A stretch of DNA of 64,000 nucleotides. It comes from Glandiceps talaboti. Taxonomy: Eukaryota > Hemichordata > Enteropneusta > Spengelidae. The position numbers and the translations under genes are program-made. Below are positions 1 to 64,000 of this stretch, in pieces. The notes under the pieces are model-generated. The model was not told where the DNA came from, ran no database searches, and saw only the letters and a list, made by a program, of their open reading frames with translations. The stretch lies in contig NC_135566.1 of the NCBI RefSeq assembly GCF_964340395.1, positions 21,099,584 through 21,163,583 on the forward strand. Direction: 5' to 3'. The stretch's first letter is position 1; every line of letters starts with the position of its first letter.

Positions 1-239
1 AAATGCCTGTCTGTGCATGCATGTATGTAAGTATGTAAATGATTTAAGAAGGTCTGCTAGTTACATGTTGACCATAGATTACAAACAAAACTTTGCAGGT
101 GTATAGAATAAATAACAATTAATTCAAATCTGAAAAGAAAATATGAGGCCACCATATTCCCTAAAAACTAGAAATCATTAAAAATGGGTAAAATCACCAA
201 TAGTCATAAACTGCATACATTCTGAAATCCTTGAATATT

Positions 240-935
240 TAGTCCCCACCGGACGAAGTCCGGGATGGGGACTTATGGATCGGGTTCCGGCCGTCCGTCC
301 ATCCAGAACCGTTTCTTGGAGATGCCTGGACCGATTTGTCTAAAGCCATAACTCAGACATGCTTGAACAGATCTCATTCAAAGTTGGCATTAGGATAGTG
401 TTCTATGACATACATGTGCATATTCATTGTTGTTGTGATGCAATCCAATATGGCCGCCTAGCAGCCATTTTGTTTGCGAATTTTCCCTGTCCAAAGCCAT
501 AACTCAGACATGCTTGAACAGATCTCATTCAAAGTTGGTGTTAGGACAGTGTTCTATGACATACATGTGCATATTCATTTTCTTTGTGATACGATCCAAT
601 ATGGCCACCTGGCAGCCATTTTGTTTGTGAATTTTCCATGTCCAAAGCCATAACTCAGACATGCTTGAACAGATCTCATTCAAAGTTGGCATTAGGACAG
701 TGTTCTATGACATACATGTGCATAACCATTTTCGTCGTGATACAATCCGATATGGCTGCCTGGCAGCTATTTTGTTGGTGCAGTTTTCATGTCCAAAGCC
801 ATACCTCAGACATGCTTAAACAGAGTAGTGATATCAAAAACAACCATATGAGGCCAAACAAGTGTGAAAATGACAACATAAACTGCCAGTTCCTTAAGAC
901 CCAATCATAGTGGGGACTATGTCATTTTCAATGAC
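240..935 (+). mobile_element. Dispersed repeat 'family A' with internal 152-bp tandem copies
   Basis: The block opens with a GC-rich stretch (agtccccaccggac) and closes near 930 with tggggact, so the ends are weakly inverted. Between them lie about three direct copies, period about 152 bp (starting near 341, 493, 644 and a partial one at 796), each beginning ccaaagccataactcagac. A shortened copy in the opposite orientation sits at 28231-28604, sharing the 'ccataagtcc' end, the stretch around tcggtccaggcatct and the other end. Two dispersed copies with shared ends support a mobile, non-autonomous repeat. No coding capacity is seen, and the class is unknown. Confidence 0.6.
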
Positions 936-1230
936 TTGTTGTGACTTGATGTCTCTCACAACAGGTCCCCCCCCCCAACCAATCCTTTATTGTTGAATGG
1001 TTTATTCCATCTTGAAGAGTAGGCATGTCCCATGTCCAACGAGGAGACATAACATGAATAGGCATGTTCCATTCCAACGAGCAGACACAACATATCTAAG
1101 TCTGTTTGATGTAGGTTCACAAGTGTTGTTGTGTGATCCAAGTAGTGATATCAAGAAAATGACAACATAAACTGCCAGTTCCTTAAAACTATGTCATACT
1201 CAATTACTTGTTTTTAAATATTTTCCGGTA

Positions 1231-1267
1231 TTTTAGCACAACTGAACTGAAGGCATGGCAAAGTGTC

Positions 1268-1359
<92 letters not shown>

Positions 1360-2080
1360 CAACTAAAACTGCTGGACCAATTGCTTTGATATTTGGTGGT
1401 CATGTTACTTCTGGTGGCTAGTTGGGAAATTGTTCAAATCAAAATGATTGCATCAGAGATGTGGGTTTTGGGTCAAAAAATGTGATTTTTGGTAAAAAAA
1501 ACTCCACAACTACTGGATAGATTGGCATTAAATTTGATGGGGACATTCTTAGATGTGGGTAAATTAAGATTTGTTCATGACATGATTCCCCTGGTAATAT
1601 GCAAATTAGGGCTAAAAATGTGTCTTTTTGGTCAAAAACCTATAATTCCAAAACTACTCAGCAGATTGGGCTGAAATGTAACAGGAATGCATCTGTGGGT
1701 GTATAGCTGAAGAAATATTAAGCATATAATGATCTCATCAGTAATATGCAAATTAGGTGTAAAATGTGATTTTTGGTCAAACATTTCTCTCAAGTATTGG
1801 TCATGCCCATAGCAACTGTTAAATAATCACGTACAGCATATTGTAAAGATAACAGGAATTGAAAAAACGTTCAATAAATGTATGCAAATGTGCCTAGCAA
1901 CATGACCACACCCATAGCAACAACCAAATGATTATATATATCGCAAAGATAGCAACATGGTTGGATAGACAACTGGATAGTCATTCAGCAAATGAACACC
2001 TATTGTTGGCATGGGCTAGCATATGGATAAACATTTTTAAAAACTGTACAGTTGTGCTACAATGCCATTGATGGTATTTT
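1231..2080 (+). mobile_element. Family B repeat, copy 1 (GT-microsatellite-bearing, non-autonomous)
   Basis: The copy starts with ttttagcacaactgaact, is followed by a long GT run and then gtaaacaact, and ends with acagttgtgctacaatgcc. Internal modules such as 'caaattagggctaaaaatgtg' variants and 'catagcaac' are shared with the copies near 2213-3194, 6168-6567, 19016-20060, 25497-26476, 36047-36940 and 55258-56541. The motif AGCACAACTG near one end and CAGTTGTGCT near the other form short inverted termini. No protein is encoded, so this is probably a non-autonomous DNA transposon. The superfamily is not established. Confidence 0.65.
1272..1356 (+). repeat. (GT)n microsatellite inside family B
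   Basis: About 42 uninterrupted GT dinucleotides. It sits at the same place as the GT/CA runs of other family B copies (2270-2305, 26296-26408, 56437-56474), so the microsatellite is part of the repeat and expands separately in each copy. Confidence 0.95.
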
Positions 2081-2212
2081 CTTATTTTTTTCATTCCATG
2101 TTATTGCCCTTCACTAGTAGATTTTAATGATAGGATCGTATGTCACTTCAAGGATTATTCGTGAGGTGGTAAATACAATAGGTGAAAATTGTCTGCAAAA
2201 AGGTGTCATCAT

Positions 2213-2270
2213 TTTTAGCACAACTGAACTTAGGTACATTGGTGCTATAGGCATGGCAAAGTGTAAGTGT

Positions 2271-2309
<39 letters not shown>

Positions 2310-3194
2310 CAACTTAAATTCAAAATCTGCTGGACTGATTGCCATGATATTTGGTAGGTGCATTACCTTGAGTGTCTAGTTGGGAAATTGTTCAAATCAA
2401 AATGATTTTACCACCAGTGTGTGATTTTGGTCAAAGCATGATTTTGGGTCAAAAAACTTAAACTCAAAAACTACTGGGCAGATCATTCTGATTGGTGAGA
2501 AAGTTCTTAGGGGTGTGTAGATTAAGATTTGTTCATGACATGGTGATTCCATCAGTAATATGCAAATCAGGGCTAAAAATGTGTTTTTTTGGTCAACAAA
2601 TCTTTAATTCCTAAACTACTGAGCAGATTGGACTGACATTTAATAGGGATGCATTTAGGGGTGTATAGATGAAGAAATATTAAGTATATAATGATCTCAT
2701 CAGCAATATGCAAATTAGGTTAAATTTTGGTGAAAATGTATCTCAAAAAGTACTAGGTCAATGAAACTGAAATTTGGTGAGATTTTGCTCAAAATAGTTT
2801 GACACAATTGGCCCTAGCAACAGTGACCACGACCTTAGCAACAAACAAATCCCAGTATATTTAGTAAAAAATAACAACATTACCTGGTAGGCAAGTAAGT
2901 AAACATTCAAAAAATGTATGCAGATATCCATAGCAACCATGACCACGCCAATAGCAACAGAGATTAATTGACAAGTGAATAAACAATCAAAAAATGTATG
3001 CAATAATGTCTTGCAACATGACCACGCCCATAGCAACGGCCAAAATATCACATATATTGCAAAGATAACAGGGTTGGATTATAGGCAACTATCATTCAGG
3101 AAATTAACACCTATACCTAGTATATGGATCAGCATGTGGATAAAAAATTTAAAAAACTACAGTTGTGCTACAGTGCCCATTGGCGTTATATTTT
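2213..3194 (+). mobile_element. Family B repeat, copy 2
   Basis: Same order as copy 1: tttttagcacaactgaac, a short GT run at about 2270-2305, gtaaacaactt, the AT-rich body with two 'accacgcc..tagcaac' modules, and a terminal acagttgtgctacag near 3168. It lies head-to-tail with copy 1. Confidence 0.65.
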
Positions 3195-3504
3195 CTTCAA
3201 TCATCAGTAAACAATTTTGTGCTTTCCATAAGGTGTCGTGTTCGGATTTGATTTTTTTTTCTAGAAATTGTGATATACATTTATCAATTGCATGTTCAGT
3301 ACCTTCTATAAATGCAATTGATTCAATTTTACCTCAGTGACCTGGAAAGAACCGCCGTTTTGTGAAACTGAAAGTAACTTAGTAAGCAATAGACTTCGGG
3401 TTCATATATTATAATGTTATCGAATGACACGGACACACACACGTATTATGGCAATAATAGTTGTTTGATTGAAAGTGTCTAAATTTTTAACATAGTGTCA
3501 ACTG

Positions 3505-3935
3505 AAACAGAGTTATGTATAGCCAAAGACCTTGTCAAGAATGTAGTCTTTAGTTTTTTTGTAGAAATACATTTACCTGGTGATAGAGTTATGTATAGCC
3601 AAAGACCTTGTCAAGAATGTAATCTTTAGTTTTTTTGTAGAAATACATTTACCTGGTGATAGAGTTATGTATAGCCAAAGACCTTGTCAAGAATGTAGTC
3701 TTTAGTTTTTTTGTAGAAATACATTTACCTGGTGATAGAGTTATGTATAGCCAAAGACCTTGTCAAGAATGTAGTCTTTAGTTTTTTTGTAGAAATACAT
3801 TTACCTGGTGATAGAGTTATGTATAGCCAAAGACCTTGTCAAGAATGTAGTCTTTAGTTTTTTTGTAGAAATACATTTACCTGGTGATGGAGTTATGTAT
3901 AGCCAAAGACCTTGTCATGACATAGTCTTTAGTTG
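3505..3935. repeat. 76-bp minisatellite, about 5.6 copies
   Basis: The unit begins gagttatgtatagccaaag and recurs at intervals of exactly 76 bp (3582, 3658, 3734 and on). Copies are nearly identical, which indicates recent expansion. It is intergenic and outside the recognised genes. Confidence 0.9.
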
Positions 3936-5900
3936 TCAATGGTATTCTGATTCTCATATTAAACCTTGATGTGGATACCAGTGGGATTCTGATTCTTATA
4001 ACCTTCCCATGGATGTGAATGGGATTCTGAATCTGTAATTAATTCTTTTGAATGGCAACCAGCTGTGTAAAGAATGATGTGTACAATAAATGAATATGAA
4101 CAGAATACATAAAGATGTGTGTCGTTCTCATATTTTGGATTTAATTTAATGTATTCTCAGATGAACCGTCGCAACTCTAAATACGTGTAAGCCTACTGTT
4201 ATCAGTATGACCCTTTCTTAGACTGCCACTAGTCCCTTGAGAGATCTTGTAGCCAGTGTGTGAACTTAAGGGAAAATGACTACTGGTCATAAGGACCGAC
4301 ATGTAGCAAATGCTGCTGGTCCTTAAGGAAAACTGCTGGTCCATACTCAATGCAGTTCACGTTCACTACCTGTATCTACACCCCCCCCCCATTTACAGAT
4401 TAATTGATTTTGAACTTTAATATGATACAACATATCTTTAGATATAAAAGTAAAAGAGAGTACAACGAATTGTTTACTATCCACTATTTTTTCATAAAAT
4501 TTCCACTAACAGAGTCAAAAAATAACTTGGAAGTAAATTTTGGATTCACAAGCAAGTACTTTTTGACTCTATGAGTAGAAGTTTTCATCTGTATAACTAT
4601 GAACCCAGAGACTATGAATATTCATTCTCGCATAATCTGTTCCTATAGACTATAGACTATAGGTTTTGTCGCATAACTATCCCTCTTGAAAACTGTGCAT
4701 TTGCTTTATTTCAATTTCCATCCACACAGTGACACGGAGCGGTTTCGTCTTCCTTCAGTCTTTACAAATATGTACAGAAGCCACCCCCCTCCCCATAAAG
4801 CCCTACCCGTATACCCTACCGTGGTGTATTGAGTATCGTCTCTGGTTGTTTGTCTAAGAAATCTGACCATGATGAAGAGAACTATCATGGCTAAACATGT
4901 CTTACAGTGCGAGTTGTTTTTGACGTGGGAACGTGATATGGTAACTGTACTGTAATGTGTCATCCACTATGTACCCGTGTTTGGCATGATGCAGTAATTT
5001 TCCAGATACAACAATGGCAACAAAATGCAACATTTCTAAGTTTATAGTACGTTGATTACAACATGACAGGACATACATCATCATATGCATCAAATTGAAA
5101 GCAATCAGACTACGCATTTTTTTACTGTTTTTACAAAAACAAAACTATCGTACTGAAGATGTTTTACGAAGTGTACCTGCCTTCTTTATTAGTTACAACG
5201 CCATTTTCAGAGTAGTTTATATGTTTTCCGTCAGTTTGTTTTGATCATGGCCACACACATGGGGGAACTCCGGTAAATTGATCGGGAAACCCGCTAACAT
5301 TTACCGGCTTTAATACCAGCCTTTTAAAAAAAACAGTGTCTCTTTCGTCTTCTTCTTCGGAAGCTCATTGCCGCCTTCTAAATATCGCCACATACTTTAT
5401 AAATACAACGTGGAACTGTCTCAAACATGTTAAAAGTTTCATACACTTCGAACAGTAAACTTTACAACAATGATTACGATAACATGGCGGAAAAAGACGC
5501 ATGCACCGAATGCGTACAATGAGTCTGAATGTGTAAGACGTTCTGATTAGACAAGACAAAAATAATTAGAGAAATTCAGCCAATCATGTGTTTGCTAACA
5601 TAATTTCATAAAGTAAATGCTGTATGCTACGTCATATGTAGACATGATATCAACATTGACAACAACACGGAGCGAGCTAGCTCTGTGTCGCTTGACTTGA
5701 ACGAGATGTCGAGAGTAAAATAGGTAACACAAGATCAGACTCATGTAGGTGAAATTGGATATATCTTTGAATAAATGTTATTATTTACTCCAAATTTCAG
5801 TCGGTCATAAGGACCGATAAGTTGTTGTAATTCTGAAAAACTGTCGGTCCGAACGGAAATCTGTTGGTCTCGGGCCGAAGGACCGGCGTTAATTTCGCAC
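3936..5900. other. Intergenic stretch with no gene recognised
   Basis: Only short open frames without recognisable motifs are present. Short 'tggtcataaggaccga' stretches near 4278 and 5805 look like parts of a dispersed repeat with internal inverted symmetry (cggtcc / ggaccg), but no full element could be bounded. I see no RNA gene. Confidence 0.5.
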
Positions 5901-5907
5901 GCTGCTT

Positions 5908-6020
5908 GTAGCACAACTGAACTGAGGGATTCCACATCAAGAAATGTTTGTGTGTGTGTGTGTGTGTGTGTGAACAAAAACTGTCATGTGTATGGCACAC
6001 TTTGGTATGGAGTTTGCTCA
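5908..6020 (+). mobile_element. Family B terminal fragment with (GT)n
   Basis: Starts tagcacaactgaactgag, the same terminus as the intact family B copies, with a GT run at about 5947-5971 and then gaacaaaaact. The body of the repeat is not present. Confidence 0.5.
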
Positions 6021-6167
6021 CCATGTGTAGATGGAAAATGATTCACACGACAAATAAAAAGTGATCAGATCGGTGAAATGCAAGTTATGCTCAAAAGAGT
6101 TTTTCAGTGTAACTTCTCAGGTATGTTGTTATTTACGGCGGGGGGGGGGAGTGAAAAAAATGAATAA

Positions 6168-6565
6168 AGCACCAATGGCGTTGTAGCACATCTGTAATTT
6201 TATGATATTAAAAAAAAACATGCCACTCCATATTTGTTACCCATGCAATATGCACTAGTGTTTGATTGTTGCTATGGGCATGGTCTTGTTGTTATGCAAA
6301 CTTTTTTTGAATGTTTATTCACTTGCATGTCCAACAAAGACTATTTTGATATTTTGCAGGGGTGTTGATTTCAGTCTCTAGTTAAGTATTGTTCAGGACA
6401 AAATATACATATCCGCCTAGCAACAAGACCATGCCCATGGTAACAGCCAAATAGTGTTTCATTTTGCAAAAATAACAGAAATTGGCAGACAAATGAATAA
6501 ATATTCAAATAAAGTATGCAAATATGCATAGCAACAAGACCACACCCTTAGCATGTAATGTACAA

Positions 6566-6567
<2 letters not shown>
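6168..6567 (-). mobile_element. Family B repeat, partial copy in reverse orientation
   Basis: Begins gcaccaatggcgttgtagca, the reverse-strand terminus of family B, and carries the 'ttgctatgggcatggtcttg' module and its relatives. It is cut off by the AT run that begins at 6569. Confidence 0.55.

Positions 6568-6568
<1 letters not shown>

Positions 6569-6654
<86 letters not shown>
6569..6654. repeat. (AT)n microsatellite, about 43 repeats
   Basis: Uninterrupted alternating AT following the family B fragment. Perfect alternation gives open frames in both directions (poly Ile-Tyr) that are not genes. Confidence 0.97.
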
Positions 6655-6655
<1 letters not shown>

Positions 6656-7320
6656 CTGAACCAACGATTGTAAAGTTCTGAAGTCAGACTTACTTCCAAT
6701 CCTTAAAGCGTCAGCAACGTATCGATGTGCCTATCACACATTCATATGTTTATATAAGACAGTGAGACAGAGTTAACAGAAGAAAATAAAGGAAAACGAA
6801 GTGAGAGGAAACAATATTTAAATCTTTTTTAGAAACAGAAATCCATGAGAACAAAATTGATCATTCGTCCTTTTCCCTGTGATCAAAAGTTATGAGATCA
6901 TGTTTACAGAGCACACAGATATCGGTAAATTCTTCAAAAGTAGGCAATGTGTAACAACGGAATTTTAACTGAACACGTTCACATTTCCTTTGAAATCATA
7001 TGCTTTACACATGGACCTATAATTATATAAATGTATGCTTTAAAGTGGTCCCGAGTAATGTTTTAACATCACCATATGTAATACGTTGATATTTTATTCA
7101 TTTATTCGACGCCTTAAATATATATATATTATAATACCAGAGCAACATTTACTCATTTCGACTTTGATTTGACTTTTATTCCGATTCTTATTTCAGGCTG
7201 TATTTTTACTAGTTAGTTAACAGTTACTGTTCTTTCTGTAAGAGTGGGAATTGTTTTACAATTTTCGATACTATCTTATCATTAATCTAGTTGATGCAAA
7301 CTATTTTAATTGGTTATTTT
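6655..7320. other. AT-rich intergenic stretch, nothing recognised
   Basis: No open frame, repeat unit or RNA gene could be supported here. It lies 3' of the sulfotransferase gene on the minus strand and may hold its 3'UTR, but no poly(A) signal can be chosen with confidence. Confidence 0.4.
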
Positions 7321-7337
7321 GAAAATGGAATCGGAGG

Positions 7338-7425
7338 AGGATCACAGGCGTGATTTAGTCCCCGAGGATCACAGGCGTGATTTAGTCCTCGGGGATCACT
7401 GCACTGGTGCCGGTGATTTAGTCCC
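7338..7425. repeat. Short tandem of about 30 bp, three diverged copies
   Basis: The motif ggatcacaggcgtgatttag recurs twice exactly and once diverged. The third copy changes to 'ggatcactgcactggtgccgg', giving a hairpin-prone 'gtgatttagtcc/ggatcac' layout. Confidence 0.6.
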
Positions 7426-7610
7426 GCCATCCCATTTGTAATTACTGAAGGCTCTATAGTAAAGGGTTTATATACTCTGATTGATGACTGATATTTAACA
7501 AGAATACCAGGTCCGGTGTACACATGTCCGCCTACCTTCTTCAACGTTCAAAGTCTACTAGTTCAGTGGGTTACACTGACTCGGCACTCGCGCATTTAAG
7601 ACTTCTAAAA

Positions 7611-8552
7611 TTATGTCAACTCATACTTCAAGTGAATACCTGCTTCGTCCAATCTACCAACGATTTCGTTGTCGAACATTTCGTTCTGAGCCACTAGGAA
7701 ATGGTTCTTCCAATCACCAACAATTCCCTTCCTAACAAATTGCTTGGCATCGCCGTCAAAGATGGCCTTGTCCAGTATGATACACTTGTGGATGGATTCT
7801 CTCATACCTTCAACAGAGCATGCCATCTTTATTCGCTGAATATCTTGATCAGACAAATCAACTTGTAGGAAATTTCCAAGTTTTCGGATAGCGTTGCTCA
7901 TATCTTCTTTCACATCTTCGTATGTTACTTGCAAGACGTTGTCTTCTATACCGACTGTCTTCCATTGAATGACATGTTGCAACCATGGACCATAAAGGGT
8001 TCGTCCCTTTATAAATTCTTCTACAAACTTATTCCATTCCAGTGCCATCTTTCCATGTTCAATCTTCGTATAATAGTGATACAATGAGACGCAAACATCT
8101 TTTGGATTTCTCATAATGTAAATCATCTTAACGTTTTTGTCTCGAGCTTGTTTCCACGGAAACAATTCAATGGGTAAATGGGATCGGGTCAAGCGAGGTG
8201 ATTTAAGGTGAAAGTCACCGGCTTGAAATTTAGCTGCTAGTTTTCCACGTAAACCTGGCACTAAAGCTGAATCGGTTACTAACCAATCGAAGTAAAGGGA
8301 TTCATGGCTCTCACCTATATGTAACAAGCCAAAGTCCTGAATATTTTGTAGTAAATACAACAACCACGTCGTGCCCGACTTAGGATATCCAACAACCACT
8401 ACGTCAGTCTCACGCCACGAGAATTGGCTGACGACATCGGCTTTCAATCGTCGTTCGTCAAAGTAGAATGGAAAGTAGGCACCTTTATGCCGGAACTGTG
8501 CAGATGATATCGTTTCGTCCACAGTTTCTTGTTGGGTCTGTTCAGAGGCCAT
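7611..8552 (-). CDS. Cytosolic sulfotransferase (SULT family), single exon
   Basis: Predicted 313-residue PAPS-dependent sulfotransferase, which moves a sulfuryl group to hydroxyl or amine groups of small molecules in the cytosol. Seen in the sequence: the 5'-phosphosulfate loop YPKSGTTW at residues 56-63, the likely catalytic His in TRSHLP (residue 125), the 3'-phosphate-binding RNPKDVCVS at 148-156, the VTYED strand near 209-213, and the C-terminal RKGIVGDWKNHF at 274-285. No signal peptide or membrane segment is visible. Vertebrate cytosolic SULTs are about 290-300 residues, so this one has a slightly longer N-terminus. The chosen ATG sits in a good context (aacATGG), with no upstream in-frame extension needed. 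The substrate cannot be read from sequence. All hallmark residues are intact, so it is probably functional. The intact single coding exon could reflect an old retrocopy, but no flanking duplication or poly(A) tract was found. Confidence 0.95.
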   Translation of the reverse strand: MASEQTQQETVDETISSAQFRHKGAYFPFYFDERRLKADVVSQFSWRETDVVVVGYPKSGTTWLLYLLQNIQDFGLLHIGESHESLYFDWLVTDSALVPGLRGKLAAKFQAGDFHLKSPRLTRSHLPIELFPWKQARDKNVKMIYIMRNPKDVCVSLYHYYTKIEHGKMALEWNKFVEEFIKGRTLYGPWLQHVIQWKTVGIEDNVLQVTYEDVKEDMSNAIRKLGNFLQVDLSDQDIQRIKMACSVEGMRESIHKCIILDKAIFDGDAKQFVRKGIVGDWKNHFLVAQNEMFDNEIVGRLDEAGIHLKYELT

Positions 8553-8906
8553 GTTTAGTACAGTGTGTATAAGTTATAGATTGGATCTTATAGTGCATTT
8601 GATAAAGAATAGATATATGACGACAGTGCACACTGAAAAAGTACGACAATCCGTTGGCTCCTATCCAAGCTTAGTTTATTGATTACACGTAACAAAACCC
8701 TGGGGATTTGTTAAAGGTACAAATAAAATAAAATTGGGAAAAAAAGAATCATAATAATAACACTTAAATTAAAGGCTTTTTAAAAGTAGCATTACACATC
8801 ATAATAAAGACTACAAAACAAAACAAACAACAACAATAACTATTCAACGAGTTGAAACATAATATTAATGAAAAAATAATAATGAAGGGTAATTAGACAT
8901 TTCAAA

Positions 8907-9104
8907 TTATATATTATAAGTATTTTGTAGGTGGTGCTCCCTTTTTATATTACTCAGTTTGATATATTTTCCAAGTGCGATAATTAGAGTTTTGTTGCTC
9001 ATTATTTCTTTAAATTTTTGTTCTTCTGTCAAGTTTCTGTAATTATTAATATGTTTAGCAGCTTCACTAAAGAGGTCATGCCTGAGTAAATTATACAGGG
9101 GACA
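8907..9104 (-). pseudogene. LINE reverse-transcriptase C-terminal relic
   Basis: Reading on the minus strand from 9104 to a stop at 8907 gives 65 residues: CPLYNLLRHDLF, then NLTEEQKFKEIMSN, then LGKYIKLSNIKRE. The order 'CPLY..R..LF - EEKF..LMS - I..A....R' is the usual C-terminus of non-LTR endonuclease/reverse transcriptase polyproteins. A stop codon occurs in frame just upstream of the CPLY motif, so only the 3' tail of the element is left. The AT-rich DNA down to about 8650 may be its 3'UTR. It sits about 350 bp upstream of the sulfotransferase start and in the same orientation. Confidence 0.6.
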
Positions 9105-10945
9105 TAGACCCTATATGATCCAAGCAATCATACAAGATAACATTGTTTACTTAAGGAACGACCGCACAATACAATGTTACTCAAGATCAATCAAATATTA
9201 ACAAACTTCGAAGTTGTGCGAGCGTCCCTATTAGGGGTGAACCATTTGATATCCTGGGGAGGGCTTGGAAGATTTCGGGGGGGGGGGAAGCCAAATGGAG
9301 TTGCTCGAAAAAAAATCAGGATATGAGTGGGTAATGGAAAAAAAGATGGACCACTGCTGCTAGAAAAAAAATGTCTTGGCAGGGAAATGATGCACAGGTT
9401 CGAGTATACTGTTCAACCTGCTCGTACCTCTCCAACCAGGACACTTGTCAAATCATGACACTAACATTTTCAAACGCATGACAGGGACCAGTCAGTTTCG
9501 TTAACCTGTGGTACATATATATATTTGTTCTTGTCTATTTCTTTCATATTTTTTTTAAAATATTACTTCATGTAAGGGTACAAACATAACTGTACATAAA
9601 ATTATACATACACATGTATTACCTAGCTACCACACTAGTTACAGAACATTGTTTGGCTGTTTCACAATTAGTGCTTCACTTATCTTGCACTTTGGGGCAA
9701 AAGTGGACTTCAAGGTTTGGTAATGGTAATCTTCATACTACTAAGTATTAGATAGTTTATAGAAGAACTTAATCTAAATTGTTCTAGTCTCTTAAGTATG
9801 AATTTGTCAGAAGGGATGAATATACTTCCTATTTCGGACACTACATGTATCAACACTACAACTCAAATTCAAGTTTCTATTGTACACTAGGTATGAAGCC
9901 CTAAAGTGCTCTAACATACCAGTGACTTTACTATTCATGCAATATCAATGCCCCTATACCAATGTTACAGGCCCACTTTTATAACATGGAAAACGTATTT
10001 TAAGAAGTTATATTTACTTTAGCTTTTCGAAGCTTTGCAATATTACCTCTGTCTGAGAAGTCAACTCTACCGAAAGTGGATGTCATTCTTTGATGTGTTT
10101 TATCTTCTGAGCGACTGTATACCAGCTGTCGTTTCTGCAAACAAACCCGGACTTGTCAAGTCGTGATTCTTCTCTCACTTCTTCTCTCAGCATACCACAT
10201 TGAACTCTGACCTTAATACCACCGTCCCATTACGTGAAAATACACAAAGACATTGAAGAAGAAGCGTGGGTCAAGAGGAGGCCTGAACACAAACCTGAAA
10301 AGAGACGTGGTTGCAACCGGGGGGGGGGGGGGGTCGGTAGGAGGCTCCAGTAATTACGGGGGGGGGGGGGCGCGGAGGGATTTAGGGTATGTCTGAGCTG
10401 TAAAATGTGACCCTCCCCTACTCCTTTTTCTAAAATGTGACCACCCCCCCCCCCCCATCTCAAAATAACAAAATTGGCATCCAGACTGTGTGAGAGGGCG
10501 CCTCAACCCGGAGTCCAAACTATACCTTGCACATGAGCAAGTAAAGTACTTATGCAAACATAGAAGTATTACACAGTCGTATCACTCTGCTTGGTACATA
10601 CAAACACTAGTTGACCAATCAATGATTCATAAGCCGTCAATCTTTATCCAAAGGTCATCTGATCAGTATATGTTGGTGATACCATGACAAGTAGTTGGCA
10701 GACAAATGAATACTGGACAATCACCGTAGTCTTTACTTCTACACCAAACACCACACAACGGCATTTAGCGATATACAACAACGGCGACGAACGTAGTTTC
10801 ATACATGTGCGTCCAACCCAGTGCAATCAATGCCAACACGCTAATAAAGATTATTAACAATGCCCCTTGGAAAACAGGTAAGTGTACTGAACATAGTCAT
10901 ATACCTCGTCGACCATGTTGGTTGCCGTCTTTTACCATCATTTTG
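9105..10945. other. Intergenic stretch with poly(G/C) tracts and dispersed repeats
   Basis: No gene is recognised. Long G or C homopolymers occur near 9279-9288, 10321-10332, 10360-10370 and 10445-10456. A block at 9419-9620 is repeated at 11280-11483. Material from about 9497 to 10050 resembles the body of the Harbinger-like element at 13631-14888 (shared 'accacactagttacagaaca' and 'tttggggcaaaagtg'). Confidence 0.5.
9419..9620 (+). repeat. Direct repeat block, copy 1 of 2 (about 200 bp)
   Basis: Starts tgctcgtacctctccaacca and runs through gacagggaccagtcagtttc and the tatatatatttgttcttg stretch. It is almost identical to 11280-11483. The 'gggaccagtcagtttc' segment matches the terminus of the Harbinger-like element further on. 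Confidence 0.8.
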
Positions 10946-10947
10946 AA

Positions 10948-11007
10948 GCTCCATTCAATAGAACCTTGTGTGACAACATGATAGCTAGGTTCTATTGAAT
11001 GGAGCTA
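10948..11007. repeat. Small perfect-stem inverted repeat
   Basis: gctccattcaatagaacct is answered by aggttctattgaatggagc after a loop of roughly 20 nt. This is a 19-bp stem, probably a hairpin MITE remnant rather than a gene feature. Confidence 0.75.
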
Positions 11008-11279
11008 GGTTATTATATTTGTTATTATATTATTATACTAGTATTTCAAACCCGAACATCTGGTTATTATTATATCTAAATTTAATATAATTATTTCACC
11101 ACAGGTTTATATGTGATTAAGTTACAATGTATTGTTACAAATTGAATACAGGACTGACATAAAGTCAGCAAATTCATGGAATACATCAGTGGTGTCTCCA
11201 GTATATTGTTTATTGACCAAAGATTTGATATGATAATATAAACAACAGTGAAAATGACGTATCTGCGCAGGCTGTAGTC

Positions 11280-11483
11280 TGCTCGTACCTCTCCAACCAG
11301 GACACTTGTCAAATCATGACACTAACATTTTCAAACGCGCATGACAGGGACCAGTCAGTTTCGTTAACCTGTGGTACATATATATATTTGTTCTTGTCTG
11401 TTTCTTTCATAATTTTTTTTAAATATTACTTCATGTAAGGGTACAAACATAACTGTACATAAAATTATCCATACACATGTATG
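11280..11483 (+). repeat. Direct repeat block, copy 2 of 2
   Basis: Second copy of 9419-9620, about 1.86 kb downstream in the same orientation. It contains a 2-nt insertion ('acgcgcatg' against 'acgcatg') and diverges after acatgtat. Confidence 0.8.
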
Positions 11484-11951
11484 TTATAGAGTAAGTCATA
11501 ATACATGATTCGGTGTATTCGTAGGTGTTTGGTGTCACTGTCTACAAATAGCATATAACAAAATTATATTATTTTTCATGTCCGCTATATGGAGCAGTAT
11601 GTGTAGCAATTTCAAAGCATATTACAGCCTCAGAACTGTATCTCACACCTCCCCCCCCCCCCGTTTTTTGTGTTCTTCTGTTGTACTTGCTTATAAATGC
11701 CTATAATAATCCAACAATGTGACGATCAGTTGATAAATTATCAAATTGTTTAGACTGTTTATTCATACTGTTGACACACGGACATCAAACCAATGTATAC
11801 ATACCGTTAGCAACTATAGTAGACAGATATTTCAGCCACCCAAACTGATTGAACCGTGCCTAGAAAGGCTCGTTGATGTACTTGCAATTGGGTTTATGCA
11901 TTAATGTAATTTTTGCAACTTTAGGTAATCTTAAACTTTTACTTTTTGCAG

Positions 11952-12022
11952 TTGACTGACTAATGTAGATGGAAGTGTTGGAGTATGGAGGACGTCAGAC
12001 TTACAACGACAACATCTCTTAA
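11952..12022 (+). promoter_or_regulatory. Likely 5'UTR splice acceptor followed by two upstream ORFs
   Basis: A pyrimidine-rich tract ending ttttactttttgcag places a probable intron acceptor at 11950-11951. Between it and the glycosyltransferase ATG at 11985 lie a minimal ATG-TAG at 11963-11968 and a second ATG at 11969. The second opens 17 codons in another frame, overlaps the main start and stops at 12020-12022. Ribosomes scanning from the cap would meet both first, so translation of the enzyme may be damped or regulated. The acceptor is inferred from sequence only. Confidence 0.5.
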
Positions 12023-13163
12023 AAAATGTCTACGACTTTTCAAATTGGCTTCAATATTGGTATTTGTCATTTGTATTACTCTAAATTTGTGCATAAGACG
12101 AAATACATACAACATCACTGGTACTTACAAGACAGAGGCGATTCTGTTTAGGACGAAAAGATATTGTAATTGCTCTGTAGAACCCGTAGATATTTCACAC
12201 AGTAGTGGCCATCTCAAACTCAAAGATGTTAAGTGCATCAAATATCCCATCTATGCCAGTGAGGGCGTTCTCCACGGTATCCTCAGTTCAGATGATCAAA
12301 AGCAAACAGGTGGCTATGACTGTGTACAATCGTTGCATCCACAAACATGGCAGAAAGATAAACTCAAACCCTACACCAAAACAGTTGTACCAAATATTGC
12401 CCATTATACATGGTTTGGAGACCGTGAGTTTCGTTTTGACCACTTCATAAGTGTTTTAAGTGCATACAGAATAATGAAGGCAGATAAAATCATGTTTCAT
12501 ACAGATTACGAGCCACATGGACGGTATTGGAACGAAGCAAAGACAACTATTCCTATTTTAGAAGTGGTGTTTAGGGAAGCACCCAAACTAATATTGGGTA
12601 ATAGCCTTACTAACAATGCACACAAATCAGACGTTGCAAGATTGGAGATTTTAATGGAACATGGTGGCATCTATATGGATTTGGACGTCATTGTAGTTCA
12701 GTCACTTGATTCTTTGCGATACTATGACTTTGTGTTAGGTAGAGAAACGTACCGCGGTCTAAACAATGGAATCATTGTAGCTAGTAAAAAGTCGCTCTTT
12801 CTTAAACTTTTCTACGAGGGATATCACATTTATCAAGGGAAGTGTTGGAACTGTGATTCCATCTTATTTCCAAATGAATTAGCTAAGATTAACCCACATT
12901 TAATTCATATTGAGGAAAGTTCTCTAGTTCAACCAAGTCACGAGTACCCAGGACCAGAGTTGATTTTCAATGGACATTTGAAATGGTGGACAGGTCATTA
13001 CACTATACATACTTGGATACGGGTTATACGACGACGTTACTGGTCTCTCATCAGAAGGGAAGAAGTGTACACTCCACAAAATATCAAAACACTGGACTCT
13101 ACGTTTGGAGAAATCTGTCGATATGTTTATTATAACGAGACTGGGCCATGGAAGGAAAGCTAA
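11985..13163 (+). CDS. Type II membrane glycosyltransferase with DXD motif (Gly_transf_sug type)
   Basis: Predicted 392-residue Golgi-type glycosyltransferase in one uninterrupted coding exon. A short basic cytoplasmic tail precedes a single membrane anchor at about residues 21-38, then a stem and a lumenal catalytic domain. Diagnostic features are VVPNIAHYTWFG (134-145), the segment KSDVARLEILMEHGGIY (214-230) and the metal/nucleotide-sugar DXD in MDLDV (D232, D234). LNNGIIVASKKS (259-270) follows as in the DXD-containing sugar-transferase family that includes alpha-1,4-GalT/GlcNAcT-like enzymes. Possible N-glycosylation sites are N43, N62 and N385. The start has A at -3 and G at +4. Donor and acceptor sugars cannot be assigned. 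The C-terminal half is less conserved to my eye, so I leave the symbol blank. Confidence 0.9.
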   Translation: MEDVRLTTTTSLKKCLRLFKLASILVFVICITLNLCIRRNTYNITGTYKTEAILFRTKRYCNCSVEPVDISHSSGHLKLKDVKCIKYPIYASEGVLHGILSSDDQKQTGGYDCVQSLHPQTWQKDKLKPYTKTVVPNIAHYTWFGDREFRFDHFISVLSAYRIMKADKIMFHTDYEPHGRYWNEAKTTIPILEVVFREAPKLILGNSLTNNAHKSDVARLEILMEHGGIYMDLDVIVVQSLDSLRYYDFVLGRETYRGLNNGIIVASKKSLFLKLFYEGYHIYQGKCWNCDSILFPNELAKINPHLIHIEESSLVQPSHEYPGPELIFNGHLKWWTGHYTIHTWIRVIRRRYWSLIRREEVYTPQNIKTLDSTFGEICRYVYYNETGPWKES

Positions 13164-13336
13164 CAAGCATTTCAGTAATTCCATAAACAATACAATTATA
13201 TATTAATTGACTTAAAGAGTTTCTTCATCCACTTCTCACATGACCTATTACCCACCTTCAGCATACTGAATATTTTGCTAGTGAGTGCCAAACATTGAGG
13301 AGACTGAAAATGAAATTTAGCCAGTAAATTTATAAA

Positions 13337-13468
13337 TGGATGGATGGATGGATGGATGGATGGATGGATATATCGATACGGATGGACGGACAGACAGACG
13401 GACGGACAGACGGACGGACGGACGGACGGACGGACGGACGGACGGACGGACGGACGGACGGACGGACG

Positions 13469-13562
<94 letters not shown>

Positions 13563-13577
13563 TAGATAGATAGATAT
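13337..13577 (+). repeat. Compound tetranucleotide microsatellite (GATG/GACG/GACA/GATA)
   Basis: Four phased blocks of related tetramers follow each other: (GATG)n, then (GACG)n, then a long (GACA)n, then (GATA)n. Each differs from its neighbour by one transition, as expected if point changes were spread by slippage. The long open frames through it are artefacts. Confidence 0.97.
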
Positions 13578-13630
13578 TTGGTAAATTATTGTTTGACCGG
13601 CTTTCCGTGCAGTTTATTGATATATTGTTA

Positions 13631-14888
13631 GGGACCGGTCAGTTTCTTCGGCCTGGGGGGGTCATGCTGTTTTGAAAATTGTGGATAGGGGGGGGGGGGT
13701 CATTGTGTTTTAGATTGTGATTGTGAAGAAAAAAATCCTTTCTACAATGGCATATAGCCTTGTCTGAAATGTGGTACATGTCAATATTTGTTCTTGTCCC
13801 TGTTTCTTACATGAATTCTTTAACATTACTTATTAGTTCAAACCTAACTATACATATTCATATACATGTACCGGTATTACCTACCTACCACACTAGTTAC
13901 AGAACATGTCATGTAAATGCTTGGCTGTTTCACAATCAATGCTTCGCTTATATTGCAGTTTGGGGCAAAAGTGAACTTGAAGGTTTCGTAATGGTAATTT
14001 TCATAGATAGTTTATAAATGAAGTTAATCTAAATTGTTCTACTCGTCATGCTATTGACACTACAAATCACCACATCTCATCAGATTCCAGTTACTATTAT
14101 ACACTGGGTATGACCACCTAAAGTTCTCTAACATACCGGTGACTTTATTATACATGCAATATTAATGCCCCTATATACTAATGTAATGTGTCCATTTTAT
14201 GTGATATGAGAAACTCATTTAAAAACGTTTTACGTTAGCTTTTTGAAGCTTGGAAATATTACCTCAAATATTACCCTAGGACCCCCCCCCCACACATGAG
14301 GTGTACACATCCTAGTCTCAAGATCTTCCCCCTACCTCTTACTGTCAAGATCCTATCAAACTATATTTCAAAAATATTTCAACCTTATGTAGTTGCTTTT
14401 TACATGTTGGTGCTGTCTTGTAAAGCTCAGAAATCTGAATAGTCTAAAAATTGACTTTTCAGAGTTAAAAACCTCCTGGGCTTCTAGGGGGAGACCCCCT
14501 AGGACCCCCATAACAGATGTACATATTCCCTTCTCAAGCTTTCCTACCTTTCACAGCCAAGATGCTATTAAACTCCTTTGCGAATATATTTACCCTGTGT
14601 AGTCAATAATTATAAATATGATAGTGCTAACCTGGGATCTTATAAAGTAGATGCAAGACAGTCAAGCAGTCCACACTGAGTCACGATAAAAAAAATACCT
14701 GTCATGCAAATATTACATAGGGGGGGGGGGGGGGGGGTCATCATGTTTATGAATTAAGTGATGGGGGGGGGGTCAGCCTGTTTTTGGTTTTACAGATAGG
14801 GGGGGTCAGTGACTTTTTGTCGGCCCGATTTAAGAATCCACCGCGCCCCCCCCCCCCCCCCCCCAGGCTGGAGAAACTGACCGGTCCC
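13631..14888. mobile_element. Harbinger-like non-autonomous DNA transposon, 28-bp TIRs, TTA duplication
   Basis: The left end gggaccggtcagtttcttcg and the inverted right end (gaaactgaccggtccc at 14873-14888) pair over 28 bp with two mismatches. Both ends are flanked by TTA (13628-13630 and 14889-14891). A 3-bp TWA duplication is the hallmark of PIF/Harbinger. The 1258-bp interior has poly(G) runs near both ends and no transposase. Related sequence occurs at 9497-10050 and 11346-11483. Confidence 0.8.
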
Positions 14889-14891
14889 TTA

Positions 14892-15598
14892 CCGACTTGT
14901 CTTAAATGATTTTTTGAAAGAACCAATGTGACAGTTTGCTTACGAGATCAATCCATGGACTGTAAGTCAATCCTTAATGTACATTCATGATCAATCCCAC
15001 TGGATGATTTGGACTATGTTGATATAAAAGGAGGGGGGGGGGGATGCATCTGGGACAAATGGCTGGAAGACAAAGTGTATAGAACCACAATTCACCAGTC
15101 ATGCAATATTCACCAATTCACGTTTCAAGCCTTCAAAAAGGTGTGTTTACCATTCACTTGTTGAAATTTTACTGATTCACATTCATGCATAATATAAAGT
15201 ATACATCTATATCCCCCCCCCCCCCCCTGTTGTTGGAGAAAGACATTTGCTGAATATCCTTTGGTATCAGTATTTACTACATTACAACCTTGCAAACGAC
15301 ATACACAAGAACAGACCATTTCATTTCATTTCATAACATATACATTTTTATTTCAAAGTGTAATCACTTGGCAACATATGGCCATACAGTTATTAATCAA
15401 ATTATAGATTTTAAACCTGTATTAGCAGCAACTGGGACATTCTTTTATCAAACCACCAAAGAGATATTCCACTAAAACTATGGTCAGTTACTTATGAAAA
15501 AGACATTGTATCAGTCAATATTATCTGTAGGTAGTGTAGTGACAAGTTTAAATCTTAGTGAGTGACAGATTGGTTTTGAATCTATCACAATGTTAAAA
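14892..15598. other. Intergenic, nothing recognised
   Basis: Short unremarkable frames and one C homopolymer near 15213-15227. No gene or element could be bounded. Confidence 0.4.
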
Positions 15599-15599
15599 C

Positions 15600-17372
15600 T
15601 GTATGGTATTACAAGTAAGTTATTGTACCTACCAAAATAGTTGACTGTGTACGGTATTACAAGTAAGTTATTGTACCTACCAAAATAGTTGACAGTGTAT
15701 GATGTTACAAGTAAGTTATTGTACCTACCATAATAGTTGACAGTGTACGATGTTACAAGTAGGTTATTGTACCTAACACAGGTAATGCTATCCTGTTGAC
15801 AGTGTACGATGTTACAATTAAGTTATTGTACCTACCAAAATAGTTGATAGTGTACGATGTTACAAGTAAGTTATTGTACCTACCAAAATAGCTGATAGTG
15901 TACGATGTTACAAGTAAGTTATTGTACCTACCAAAATAGTTGATAGTGTACGATGTTACAAGTAAGTTATTGTACCTACCAAAATAGTTGACAGTGTACG
16001 ATGTTACAAGTAAGTTATTTTACCTAACAAAATAGTTGACAGTGTACAATGTTACAAGTAAGTTATTGTACCTACCAAAATAGTTGACAGTGTACGGTAT
16101 TACAAGTACATGTAAGTTATTGTACCTACCAAAATAGTTGACTGTGTACGGTATTACAAGTAAGTTATTGTACCTACCAAAATAGTTGACAGTGTACGAT
16201 GTTACAAGTAAGTTATTGTACCTACCAAAATAGTTGACAGTGTACGGTATTACAAGTAAATTATTGTACCTACCAAAATAGTTGACAGTGTACGATATTA
16301 CAAGTAAGTTATTGTACCTACCAAAATAGTTGACAGTGTACGATGTTACAAGTAAGTTATTGTACCTACCAAAATAGTTGACAGTGTACGATGTTACAAG
16401 TAAGTTATTGTACCTACCAAAATAGTTGACAGTGTACGGTGTTACAAGTTGACAGTGTACGATGTTACAAGTAAGTTATTGTACCTACCAAAATAGTTGA
16501 CAGTGTACGATGTTACAAGTAAGTTATTGTACCTAACACAGGTAATGCTATCCTGTTGACAGTGTACGACGTTACAAGTAAGTTATTGTACCTACCAAAA
16601 TAGTTGACAGTGTATGATGTTACAAGTAAGTTATTGTACCTACCAAAATAGTTGACAGTGTACGATATTACAAGTAAGTTATTGTACCTACCAAAATATT
16701 TGACAGTGTACAATGTTACAAGTAAGTTATTGTACCTACCAAAATAGTTGACAGTGTACGATATTACAAGTAAGTTATTGTACCTACCAAAATAGTTGAC
16801 AGTGTACGATGTTACAAGTAAGTTATTGTACCTACCAAAATAGTTGACAGTGTACGATGTTACAAGTAAGTTATTGTACCTACCTAAATAGTTGACAGTG
16901 TATGATGTTACAAGTAAGTTATTGTACCTACCAAAATAGTTGACAGTGTACGATGTTACAAGTAAGTTATTGTACCTACCAAAATAGTTGACAGTGTACG
17001 ATGTTACAAGTAAGTTATTGTACCTACCAAAATAGTTGACAGTGTACGGTATTACAAGTAAGTTATTGTACCCACCAAAATAGTTGACAGTGTATGATGT
17101 TACAAGTAAGTTATTGTACCTACCAAAATAGTTGACAGTGTACGATGTTACAAGTAAGTTATTGTACCTACCAAAATAGTTGACAGTGTACGATGTTACA
17201 AGTAAGTTATTGTACCTACCAAAATAGTTGACAGTGTACGGTATTACAAGTAAGTTATTGTACCTACCAAAATAGTTGACAGTGTACAATGTTACAAGTA
17301 AGTTATTTTACCTACCAAAATAGTTGACAGTGTACGATGTTACAAGTAAGTTATTGTACCGACCAAAATAGT
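15600..17372. repeat. 48-bp minisatellite, about 37 copies
   Basis: The unit contains gttgacagtgtacgatgtta followed by caagtaagttattgtaccta. The period is 48 bp with a few irregular units (for example near 15775, 16090, 16440 and 16540). Because 48 is divisible by 3, the minus strand stays open as a 16-residue repeat, which is not evidence of a gene. Every unit holds donor-like strings on both strands (CAAGTAAGTT on plus, TTGGTAGGT on minus). It lies about 1.2 kb 3' of the transporter gene's stop codon. Confidence 0.95.
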
Positions 17373-17723
17373 TTTTAAAAAGGTTCCAGTTGCAGCTAAT
17401 GCAGTTTTAAATATAGAGTATGTATATCCAATAGAATCTGACCAATAATCATTGTAAATGGACTTTTTGCATTGTAGTGGCAAAGGTACTAGTACTCATA
17501 ATTCACAATAATTCAAGCATCACAGTTCACTTTAATACAGTAGCTGTTCACAGGGTCACACATGATGGAGTCTGTAAAAACTATTACCTATGGGTCACTT
17601 GGGTGTTTAATATACAAGAAAGTGATTCTTTCATTTGAAAGAAATACACAAAATGTTACAATTGGTTTGAAATAATTAGACCTAAAAATGCTTCTATTAC
17701 ATTTGATTTACCATGTCAGACTT

Positions 17724-18025
17724 CAATATCATAAAACATTACCTTAAAGTGTGTACACACACAACTACATTTTGGGTGCTGGTGAAAACACAACCAAAAT
17801 ATCATAAAACATTACCTTAAAGTGTGTACACACACAACTACATTTTGGGTACTGGTGAAAACACAACCAAAATATCATAAAACATTACCTTAAAGTGTGT
17901 ACACACACAACTACATTTTGGGTGATGGTGAAAACACAACCAAAATATCATAAAAGATTACCTTAAAGTGTGTACACACACAACCACATTTTGGGTACTG
18001 GTGAAAACACAACCAAAATATCATT
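17724..18025. repeat. 73-bp minisatellite, about 4 copies
   Basis: The unit starts aatatcataaaacattacct and includes gtgtacacacacaac. Copies are spaced 73 bp and are nearly identical. Confidence 0.9.
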
Positions 18026-18548
18026 AATTTAACCTTTCAGACACAATGTTCTGGACACTATATCTCAAATACATTTTTAGTTACTTGTAATATTATAGTA
18101 AAGGATAAATCATGACCTCTAAGTTGTACTCTATGTACCACTCTACCCTTATCACATACACTAAATACATTTTTACTTTCAAAATGTTAGGATAAAAGCA
18201 AAATTGTTTGTACTTCAAAAATATTCTTGAGCATCTGTAAGTCAGTGACATCACTTAGGGCACAAGGTTGTATCATTGAATTCTTTACATTGCATTGATA
18301 AATGCTAACAATCTTAGCTCTTCAACAATTTTTGAAATTGACTGTGTACAAATCATTTCACTAACATCTTTCAAGTTTACAAGTATCTAGCTATAACATT
18401 GCATTGATTCAACATTGCATATTTGCACATGCCCACAAAATATCCAATTTGAAATTTATATTTGAAGCATTACCTACTTTCCCAGCACTGAGATTGTCTT
18501 TGGATTACTTTAAAATCCAATAAAGTGTTCATCTTGATATTACTTTCT

Positions 18549-18655
18549 TCATTTACGTAGTCTGATGACAGTGCTAGCAGCAATCAGAAATAAACATCCC
18601 CATGCTACAGTGACTAGGTATCCTCTCCATACCTGAAGGTATGCTAAGCCCCAAC
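18549..18655 (-). CDS. ABC transporter last coding exon with stop
   Basis: Acceptor ttttcatccag at 18656 on the minus strand, entering with two nucleotides of a split Gly codon. Encodes WGLAYLQVWRGYLVTVAWG, then a hydrophobic last membrane helix (CLFLIAAST), ending VIRLRK and TGA at 18549-18551. The basic C-terminal tail matches the usual end of the family. Confidence 0.9.
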
Positions 18656-20213
18656 CTGGATGAAAACAATACATATTGCATTATTTAATCTACACTATCT
18701 ACATTGTACTTTCTAATTTTGACATCATCAAGGTCATTTTTAAAGTATTAAAGTATTTGTCACAACTTTGAGCCATATGTGATTTCAACTAATCTTTTGT
18801 TAAATCCCTATTTTAATAATTCATACAGGTTTTCAATTCCATTTCACTCCATTAACTCTGAATAAAGTGGTCCAATCCCACTATGCAGAACAGTCCCTGT
18901 ATGTACTTGATCTAATTGGTGGCAATTGGCAAATGTACTATTACCCTATAAGAGGATTCCAACATTAAATTTTAGATAGCTGGGTCCAAAATGACCCAAG
19001 GTTATTTATGGTATTCATATAAAATAGCACCAATGGTATTGTAGCACAACTGTATTTGGCTGTTGCCATGGGTATGATCTTGTTGCTTGGCAGATTTGCA
19101 TACATTTTTTGAATGTTCATTCACTTGCCTATAAACTCTTGTTATTATATTACCAATATAAACCACCATTTGGCTGTTGCTATGGTTGCGGTCTTGTTGC
19201 TAGGCATATTTGCATATATTTTTGGAATCTTTATTCACTTGCCTACCCGTCCCAGTTTTCATCTTGCAATTTAAACCACCATTTCACTATTGCTAAGGGA
19301 GTGGTCATGGTTGCTAGGGCCAGTTTGTCAAAATGTTTATAATTGCAGAATAGTTTTACAGAAACATTCCCACCGTGTTTCAGCCCCATTCACCATGTAG
19401 TTTTTAAGAGCTTAGTTTTAGACCAATACTAAGATTGTATACCTAATCTGCATATCATCATGTTGTAAATACTCCAGGTTCATCTACACATCCCCAAATG
19501 CATCCTTACTAAATTTCAGCCAATACTGCTCAAGCAGTAGTTTTGGAATTACAGATTATTTTTGACAAAAAAGACACTTTTACATCTAATTTGCATACCA
19601 TTGATGGGATCGTGTTATAGACCTTTTGTAATTATAGACTTTTAGTTTAAGTCATTTAGTCCTAATTTGCATATCATTGATGGGATCATCATGTCAAGAA
19701 AACTTATTAATCTAAATACCCCTCAGAACATTCCCACTTAATCCCAGCCCCACCTGCTCATTAATTTTGGAATGATAGACTTTTGACCAAAAAGACACAT
19801 TTTTAGCCCTAATTTGCATATCACTAATGGAATCTTCATGTCATGAACAATTCTTAACTAAACACCTCCTAGAACATTCCCACCAAATTTCACACCAATC
19901 TGCAAGGTACTTCTGGAGTTTAAGTTTTTTGACCCAAAATGCACATCTCTGATGCGTTTACTTTTCATCTGAACAATTTTCCATCTAGATGCCCTAAGTA
20001 ATTTCATCATCAATAACCTATTCAGCATAGTTGATGGCATAAAATAGGGGTTTCTTAGTATTTTACCTACATCATTGAAATAATGTTAGTATTCAGCCCC
20101 AGTACATGGTTTGAGTAGTGATATATGCTACAAATGTTATATGTATTGCATATTAGCTCCCTCAATAAAGAAAGATTGGGTGTAAGTTATGTCTGTCTAA
20201 AACTGAAACTTAC
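18656..20213 (-). other. Intron of the transporter gene holding a family B copy
   Basis: GTAAGT donor at 20208-20213 and AG acceptor at 18656-18657. Most of 19016-20060 is a reverse-oriented family B repeat (starts gcaccaatggtattgtagca, with repeated 'ttgctatgg..tggtcttgttgc' modules). No minisatellite is present in this intron. Confidence 0.7.
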
Positions 20214-20318
20214 CACGGAACATAATACACCTCAACGCCTCAGTGGCAAATGTTTGTGGTAGACAATAACTGAGATAACGCAGTGGATATGGAATTGCTT
20301 CTAGTGGCCAGATTAAAC
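20214..20318 (-). CDS. ABC transporter exon (IWPLEAIP / CLPQTFATEAL)
   Basis: 105 nt with phase 1 in and phase 1 out. Encodes LIWPLEAIPYPLRYLSYCLP, then QTFATEALRCIMFR. The 'GxIWPxExMP..LR..SY.LPQT.ATEA' stretch is the extracellular re-entrant segment before the last helix and the strongest family signature in the gene. Acceptor aaggttta context with a ttcctttcag tract; donor GTAAGT. Confidence 0.93.
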
Positions 20319-20439
20319 CTGAAAGGAAATTATGACATCATAACAAAGAAGTCAAGTGTACCATTGACTACAAATGTTTTGTTCAATATCCATCATATGT
20401 ACACTAAAATTGAAAGGCACATTATCGAGCATACGGATG

Positions 20440-20877
20440 GCAGATAACATCCTAGATTGGGCATATGCACCTCAAGAATTAGGTAGATAAGAAGGGCAAA
20501 TAACATTCCAAATATGGGCATACATGCACCTGAAGACTGGGTGGATAAGGGGGGGCAGATAATATTCCAAATATGGGCATACACATGTATGCATGTGAGG
20601 AATTGGTGGATGGGAGAAGACAATATTCCAAATATGGGCATACACATGTATGCATGTGAGGAATTGGTCGATGGGAGAAGACAATATTCCAAATATGGGC
20701 ATACACATGTATGCATGTGAGGAATTGGTGGATGGGAGAAGACAATATTCCAAATATGGGTATATGACTTAAAAACTGGGTTGATAGGGAGGGTAGATAA
20801 AATTCTAAATATGGGCATATGCACCTGTAGAATTGGTGGATAGGGACAGGTAACTTTCTAAACATGGACATATGCAC
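20440..20877. repeat. 61-bp minisatellite (left part), about 6-7 diverged copies
   Basis: The unit contains ccaaatatgggcataca and ggaattggtggatggga. The three central copies are spaced exactly 61 bp and the outer ones are diverged. A related array with the same core (cagataacattccaaatatg) resumes at 24026-24420 beyond the 34-bp array, and a lone reversed unit occurs at 27511-27540. Confidence 0.85.
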
Positions 20878-20878
20878 C

Positions 20879-20907
20879 CAGGGCTTGACAAGTCCAATGA
20901 AGTTCCG
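20879..20907 (+). mobile_element. hAT-like terminus at the edge of the 34-bp array
   Basis: CAGGGCTTGACAAGTCC begins exactly where the 61-bp array stops. It resembles the end of the hAT-like element at 38398 (CAGGGCTCGAAATTCG). The first 34-bp unit (gggcaagtagac) follows directly. No matching right terminus was found near 23735-24025, so this is at best a degraded or one-sided element. Confidence 0.45.
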
Positions 20908-23735
20908 GGCAAGTAGACTATCATTCTCACTCGCCCCTTTGGGAAATTAGACTATCATTTTCACTCGCCCCTTTGGGAAATTAGACTGTCATTCTCACTC
21001 GCCCGTTTGGGCAAGTAGACTGTCATTCTCACTTGCCCGTTTGGGCAAGTAGACTGTCATTCTCACTCGCCCCTTTGGGAAAGTAGACTGTCATTCTCAC
21101 TCGCCCGTTTGGGTAAGTAGACTATCATTCTCACTCGCCCCTTTGGGTAAGTAGACTGTCATTCTCACTCGCCCCTTTGGGTAAGTAGACTGTCATTCTC
21201 ACTCGCCCGTTTGGGCAAGTAGACTGTCATTCTCACTCGCCTCTTTGGGTAAGTAGACTGTCATTCTCACTCGCCCGTTTGGGTAAGTAGACTGTCATTC
21301 TCACTCGCCTCTTTGGGTAAGTAGACTGTCATTCTCACTCGCCTCTTTGGGTAAGTAGACTGTCATTCTCACTCGCCCGTTTGGGTAAGTAGACTGTCAT
21401 TCTCACTCGCCTCTTTGGGTAAGTAGACTGTCATTCTCACTCGCCTCTTTGGGTAAGTAGACTATCATTCTCACTCGCCCCTTTGGGTAAGTAGACTGTC
21501 ATTCTCACTCGCCCCTTTGGGAAAGTAGACTGTCATTCTCACTCGCCCCTTTGGGTAAGTAGACTATCATTCTCACTCGCCCCTTTGGGTAAGTAGACTG
21601 TCATTCTCACTCGCCCCTTTGGGTAAGTAGACTGTCATTCTCACTCGCCCGTTTGGGCAAGTAGACTGTCATTCTCACTCGTCCGTTTGGGAAATTAGAC
21701 TATCATTTTCACTCACCCCTTTGGGAAATTAGACTGTCATTCTCACTCGCCTGTTTGGGCAAGTAGACTGTCATTCTCACTTGCCCGTTTGGGCAAGTAG
21801 ACTGTCATTCTCACTCGCCCCTTTGGGTAAGTAGACTGTCATTCTCACTCGCCCGTTTGGGCAAGTAGACTGTCATTTTCACTCGCCCGTTTGGGCAAGT
21901 AGACTGTCATTCTCACTCGCCCGTTTGGGAAAGTAGACTGTCATTCTCACTCGCCCGTTTGGGAAAGTAGACTGTCATTCTCACTCGCCCCTTTGGGTAA
22001 GTAGACTGTCATTCTCACTCGCCCCTTTGGGTAAGTAGACTGTCATTCTCACTTGCCCGTTTGGGCAAGTAGACTGTCATTCTCACTCGCCCGTTTGGGC
22101 AAGTAGACTGTCATTCTCACTCGCCCGTTTGGGCAAGTAGGCTATCATTCTCACTCGCCCGTTTGGGTAAGTAGACTGTCATTCTCACTCGCCCGTTTGG
22201 GCAAGTAGACTCATTCTCACTCGCCCGTTTGGGCAAGTAGACTATCATTCTCACTCGCCCGTTTGGGCAAGTAGACTGTCATTCTCACTCGCCCGTTTGG
22301 GCAAGTAGACTGTCATTCTCACTCGCCCGTTTGGGCAAGTAGACTGTCATTCTCACTCGCCCGTTTGGGTAAGTAGACTATCATTCTCACTCGCCCGTTT
22401 GGGCAAGTAGACTGTCATTCTCACTCGCCTCTTTGGGTAAGTAGACTGTCATTCTCACTCGCCCGTTTGGGTAAGTAGACTGTCGTTCTCACTCGCCCGT
22501 TTGGGTAAGTAGACTGTCATTCTCACTCGCCTCTTTGGGTAAGTAGACTGTCATTCTCACTCGCCTCTTTGGGTAAGTAGACTGTCATTCTCACTCGCCC
22601 GTTTGGGCAAGTAGACTGTCATTCTCACTCGCCCATTGGGTAAGTAGACTATCATTCTCACTCGCCCGTTTGGGCAAGTAGACTGTCATTCTCACTCGCC
22701 TCTTTGGGTAAGTAGACTGTCATTCTCACTCGCCTCTTTGGGTAAGTAGACTGTCATTCTCACTCGCCTCTTTGGGTAAGTAGACTGTCATTCTCACTCG
22801 CCTCTTTGGGTAAGTAGACTGTCATTCTCACTCGCCTCTTTGGGTAAGTAGACTGTCATTCTCACTCGCCCATTTGGGCAAGTAGACTGTCATTCTCACT
22901 CGCCCGTTTGGGTAAGTAGACTATCATTCTCACTCGCCCGTTTGGGCAAGTAGACTGTCATTCTCACTCGCCTCTTTGGGTAAGTAGACTGTCATTCTCA
23001 CTCGCCCGTTTGGGTAAGTAGACTGTCATTCTCACTCGCCTCTTTGGGTAAGTAGACTGTCATTCTCACTCGCCTCTTTGGGTAAGTAGACTGTCATTCT
23101 CACTCGCCCGTTTGGGAAAGTAGACTGTCATTCTCACTCGCCCGTTTGGGCAAGTAGACTGTCATTCTCACTCGCCCCTTTGGGAAAGTAGACTGTCATT
23201 CACACTCGCCCGTTTGGGCAAGTAGACTATCATTCTCACTCACCCGTTTGGGCAAGTTGACTGTCATTCTCACTGGCCCGTTTGGGCAAGTAGACTGTCA
23301 TTCTCACTCGCCCGTTTGGGCAAGTAGACTATCATTCTCACTCACCCGTTTGGGCAAGTAGACTGTCATTCTCACTCATCCATTTGGGTAAGTAGACTGT
23401 CATTCTCACTCACCCGTTTGGGCAAGTAGACTATCATTCTCACTCACCCGTTTGGGCAAGTTGACTGTCATTCTCACTCGCCCGTTTGGGCAAGTAGACT
23501 GTCATTCTCACTCACCCGTTTGGGCAAGTAGACTGTCATTCTCACTCACCCGTTTGGGCAAGTAGACTATCATTCTCACTCACCCGTTTGGGTAAGTAGA
23601 CTGTCATTCTCACTCGCCCGTTTGGGTAAGTAGACTGTCATTCTCACTCGCCTCTTTGGGTAAGTAGACTGTCATTCTCATTCGCCTCTTTGGGAAAGTA
23701 GACTATCATTCTCACTCACCCCTTTGGGAAAGTAA
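20908..23735. repeat. 34-bp minisatellite, about 83 copies
   Basis: The unit is built on gtagactgtcattctcactc followed by gcccgtttgggc. Each unit carries a short dyad, GCCC-gttt-GGGC or a CTCTTTGGG/CCCTTTGGG variant. Variants alternate in blocks, for example gtaagta against gcaagta. It lies in the intron between exons 27963-28122 and 20214-20318. Donor-like GGTAAGTAGA strings are on the strand opposite the gene. Confidence 0.96.
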
Positions 23736-24025
23736 AATATTTGTGTCAATTAAACACAATTGTCCGGTACAATATGAACAAAATGTTTCAATGTTTCAAT
23801 GTTCTTCAGTTTATTCAATGATGCAACCATGCGTGTTATGGATTGCTACATTCTTTGATCATGATTTTCCTTCCACAGTTTGCTACAAACAAACATGATT
23901 TCTGTCGATTAGTTAGTTGGTGAGTTGTTATAATTATACCTAACATGTAAACCAATCTGAAAATGGCTTTTTATCCATTAGCAAAAGCAACTTTTGAAAC
24001 AGATCAAAGCCTTTCATAAAATGTT
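23736..24025. other. Unique AT-rich spacer between arrays
   Basis: No gene or repeat unit seen. It separates the 34-bp array from the resumed 61-bp-type array. Confidence 0.4.
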
Positions 24026-24420
24026 CAATTTTAGGATGGGTGGATAGGGGGCAGATAGCATTCTAAATATGGGCATTACACACCTGAGGATGGGTGAAAA
24101 AGGGGCAGATACCATTCCAAATATGGCATATGCACTGAGGATGGGTGGATAGGGGGCAGATAACATTCTAAATATGGGCATTACACACCTGAGGATGGGT
24201 GAAAAAGGGGCAGATAACATTCCAAATATGGCATATGCACTGAGGATGGGTGGATAGGGGGCAGATAACATTCTAAATATGGCATATGCACTGAAGATGG
24301 GTGGATAGGGGGCAGATAACATTCTAAATATGGGCATTACACACCTGAGGATGGGTGAATAGGGGCAGATAACATTCCAAATATTGCATATGCACCTAAG
24401 GATGGGCAGATACCATCCAA
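24026..24420. repeat. Minisatellite related to the 61-bp family (right part), about 7 copies
   Basis: Units of roughly 50-60 bp contain gatgggtggatagggggcag and acattctaaatatggg. Two subtypes alternate: 'gcattacacacctgag' and 'catatgcactgag'. Confidence 0.8.
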
Positions 24421-24775
24421 TCAGAAGCTATAAAAAGCCAAATTAGGGTTGTTATAATTCATGATATATAGTGTTTGAAAAAAAGGGGCTATTTCAAAAA
24501 AATGAGGGGCATGAAAAATGGACCAAACTTTAACCTATATTTAGGTGTCTGATAGCGATAAGATAATCACATGTTAAATTGTTGATAACGACACATCATT
24601 TGGAAAGCTACATATCATATGTACCTGAATAGTGTGAATACTGGAATACCAAAATGTAAAGGTGTGCTAACAGTATTAGTTGTTAGAAGTTACCATGAGA
24701 ACAAACAAAAAACAGGTACTAGGTATTTTTAGAATTCTTTATTGCAACAAGTAATTACATTGGTATAAAAATACA

Positions 24776-25153
24776 AATTATCACACAAAAACTGTGCCAA
24801 GTTTGCCAGGATCAAATTATCACACAAAAAGTGTGCCAAGTTTGCCAGGATCAAATTATCACATAGACTGTCGACAGTCGCTCGCACCTTTTTTCCCCCT
24901 ACGTTTTATCTAAACTCCGCTCCGGCGCAACACTAGTCTAATCGCAAACTGATATCGAGGGCCGAAGGCCCGAGTGATCAAGGGCCGAAGGCCGAGCTTG
25001 GGCCTTCGCAATTCGGCCCTCGAAATCAGTTTGCGATTATACTAGTGTTGCGCCAGACCGGAGTTTAGATAAAACGTAGGAAAAAAGGGCGCGAGCGACT
25101 GTCGACAGTCTAATTATCACACAAAAAGTGCCAAGTTTGCCAGGATCAAATTT
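24776..25153. repeat. 39-bp tandem repeat interrupted by a fold-back element
   Basis: The unit starts aaattatcacacaaaaagtg and continues tgccaagtttgccaggatc. Copies lie before 24863 and after 25113, with the fold-back element inserted inside one unit. Confidence 0.8.
24864..25112. mobile_element. Fold-back MITE, about 110-bp inverted arms, 9-bp target duplication
   Basis: The ends tagactgtcgacagtc and gactgtcgacagtcta are exact inverses, and the arms stay paired through acgttttatctaaactccg and aatcgcaaactgat up to a GC-rich centre with repeated gggccgaaggcc. The insertion is flanked by ATTATCACA on both sides (24855-24863 and 25113-25121). Long terminal inverted arms with a 9-bp duplication fit Mutator-like (MULE) fold-back elements. 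It is far richer in GC than its surroundings and has no coding capacity. Confidence 0.85.
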
Positions 25154-25496
25154 TCCTCTCCTTTAATGAAGCTTGTTTACAGTTCTTCAGTTTTGCTCTT
25201 TCACAGTAGTACAGTAATTTATTTTTTAGTTACAGGTACAGTAAACCAATATGCCATATTCTTCAAAATGCAGCCAATGCCACATAGTCAGCCATTTCCT
25301 AAAAAGAGAGAAGTTTGACTGATTTGAAATTTTGTTTGTCAATATATTTTGCCTAAATCAAACATGATGTTATGTAATACTTATGGTTAAGGTCAGCTTT
25401 CAACTAATTAAAAATTCCAATACTGAGTCTGTCATTAAAAAATAAATCACTGTATTGACAAATAAAATTTGAAAACTAAAGATTTCATGGAAAAAA
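25154..25496. other. Intronic AT-rich spacer
   Basis: No exon or bounded repeat is seen between the fold-back element's host array and the next family B copy. Confidence 0.4.
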
Positions 25497-26476
<980 letters not shown>

Positions 26477-26774
26477 AACTGTTTGAAGAGATAGGTTTAT
26501 ACAGATCTAGACTGGATGTAACTTCAGCAGGTGTGTTATGGTCTATCTCAATCACAATATTAAACAGTCACTTTAATATTTGGCAGAATTAAAAGTTGGC
26601 TGCTGATACAAAGAAAATATCATGGTGTTTTTTTTCCAAATAAAATATACTGAAGGATGAGAGCATAGTACAAGCAAAGTTGACCGTCAATTGCAATCAC
26701 TTTATTTATGATGCTTAAGTTCTTAGAATTGCCAATGGTAAAAGTAGATTACAACTTTCGCAAAATGGATTGGG

Positions 26775-26915
26775 AATGATCTTGTCCTGCTTGCAGATGG
26801 AATAAGTCAGGACTCGATTCTGACAATGTCTCTTCCACTCTCCCTTGTTTAGTGTTATGGTCAGAATTGAGTCCCATACACCGCTAGAAGCAGGACGGGG
26901 GATGATCACAATAAA
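26775..26915. repeat. Imperfect inverted repeat (hairpin MITE-like)
   Basis: gatcttgtcctgctt and gtcaggactcgattctgac in the left half are answered by gtcagaattgagtccc and aagcaggacgggggatgatc in the right. The stem is imperfect, about 60 bp per arm. No duplication could be fixed. Confidence 0.5.
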
Positions 26916-27137
26916 CATTACATGGGGCCCGATTGGGAAATCAATGACGAAAGGGAAACTGACAAAATAATGCTACATGAAAACACACAAGTGACGATTA
27001 CATGCAAGTTATCAGAGATTTAATTTTCTTGGAGTTGATTTTTCAAATAATTGACACAATGTGAACTTGTAAGTTCAAATTGATTGCACAAGCTTGCTTA
27101 ATGTTCATGTTTTCGTAGCTCAGTTTTGGTGTTCAAC

Positions 27138-27244
27138 TCTAGTCTAGTTCGGATACGATTATGATTACTACAATCATCTCCACTGCAGTGTGAGTGGAGA
27201 TGATCACAGTAATCATAATGTGTCGTATATGAACTTAGTCTAGT
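27138..27244. repeat. Hairpin MITE-like inverted repeat
   Basis: tctagtctagttcggatacg ... attatgattactacaatcat and cactccact pair with their inverse across 27181-27244. The arms are about 50 bp with small mismatches around a central gcagtgtg loop. Confidence 0.65.
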
Positions 27245-27510
27245 CTCACATGCTCATAACATTACATACGTACCGGGGCAATATTACAACTCTGATTTGT
27301 TTCCTTGTCCGACACGTCATTCAGATACGGGTTCCTAAATTGCAGGTTCTTCAATTGCCTCATTTGTTGCAGTAACTTCACTAGACTGTTGTAAAAATTC
27401 AAAGCGTATACATAGTTGCCGTACGATATTGGCAGTTTCACGTTGCGATGAACATCAGTCTCCAACTCCATAGACTTCCAAGTAGTAAATGTAAACAAAG
27501 CAAGGTGGTT

Positions 27511-27540
27511 AGGCCATATTTGGAATGTTATCTGCCCTGA
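27511..27540 (-). repeat. Isolated reversed unit fragment of the 61-bp family
   Basis: ggccatatttggaatgttat followed by ctgccctga is the reverse complement of the core 'cagataacattccaaatatgg' shared by the arrays at 20440-20877 and 24026-24420. Confidence 0.65.
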
Positions 27541-27962
27541 AGGTTTTACCAAATAACGTTGAAGGCAGTACTTTTATTACCCATGTTCCATTGTGACCAC
27601 TTGCCTTATTCTCATACCTAGAGACCCACAAAGATGACTGGGTAATAAATACTACAACTAAACCATTGGCAGCCATGGCCTGGTGCTCATCAGGGACTCA
27701 GCTTTTTTCCATGCTTAGCCTGTCAGTGAGCAAACATCTGTTGAGTCAACACACACATCAAACGTGTGCTGATTGTGATTTTTGTGCACACATTTGTGCA
27801 AGGTTTGGCTGAAATTGGTTCATGTATTTCAGAGATAAAGGTTCACACAAGCACAGACTCATGGACAGAACCAACACAGTTAGCCCTCCTCCCCTCAGGC
27901 TTTGGCACCCGTTGGAGCTAATGATGACAAGATAGCATTATGTATATATTGAGGCAACTTAC

Positions 27963-28122
27963 CACTGAGTAGCATATTTGGATAGAAGGATCCCAAGGAA
28001 GCTTGTACAGCACTATTTTCATCATCACAGACAGCTGATATCAATAATCCAAAAGCCATACCACACAGACCTTGCAAGATTGTCAGGAAAAACAGAGCAC
28101 CCAATGAACCAACACATGGAAC
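27963..28122 (-). CDS. ABC transporter exon (LQGLCGMAFG / SFYPNMLLSG)
   Basis: 160 nt entering on a whole codon. Encodes VPCVGSLGALFFLTILQGLC, then GMAFGLLISAVCDDENSAVQ and ASLGSFYPNMLLS, with one nucleotide over. This is the fifth membrane helix followed by the conserved cytoplasmic-to-extracellular turn of the ABCG20/ABCH group. Donor GTAAGT at 27957-27962, acceptor tcttacag at 28123-28124. The first 16 exon nucleotides (28107-28122) also form the founder unit of the 28-bp intronic array. Confidence 0.95.
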
Positions 28123-28230
28123 CTGTAAGAATTATAACCAACACATGGTTATTGTGATAATTATAAACCAACACATGGTGAATTAACCAACACATGGTGA
28201 ATTGTAAGAATTAACCAACATATGGTGAAC
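28107..28230. repeat. Founder and transition units of the 28-bp array, spanning the splice acceptor
   Basis: On the plus strand the junction reads aaccaacacatggaacctgt then aagaatt; the array unit reads aaccaacacatggtgaactg then taagaatt. The founder begins inside the exon and crosses the acceptor at 28123. Two longer transitional units (about 28131-28185) follow before the regular 28-bp spacing starts. Confidence 0.85.
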
Positions 28231-28604
28231 AAGTCATTGAGAATGACATAATCCCTGCTATGATTGGGTTTTAAAGAACTTGCAGTTTATGTTGCAATTT
28301 CTTGATATCACTATTCTGATCACGCAACAACACTTGTGAACCTAAATCAAACAGACTTAGATATGTTGTGTCTGCTCGTTGGACATGGAACACGCCTACT
28401 CTTCAAGATGACGTCATGGAATAAACCATTCAACAATAAAGGATGAGTCAGGTACAAGGGGGGGGGGGGACCTGGTGTATGTTGCCCTTGTACCAAGTTT
28501 GAAAAAAATCGGTCCAGGCATCTACAAGAAACGGCTCTGGACGGACAGACAGACGGACACACGGACGCACTCACGGACGGACGGAACCCAATCCATAAGT
28601 CCGA
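28231..28604 (-). mobile_element. Family A copy inserted into the 28-bp array
   Basis: It splits the array. The right part (gaaacggctctggacggaca ... ataagtcc) is the reverse complement of 262-345, and the left part (tcattgagaatgacataatc) is the reverse complement of the 880-935 end. It lacks the internal 152-bp copies. It contains a G run near 28460. Confidence 0.75.
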
Positions 28605-28605
28605 A

Positions 28606-31600
28606 TAATAAACCAACACATGATGAATTCTAAGAATTAACCAACACATGGTGAATTGTAAGAATTAACCAACACATGGTGAATTGTAAGAATTAACCAA
28701 CACATGGTGAATTGTAAGAATTAACCAACACATGGTGAATTGTAAGAATTAACCAACACATGGTGAATTGTAAGAATTAACCAACACATGGTGAACTGTA
28801 AGAATTAACCAACACATGGTGAATTGTAAGAATTAACCAACACATGGTGAATTGTAAGAATTAACCAACATATGGTGAATTGTAAGAATTAACCAACACA
28901 TGGTGAATTGTAAGAATTAACCAACACATGGTGAACTGTAAGAATTAACCAACACATGGTGAATTGTAAGAATTAACCAACACATGGTGAATTGTAAGAA
29001 TTAACCAACACATGGTGAATTGTAAGAATTAACCAACACATGATGAATTGTAAGAATTAACCAACACATGATGAACTGTAAGAATTAACCAACACATGGT
29101 GAACTGTAAGAATTAACCAACACATGGTGAACTGTAAGAATTAACCAACACATGATGAATTGTAAGAATTAACCAACACATGGTGAATTGTAAGAATTAA
29201 CCAACACATGATGAATTGCAAGAATTAACCAACACATGGTGAATTGTAAGAATTAACCAACACATGGTGAATTGTAAGAATTAACCAACACACGATGAAT
29301 TGTAAGAATTAACCAACACATGGTGAATTGTAAGAATTAACCAACACATGGTGAACTGTAAGAATTAACCAACACATGGTGAATTGTAAGAATTAACCAA
29401 CACATGGTGAATTGTAAGAATTAACCAACACATGGTGAACTGTAAGAATTAACCAACACATGGTGAATTGTAAGAATTAACCAACACATGGTGAATTGTA
29501 AGAATTAACCAACACATGGTGAACTGTAAGAATTAACCAACACATGGTGAATTGTAAGAATTAACCAACACATGATGAATTGTAAGAATTAACCAACACA
29601 TGATGAATTGTAAGAATTAACCAACACATGGTGAACTGTAAGAATTAACCAACACATGGTGAATTGTAAGAATTAACCAACACATGGTGAATTGTAAGAA
29701 TTAACCAACACATGATGAATTGTAAGAATTAACCAACACATGGTGAATTGTAAGAATTAACCAACACATGGTGAATTGTAAGAATTAACCAACACATGGT
29801 GAATTGTAAGAATTAACCAACACATGGTGAATTGTAAGAATTAACCAACACATGGTGAATTGTAAGAATTAATCAACACATGGTGAATTGTAAGAATTAA
29901 CCAACACATGGTGAACTGTAAGAACTAACCAACACATGGTGAATTGTAAGAATTAACCAACACATGATGAATTGTAAGAATTAACCAACACATGGTGAAC
30001 TGTAAGAATTAACCAACACATGGTGAATTGTAAGAATTAACCAACACATGGTGAATTGTAAGAATTAACCAACACATGGTGAACTGTAAGAATTAACCAA
30101 CACATGGTGAATTGTAAGAATTAACCAACACATGGTGAATTGTAAGAATTAACCAACACGTGGTGAATTGTAAGAATTAACCAACACGTGGTGAATTGTA
30201 AGAATTAACCAACACATGATGAATTGTAAGAATTAACCAACACATGGTGAATTGTAAGAATTAACCAACACATGGTGAATTGTAAGAATTAACCAACACA
30301 TGGTGAATTGTAAGAATTAACCAACACATGGTGAATTGTAAGAATTAACCAACACATGGTGAATTGTAAGAATTAACCAACACATGGTGAATTGTAAGAA
30401 TTAACCAACACATGGTGAATTGTACGAATTAACCAACACATGGTGAATTGTAAGAATTAACCAACACATGGTGAACTGTAAGAACTAACCAACACATGGT
30501 GAATTGTAAGAATTAACCAACACATGGTGAATTGTAAGAATTAACCAACACATGGTGAACTGTAAGAATTAACCAACACATGGTGAATTGTAAGAATTAA
30601 CCAACACATGATGAATTGTAAGAATTAACCAACACATGATGAATTGTAAGAATTAACCAACACATGGTAAATTGTAAGAATTAACCAACACATGGTGAAC
30701 TGTAAGAATTAACCAACACATGGTGAATTGTAAGAATTAACCAACACATGGTGAACTGTAAGAATTAACCAACACATGGTGAATTGTAAGAATTAACCAA
30801 CACATGGTGAATTGTAAGAATTAACCAACACATGGTGAACTGTAAGAATTAACCAACACATGGTGAACTGTAAGAATTAACCAACACATGGTGAATTGTA
30901 AGAATTAACCAACACATGATGAACTGTAAGAATTAACCAACACATGGTGAATTGTAAGAATTAACCAACACATGGTGAACTGTAACAATTAACCAACACA
31001 TGGTGAACTGTAAGAATTAACCAACACATGGTGAATTGTAAAAATTAACCAACACATGGTGAATTGTAAGAATTAACCAACACATGGTGAATTGTAAGAA
31101 TTAACCAACATATGGTGAACTGTAAGAATTAACCAACACATGGTGAACTGTAAGAATTAACCAACACATGGTAAATTGTAAGAATTAACCAACACATGGT
31201 GAATTGTAAGAATTAACCAACACATGGTGAATTGTAAGAATTAACCAACACATGGTGAATTGTAAGAATTAACCAACACATGGTGAATTGTAAGAATTAA
31301 CCAACACATGGTGAATTGTAAGAATTAACCAACACATGGTGAACTGTAAGAATTAACCAACACATGGTGAACTGTAAGAATTAACCAACACATGGTGAAT
31401 TGTAAGAATTAACCAACACATGGTGAATTGTAAGAATTAACCAACACATGGTGAATTGTAAGAATTAACCAACACATGGTGAACTGTAAGAATTAACCAA
31501 CACATGGTGAACTGTAAGAATTAACCAACACATGGTGAATTGTAAGAATTAACCAACACATGATGAATTGTAAGAATTAACCAACACATGGTGAATTGTA

Positions 31601-34600
31601 AGAATTAACCAACACATGGTGAATTGTAAGAATTAACCAACACATGGTGAACTGTAAGAATTAACCAACACATGGTGAATTGTAAGAATTAACCAACACA
31701 TGGTGAATTGTAAGAATTAACCAACACATGGTGAATTGTAAGAATTAACCAACACATGGTGAATTGTAAGAATTAACCAACACATGGTGAATTGTAAGAA
31801 TTAACCAACACATGGTGAACTGTAAGAATTAACCAACACATGGTGAATTGTAAGAATTAACCAACACATGGTGAATTGTAAGAATTAACCAACACATGGT
31901 GAATTGTAAGAATTAACCAACACATGGTGAATTGTAAGAATTAACCAACACATGGTGAATTGTAAGAATTAACCAACACATGGTGAATTGTAAGAATTAA
32001 CCAACACATGGTGAACTGTAAGAATTAACCAACACATGGTGAATTGTAAGAATTAACCAACACATGGTGAACTGTAAGAATTAACCAACACATGGTGAAC
32101 TGTAAGAATTAACCAACACATGGTGAATTGTAAGAATTAACCAACACATGGTGAATTGTAAGAATTAACCAACACATGGTGAACTGTAAGAATTAACCAA
32201 CACATGGTGAACTGTAAGAATTAACCAACACATGGTGAATTGTAAGAATTAACCAACACATGGTGAATTGTAAGAATTAACCAACACATGGTGAATTGTA
32301 AGAATTAACCAACACATGGTGAATTGTAAGAATTAACCAACACATGGTGAATTGTAAGAATTAACCAACACATGATGAATTGTAAGAATTAACCAACACA
32401 TGGTGAATTGTAAGAATTAACCAACACATGGTGAACTGTAAGAATTAACCAACACATGGTGAATTGTAAGAATTAACCAACACATGGTGAATTGTAAGAA
32501 TTAACCAACACATGGTGAACTGTAAGAATTAACCAACACATGGTGAATTGTAAGAATTAACCAACACATGGTGAATTGTAAGAATTAACCAACACATGGT
32601 GAATTGTAAGAATTAACCAACACATGGTGAATTGTAAGAATTAACCAACACATGGTGAATTGTAAGAATTAACCAACACATGGTGAATTGTAAGAATTAA
32701 CCAACACATGGTGAACTGTAAGAATTAACCAACACATGGTGAATTGTAAGAATTAACCAACACATGGTGAACTGTAAGAATTAACCAACACATGGTGAAT
32801 TGTAAGAATTAACCAACACATGGTGAACTGTAAGAATTAACCAACACATGGTGAATTGTAAGAATTAACCAACACATGGTGAATTGTAAGAATTAACCAA
32901 CACATGGTGAATTGTAAGAATTAACCAACACATGGTGAACTGTAAGAATTAACCAACACATGGTGAATTGTAAGAATTAACCAACACATGGTGAACTGTA
33001 AGAATTAACCAACACATGGTGAATTGTAAGAATTAACCAACATATGGTGAACTGTAAGAATTAACCAACACATGGTGAACTGTAAGAATTAACCAACACA
33101 TGGTGAATTGTAAGAATTAACCAACACATGGTGAACTGTAAGAATTAACCAACACATGGTGAATTGTAAGAATTAACCAACACATGGTGAACTGTAAGAA
33201 TTAACCAACACATGGTGAATTGTAAGAATTAACCAACACATGATGAATTGTAAGAATTAACCAACACATGATGAATTGTAAGAATTAACCAACACATGGT
33301 AAATTGTAAGAATTAACCAACACATGGTGAACTGTAAGAATTAACCAACACATGGTGAATTGTAAGAATTAACCAACACATGGTGAACTGTAAGAATTAA
33401 CCAACACATGGTGAATTGTAAGAATTAACCAACACATGGTGAACTGTAAGAATTAACCAACACATGGTGAATTGTAAGAATTAACCAACACATGGTGAAT
33501 TGTAAGAATTAACCAACACATGGTGAATTGTAAGAATTAACCAACACATGGTGAACTGTAAGAATTAACCAACACATGGTGAATTGTAAGAATTAACCAA
33601 CACATGGTGAACTGTAAGAATTAACCAACACATGGTGAATTGTAAGAATTAACCAACATATGGTGAACTGTAAGAATTAACCAACACATGGTGAACTGTA
33701 AGAATTAACCAACACATGGTGAATTGTAAGAATTAACCAACACATGGTGAATTGTAAGAATTAACCAACACATGGTGAACTGTAAGAATTAACCAACACA
33801 TGGTGAATTGTAAGAATTAACCAACACATGGTGAACTGTAAGAATTAACCAACACATGGTGAACTGTAAGAATTAACCAACACATGGTGAATTGTAAGAA
33901 TTAACCAACACATGGTGAATTGTAAGAATTAACCAACACATGGTGAACTGTAAGAATTAACCAACACATGGTGAATTGTAAGAATTAACCAACACATGGT
34001 GAACTGTAAGAATTAACCAACACATGGTGAATTGTAAGAATTAACCAACATATGGTGAACTGTAAGAATTAACCAACACATGGTGAACTGTAAGAATTAA
34101 CCAACACATGGTGAATTGTAAGAATTAACCAACACATGGTGAACTGTAAGAATTAACCAACACATGGTGAACTGTAAGAATTAACCAACATATGGTGAAT
34201 TGTAAGAATTAACCAACACATGGTGAACTGTAAGAATTAACCAACACATGGTGAACTGTAAGAATTAACCAACACATGGTGAACTGTAAGAATTAACCAA
34301 CACATGGTGAACTGTAAGAATTAACCAACACATGGTGAACTGTAAGAATTAACCAACATATGGTGAATTGTAAGAATTAACCAACACATGGTGAACTGTA
34401 AGAATTAACCAACACATGGTGAACTGTAAGAATTAACCAACACATGGTGAATTGTAAGAATTAACCAACACATGGTGAACTGTAAGAATTAACCAACACA
34501 TGGTGAATTGTAAGAATTAACCAACACATGGTGAACTGTAAGAATTAACCAACACATGGTGAATTGTAAGAATTAACCAACACATGGTGAATTGTAAGAA

Positions 34601-35749
34601 TTAACCAACACATGGTGAATTGTAAGAATTAACCAACACATGATGAATTGTAAGAATTAACCAACACATGATGAATTGTAAGAATTAACCAACACGTGGT
34701 GAATTGTAAGAATTAACCAACACATGGTGAATTGTAAGAATTAACCAACACATGGTGAATTGTAAGAATTAACCAACACATGGTGAATTGTAGGAATTAA
34801 CCAACACATGGTGAATTGTAAGAATTAACCAACACATGGTGAATTGTAAGAATTAACCAACACATGGTGAATTGTAAGAATTAACCAACACATGGTGAAT
34901 TGTAAGAATTAACCAACATATGGTGAACTGTAAGAATTAACCAACACATGGTGAACTGTAAGAATTAACCAACACATGGTGAACTGTAAGAATTAACCAA
35001 CACATGGTGAATTGTAAGAATTAACCAACACATGGTGAATTGTAAGAATTAACCAACACATGGTGAACTGTAAGAATTAACCAACACATGGTGAATTGTA
35101 AGAATTAACCAACACATGGTGAACTGTAAGAATTAACCAACACATGGTGAATTGTAAGAATTAACCAACACATGGTGAATTGTAAGAATTAACCAACACA
35201 TGGTGAACTGTAAGAATTAACCAACACATGGTGAATTGTAAGAATTAACCAACACATGGTGAACTGTAAGAATTAACCAACACATGGTGAATTGTAAGAA
35301 TTAACCAACACATGGTGAATTGTAAGAATTAACCAACACGTGGTGAACTGTAAGAATTAACCAACACATGGTGAACTGTAAGAATTAACCAACACATGGT
35401 GAACTGTAAGAATTAACCAACACGTGGTGAATTGTAAGAATTAACCAACACATGGTGAACTGTAAGAATTAACCAACACATGGTGAATTGTAAGAATTAA
35501 CCAACACATGGTGAATTGTAAGAATTAACCAACACATGGTGAATTGTAAGAATTAACCAACACATGGTGAATTGTAAGAATTAACCAACACATGGTGAAC
35601 TGTAAGAATTAACCAACACATGGTGAATTGTAAGAATTAACCAACACATGGTGAACTGTAAGAATTAACCAACACATGGTGAATTGTAAGAATTAACCAA
35701 CACATGGTGAATTGTAAGAATTAACCAACACGTGGTGAATTGTAAGAAT
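28606..35749. repeat. 28-bp minisatellite, about 255 copies, 7.1 kb
   Basis: The unit is aattaaccaacacatggtga plus attgtaag. The spacing is almost perfectly regular. Most differences are binary: GAATTG or GAACTG, TGGTG or TGATG, and sometimes CACGTGG or CATATGG. It fills most of the intron between exons 36963-37066 and 27963-28122. On the gene's strand the GAACTG version reads tcttacag|ttcaccatg, a decoy copy of the true acceptor. Confidence 0.98.
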
Positions 35750-36046
35750 GAAGTTGATACTATGGTGTATATGAGGTATAGAGTCAATGAGGTAAATTAA
35801 TTCTTGATCACTGACAGAGACTTTATGCAAGGGGTGCACACACAAGGGGTGTCACAGTTACTCATATTGATGCATTCATTATTTTATACTGGAAACAACT
35901 GTTTTGTAAATGTGACCTGCAAATTTAATGAGATCTTTTATAAAATAGAAGATTATAATAATGCTTTCCTGACAATAAATACCTGGACATAGCAACAAAA
36001 CTTCAGCATGATATAAATATGTAACAGTTAGGCCAAATAAAAAAAA

Positions 36047-36940
36047 CACGGCAATAGCATTGTAGCACAACTGTATTTGGCTGTTGCTATGGGCATGGTC
36101 TTGTTGCTAGGCATATTTGCATACATTTTTGGAATCTTCAGTCACTTGGCTACCCACCAACATCCCCACCAAGTTTCAGCCCAATTTATGATGTAGTTTT
36201 CAAGACATATGGTATTGACCAAAATTGGGATTTTTTAGACTAAATTTGCATATTGCTGATGGGATGATCATGTTGTGAATACAGCTTCATCTACAAATCT
36301 CCATTAAATTTCATCCAAATCTGCTCAGTAGTTTTGGAATTATAGATTTTTTGACCAACAAGACACATTTTCAGCCTTTATTTCCATATCACTGATGGGA
36401 ATATCATGTCATAAATATTTCTTAATCTAAATTAAACATCCCTAAGAACATTCCTACAAAATCTCAGCTCCATCTGCTACTTTTGACCAAAAAGACACAT
36501 TTTTAGATCTAATTTGCATATCATTGATAGGACCATCATGTCATGAACATTTCCTAAGCTCAACATCCCTAAGGATATTCCTACCAAATTTCAGCCCAAT
36601 CTGCTCAGTAGTTTTGTAATTAATATTTTTGACCAAAAAGACACATTTTTAGCCCTAATTTGCATATCACTGATTAGATCATCATGTCATGAATAATTTT
36701 TAATCTAAACACCACTGAGATTGTGCCCAACAAATCTCAACACTATCTACGCAGTAGTTTTGGAATTATATTATCTTTTGACGTAAAAGACATTTTTAAA
36801 CCTAATTTCCATATCACTGATGGAATCATCATGTCATGAACAATTCTTTATCTTCATGTAAACACACAGCAGTTTTGGAATTATAGACTTTTGACCAAAA
36901 CGTCACATTTTTAGACCTAATTTGCATATCAAAGATTTGT
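36047..36940 (-). mobile_element. Family B repeat, reverse copy without (CA)n
   Basis: Starts ggcaatagcattgtagcaca and carries four or five tandem modules built on tgaccaaaaagacacatttt and ctaatttgcatatcactga. It ends about 20 bp before the next exon's donor at 36957, so the repeat almost touches the splice site. Confidence 0.65.
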
Positions 36941-36962
36941 ATAGAGATTAAAGTGGACTAAC

Positions 36963-37066
36963 CTTGAACACTGCCAGGATAAACACTAACTCCAAGGTGA
37001 TTTGGAGAAACATAGTAATAAACTGAGTCATAATATGACCAATCATTAGTTCTACTGAACTTACAC
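36963..37066 (-). CDS. ABC transporter exon (VSSVELMIGHIMTQF)
   Basis: 104 nt with two nucleotides of a split Gly at the start. Encodes VSSVELMIGHIMTQFITMFL, then QITLELVFILAVFK. Third-fourth membrane helix region. The acceptor tract ttcttatttaacag and donor GTTAGT are clear. Confidence 0.93.
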
Positions 37067-37208
37067 CTGTTAAATAAGAACACATAAATGACAGTGATCA
37101 TATTACACAATCACAGACTTCAGCCAACAAACAGACTCTGAAAGAAAATTAATATAAAACACAGCCACTATGGATGACTTTGATATCAATATAAATATAA
37201 AGACTAAC

Positions 37209-37297
37209 CTGCCACCCAAATACGGTCCAATAACCCTTCCTTTCTTTCAATAATTAGTGACAATGCAGTCAAACCAACAGCTAAGAAATAGGTTATA
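37209..37297 (-). CDS. ABC transporter exon (IIERKEGLLDR coupling segment)
   Basis: 89 nt with one nucleotide in and one out. Encodes ITYFLAVGLTALSLIIERKE, then GLLDRIWVA. The ERKEGLLDR segment is the cytoplasmic coupling helix that contacts the ATP-binding domain in this transporter class. Acceptor tgcatttcag, donor GTTAGT. Only 142 bp separate it from the next exon. Confidence 0.94.
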
Positions 37298-37554
37298 CTG
37301 AAATGCAATGAGTAAATATAATCATTATGAGTCATTGTGTAAACAACACTCAGAACAACATGATCAGGAGGTCTTTTTGAAAAAAAAAGTGTGAAAATAT
37401 TACTGTAAAATTGTCAATAACTAAAAATCTGTATCATTCTGTATTAGTATGTTTAAAAATATACCCCTGATAATAAATGTCTTTGGCTATTTTCAGTATC
37501 AACATTATTTGTTTGAATTCATTAGTCATATTTTATAGGGTATTTTGTACTAAA

Positions 37555-40500
37555 GGGAAACTATCACTAGTCACACTGTATTACAGGGTATTCTTAGACT
37601 AAGAAACTATCATTAGTCACATTGTATTACAGGGTATTCTTAGACTAAGAAACTATCATTAGTCACACTGTATTACAGGGTATTCTTAGACTAAGAAACT
37701 ATCATTAGTCACACTGTATTACAGGGTATTCTTAGACTAAGAAACTACCATTAGTCACATTGTATTACAGGGTATTCTTAGACTAAGAAACTATCAGTAG
37801 TCACACTGTATTACAGGGTATTCTTAGACTAAGAAACTATTATTAGTCACATTGTATTACAGGATATTCTTAGACTAAGAAACTATTATTAGTCACACTG
37901 TATTACAGGGTATTCTTAGACTAAGAAACTATCACTAGTCACACTGTATTACAGGGTATTCTTAGACTAAGAAACTATCATTAGTCACACTGTATTACAG
38001 GGTATTCTTAGACTAAGAAACTATCATTAGTCACATTGTATAGGGTATTCTTAGACTAAGAAACTATCATTAGTCACATTGTATAGGGTATTCTTAGACT
38101 AAGAAACTACCATTAGTCACACTGTATTACAGGGTATTCTTAGACTAAGAAACTACCATTAGTCACACTGTATTACAGGGTATTCTTAGACTAAGAAACT
38201 ACCATTAGTCACACTGTATTACAGGGTATTCTTAGACTAAGAAACTATCATTAGTCACACTATTACAGGGTATTCTTAGACTAAGAAACTATCATTAGTC
38301 ACATTGTATAGGGTATTCTTAGACTAAGAAACTACCATTAGTCACATTGTATAGGGTATTCTTAGACTAAGAAACTATCATTAGTCACATTGTATAGCAG
38401 GGCTCGAAATTCGCGGTAGTCCCGCGTCCACAGACTACCAATGTTTGTCTCTGGGCTACCAAATTATGTGAGTGGTAGCCCCGTTGGGCTACTAAGTTTT
38501 GAATGAAACTGTGACAGCCTGATTCCGACGCCTTCCCGGGCCGGAGGCCTCTGAGGTCGCAGTCCTGTGGGACGTGTTCTCGCCAAAATTAGCGTCAAAA
38601 TCAGTGCGTCTTTTCCAAATTTGCATCCACACTACATGGTATATCAAATGCACATGATGAAATACACGTACACTGTACACCTGCTCAGGCTGCTGTACAC
38701 GTCATTCTTCCATACATCGTATACACAGCTTGTACTTCCAAAATGTCACAACAAAACATTTATATGCAACAATATTCTGTATAGCGATTTAATGTTATCT
38801 TTCTGTACTTTCAATTTTCCATGGTAATCACTCTCTGGAAATATGCTCTCCGGCCCGAACCCTTCGGGCTCTTCTCGGAGTCAGAGTACAGTCGGTACAG
38901 CACTACAGGAACTAAATTCCATTATTATGACAGCTTTAACTTTCAACTTGACAGAGACACAGTTTTAATGGTGTTTGATAGAATCTTATGCTGCTGATGA
39001 GAACTGTTAACTTGGTATACACCTGTCCTACAGATTTGTTTATTCTTGAACGATGCCTAAAACATTCCGTGTGTAAACCACGCTCACGCAACCCCATAGA
39101 GCATGCAGTGGTGAATGGTAAAATTCACGTAATGCATTCGATCTAGTAGTAGTAGCAAAGCTCAAAAGAAAGTTGAAGTTTTAGTGAGAATGAAATGGTG
39201 ACGTGATGGTTTGAATTTATCTGAGTGAAGTTTTCAGCAAGGACCGTCTACTGATGTAGTCTTAGACTCTGATTATCTCTTCGCCCATGAATGGAAGGGG
39301 CTTTGCCGTAATGGCCGTCAGGTATTGATACAAAACCTGTCTAACCCGTCTGTTAATAAGTAACCAATCACGTGGATAGATAATGATAATAGCACATAGT
39401 TTCTAAACTACCCAAGACGTAGTCTCCACATCAGGAAATGGCCATGGGGCTTATGAAACTGTTTATACGTTTTCCATACGTTGAATCATATTCAAATTTT
39501 ACAGGTCACACTGCACCAAGAGATTTAGCTAATAGTTACAACAACAACTGCGACTAGATGTCTTATTTTTCATTTCCAATGATAACCGCCCTGGATAACC
39601 GAACGTTGTTTGCTAACAATAAGCCTCATATGTCCCCTCTTTATGACACGTCCCCAGAGACACATACATGCAAAAAATTGCATCCCCAATGTCAAATATG
39701 GCGTGAAATACACACACATAACGTGTTAACGTGACCTCTCAAGTTATTCAATCAATCATCGAATTCAATACATCGTATAGTTACATGTATACACAAACAC
39801 CATTAATTTAGGAATGCATGCATATGGGCTACCAGTCACTGCTCTCGGGCTACCAAATTTAAATGATGGTAGCCCACGTGGGCTACCAAGAAAAAAAACG
39901 AATTTCGAGCCCTGATATATAGGGTATTCTTAGACTAAGAAACTACCATTAGTCACACTGTATTACAGGGTATTCTTAGACTAAGAAACTATCATTAGTC
40001 ACATTGTATAGGGTATTCTTAGACTAAGAAACTACCATTAGTCACACTGTATTACAGGGTATTCTTAGACTAAGAAACTACCATTAGTCACACTGTATTA
40101 CAGGGTATTCTTAGACTAAGAAACTATCATTAGTCACATTGTATAGGGTATTCTTAGACTAAGAAACTACCATTAGTCACACTGTATTACAGGGTATTCT
40201 TAGACCAAGAAACTACCATTAGTCACACTGTATTACAGGGTATTCTTAGACTAAGAAACTATCATTAGTCACATTGTATAGGGTATTCTTAGACTAAGAA
40301 ACTACCATTAGTCACACTGTATTACAGGGTATTCTTAGACTAAGAAACTATCATTAGTCACACTCTTAGACTAAGAAATTATCATTAGTCATTGTATAGG
40401 GTATTCTTAGACTAAGAAACTATCATTAGTCACACTGTATTACAGGGTATTCTTAGACTTAGAGTAAGAAACTATCATTAGTCATTGTATAGGGTATTCT
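37555..40500. repeat. 46-bp minisatellite (two blocks, 37555-38397 and 39915-40500)
   Basis: The unit is gggtattcttagactaagaa plus actatcattagtcacactgt and attaca. A 43-bp subtype ends cattgtata. Every unit contains a perfect 15-nt palindrome, TTCTTAG-A-CTAAGAA. A last partial unit follows at 40798-40845. The array is split by a hAT-like element and a TA-duplicating MITE. Confidence 0.95.
38398..39914. mobile_element. hAT-like non-autonomous transposon, 1517 bp
   Basis: Ends CAGGGCTCGAAATTCG and CGAATTTCGAGCCCTG are exact inverses. The flanks ttgtatag (38390-38397) and atatatag (39915-39922) are alike at 6 of 8 positions, consistent with an aged 8-bp hAT duplication. Subterminal repeats of gggctaccaaatt and ggtagcc occur near both ends. 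No transposase frame is seen, so it would need a source elsewhere in the genome. Confidence 0.8.
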
Positions 40501-40501
40501 A

Positions 40502-40797
40502 AAGGCCCAGTTACATGATGCAATTCGACAAGCAACGCACCACGCAATTCGTCAACAAGTTTCAGTCATTTTATTCGTAAATATGAGCAATTTTATAGCA
40601 TTTCTGCCAAGTTCCTGCCGCCAGAAGACTTGCCCTCTATATATGACCTGTAACTTTTATAGATCTACGCATGTGCAACAGTTAGCTCTTGCGACTCACC
40701 ATGCAACTAGTTGCTTCGTGTACGCGCTCCATCGCAGTTGCTAGCCTTGTCACATTCGACGAATTGCTTCATGAGTTTCATCATGTAACTGGGCCTT
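40502..40797. mobile_element. MITE with TA duplication (Tc1/mariner-like), 296 bp
   Basis: aaggcccagttacatgatg at the left is the inverse of catcatgtaactgggcctt at the right. TA flanks both ends (40500-40501 and 40798-40799). Rejoining the flanks rebuilds a 46-bp array unit apart from one T, so the insertion site is fixed by the array. It has no coding capacity. Confidence 0.8.
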
Positions 40798-40859
40798 TAG
40801 ACTAAGAAACTATATTAGTCACATTGTATAGGGCATTCTTAGACTGCATGACAACACAG

Positions 40860-41160
40860 TCTACCGTATATCAAACCTATGAATAACAAAGTCTATATCA
40901 AACCTACAATGTGATAACAAAGTCTATATCAAACCTAGAATGTGATAACAAAGTCTATATCAAACCTACAATGTGATAACAAAGTCTATATCAAACCTAC
41001 AATGTGATAACAAAGTCTATATCAAACCTACAATGTGATAACAACGTCAATATCAAACCTACAATGTGATAACAAAGTCTATATCAAACCTATGAATAAC
41101 AAAGTCTATATCAAACCTACAATGTGATAACAAAGTCAATATCATACCAACAATGTGATA
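40860..41160. repeat. 31-bp minisatellite, about 9 copies
   Basis: The unit is aacaaagtctatatcaaacc plus tacaatgtgat. Two short variants lack the 'acaatgtg' part (gaataacaaag). Confidence 0.9.
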
Positions 41161-41397
41161 TATCTAACTCAATGACCACACATACTGAAACACCCTCATA
41201 CTTCTTACTCATGGCTCTCAATATAACCTTGTAAATGTTATAAGTATATACTCCAGACATATTCTGTTTAACATTTTGCCATTTTCTGTTATAGTAGTAT
41301 TTTTCTGTCAGAGTGAAAACTGGAGTTGGTCAAGGCATGAGGAATACATGAAAAAAGATAAAGTTGCACTATGGCAGAAATGGTCGATAAATCTTAC

Positions 41398-41468
41398 CTT
41401 AGAATGACACCTGGTGCCATAAAGTCAGTAAACGTTGAATCAAGACTTCCATAGATAGGGTCCATAAA
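41398..41468 (-). CDS. ABC transporter exon (FMDPIYGS / DFMAPGVIL)
   Basis: 71 nt, phase 0 in and two nucleotides over. Encodes FMDPIYGSLDSTFTDFMAPG then VIL. The 'F.PIYG....FTDF.APGVIL' block marks the end of the extracellular loop and the start of the second helix in ABCG20-like proteins. Acceptor tttttctctag, donor GTAAGAT. Confidence 0.92.
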
Positions 41469-41714
41469 CTAGAGAAAAAATAGGAAATTTAATATAAAAT
41501 CATTTTAGAATTGCACATCTTGACTTGAATCTCATGTTCCAATTTTTGTTAATTTTTCTTAAGATAAATACTTACAAATGCCATAGAGGTCATGTGACAT
41601 GATTATATGAGTAGAGAAATTAATTGACCAGCTCAAAACTCAGTATAAATACAAACATATGGAATTCATTTGAACTCCAAGTCAAACATTTCTGTTTTCA
41701 TCACTAGTCTTTTA

Positions 41715-42405
41715 GCTGTAGTATCTGGGGAGCCTCTTCCCCACTTTTAGTTTCGGCTACCATATTTAGCTCTTGCTACCAAGGTAGTCTCTTCTTCACT
41801 TTTTGCTTTATCTACCTAGGGAGCCCCTTTTCCATTTTAAGTTTCAGCTACCTAGGGAGTCTCTTCTTCACTTTTTGCTTTATCTACCTAGGGAGTCTCT
41901 TTTCCATTTTTAGCTCTTGCTACCTAGGGAGTCTCTTCTTCACTTTTAGCTTTATCTACCTAGGGAGTCTCTTTTCCATTTTAGCTCTTGCTACCAAGGT
42001 AGTCTCTTCTTCACTTTTAGCTTTATCTACCTAGGGAGCCCTTTTCCATTTTAAGTTTCAGCTACCTAGGGAGTCTCTTCTTCACTTTTTGCTTTATCTA
42101 CCTAGGGAGTCTCTTTTCCATTTTTAGCTCTTGCTACCAAGGTAGTCTCTTCTTCACTTTTAGCTTTATCTACCTAGGGAGTCTCTTTTCCATTTTAAGT
42201 TTCAGCTACCTAGGGAGTCTCTTCTTCACTTTTTGCTTTATCTACCTAGGGAGTCTCTTTTCCATTTTTAGCTCTTGCTACCTAGGGAGTCTCTTCTTCA
42301 CTTTTAGCTTTATCTACCTAGAGAGCCCCTTTTCCATTTTAAGTTTCAGCTACCTAGGGAGTCTCTTCTTCACTTTTATATTCAGCTACCTTGGAAGCCT
42401 CTTTT
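41715..42405. repeat. Minisatellite of about 36 bp in 72-bp higher-order pairs
   Basis: The half-units ctacctagggagtctcttct (tcacttttagc) and ctacctagggagtctctttt (ccattttaag) alternate, giving about 9-10 pairs. Each half-unit carries the palindrome CCTAGG, and a 'ccaaggtag' variant appears at intervals. Confidence 0.85.
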
Positions 42406-42604
42406 CAACTCTATAAGGTTACAGGGACAAGCATTTTGAGACCTTGTCTAACAAGTTCATCCCATTTTCATCAAGTTAGTCAAGGTTGTTTTTACATTAT
42501 TTTTCCAAGTAGGAAATTATAGGAATGTTTTTCTTTAACAATCAAAAACCTAAAATAAATACCTACGTGTCATCCATATGGCCTGTGATTGGGTTATGTT
42601 CCTA

Positions 42605-43062
42605 GTTGTAATTGTACATACCAAACTAAGTCATTTAATGGTGGAATATATACTTACTACAACTGGTAATGTGCATACCAAACTAAGTCATTTAATGGTG
42701 AAATATATACTTACTACAACTGGTAATGTGCATACCAAACTAAGTCATTTAATGGTGGAACATATACTTACTACAACTGGTAATTGTACATACCAAACTA
42801 AGTCATTTAATGGTGAAATATATACTTACTACAACTGGTAATGTGCATACCAAACTAAGTCATTTAATGGTGAAATATATACTTACTACAACTGGTAATG
42901 TGCATACCAAACTAAGTCATTTAATGGTGAAATATATACTTACTACAACTGGTAATGTGCATACCAAACTAAGTCATTTAATGGTGAAATATATACTTAC
43001 TACAACTGGTAATGTGCATACCAAACTAAGTCATTTAATGGTGGAACATAAAGTATACTTAC
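42605..43062. repeat. 57-bp minisatellite, about 8 copies, abutting and copying the splice donor
   Basis: The unit contains atatacttactacaactggt then aatgtgcataccaaactaag. On the gene strand each unit reads ttaccagttgta|gtaagtat, which is the last exon nucleotides plus the 5' splice site of exon 43063-43178. The array begins exactly at that donor. 57 is divisible by 3, so open frames appear on both strands. Confidence 0.95.
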
Positions 43063-43178
43063 TACAACTGGTAATTGTGCTAGTAGTGGATTGGCACCAA
43101 TTGCTTGCAGGATGACATCAGCAAACTTTTGATATGCTTGAAGTGTTTCCTGTGTTAATGTGACTGCTATTTGCTCAT
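43063..43178 (-). CDS. ABC transporter exon, extracellular loop (EQIAVTLTQETLQAY)
   Basis: 116 nt with two nucleotides of a split Asn at the start, ending on a whole codon. Encodes EQIAVTLTQETLQAYQKFAD, then VILQAIGANPLLAQLPVV. The acceptor is tactttacag. The donor GTAAGTATA is the first of a series of near-identical copies repeated through the intronic array. Confidence 0.92.
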
Positions 43179-43274
43179 CTGTAAAGTAAGCCACAAAACA
43201 TTGGTGTGTGTGAAATGATGTCACATATTCTAACATGTATATTCTGTCCTTGTCCTGAAAGTATCCATGTTTGT

Positions 43275-44822
43275 TTGAACACAGCTAATTTGAGACTTAT
43301 GTACGTCAGTGTGAACAGAGCTAATGTCTTAATTTGAGACTTATGAATATCAGTGTGAACACAGCTAATGTCTTAATTTGAGACTTATGTACGTCAGTGT
43401 GAACCAGGGGCATGAGGCAATAATACTGGTGAAAGTCGAAAATGATAATGATGTCATACAGGTAATAAAGGCTCAAGTTAGCTATGAGTCACATTTACAT
43501 ACTTACTTCTTTATTTATAGTGTATTTTAATAAACTCATTGTTATTTTGGGTATAAGGCCAGAAATGGAATGATTAAAAATATTATATGTATGTACTTGT
43601 ACACTTTCTGGTCTTTTAAAAAATGAAACAATTTTTTTATAATAATCGCAGAAAAAAAGTTTATATAAATATGGAAGACTCCAAAAAAGAATAAAGAAAA
43701 AAGAAAGTATACGGATAGACGTGGTGCAAAATCGACGCTTAATGCGCTCGCGACAGCTGACGCGCTCCGCTGCTTGGCGTGCTCGAGCTCAAACGTATTC
43801 CTTGCTTAAACTTGTAATACAGAGGGGTAGGACACAGCATTGAATAAACCTATCAGGATGCTTCAAATCGAACAGGTGACCCATGAATTTTCTCTCAAAG
43901 CTTGATACTACCTGCTGCCCTCTTGTGGTGAGGTATATATTTCGCATGTTGCAGTACATTGTGGCGTTGGCGGGACAGTAAAACAGATTGCCAAAACAGC
44001 ATATTATATGAACTGAAGCTCCGAAACGGTGCGTATTTTGCGAGGGATATAAACAAAAACACAATTGATAATATCTTGGTTTAATCAATATTTAGTGCCG
44101 TAGAGTTGCGGTAGGCTCGAACACACAGTCAATTGCGGTCTATATTATTTTCATAAAATTACGTAAAAATAATCATTAAACATTAGTCGTCATATCTGTG
44201 TCTCTTCAAAATATACCTTTGAATGAAAGAGAAAACATAACAACATCATTTGACCGTATACTCGTAAGTTTGCCCGAAACAGAAAGCGTCCGTGATCGAG
44301 GGCGATGTGGTTTCAAGCTTACGACAAAAAAGAACACCAAAGTGTCCTACCCCTTCTTTTTTAGCAAATGCTGAGCTCGTGGAGGTTGAATTTTCAAATC
44401 CAAGATTTGAATCATTCGATCTCGCAATCGCGCGACAAGACAGAGAAGTAAATTCTACGACCGTTGGGGGCGCTATTCAATCAGTACACTCCACAGCAGT
44501 GTCCCGTATATTCTATTTGTATTCCAGCACGATTCGATCAAGTTAAGTATATGTATTTCTCTGTGTATTATAATTATATATTAATTAGCGATTCAAGATA
44601 CTGAATATAATGATAAACAAGAACTTGACAGAACTTGTTGATGTTGTCTATATGGCGTTATTCAATATTGTAATTATAGACATCAGAATTGTTGCCTCAA
44701 GCCCTTGTGTGAACATAGCTACTGTCTTAATTTGAGACTTACATATATCAGTGTGAACACAGCTAATGTCTTAATTTGAGACTTATGTATATCAGTGTGG
44801 ACAGAGCTAATGTCTTAATTTC
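43275..44822. repeat. 44-bp minisatellite, about 6 copies, split by a hAT-like element
   Basis: The unit is gtgtgaacacagctaatgtc then ttaatttgagacttatgtat. About three copies lie at 43275-43404 and three at 44707-44822. Confidence 0.85.
43405..44706. mobile_element. hAT-like non-autonomous transposon with exact 8-bp duplication
   Basis: The left end caggggcatgaggcaa and the inverse of the right end (aagggcttgaggcaa) pair with two mismatches over 15 bp. GTGTGAAC flanks it exactly on both sides (43397-43404 and 44707-44714). Inside, gggtaggacac near 43825 and gtgtcctaccc near 44341 form a distant inverted pair. Two small open frames (43789-44088 minus, 44292-44546 plus) show no transposase motif. 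Confidence 0.75.
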
Positions 44823-44849
44823 AGCCCATAATCCAGTTCACTTACTTAC

Positions 44850-44923
44850 TTGTCATATCTAATGTCACTTTAATAGAACTGCCATTAATGGTGGCATTAT
44901 CAACATGCAGTCCTTGCTCATAT
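44850..44923 (-). CDS. ABC transporter exon, extracellular loop (YEQGLHVDNATINGS)
   Basis: 74 nt with one nucleotide in and one out. Encodes YEQGLHVDNATINGSSIKVT, then LDMT. Contains N-glycosylation sequons NAT and NGS, as expected for the large extracellular loop. Acceptor tttttacacag, donor GTAAGT. Confidence 0.9.
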
Positions 44924-45052
44924 CTGTGTAAAAATACAAAAACAATATTATGATTAGTTTCTGAACCAGTACAGCAAAACATTCATACCAGAAAATAAAC
45001 TATAATTGTACATTTAATATTAATATTTGATTAAAGAAGGGTGAATTCTATG

Positions 45053-46568
45053 AATGTCTTCTTCAGATGATTGTGGATGATTGTGTTGTTGTAGACCAAA
45101 TGATTGTATAGGATGATTGTGTTGTTGTGGACCAAAGGATTGTATAGGATGATTGTGTTGTTGTAGACCAAAGGATTGTATAGGATGATTGTGTTGTTGT
45201 AGACCAAAGGATTGTATAGGATGATTGTGCTGTTGTAGACCAAAGGATTGTATAGGATGATTGTGTTGTTGTAGACCAAAGGATTGTATAGGATGATTGT
45301 GTTGTTGTAGACCAAAGGATTGTATAGGATGATTGTGTTGTTGTAGACCAAATGATTGTATAGGATGATTGTGTTGTTGTGGACCAAATGATTGTATAGG
45401 ATGATTGTGTTGTTGTGGACCTAAGGATTGTATAGGATGATTGTGTTGTTGTAGACCAAAGGATTGTATAGGATGATTGTGTTGTTGTAGACCAAATGAT
45501 TGTATAGGATGATTGTGTTGTTGTAGACCAAATGACTGTATAGGATGATTGTGTTGTTGTAGACCAAAGGATTGTATAGGATGATTGTGTTGTTGTAGAC
45601 CAAATGATTGTATAGGATGATTGTGCTGTTGTAGACCAAAGGATTGTATAGGATGATTGTGTTGTTGTGGACCTAAGGATTGTATAGGATGATTGTGTTG
45701 TTGTAGACCAAAGGATTGTATAGGATGATTGTGTTGTTGTAGACCAAAGGATTGTATAGGATGATTGTGCTGTTGTAGACCAAAGGATTGTATAGGATGA
45801 TTGTGTTGTTGTAGACCAAAGGATTGTATAGGATGATTGTGTTGTTGTAGACCAAAGGATTGTATAGGATGATTGTGTTGTTGTGGACCAAATGATTGTA
45901 TAGGATGATTGTGTTGTTGTGGACCAAAGGATTGTATAGGATGATTGTGTTGTTGTAGACCAAATGATTGTATAGGATGATTGTGTTGTTGTAGACCAAA
46001 GGATTGTATAGGATGATTGTGTTGTTGTAGACCAAAGGATTGTATAGGATGATTGTGTTGTTGTGGACCAAAGGATTGTATAGGATGATTGTGTTGTTGT
46101 GGACCAAATGATTGTATAGGATGATTGTGTTGTTGTAGACCAAAGGATTGTATAGGATGATTGTGTTGTTGTAGACCAAAGGATTGTATAGGATGATTGT
46201 GTTGTTGTAGACCAAAGGATTGTATAGGATGATTGTGTTGTTGTAGACCAAAGGATTGTATAGGATGATTGTGTTGTTGTAGACCAAAGGATTGTATAGG
46301 ATGATTGTGTTGTTGTGGACCAAAGGATTGTATAGGATGATTGTGTTGTTGTAGACCAAAGGATTGTATAGGATGATTGTGTTGTTGTAGACCAAATGAT
46401 TGTATAGGATGATTGTGTTGTTGTAGACCAAAGGATTGTATAGGATGATTGTGTTGTTGTAGACCAAAGGATTGTATAGGATGATTGTGTTGTTGTAGAC
46501 CAAAGGATTGTATAGGATGATTGTGCTGTTGTGGACCAAATGATTGTATAGGATGATTGTGTTGTTCA
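45053..46568. repeat. 36-bp minisatellite, about 42 copies
   Basis: The unit is ggatgattgtgttgttgtag then accaaaggattgtata. Binary variants: tgttgtag or tgttgtgg, and aaaggatt or aaatgatt. As 36 is a multiple of 3, the minus strand runs open as a 12-residue repeat, in three frames broken only where units carry 'cctaagg'. Confidence 0.97.
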
Positions 46569-46637
46569 GGACAACATTTTGTTGTATAACTCTACCACTA
46601 TCAATTGTATTGAGGTGTTTGGATAATTTAATCTTAC

Positions 46638-46741
46638 CGTGCTATAAGATCTTGTGAAAAGTTTTGTCCCATGTGAATAATTCCCCAATAATGTCCTTGT
46701 TTGACACCATCAATGGCATCATCCATGTGAGAGACGGCTAC
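46638..46741 (-). CDS. ABC transporter exon, extracellular loop (VAVSHMDDAIDGV)
   Basis: 104 nt, phase 0 in and two nucleotides over. Encodes VAVSHMDDAIDGVKQGHYWG, then IIHMGQNFSQDLIA. 'A...V..G..WG......NFS..L..R' matches the loop of ABCG20-like transporters, and NFS is a sequon. Acceptor tctatgtacag, donor GTAAGAT. Confidence 0.93.
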
Positions 46742-46763
46742 CTGTACATAGACACCAGAGTAA

Positions 46764-48045
46764 TATATATATATATACTTTATTGTCATGCTAAATTTAC
46801 ATGAAATTCGATGTACATTGGCAGGGGGAAAGGGAAGAACACACAGAGACTATTTCAACTTACTTTACATATACATACATATACATAAACACACGTCAGA
46901 CTGCTACTGATTCAATAGATGGATTGACCTTGGTACAAAACTGTGCTTAAATCTATTTGTGCGAGAACGTGGAACCCTAAGGCGACGACCACTTGGAAGA
47001 TATTCATACTCTGTATGAAGTGGATGATTAGGATCTTTCATTATTTTATCCGCCATCTTAATAACTTTATCTTTGTACACCACAGAGTTCTGAACAGGTT
47101 CATCATGGCTGTCATCAAGTAACCTTTTACAGATCTTTCTAGGGCGATTGAGGTCTTCTTGGAGATGGTTTGATAGCAGATCATAGAAGGCGGTGTTAGC
47201 ATAGTTAATAACAGACGATATTGTTGAGTTGAAAAACAGAGCTATTACGTTTGAACTTACATTTAACTTTCTCATTGATCTTATATGATACATTCGTTTG
47301 TTTACCTTTCTCAATTGATTTTCTACGTGTTGTGCGAATGACAATTTGCAGTCGATCATACAACCTAAATATGGATATGATGACACTCTCTCTACCTTCA
47401 TATTATTGATCGCAACTGGTTGTTTTTCATTTTGTCTTCTTCTAAAGTCCAATACAAGCTCTTTCGTCTTTGACACATTAAGATCTAAATAGTTATCATT
47501 ACACCAGGTGTTAACAAAATCAATACACTCAAAATATTCACGATCGTCATCACTCGAAATAAACCCCACAACAGCTGAGTCGTCTGCATACTTCTCAATC
47601 ATTGCCCCCTCAGTGTCCCATGCTAAATCATTTGTATACAAAACAAAAAGAACAGGTGACAACACACAACCCTGAGGTGCTCCTGTATTAATTGTAATAG
47701 TGCTTGATGTTTCGAAGCTGGTGCGAACATACTGAGATCTTCCGGTCAGATAATCTAATATCCATAATTGTAGATAATTAGGAACATTGAGCACATTCAA
47801 TTTATTTAGCATTAAATGAGGTTGTATCGTGTTGAATGCTGAAGAGTAGTCAATGAACAAGACTCTAACTGTATTTGACGATTTAATAGTAACTGTTGTT
47901 ACTATTGCCCTAATAGTAACATTTTCTAGAAACAGTTCAACTACATATGCTATATTTAAGAATAACCACAGTAGATCATCATTCTTGATTAATATATCAT
48001 GTATAAACGTGGTCAAAATCATCCCTACAAAACACATCTCCCATC
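46764..48045 (-). mobile_element. 5'-truncated L2/CR1-type LINE inserted in the intron
   Basis: The open frame 46904-48037 gives 377 residues, of which about 54-377 are a recognisable reverse transcriptase: FIDYSSAFNTI at 61-71 (first catalytic Asp), GAPQGCVLSP at 119-128, YADD at 150-153, a 'WC..N.L.LN..KTKELVLDFR' block, and the C-terminal FKHSFVPRSIHLLNQ typical of L2/CR1 elements. The 3' end reads tgacaataaagt followed by a TA microsatellite, as usual for this clade. The N-terminal reverse-transcriptase segments and the endonuclease are missing, so it cannot move by itself. The frame is otherwise unbroken, which suggests a recent insertion. It lies in the same orientation as the host gene, about 23 bp upstream of the acceptor of exon 46638-46741 in genomic terms. 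Confidence 0.92.
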
Positions 48046-48149
48046 ATAATTAGCTCATGGCTTCAAAAGAAAATGTCTTCATTCTATGAGTACTGAAAAT
48101 TCTTCACTACTAACTATGGTTGTCATTCTTCATGGTAGAATTGATTTAG

Positions 48150-48245
48150 AACAGCATTGTAGCACAACTGTAAAGTTTGAAAGTTTGTGATAAATTAAAT
48201 TTAAAAAAAATGTTTATCCACCCCAAGGCTTGTTGTTACCCATGC
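48150..48245 (-). mobile_element. Family B terminal fragment
   Basis: aacagcattgtagcacaact plus gtaaagtttg matches the reverse terminus of family B. The rest of the repeat is absent. Confidence 0.5.
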
Positions 48246-48249
48246 AATA

Positions 48250-49858
48250 TACACATCATTTCAGTATTGCTATGTACACTTTCCTAACTGCAGGGTGACT
48301 ATATCATATCATTTCAGTATTGCTAAGTACACTTTCCTAGCTGCAGGGTGACTATATCATATCATTTCAGTATTGCTAAGTACACTTTCCTAGCTGCAGG
48401 GTGACTATATCATATCATTTCAGTATTGCTATGTACACTTTCCTAACTGCAGTGTGACTATATCATATCATTTCAGTATTGCTATGTACACTTTCCTAGC
48501 TGCAGGGTGACTATATCATATCATTTCAGTATTGCTATGTACACTTTCCTAACTGCAGGGTGACTATATCATATCATTTCAGTATTGCTATGTACACTTT
48601 CCTAGCTGCAGGGTGACTATATCATATCATTTCAGTATTGCTAAGTACACTTTCCTAGCTGCAGGGTGACTATATCATATCATTTCAGTATTGCTATGTA
48701 CACTTTCCTAACTGCAGGGGGACTATATCACATCATTTCAGTATTGCTATGTACACTTTCCTAGCTGCAGGGTGACTATATCACATCATTTCAGTATTGC
48801 TATGTACACTTTCCTAACTGCAGGGTGACTATATCATATCATTTCAGTATTGCTATGTACACTTTCCTAGCTGCAGGGTGACTATATCATATCATTTCAG
48901 TATTGCTATGTACACTTTCCTAACTGCAGGGTGACTATATCACATCATTTCAGTATTGCTATGTACACTTTCCTAGCTGCAGGGTGACTATATCATATCA
49001 TTTCAGTATTGCTATGTACACTTTCCTAGCTGCAGGGTGACTATATCACATCATTTCAGTATTGCTATGTACACTTTCCTAACTGCAGGGTGACTATAAT
49101 ATCATATCATTTCAGTATTGCTATGTACACTTTCCTAGCTGCAGGGTGACTATATCACATCATTTCAGTATTGCTATGTACACTTTCCTAACTGCAGGGT
49201 GACTATATCACATCATTTCAGTATTGCTATGTACACTTTCCTAGCTGCAGGGTGACTATATCACATCATTTCAGTATTGCTATGTACACTTTCCTAACTG
49301 CAGGGTGACTATATCATATCATTTCAGTATTGCTATGTACACTTTCCTAGCTGCAGGGTGACTATATCATATCATTTCAGTATTGCTATGTACACTTTCC
49401 TAACTGCAGGGTGACTATATCATATCATTTCAGTATTGCTATGTACACTTTCCTAGCTGCAGGGTGACTATATCATATCATTTCAGTATTGCTATGTACA
49501 CTTTCCTAACTGCAGGGTGACTATATCATATCATTTCAGTATTGCTATGTACACTTTCCTAACTGCAGGGTGACTATATCATATCATTTCAGTATTGCTA
49601 TGTATACTTTCCTAGCTGCAGGGTGACTATATCATATCATTTCAGTATTGCTATGTACACTTTCCTAACTGCAGGGTGACTATATCACATCATTTCAGTA
49701 TTGCTATGTACACTTTCCTAGCTGCAGGGTGACTATATCATATCATTTCAGTATTGCTATGTACACTTTCCTAACTGCAGGGTGACTATATCATATCATT
49801 TCAGTATTGCTATGTACACTTTCCTAACTGCAGGGTGACTATATCATATCATTTCAGT
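48250..49858. repeat. 53-bp minisatellite, about 30 copies
   Basis: The unit is tatatcatatcatttcagta then ttgctatgtacactttccta and actgcagggtgac. The spacing is 53 bp. The binary site 'cctaactgcag/cctagctgcag' often alternates copy by copy, hinting at a 106-bp higher-order unit. Confidence 0.96.
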
Positions 49859-50076
49859 ACTGAGGGTATAAAAAATGGTGTGACCCACCATACCACCAAC
49901 ACCCCTCCCCCCACAGTCTTACTGGTCCATCATGCATATACTTTATGAGATCAAGGACCATTAAAAGCAAGACGCAGTTTCTAACCACAATACTTAAGAT
50001 TTATTGATAATAATTTTATTATATAATACTTACAAATCTATACAAGGCCTAGGGTTGAGATATTTGACTATCGTAC

Positions 50077-50242
50077 CTGAGATATTGTATGGTTGTTTAA
50101 ACTCTGCAAGTACACTTGACTGAAAGTAGGGGGATGTTCTTCATTCACTATGGCAACAGACAGTCCATGTGGAGTTCCACCAATTGCAAGACAGAATAAA
50201 ACAACCTGAATAACTGGTAAAACAACCTGAAAAATCAAAAAG
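50077..50242 (-). CDS. ABC transporter exon, first membrane helix and start of loop
   Basis: 166 nt with one nucleotide of a split Gly at the start. Encodes FLIFQVVLPVIQVVLFCLAI (first helix), GGTPHGLSVAIVNEEHPPTF, then SQVYLQSLNNHTISQ with one sequon (NHT). Three possible acceptors lie close together. The outermost, ctctctactag at 50243-50244, is chosen because only it joins in frame to the upstream exon and restores the full helix. The two internal cag sites duplicate a gttgtttta motif. Confidence 0.9.
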
Positions 50243-50439
50243 CTAGTAGAGAGAGCAAATATACCCCGGTAAATTATTAAATTACGACCAGATTTAAACT
50301 GAATGCCTTAAGTAAGGGCAAGACTTCAGATTTAAACTGAATGCCTTAAGTTATTAAGTAAGGGCAAGACCTGATTTAAACTGACTTCAGATTTTTGTTC
50401 CTACACACAATAATTATTGGAATGCAAACAAAATAATGA

Positions 50440-50950
50440 TTTTAACTACAAATATGGCTGTCATTCAGTGCAAGTGATATGACCACCAAATATGATGCTG
50501 TGTATAGTTCTTTTCTTCCATATTACTTGTAAAAATGATTTAAAAGAAATTGGCAATGTGTAAATACTGCAGTGTGTCTGTGATAGGCAGGAATTGGCTT
50601 GATTTTGATCCAAGGTCAAGGTCAAAGGCCAAGGTCTCCAAAGATAGCTTGTATATGATAATATGGTGTATACATTTGAATGAAGTATCTGTGTTGTACA
50701 GTTTTTGAGTTTATACGAAGTAAATTGATTTTAAATTACAAATATGGCCACCATGCAGTCAAATTTATATATATCAAAAAACAAATTGATGTGCATATGT
50801 TCCATATCACATGCATATGATATGTCACCTTTGTGTCAGGTTTGAAAGAAATCGGATGTTGCATGTCTAAGAAATGATGTATAAATTATGTACACATCTC
50901 TATGAGAAGCTCTATAAATTTTCAGCTTCAGATTCAAGCGTTCATCAGAT
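50440..50950 (-). mobile_element. Dispersed repeat 'family C', copy 1
   Basis: Shares aaagaaattggcaatgtgta, the aaggtcaaggtcaaaggcc tract, gatagcttgtat and gcaggtt-like termini with 54540-55257 and 56542-56650. Non-coding; class unknown. It supplies the empty site for the family B insertion at 55258. Confidence 0.6.
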
Positions 50951-51960
50951 ACGAACAATCAAAATATACTAACTTGCTGTGTGCTGAAATTCCTTAAAAA
51001 GTTTTATTTTGTCGCTTGATCATCAAGCAATCATTTGACAGTGCTATTCTTGATGTGTTTTTGTCTTCAAATAAATATTTTTTGTAAGGTTGCAGTACAG
51101 AAAGTACGCTTTCCATTGATGTATAATACATGAAGATTGTACAATGGGGAAAATGGGGAATACTTCGTATATGTGGAGGACAGCACACCAAGCATGGACG
51201 GTTTGAACACCAAGCATGGACGGTTTGATACCTACCATTTTTCATTCAGTTTTATTCAAACATAATTATGATTGTCGTTTCAACATCAAACTTTAAAAAA
51301 GAAATCTAAAATGAATAACATTACATGGTATTTCCAATGAAATGCGGAAGTTTTTTAAATGAAAGTATGAAATGTATATGGAGCAATTAGATATCCAACT
51401 AACAATGAGTATGACATCAAGACAGTGTCCATCAAGTATATCCTGACTGCACATGTTGTACCATGTATTTATTAATACATCCATGGTTGTACAGTCTAGT
51501 CGACTATGGTCAACTTATTAGCGACAGTGATTGAACATGAAGGTAGGCACGAGTATCATCATTACCATTTTCCAGCTTTAGTTTAGTTCTTATTAAGTAA
51601 ATATCGTAATTCTGGTAGTTTTGATGTGTATTTAGTATTTGCTACGTAGTTAGTAAACCAGTGAAATTAAAAGGAAAACATGCTGGTCTCCCAAAACACC
51701 TCGATAGTACAACTTTTGAAATTGGTAGTTGTGCCATCAATTGCTAGATTATGTGGTTTGGGATGATCACTGCCAAGATAAGAGCATGTTTTGGTGACTT
51801 CATCACACAGTTCGGTTTAATGCCAGTTAAGCAAGCCTGCAAGCTATACAAATTGGTGAGTGGGACCAGAATGTGATGTCATTCCTTGGTCTACACCTGC
51901 ACAGATTTCAAGTTTATTCGGGTCATTTCAACTGCAACTGTGCTGTTTATGGATATTGAA
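50951..51960. other. Intronic stretch without exons
   Basis: Small frames with no recognisable product. A short direct repeat, caccaagcatggacggtttg, occurs twice near 51187-51228. Otherwise unremarkable. Confidence 0.4.
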
Positions 51961-51964
51961 TACT

Positions 51965-53525
51965 CTTAATTAGGAGTGGTGTGGAACTGATTATAATGAG
52001 GTAAAATAAGGAGTGGTGTGGAACTGATTATAATGAGGTAAAATTAGGAATGGTGTAGAACTGATTATAATGAGGTAAAATTAGGAGTGGTGTGGAACTG
52101 ATTATAATATGAGGTAAAATTAGGAGTGGTGTGGAACTGATTATAATGAGGTAAAATTAGGAGTGGTGTGGAACTGATTATAATATGAGGTAAAATTAGG
52201 AGTGGTGTGGAACTGATTATAATATGAGGTAAAATTAGGAGTGGTGTGGAACTGATTATAATGAGGTAAAATTAGGAGTGGTGTGGAACTGATTATAATG
52301 AGGTAAAATTAGGAGTGGTGTGGAACTGATTATAATATGAGGTAAAATTAGGAGTGGTGTGGAACTGATTATAATATGAGGTAAAATTGGGAATGGTGTA
52401 GAACTGATTATAATGAGGTAAAATTAGGAGTGGTGTAGAACTGATTATAATATGAGGTAAAATTAGGAGTGGTGTGGAACTGATTATAATATGAGGTAAA
52501 ATTAGGAGTGGTGTAGAACTGATTATAATGAGGTAAAATTAGGAGTGGTGTGGAACTGATTATAATGAGGTAAAATTAGGAGTGGTGTGGAACTGATTAT
52601 AATGAGGTAAAATTAGGAGTGGTGTAGAACTGATTATAATGAGGTAAAATTAGGAATGGTGTGGAACTGATTATAATGAGGTAAAATTAGGAGTGGTGTA
52701 AAACTGATTATAATATGAGGTAAAATTAGGAGTGGTGTGGAACTGATTATAATGAGGTAAAATTAGGAGTGGTGTGGAACTGATTATAATGAGGTAAAAT
52801 TAGGAGTGGTGTAGAACTGATTATAATATGAGGTAAAATTAGGAGTGGTGTGGAACTGATTATAATATGAGGTAAAATTAGGAGTGGTGTGGAACTGATT
52901 ATAATATGAGGTAAAATTAGGAGTGGTGTGGAACTGATTATAATGAGGTAAAATTAGGAGTGGTGTGGAACTGATTATAATGAGGTAAAATTAGGAGTGG
53001 TGTGGAACTGATTATAATGAGGTAAAATTAGGAGTGGTGTGGAACTGATTATAATATGAGGTAAAATTAGGAGTGGTGTAGAACTGATTATAATATGAGG
53101 TAAAATTAGGAGTGGTGTGGAACTGATTATAATGAGGTAAAATTAGGAGTGGTGTGGAACTGATTATAATATGAGGTAAAATTAGGAGTGGTGTGGAACT
53201 GATTATAATATGAGGTAAAATTAGGAGTGGTGTGGAACTGATTATAATGAGGTAAAATTAGGAGTGGTGTGGAACTGATTATAATATGAGGTAAAATTAG
53301 GAGTGTTGTGGAACTGATTATAATGAGGTAAAATTAGGAGTGGTGTGGAACTGATTATAATGAGGTAAAATTAGGAATGGTGTGGAACTGATTATAATGA
53401 GGTAAAATTAGGAGTGTTGTGGAACTGATTATAATATGAAGTAAAATTAGGAGTGGTGTGGAACTGATTATAATGAGGTAAAATTAGGAGTGGTGTGGAA
53501 CTGATTATAATGAGGTAAAATTGGA
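51965..53525. repeat. 37/39-bp minisatellite, about 41 copies
   Basis: The unit is aggagtggtgtggaactgat then tataatgaggtaaaatt (37 bp) or tataatatgaggtaaaatt (39 bp). The two lengths are interspersed. GAGGTAAAAT is donor-like but on the plus strand. Confidence 0.96.
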
Positions 53526-54321
53526 ATCAAAATACAAGGAAGCAGTGTGGGGGGGGGTACTCCTAGAAATTATTGAAATTCAAGGATAAAAGAAGAATGC
53601 TTTCTGATGTTATTTTAACATGTTGAGGTGGTAACATACAAGAAAGTAGTGTGGGGTCGGGTACAGTAGAGGGTTTCCCCCTCCCTGCCCCCTAGAAAAT
53701 TTTGAAATTTAAGGACTAAAAGAGTGCTATCTGGTGTTATATTAACATAGGTGCTGATCACAATGGAAATTGTATATTGTTGATACCATTTAAAATTATT
53801 TTATCAAACATTACAGTATTAATTGAAGGTACTAAGTCAGGTCAGTATTCTTAGCTATTTGATTTAATGACAGTTTGCCATTTTGTTTCAGAATTTGAAA
53901 GGTTTAGTCTCACACAGCATATTACCTTTGTACTAGGTTTGAGTGAAATCACTGCATGCTGAATGAATCTGTGCATGCCAGAGATATATGGGTGCATGCA
54001 CGCATGCAAGGATGGATGGAACCCAATGTAATAGCCCCCTCTGTCAATTGTATATTGCTTGGGGCTGGACTAGATAAGTTGCAAGGCAACTATTTCCATT
54101 CCCCTTTCCCGCTCGCTATTGATAAACATATTTATCTTGCCTAGCACATGTATTTGTACATGTAGTGTGTAATTACTATATCTTGTTCGGAATAAATTAT
54201 TGCCACTATTTGACCTTGAATATGGAGGTCAAGCATGCACACACAGATGGCTGGATTGAGGGAACCAAACATATAAGCCCCGGCCCTTTGGACAGTGTCC
54301 GTTGGGGGCTAAAAAACTAAC
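53526..54321. other. Intronic stretch of degraded dispersed repeats
   Basis: Two poly(G)-bearing half-repeats (gtgtggggggggg near 53547 and gtgtggggtcggg near 53649) share flanks. Segments near 53930-54050 and 54190-54310 resemble each other (gcatgc...gatggatggaacccaa / gatggctggattgagggaac). No exon seen. Confidence 0.4.
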
Positions 54322-54421
54322 CCAGGTCTTCTCTTGAATCTATTGAGATCTTTGATAACCAATGCTAACAGATTCCAACCACTTGGTACCACTTGTCCAC
54401 AATTCTGACAACACCCACCAC
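54322..54421 (-). CDS. ABC transporter exon, Cys-rich linker and pre-helix
   Basis: 100 nt with two nucleotides in and two out. Encodes GGCCQNCGQVVPSGWNLLAL, then VIKDLNRFKRRP. The 'WN.LAL..K...R..R.P' run is the amphipathic connector before the first helix. Together with the preceding exon end it makes a CC-C-x2-CC-x2-C cluster. Acceptor ctggatggcag, donor GTTAGT. Found by translating the intron, as it is too short to stand out as an open frame. Confidence 0.85.
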
Positions 54422-54539
54422 CTGCCATCCAGAAATGAGAACAGTCAAGTTAAATGAAGTATACAGATATGAAGACATACAAGTCTTCATACAAGACATA
54501 CTCCCCCCCCTCTCCCTCCCCCCCCCCCCCCACTTAAAT

Positions 54540-55257
54540 GTGACTCAGTGAATGGAGACATGATTTAAAAGAAATTGGTGACAACAAATAAATACTACAA
54601 AGTGACTCATAATGCAGGGGATTGCTGAAATAAATGTAACTGAACCTGAAGATCCAGACCTAAGTCAAAGGTCAATGTGAATGTGTAAAAATGAAAGTTT
54701 CCATACGGCAATATAGGAATAAACACTTGAATGTAGTCTACATGTATTAAGATTTATGAGTTAATTGGTAAATCACAATTGTTCACTACAAATACGGCTA
54801 AAGTGTGTACAATATGCAAGTAATAGCTTAATTTATGATGATCTGTGAATAGAGTTCATCCAACTAAAGTTGTTTAGTTAAGCAGTATTAAATATACAGA
54901 TTGTTTAATACAAATGTCTCCCATTCAGCAAAAAATACATGAGCACCAAAAATAAATGCTTATGTGTGCTTCTTTTCTTCAATATTACTTGTAAACATGA
55001 TTTAAAAGAAATTGGCAACATGTAAATACTACGATCTGCCTGGAAGGGCAGGAATTGACAATTAGCCCTAAAGGTGAAGGTTAAAGGTCACAGTTCAAGG
55101 TCTCAAAAGATAGCTTGCATCTGACAATATATGGGGGTAGACACTTGAATTGAGTGTCTGCATATTACAGTTTTTGAGTTATGCAATACAATTTGTACAT
55201 TGTAAATATTGATTTTTAACTACAAATATGGTCACCATGCAGTCAAATTGCATATAT
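54540..55257 (-). mobile_element. Family C repeat, copies 2 and 3 (tandem, interrupted)
   Basis: Two successive stretches (about 54550-54790 and 54990-55257) share aaagaaattggcaacatgta, aaggtcacagttcaaggtc and gtctgcatattacagttttt-like segments with 50440-50950. The copy continues at 56542 after the family B insertion. Confidence 0.6.
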
Positions 55258-56430
55258 CAAAAAATGGTGCCAATGGCATTGCAGCACAACTGTACAGTTT
55301 TCAAAAACGTTTATCCACATGTTGATCCATGCTAGGTATAGGTGTTCATTTGCTGAATGGCTATCTAGTTGCATAACGTATCCAACCATGTTGTTATCTT
55401 TGCAATATACATGATCATTGGCTGTTGCTATGGGCGTGGTCATGTTGCTAGACATACTAGTATATTTGCATACATTTTTTGAATGTTTGTTCACTTGTCT
55501 ATGAATCCCTGATGTTATCTTTGCAATATACATGATCATTTGGCTGTTGCTATGGGTGTGGTCTTATTGCTAGGTATATCTGCACACATTATTTGAAAGT
55601 TTATTCATTTGTCTATTAATCCCTGTTATCTTTGCAATATATGTGATCATTAGGCTGTTGCTATCATGGTCTTGTTGCTAGGCAAATTTACATACATTTT
55701 TACGGATGTTTATTCACTTGTCTATTAATCCCTGTTATCTTTGTGAAATACACCACCATTTGGCTGTTGTTATGGGCGTGGTCATGGTTGCTAGGGATAT
55801 TTGCATACATTTACCTACCAGATGATATTGTTATTTGACCAAAATATACTGCCATTTGGTTGTTGCTAAGGGCATGGCCATGGTTGCTAAGGGCAATTGT
55901 GTCAAAATATTTGAAGAAAATCTACAGAATAACACTTCAAGGAACATCTCGCCAAATTTCAGTCTCATTCACCAAGTACTTTTTGAGATATAAATTTTTG
56001 ACCAATTTTTTACACCTAATTTGCATATCACTCATGGAATCATTGTATGCTTAACATTTCTTCGTCCATACATCTCTATATTCATTCCCATTAAATTTCA
56101 GCCCAATCTGCTGAGTAGTTTTGGAATTAAAGATTTTTTGACTAAAAAGACACATTTTTAGCCCTAATTTGCATATTACTGATGGAATCATCATGTCATG
56201 AACAAATCTTAATTTACTCCCCCCTAAAAATGTTTCCACCAAATTTCAGGCCAATCTGCCAAGTAGTTTTGGAGTTTAAGTTTTTTTTACCAAAAATCAC
56301 ATTTTTTGATGCAAAATGCACATCTCTGACGTGATCATTTTCATTTGAACAATATCTCTACTAGACACCTAAAGTGACATGACCACCAAATATCAAAGTA
56401 ATCGGTCCAGCAGTTTTTGACTTTAAGTTG

Positions 56431-56478
<48 letters not shown>

Positions 56479-56541
56479 GATAGACAGACATTTCGCGATG
56501 CCTATAGCACTACTGAACCTTATCAGTTCAGTTGTGCTAAA
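55258..56541 (-). mobile_element. Family B repeat nested inside family C, reverse copy
   Basis: Begins aatggtgccaatggcattgc and ends cagttcagttgtgctaaaat. It contains five or more tandem modules of 'ggctgttgctatgggcgtgg ... ttcacttgtctatgaatccc' and a CA run at 56437-56474. The same family C sequence without this insert is present at 50777-50800, so its boundaries are supported by an empty site. Confidence 0.75.
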
Positions 56542-56652
56542 ATCAAATTGACATGTATATGTCCCATATGATGTCACCTTTGTATCAGGTTTGAAAGAAA
56601 TCGGATGTTGCATGTCTGAGAAATGACATATTACACACCCCCATGCACGCAT

Positions 56653-56694
<42 letters not shown>

Positions 56695-56700
56695 TGATAG
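56542..56700 (-). mobile_element. Rest of interrupted family C copy with a (CA)n run
   Basis: caaattgacatgtatatgtc ... ggtttgaaagaaatcggatg matches 50784-50870. A CA run at 56657-56691 follows. Confidence 0.55.
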
Positions 56701-56782
56701 ACAGAGCCCTTTGGTGGGTAAACTATACAAACAAATCTGTATTACTATTGTCATAGTAATTATAAGACAAGACTCAACTCAC

Positions 56783-56966
56783 AGCAACAACCTCTGCTGT
56801 TCTTTGTTCTGTAATCACTTCTCTTGTCAAGCAGTGAAGTGTGCTCATCTGGCTCAACTTCATCATAATCACCACTCCTTTCAATCATCTTGTCACCATG
56901 GAAACTACTTTGATTGACACCATATGTTTTGTCTATTGCTTGGTAATTAATGGATACTTCCTCAAG
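56783..56966 (-). CDS. ABC transporter exon, acidic linker (LEEVSINYQ ...)
   Basis: 184 nt, phase 0 in and one nucleotide over. Begins LEEVSINYQAIDKTYG, which looks like the end of an ATP-binding half ('LEEVF' in relatives). A hydrophilic acidic stretch DYDEVEPDEHTSLLDKRSDY and TKNSRGCC follow. A DEHTSLL-type string resembles a dileucine sorting signal (acidic residue, four apart, LL). Acceptor ttctttaccaacag, donor GTGAGT. This is the most 5' exon found. Assignment rests on frame continuity with the next exon and position, so it is less certain than the membrane exons. Confidence 0.75.
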
Positions 56967-59936
56967 CTGTTGGTAAAGAATACACATTATGACCATCATC
57001 CACTTCAAGTTATTTAGAAAACTCTTCAGATGACAATAACATGAACATTTTGACTTTTTACAGGCATCACAGTAATTTCTAGAACAGCAACATACCAATG
57101 TTGCTAGCTAATTACTCCATAATATTGACAGTTTGATCGCCCCATATCAAGCCACATGTTTATTTTGTAAGTGATGTCTAAGCCATACTTAGGCCTTTCT
57201 TGTTTATTAGAACAGTGGTGTAGCACCAAGGGTGAAGTTATAGGACCCTAAAACTTTATCCGGAAGAAACCATTTCATGTACAGGTTATAAGTTGGTATA
57301 AACATATTTGTATTTATATACTCAACTTTACTATCACACTTTGGCAAGCTTGCTAATCTTTATTCAGGACCATCAATGTATAAAAGAAAAACATTGAAGT
57401 CGGCAACGAATCATAAATATTGTTATTATTATTGATTGTACCAACACTGCAAAGTTGCCCACACTCTTCAATGAATCGGCCTTCCATTTAACATTTATGA
57501 AATTACATGGTTCACTCAAACCAGGTCTTACACCAGCTGCAACAATTGTAGCGTTTACTGTGATTTTGAGGGTTTTTCTTCTGTTTTTGTGCTCTTTTTC
57601 CCGTTCCAAAGTTTAACTGGAAGCAATCGCTACAATTCCACTTATGGTAACACAACTTTTACATACATTTATGGACGGCATTACTCTGTTATTTTTTAAT
57701 ATTGATTTCCCAGATCTTGTTTGTTAGTCTCTCAAAATCATTTGATAGCGTTTTGTACATTGTGAGAACACACATGTACAGCGGGACTGGTCAAATGACT
57801 TACCAAAGTTACCAGCTGTCCCTAATCGTTTGTCGTCCGAATACAGACACAGAGAAAAGACATTTCAAAGAGTGAGATGTGTGCATGCACACACACAGAG
57901 ATTATCATGGATTTTGACCTCATTCCCAACATATCTTCAGTGTCATGCATTTACTTGGAGTGAAAATTCTTACATTTCCTGATTGGGCATTTTTCCGAAA
58001 TATTTCTATTTCTGTGCTAGCACTGGGCTTCAAAAATCATTCACCAAATTTCCCACATTTGGCTAATGTTGTCTATTTTCCATTAGCCACATGGAAAAAT
58101 CATTAGCCACAAACTGTAAACATCGAAAATGTTACATTGTTTGTTCTTACATTGTCTTGTCTTAATTTCCAATATTTTGTCTTATTATCTTATTATTGTT
58201 ATCGTGAGCACTAACAGTTATACTAAACTTTGCCTCCATCAAAATCTTGACTCTATCATGCTGAACTAAAATTTGCCAGTTTACTGTGTATTTCTATTGT
58301 AGATGCTAAAATAGGAATTTACATTGTATTAATGTTCCTTCCTACATTAGATCAACCACTGATTCATCACATCTTTTAATCCCGTTTCTCCCAAGAGGGT
58401 ATTTGTTTGTACACAAGAACACGTTACATAGAAAGAGGATTAAGCTGTCTAAACAATTCTTTGAGCAATACCACTGACCAATCTTTGCACTGTATACACT
58501 TCTGTCTTTATTTTGTAAATTTATTTGTTTGTTTTTTCTATTCCTGGTAAGAATCCAGTTATTGTGCAACTCTTTATCATATGAATGAATAACACAATAT
58601 TACAATGGGATACATAAATTTTGTTTCACAGTTAAATTTGATCAGGGATGAGCAAATCTATTTCTAACAATGTAGAAGTACCGACAAGAATATCCTAAGC
58701 TCAGTATAGGAGTACCTTTCAATTCAAAATATAGAACAATCTTTGATTGTCATGAGAAGTACGTCAAGATTTTGATGTAGCTTTATTGTGAACTATGTAA
58801 TATTTACAATAGCATGATTGTTTCATGAACAATTCTGAGAACAAGAAGACTAAATTGACACAGGTGTGCATTTGCATGCCATAAGGACAACAGAGAGACG
58901 ACACCAAAACCACACGACATATCATCCAACTGTAGCTACGTATACAATCACCAGTCGTAAAATTTGAGCCGCGGATTTGTCATCTGAATTTAAGCATATT
59001 TAGTGTGAAACAAATTACAAACTAAATTAAACCTCTTAGATTTATACTATTTGATCGAATTATATTTTAAGTTATTTCAAACAAAATTTTTAGTAGAAAT
59101 ATGAAAGAAAAATGTCATTTTCTGATATGAAATTTGGGCTATGAATGTTCCTGAACTTGCGGACCAAAATGAACTGAATATTCTTTCAGAATATGTAAAA
59201 CAAAAGTCTTTTTATAGGCGATATAAAAGTCAAAACCATACTTCAATTGCCTAACCACGTAATATTACTTCAACCAATGCTTGGCAATTGGCATGATTGG
59301 TAGGCCTGCTTCCCACATGGCCCGTACATGTATGCTGGCTTTTCAACACGGTGTATTCATGGTGTAACCATTTCTAACTTACGATGGTCCATGATGCCTT
59401 GATACTCCATACAACGTTATGTTAAATCTTGCTAACAGACCTATAGTTTCAATGTATAAAACTTTGTACATACATCGCTTAATGATGACTGCAGTTTCAG
59501 AAGAAACATGGTGGCTGCCAGTCAAATTATTTTACACACATTGTAAAGTCGGGGAAATGGCCATTGACTCTCGGTTGGTGAGAATTTTGATTCGCCACTG
59601 AGGTGAATAACTTAGATTTTTTTGCCATTTGACCTTTATTTTCACATTTGGGAGAGTAGAATGAGTAGTGTGAGTACATACTACTTGGTGCAAAACAAAT
59701 TCAACTGAAAACAAAATCGATTTTATCAGAAGAGAACTGAAATGGGTCAAACACCCCCCCCCCCCCCCCCAGTAAATGAATTTAGTTTTTTATCCGACAT
59801 TGAACTATTGATCTTGCCTCTAATTATCGATCAAACTGTCAATATTAGCTAATTAACATTGGTATTAACATTGTCCTAGAAATTACTGCAATGCCTTTTA
59901 AATAAAGTTTGTACTACAGCTAATCTACAAACATTT
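56967..59936 (-). other. Upstream intron or 5' region of the transporter gene, no exon found
   Basis: Reading the minus strand I find no Walker A, signature or Walker B motif. The frame at 57373-57609 looks protein-like in composition, but nothing is recognisable. Poly(C) at 59754-59770. The stretch 58020-58100 has 'ttggctaat/attagccac' inverted words of a degraded repeat. Confidence 0.45.
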
Positions 59937-62900
59937 CATTACAGTTCTAATCTCACCAGTGTACATGATCAGTTCTAATCTCACCAGTGTACATCATCAG
60001 TTCTAATCTCACCAGTGTACATGATCAGTTCTAATCTCACCAGTGTACATCATCAGTTCTAATCTCACCAGTGTACATGATCAGTTCTAATCTCACCAGT
60101 GTACATCACCAGTTCTAATCTCACCAGTGTACATGATCAGTTCTAATCTCACCAGTGTACATGATCAGTTCTAATCTCACCAGTGTACATCATCAGTTCT
60201 AATCTCACCAGTGTACATCATCAGTTCTAATCTCACCAGTGTACATCATCAGTTCTAATCTCACCAGTGTACATCATCAGTTCTAATCTCACCAGTGTAC
60301 ATGATCAGTTCTAATCTCACTAGTGTACATGATCAGTTCTAATCTCACCAGTGTACATCACCAGTTCTAATCTCACCAGTGTACATGATCAGTTCTAATC
60401 TCACCAGTGTACATGATCAGTTCTAATCTCACCAGTGTACATCATCAGTTCTAATCTCACCAGTGTACATCACCAGTTCTAATCTCACCAGTGTACATGA
60501 TCAGTTCTAATCTCACCAGTGTACATGATCAGTTCTAATCTCACCAGTGTACATGATCAGTTCTAATCTCACCAGTGTACATGATCAGTTCTAATCTCAC
60601 CAGTGTACATCATCAGTTCTAATCTCACCAGTGTACATGATCAGTTCTAATCTCACCAGTGTACATGATCAGTTCTAATCTCACCAGTGTACATCACCAG
60701 TTCTAATCTCACCAGTGTACACGATCAGTTCTAATCTCACCAGTGTACATCATCAGTTCTAATCTCACCAGTGTACATGATCAGTTCTAATCTCACCAGT
60801 GTACATGATCAGTTCTAATCTCTCCAGTGTACATCATCAGTTCTAATCTCACCAGTGTACATGATCAGTTCTAATCTCACCAGTGCACATCATCAGTTCT
60901 AATCTCACCAGTGTACATCATCAGTTCTAATCTCACCAGTCTACATGATCAGTTCTAATCTCACCAGTGTACATGATCAGTTCTAATCTCACCAGTGTAC
61001 ATGATCAGTTCTAATCTCACCAGTGTACATCATCAGTTCTAATCTCACCAGTGTACATGATCAGTTCTAATCTCACCAGTGTACATGATCAGTTCTAATC
61101 TCACCAGTGTACATGATCAGTTCTAATCTCACCAGTGTACATGATCAGTTCTAATCTCACCAGTCTACATCATCAGTTCTAATCTCACCAGTGTACATGA
61201 TCAGTTCTAATCTCACCAGTCTACATCATCAGTTCTAATCTCACCAGTGTACATCATCAGTTCTAATCTCACCAGTCTACATCATCAGTTCTAATCTCAC
61301 CAGTCTACATCATCAGTTCTAATCTCACCAGTGTACATGATCAGTTCTAATCTCACCAGTGTACATGATCAGTTCTAATCTCACCAGTGTACATGATCAG
61401 TTCTAATCTCACCAGTGTACATGATCAGTTCTAATCTCACCAGTGTACATGATCAGTTCTAATCTCACCAGTGTACATCATCAGTTCTAATCTCACCAGT
61501 GTACATGATCAGTTCTAATCTCACCAGTGTACATGATCAGTTCTAATCTCACCAGTGTACATGATCAGTTCTAATCTCACCAGTGTACATCATCAGTTCT
61601 AATCTCACCAGTGTACATCATCAGTTCTAATCTCACCAGTGTACATCACCAGTTCTAATCTCACCAGTGTACATCATCAGTTCTAATCTCACCAGTGTAC
61701 ATGATCAGTTCTAATCTCACCAGTGTACATCATCAGTTCTAATCTCACCAGTGTACATCATCAGTTCTAATCTCACCAGTGTACATGATCAGTTCTAATC
61801 TCACCAGTGTACATGATCAGTTCTAATCTCACCAGTGTACATCATCAGTTCTAATCTCACCAGTGTACATCATCAGTTCTAATCTCACCAGTGTACATGA
61901 TCAGTTCTAATCTCACCAGTGTACATGATCAGTTCTAATCTCACCAGTGTACATGATCAGTTCTAATCTCACCAGTGTACATCACCAGTTCTAATCTCAC
62001 CAGTGTACATCATCAGTTCTAATCTCACCAGTGTACATCATCAGTTCTAATCTCACCAGTGTACATCATTAGTTCTAATCTCACCAGTGTACATGATCAG
62101 TTCTAATCTCACCAGTGTACATGATCAGTTCTAATCTCACCAGTGTACATGATCAGTTCTAATCTCACCAGTGTACATCATCAGTTCTAATCTCACCAGT
62201 GTACATGATCAGTTCTAATCTCACCAGTGTACATCATCAGTTCTAATCTCACCAGTGTACATCATCAGTTCTAATCTCACCAGTGTACATGATCAGTTCT
62301 AATCTCACCAGTGTACATGATCAGTTCTAATCTCACCAGTGTACATGATCAGTTCTAATCTCACCAGTGTACATGATCAGTTCTAATCTCACCAGTGTAC
62401 ATGATCAGTTCTAATCTCACCAGTGTACATCATCAGTTCTAATCTCACCAGTGTACATCATCAGTTCTAATCTCACCAGTGTACATGATCAGTTCTAATC
62501 TCACCAGTGTACATCATCAGTTCTAATCTCACCAGTGTACATCATCAGTTCTAATCTCACCAGTGTACATGATCAGTTCTAATCTCACCAGTGTACATGA
62601 TCAGTTCTAATCTCACCAGTGTACATCATCAGTTCTAATCTCACCAGTGTACATCATCAGTTCTAATCTCACCAGTGTACATCATCAGTTCTAATCTCAC
62701 CAGTGTACATCATCAGTTCTAATCTCACCAGTGTACATCATCAGTTCTAATCTCACCAGTGTACATGATCAGTTCTAATCTCACCAGTGTACATGATCAG
62801 TTCTAATCTCACCAGTGTACATGATCAGTTCTAATCTCACCAGTGTACATGATCAGTTCTAATCTCACCAGTGTACATGATCAGTTCTAATCTCACCAGT

Positions 62901-64000
62901 GTACATCATCAGTTCTAATCTCACCAGTGTACATCATCAGTTCTAATCTCACCAGTGTACATGATCAGTTCTAATCTCACCAGTGTACATCATCAGTTCT
63001 AATCTCACCAGTGTACATCATCAGTTCTAATCTCACCAGTGTACATGATCAGTTCTAATCTCACCAGTGTACATGATCAGTTCTAATCTCACCAGTGTAC
63101 ATCATCAGTTCTAATCTCACCAGTGTACATCATCAGTTCTAATCTCACCAGTGTACATCATCAGTTCTAATCTCACCAGTGTACATCATCAGTTCTAATC
63201 TCACCAGTGTACATCATCAGTTCTAATCTCACCAGTGTACATCATCAGTTCTAATCTCACCAGTGTACATCATCAGTTCTAATCTCACCAGTGTACATCA
63301 TCAGTTCTAATCTCACCAGTGTACATGATCAGTTCTAATCTCACCAGTGTACATGATCAGTTCTAATCTCACCAGTGTACATGATCAGTTCTAATCTCAC
63401 CAGTGTACATCATCAGTTCTAATCTCACCAGTGTACATCATCAGTTCTAATCTCACCAGTGTACATCATCAGTTCTAATCTCACCAGTGTACATCATCAG
63501 TTCTAATCTCACCAGTGTACATCATCAGTTCTAATCTCACCAGTGTACATGATCAGTTCTAATCTCACCAGTGTACATCATCAGTTCTAATCTCACCAGT
63601 GTACATCATCAGTTCTAATCTCACCAGTGTACATCATCAGTTCTAATCTCACCAGTGTACATCATCAGTTCTAATCTCACCAGTGTACATCATCAGTTCT
63701 AATCTCACCAGTGTACATGATCAGTTCTAATCTCACCAGTGTACATCATCAGTTCTAATCTCACCAGTGTACATCATCAGTTCTAATCTCACCAGTGTAC
63801 ATCATCAGTTCTAATCTCACCAGTGTACATCATCAGTTCTAATCTCACCAGTGTACATCATCAGTTCTAATCTCACCAGTGTACATCATCAGTTCTAATC
63901 TCACCAGTGTACATGATCAGTTCTAATCTCACCAGTGTACATCATCAGTTCTAATCTCACCAGTGTACACGATCAGTTCTAATCTCACCAGTGTACATGA
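59937..64000. repeat. 28-bp minisatellite, about 145 copies, running off the window
   Basis: The unit is cagttctaatctcaccagtg plus tacatgat or tacatcat. Nearly all variation is at one position (GATCAG or CATCAG), with rare 'caccag', 'ctacat' and 'cacacga' changes. The GATCAG form creates the palindrome TGATCA. The sequence is unrelated to the other 28-bp array despite equal length. The right edge is not reached. Confidence 0.98.

Follow-up and report, generated by a model that had tools for sequence, protein, structure and literature searches.

Intron g-h of an ABC transporter gene carries a 28-bp tandem array whose repeat unit holds both exon and intron sequence of the adjacent 3' splice junction. 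The array belongs to a known kind, the mirage; it is very long, and arrays of this kind recur within the same gene and at other genes. Its 255 units occupy positions 28607..35749 on the minus strand of the window, by which we mean the whole stretch of 64,000 nucleotides that was analyzed. The array is intronic and its outermost unit is the real junction, with the series broken by a 377-nt insert; splice signals are present in many, not all, copies (CAG in 83 of 255 units here, donors in 7 of 7 and 4 of 5 listed copies of two further arrays described below). We think it very probable that this mirage is a case of ordinary minisatellite birth, in which a founder spanning the junction of intron g-h and exon h grew very long and the true AG is still reached.

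The host gene lies on the minus strand, and all of its exon borders are based on frame and homology. We placed exons a (56966-56783), b (50226-50077), c (46741-46638), c2 (44923-44850), d (43063..43178), e (41468-41398), f (37297-37209), g (36963..37066), h (27963..28122), i (20318-20214), and j (18655-18549), the last of which contains the stop; we could not locate one exon that lies between a and b. When exons b to j are spliced in silico, the 1,080 nt form a single frame of 359 aa whose sole stop is terminal. Residues 1-351 of this protein match positions 8-345 of the 347 positions of the Pfam profile ABC2_membrane_3 (E 1.9e-36), and the upstream exons, which lie mostly in the flank beyond the window, encode an ABC_tran domain (E 4.6e-33). 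We take this order, an NBD followed by a membrane domain, to suggest an ABCG/ABCH-like half transporter with one domain of each. The array-bearing intron, which lies downstream of exon g, runs from the donor of that exon (AAG|GTTAGT, at 36962) to the acceptor of exon h (28123), exon h itself beginning at 28122 on the basis of frame, Pfam, and alignment. Tandem arrays are abundant in this gene: 36 of them cover 48% of its span.

TRF describes the main array with a period of 28, 255.1 copies, 97% matches, and 0% indels. On the gene strand, its unit reads CTTACA(A/G)TTCACCATGTGTTGGTTAATT. Cut in register, the 255 units comprise 18 distinct sequences, the commonest being CTTACAATTCACCATGTGTTGGTTAATT (n = 137) and its version with CAG in place of CAA (n = 74). 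With the common A/G site set aside, the mean divergence is 0.19 mismatches per unit; at that site, 83 units have CAG, 171 have CAA, and one has GAA. Higher-order repeats were not found in the main array, where the best lag agreement (0.62) stayed below the 95% permutation maximum (0.66). Units nearer to exon h are more degenerate. This proximal cluster (28107..28229, minus strand) has a period of about 29, continues into exon h, and is free of AG before the true AG; the part of it nearest exon h was reported by TRF as a degenerate row at 28107-28179 with a period of 29. Between the proximal units and the main array lies the non-array insert (28230..28606, 377 nt); portions of it share 77-93% identity with window positions 269-337, 868-938, 958-1043, and 1056-1189 (blastn against the window plus 40-kb flank).

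Derivation of the unit from the gene's own acceptor junction (28123|28122) is well supported by alignment. The 41 nt of the junction (28095-28135) align to the CAG unit with a score of 45, which none of 20,000 dinucleotide shuffles reach (maximum 35), and the exonic part of the junction alone scores 29, a value reached by 2 of 20,000 shuffles. With the proximal cluster masked, the junction scores 65, and none of 1,000 random 80-nt windows reach this value (maximum 25). The simplest founder would join about 13 intronic nt (ATAATTCTTACAG) to about 16 exonic nt, the first of exon h (GTTCCATGTGTTGGTT, encoding VPCVG), and measure 29 bp. Alignment of the CAG unit to the junction shows one substitution, a deletion of 1 nt, and an insertion of 2 nt; given these small differences, the main array does not descend from the junction in its present form, and the two share an ancestor. 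Allowing up to 3 mismatches, we found 256 occurrences of the unit pattern in the 590-Mb assembly (and none of a backward control pattern) and likewise 256 in the 64-kb window alone; it is on the equality of these counts that the restriction of the unit to this locus rests. To find a paralogue that could represent the ancestral junction, we searched with the 188-aa C-terminal part of the transporter; the five matches were all to the gene's own exons.

These results agree in part with an earlier, sequence-only reading of the same DNA, which had described a 7-kb, 255-copy intronic array that arose at the 3' splice site of the gene itself from a founder reaching about 16 nt into the exon across the acceptor. 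The exon border at 28122, on which that reading depended, is upheld on homology grounds, as the 359-aa frame of exons b-j and its ABC2_membrane_3 match run across the junction, and the search for a better-matching source of the unit elsewhere in the genome gave none at up to 3 mismatches. Two of its details have to be amended. The span that it had assigned to the array, 28107-35749, does contain the array at 28607-35749 but also takes in the non-array insert, and the AG that a decoy acceptor requires is found in 83 of the 255 units.

The same reading had described scores of decoy acceptors stacked directly upstream of the real one. There are indeed 83 units with CAG, but AG is absent from most units (CAA in 171 of 255), and the stacking is not borne out: the nearest TTACAG decoy lies 673 nt upstream of the true AG, which is preceded by an AG-free zone of 130 nt made of degenerate units. 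At the 14 other acceptors of the gene, the corresponding zone measures 14-49 nt, and AG-AG gaps of at least 130 nt number 4 of 1,773 outside the listed arrays, the gap at the true acceptor probably being one of the four. Seven branch-like motifs, by the loose pattern YTNAY, are found at -42 to -104 from the true AG. In a PWM built from 13 other acceptors of the gene, the true site scores 8.9 and the CAG decoy 4.8; however, this does not establish that the decoy is too weak, as the PWM draws on a small set of sites and, when each is left out in turn, two real acceptors of the gene fall under the decoy (N5 at -2.9 and f at 1.9). Across 104 kb, about 95% of AGs score lower than the TTACAG motif of the decoys. 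CAG units decrease toward the exon (37, 26, and 20 per 85 units; trend P = 0.005), a trend that is weak when blocks of 5-20 are permuted (P = 0.01-0.03).

In the course of events that we favor, a tandem duplication would have joined exon position ~+16 to intron position ~-13 (29 bp), and slippage or unequal exchange would then have homogenized the copies in the intron and raised their number to 255, each of 28 bp, the exon-bearing end unit being held by coding selection. The true AG would still be reached because the exon-proximal units are degenerate and AG-free for 130 nt: a branch point inside this zone would meet the true AG first, and the AG is missing from two thirds of the remote units too (CAA). 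From the sequence we infer this order of events, the use of such a branch point, and the absence of decoy use, and that splicing copes by AG exclusion.

Arrays that span a splice junction do not seem to be a one-off; they look like a wider feature of such genomes. Two more occur in the same gene. A 57-bp array (TRF; 42608..43080, minus strand, 8.2 copies), for which exon d appears to be the founder, spans the donor of that exon, CCAGTTGTA|GTAAGTATA, and aligns to it with a score of 80 against a null maximum of 25-26; GTAAGTATA is kept by the real donor and by 7 of 7 listed copies. The other is a 74-bp array of 4.8 copies that lies beyond the window, at 75636-75990 on the window-plus-flank scale; its unit includes the donor of the Walker-A exon, and a donor is kept in 4 of 5 listed copies, the last copy having GTAAGG against GTAGGG at the real site. 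We compared 27 junctions with 28 TRF rows, drawn from the stretch between 18 kb of the window and 78.5 kb on that same scale, and the only matches were those of the 28-bp main array, its proximal row, and the 57-bp and 74-bp arrays. Several lesser likenesses were rejected. The 44-bp arrays at 43286-43404 and 44707-44821 have a 15-nt match past the c2 donor that 0 of 1,000 random windows reach, with the exon letters absent. The g acceptor has a 13-nt match in the 28-bp array at 59942, and the N4 acceptor is matched by the 34-bp array at 20907; in each case 3 of 1,000 random windows do as well. The N4 donor is matched by two rows, at 55460 and 76504; these likenesses are dispersed-repeat-like, and 14 and 19 of 1,000 random windows reach them.

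Elsewhere in the genome, TRF combined with reading of the letters revealed a junction-spanning array at 5 of 30 myosin exons and 5 of 60 edges, the sample being the best 30 of 78 myosin-head exon matches in the genome. Two of these arrays are at acceptors (L024 and L036) and three at donors (L027, L041, and L045), and all five were accepted by inspection of the sequence rather than on a statistical criterion. TRF rows with a period of at least 10 overlapped the matched exon at 6 of 30 myosin loci. One locus, L026, was left out because there are six stops within its match and the rows fall inside the stretch that contains them. Rows near a myosin exon match but not overlapping it (e.g., at L022, L030, L034, L040, and L043) were also left out, with the caveat that a profile match may end before the exon edge. 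Among kinesin exons, represented by the best 30 of 142 matches in the genome, none of the 30 had a junction-spanning array, and in all 30 there was no TRF row within 40 nt of the matched exon; many of these loci resemble copies of one amplified family. The earlier description of the satellite as unusual is thus not supported in the sense of a one-off, given the two further arrays in the gene, the 5 of 30 myosin exons (0 of 30 for kinesin), and the mirages of amphioxus.

Other explanations of the array have to be weighed against birth from a junction-spanning founder. A likeness between some unit and some junction might be put down to chance where tandem arrays fill 48% of a gene, as 36 arrays in the gene span allow many comparisons; however, neither the 20,000 shuffles nor the 1,000 random windows yielded anything near the observed score, and the graded proximal cluster ties junction and array together physically, so this explanation is almost certainly wrong. 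The array might instead have come first, as a mobile or satellite repeat from which exon h or its acceptor was later recruited. Although splice sites can in principle come from the edge of an array, we regard this order as extremely unlikely: the genome scan, at up to 3 mismatches, gives no more copies than the window has, exon h encodes an unbroken part of ABC2_membrane_3, and other arrays in the genome span different junctions. A third possibility concerns function rather than origin, namely that the decoys are used, with alternative or recursive splicing through the units producing regulated or noisy transcripts. The retention of TTACAG in 83 units, the standing of this motif above about 95% of AGs in 104 kb, and the two real acceptors that score under it are all in favor of such use. 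On the other hand, the decoys lack the +1 G and have a PWM score under that of the true site, they lie at least 673 nt upstream and beyond the 130-nt AG-free zone, and retained units would soon meet a stop, because the unit has a TAA and its length of 28 nt is not divisible by 3. For the mirages of amphioxus, moreover, undisturbed splicing has been either reported or inferred (PMC3087553, PMC3902484). On balance, use of the decoys appears very unlikely.

It is possible, if on the unlikely side, that minisatellites of this genome arise preferentially at splice junctions, for example through R-loops, nicks, or junction repair, and that mirages are therefore targeted. Under random placement of founders, the ABC gene and the 30 myosin and 30 kinesin loci together show 8 junction-spanning arrays where 3.2 are expected (P = 0.017), or 7 without the initially given 28-bp array (P = 0.045); myosin alone has 5 where 1.65 are expected (P = 0.026), and the ABC gene alone has 3 where 0.96 are expected (P = 0.07). 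However, the two sampled families taken together give 5 against 2.25 expected (P = 0.08), and array coverage shows no enrichment at junctions (the ABC gene has 3 where 14 would be expected, and the 60 myosin edges have 5 where 6.4 would be). Because many kinesin loci look like copies of one amplified family, the sample is small. A junction preference is not established. A more far-reaching proposal, which we consider rather improbable, is that junctions are hot spots of minisatellite birth in non-vertebrate deuterostomes (lancelets and acorn worms), and that the CAA state, the thinning of AG, and the AG-free buffer reflect selection for decoy silencing. If it were true, many introns of lancelets and acorn worms would carry arrays of their own splice sites, which would amount to a natural experiment in 3' splice site choice.

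Birth from a junction-spanning founder, the reading that we prefer, places the array beside the mirages named in amphioxus, in Adh3 and the globin genes BflGb6 and BflGb9 (PMC3087553) and in TnC and PGBD5 (PMC3902484). In those mirages, as far as the accessible text of both papers goes, edge units escape homogenization, and splice signals are found in many, not all, units. The array described here differs from them in lineage, which is probably hemichordate, not cephalochordate, and in size: 255 units over 7.1 kb are far longer than the 6 and 3 units given for two haplotypes of the BflGb6 mirage in the same portion of PMC3087553. Furthermore, the amphioxus mirages come with RT-PCR and haplotype data, whereas this array is known from the sequence of one assembly. 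No report of mirages in hemichordates was found in the literature searched, a body of text with most subscription papers outside its coverage. Two other systems offer partial parallels. Exons with distant branch points have an AG exclusion zone, and splicing takes the first AG that follows the branch point (PMC1431707). Exon h resembles them in the long AG-free stretch (130 nt) before its 3' splice site; unlike theirs, its AG-free zone consists of degenerate repeat units, and its branch point is represented only by the loose YTNAY candidates. The Rogers model, in which introns are gained by tandem duplication of AG|GT (as cited in the accessible text of PMC3087553), likewise involves tandem copies with splice signals inside a gene, but the copies seen here are in an existing intron, and no new intron was seen.

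If the hemichordate host holds, mirages are no cephalochordate oddity, and they may be a general route by which tandem-repeat-rich deuterostome genomes multiply splice signals. Such multiplication would bear on intron growth, intron gain, and gene annotation. With 83 AG and 171 AA versions of one acceptor in a single intron, the locus would lend itself to a test of the first-AG rule at the RNA level.

Mitochondrial code and gene order make it very probable that the host is an enteropneust hemichordate; the code is at odds with amphioxus, and the gene order with echinoderms. For comparison, the accessible part of PMC3121625 gives ATA as Ile in Balanoglossus, with AAA and AGG missing, ATA as Met in Cephalochordata, and AAA as Asn in Echinodermata; the mitochondrial gene order of Balanoglossus is described as virtually that of vertebrates and echinoderm orders as very different (PMC2697986, in the portion available). 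On contig C40, cox1 occurs three times with a spacing of 15,435 nt. The mitochondrial order, as far as it is readable, is nd2, trnN(-), tRNA(tca), trnA(-), trnY(-), cox1, trnS(-), cox2, with nd2 and cox2 recognized by eye; the tRNA with anticodon tca, labeled SeC by ARAGORN, was taken for Trp. In the counted stretches of cox1 and cox2, AAA, AGA, and AGG are absent and ATA is found at nine sites. Several of these nine sites are, we assume, usually Ile, and one (PGFG-x-SH in cox1) is presumably usually Met.

The ABC transporter gene has a third junction-spanning array, that is, a tandem repeat whose unit covers exon and intron letters of the adjoining splice junction, at the donor of its Walker-A exon (75636-75990 in coordinates continued past the window end into flank L010; C19:21175219-21175573 on the contig). 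The real donor reads GTAGGG, whereas the last copy of the array has GTAAGG, and the latter looks like the stronger donor. Tandem arrays make up 48% of the gene span. There are six additional long minisatellites (15609-17373, 20907-23734, 45075-46566, 48247-49859, 51968-53522, and 59942-64000), five of which are contained in the gene; when compared with the tested splice junctions, none of the six gave a convincing match.

The b-c intron of the gene also harbors an open frame on the minus strand (46907-48043) that, by eye, resembles a LINE-type reverse transcriptase. Close to the transporter gene are open frames for a sulfotransferase (7614-8573, minus strand; Pfam E 9e-55) and a Gly_transf_sug glycosyltransferase (11964-13160, plus strand; E 3e-13).

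Elsewhere in the genome, clusters of kinesin motor exons (among loci L054-L077) were found on opposite strands of contigs C22 (~18.85 and 19.49 Mb) and C23 (~19.04 and 19.24 Mb), with the repeated exons spaced 1.8-2.1 kb apart within clusters; this looks like a kinesin-like family amplified in tandem and inverted. Contig C40 carries three copies of cox1 (L078-L080) at a spacing of 15,435 nt, a triplication that is probably an artefact of the mitochondrial circle having been assembled in tandem.
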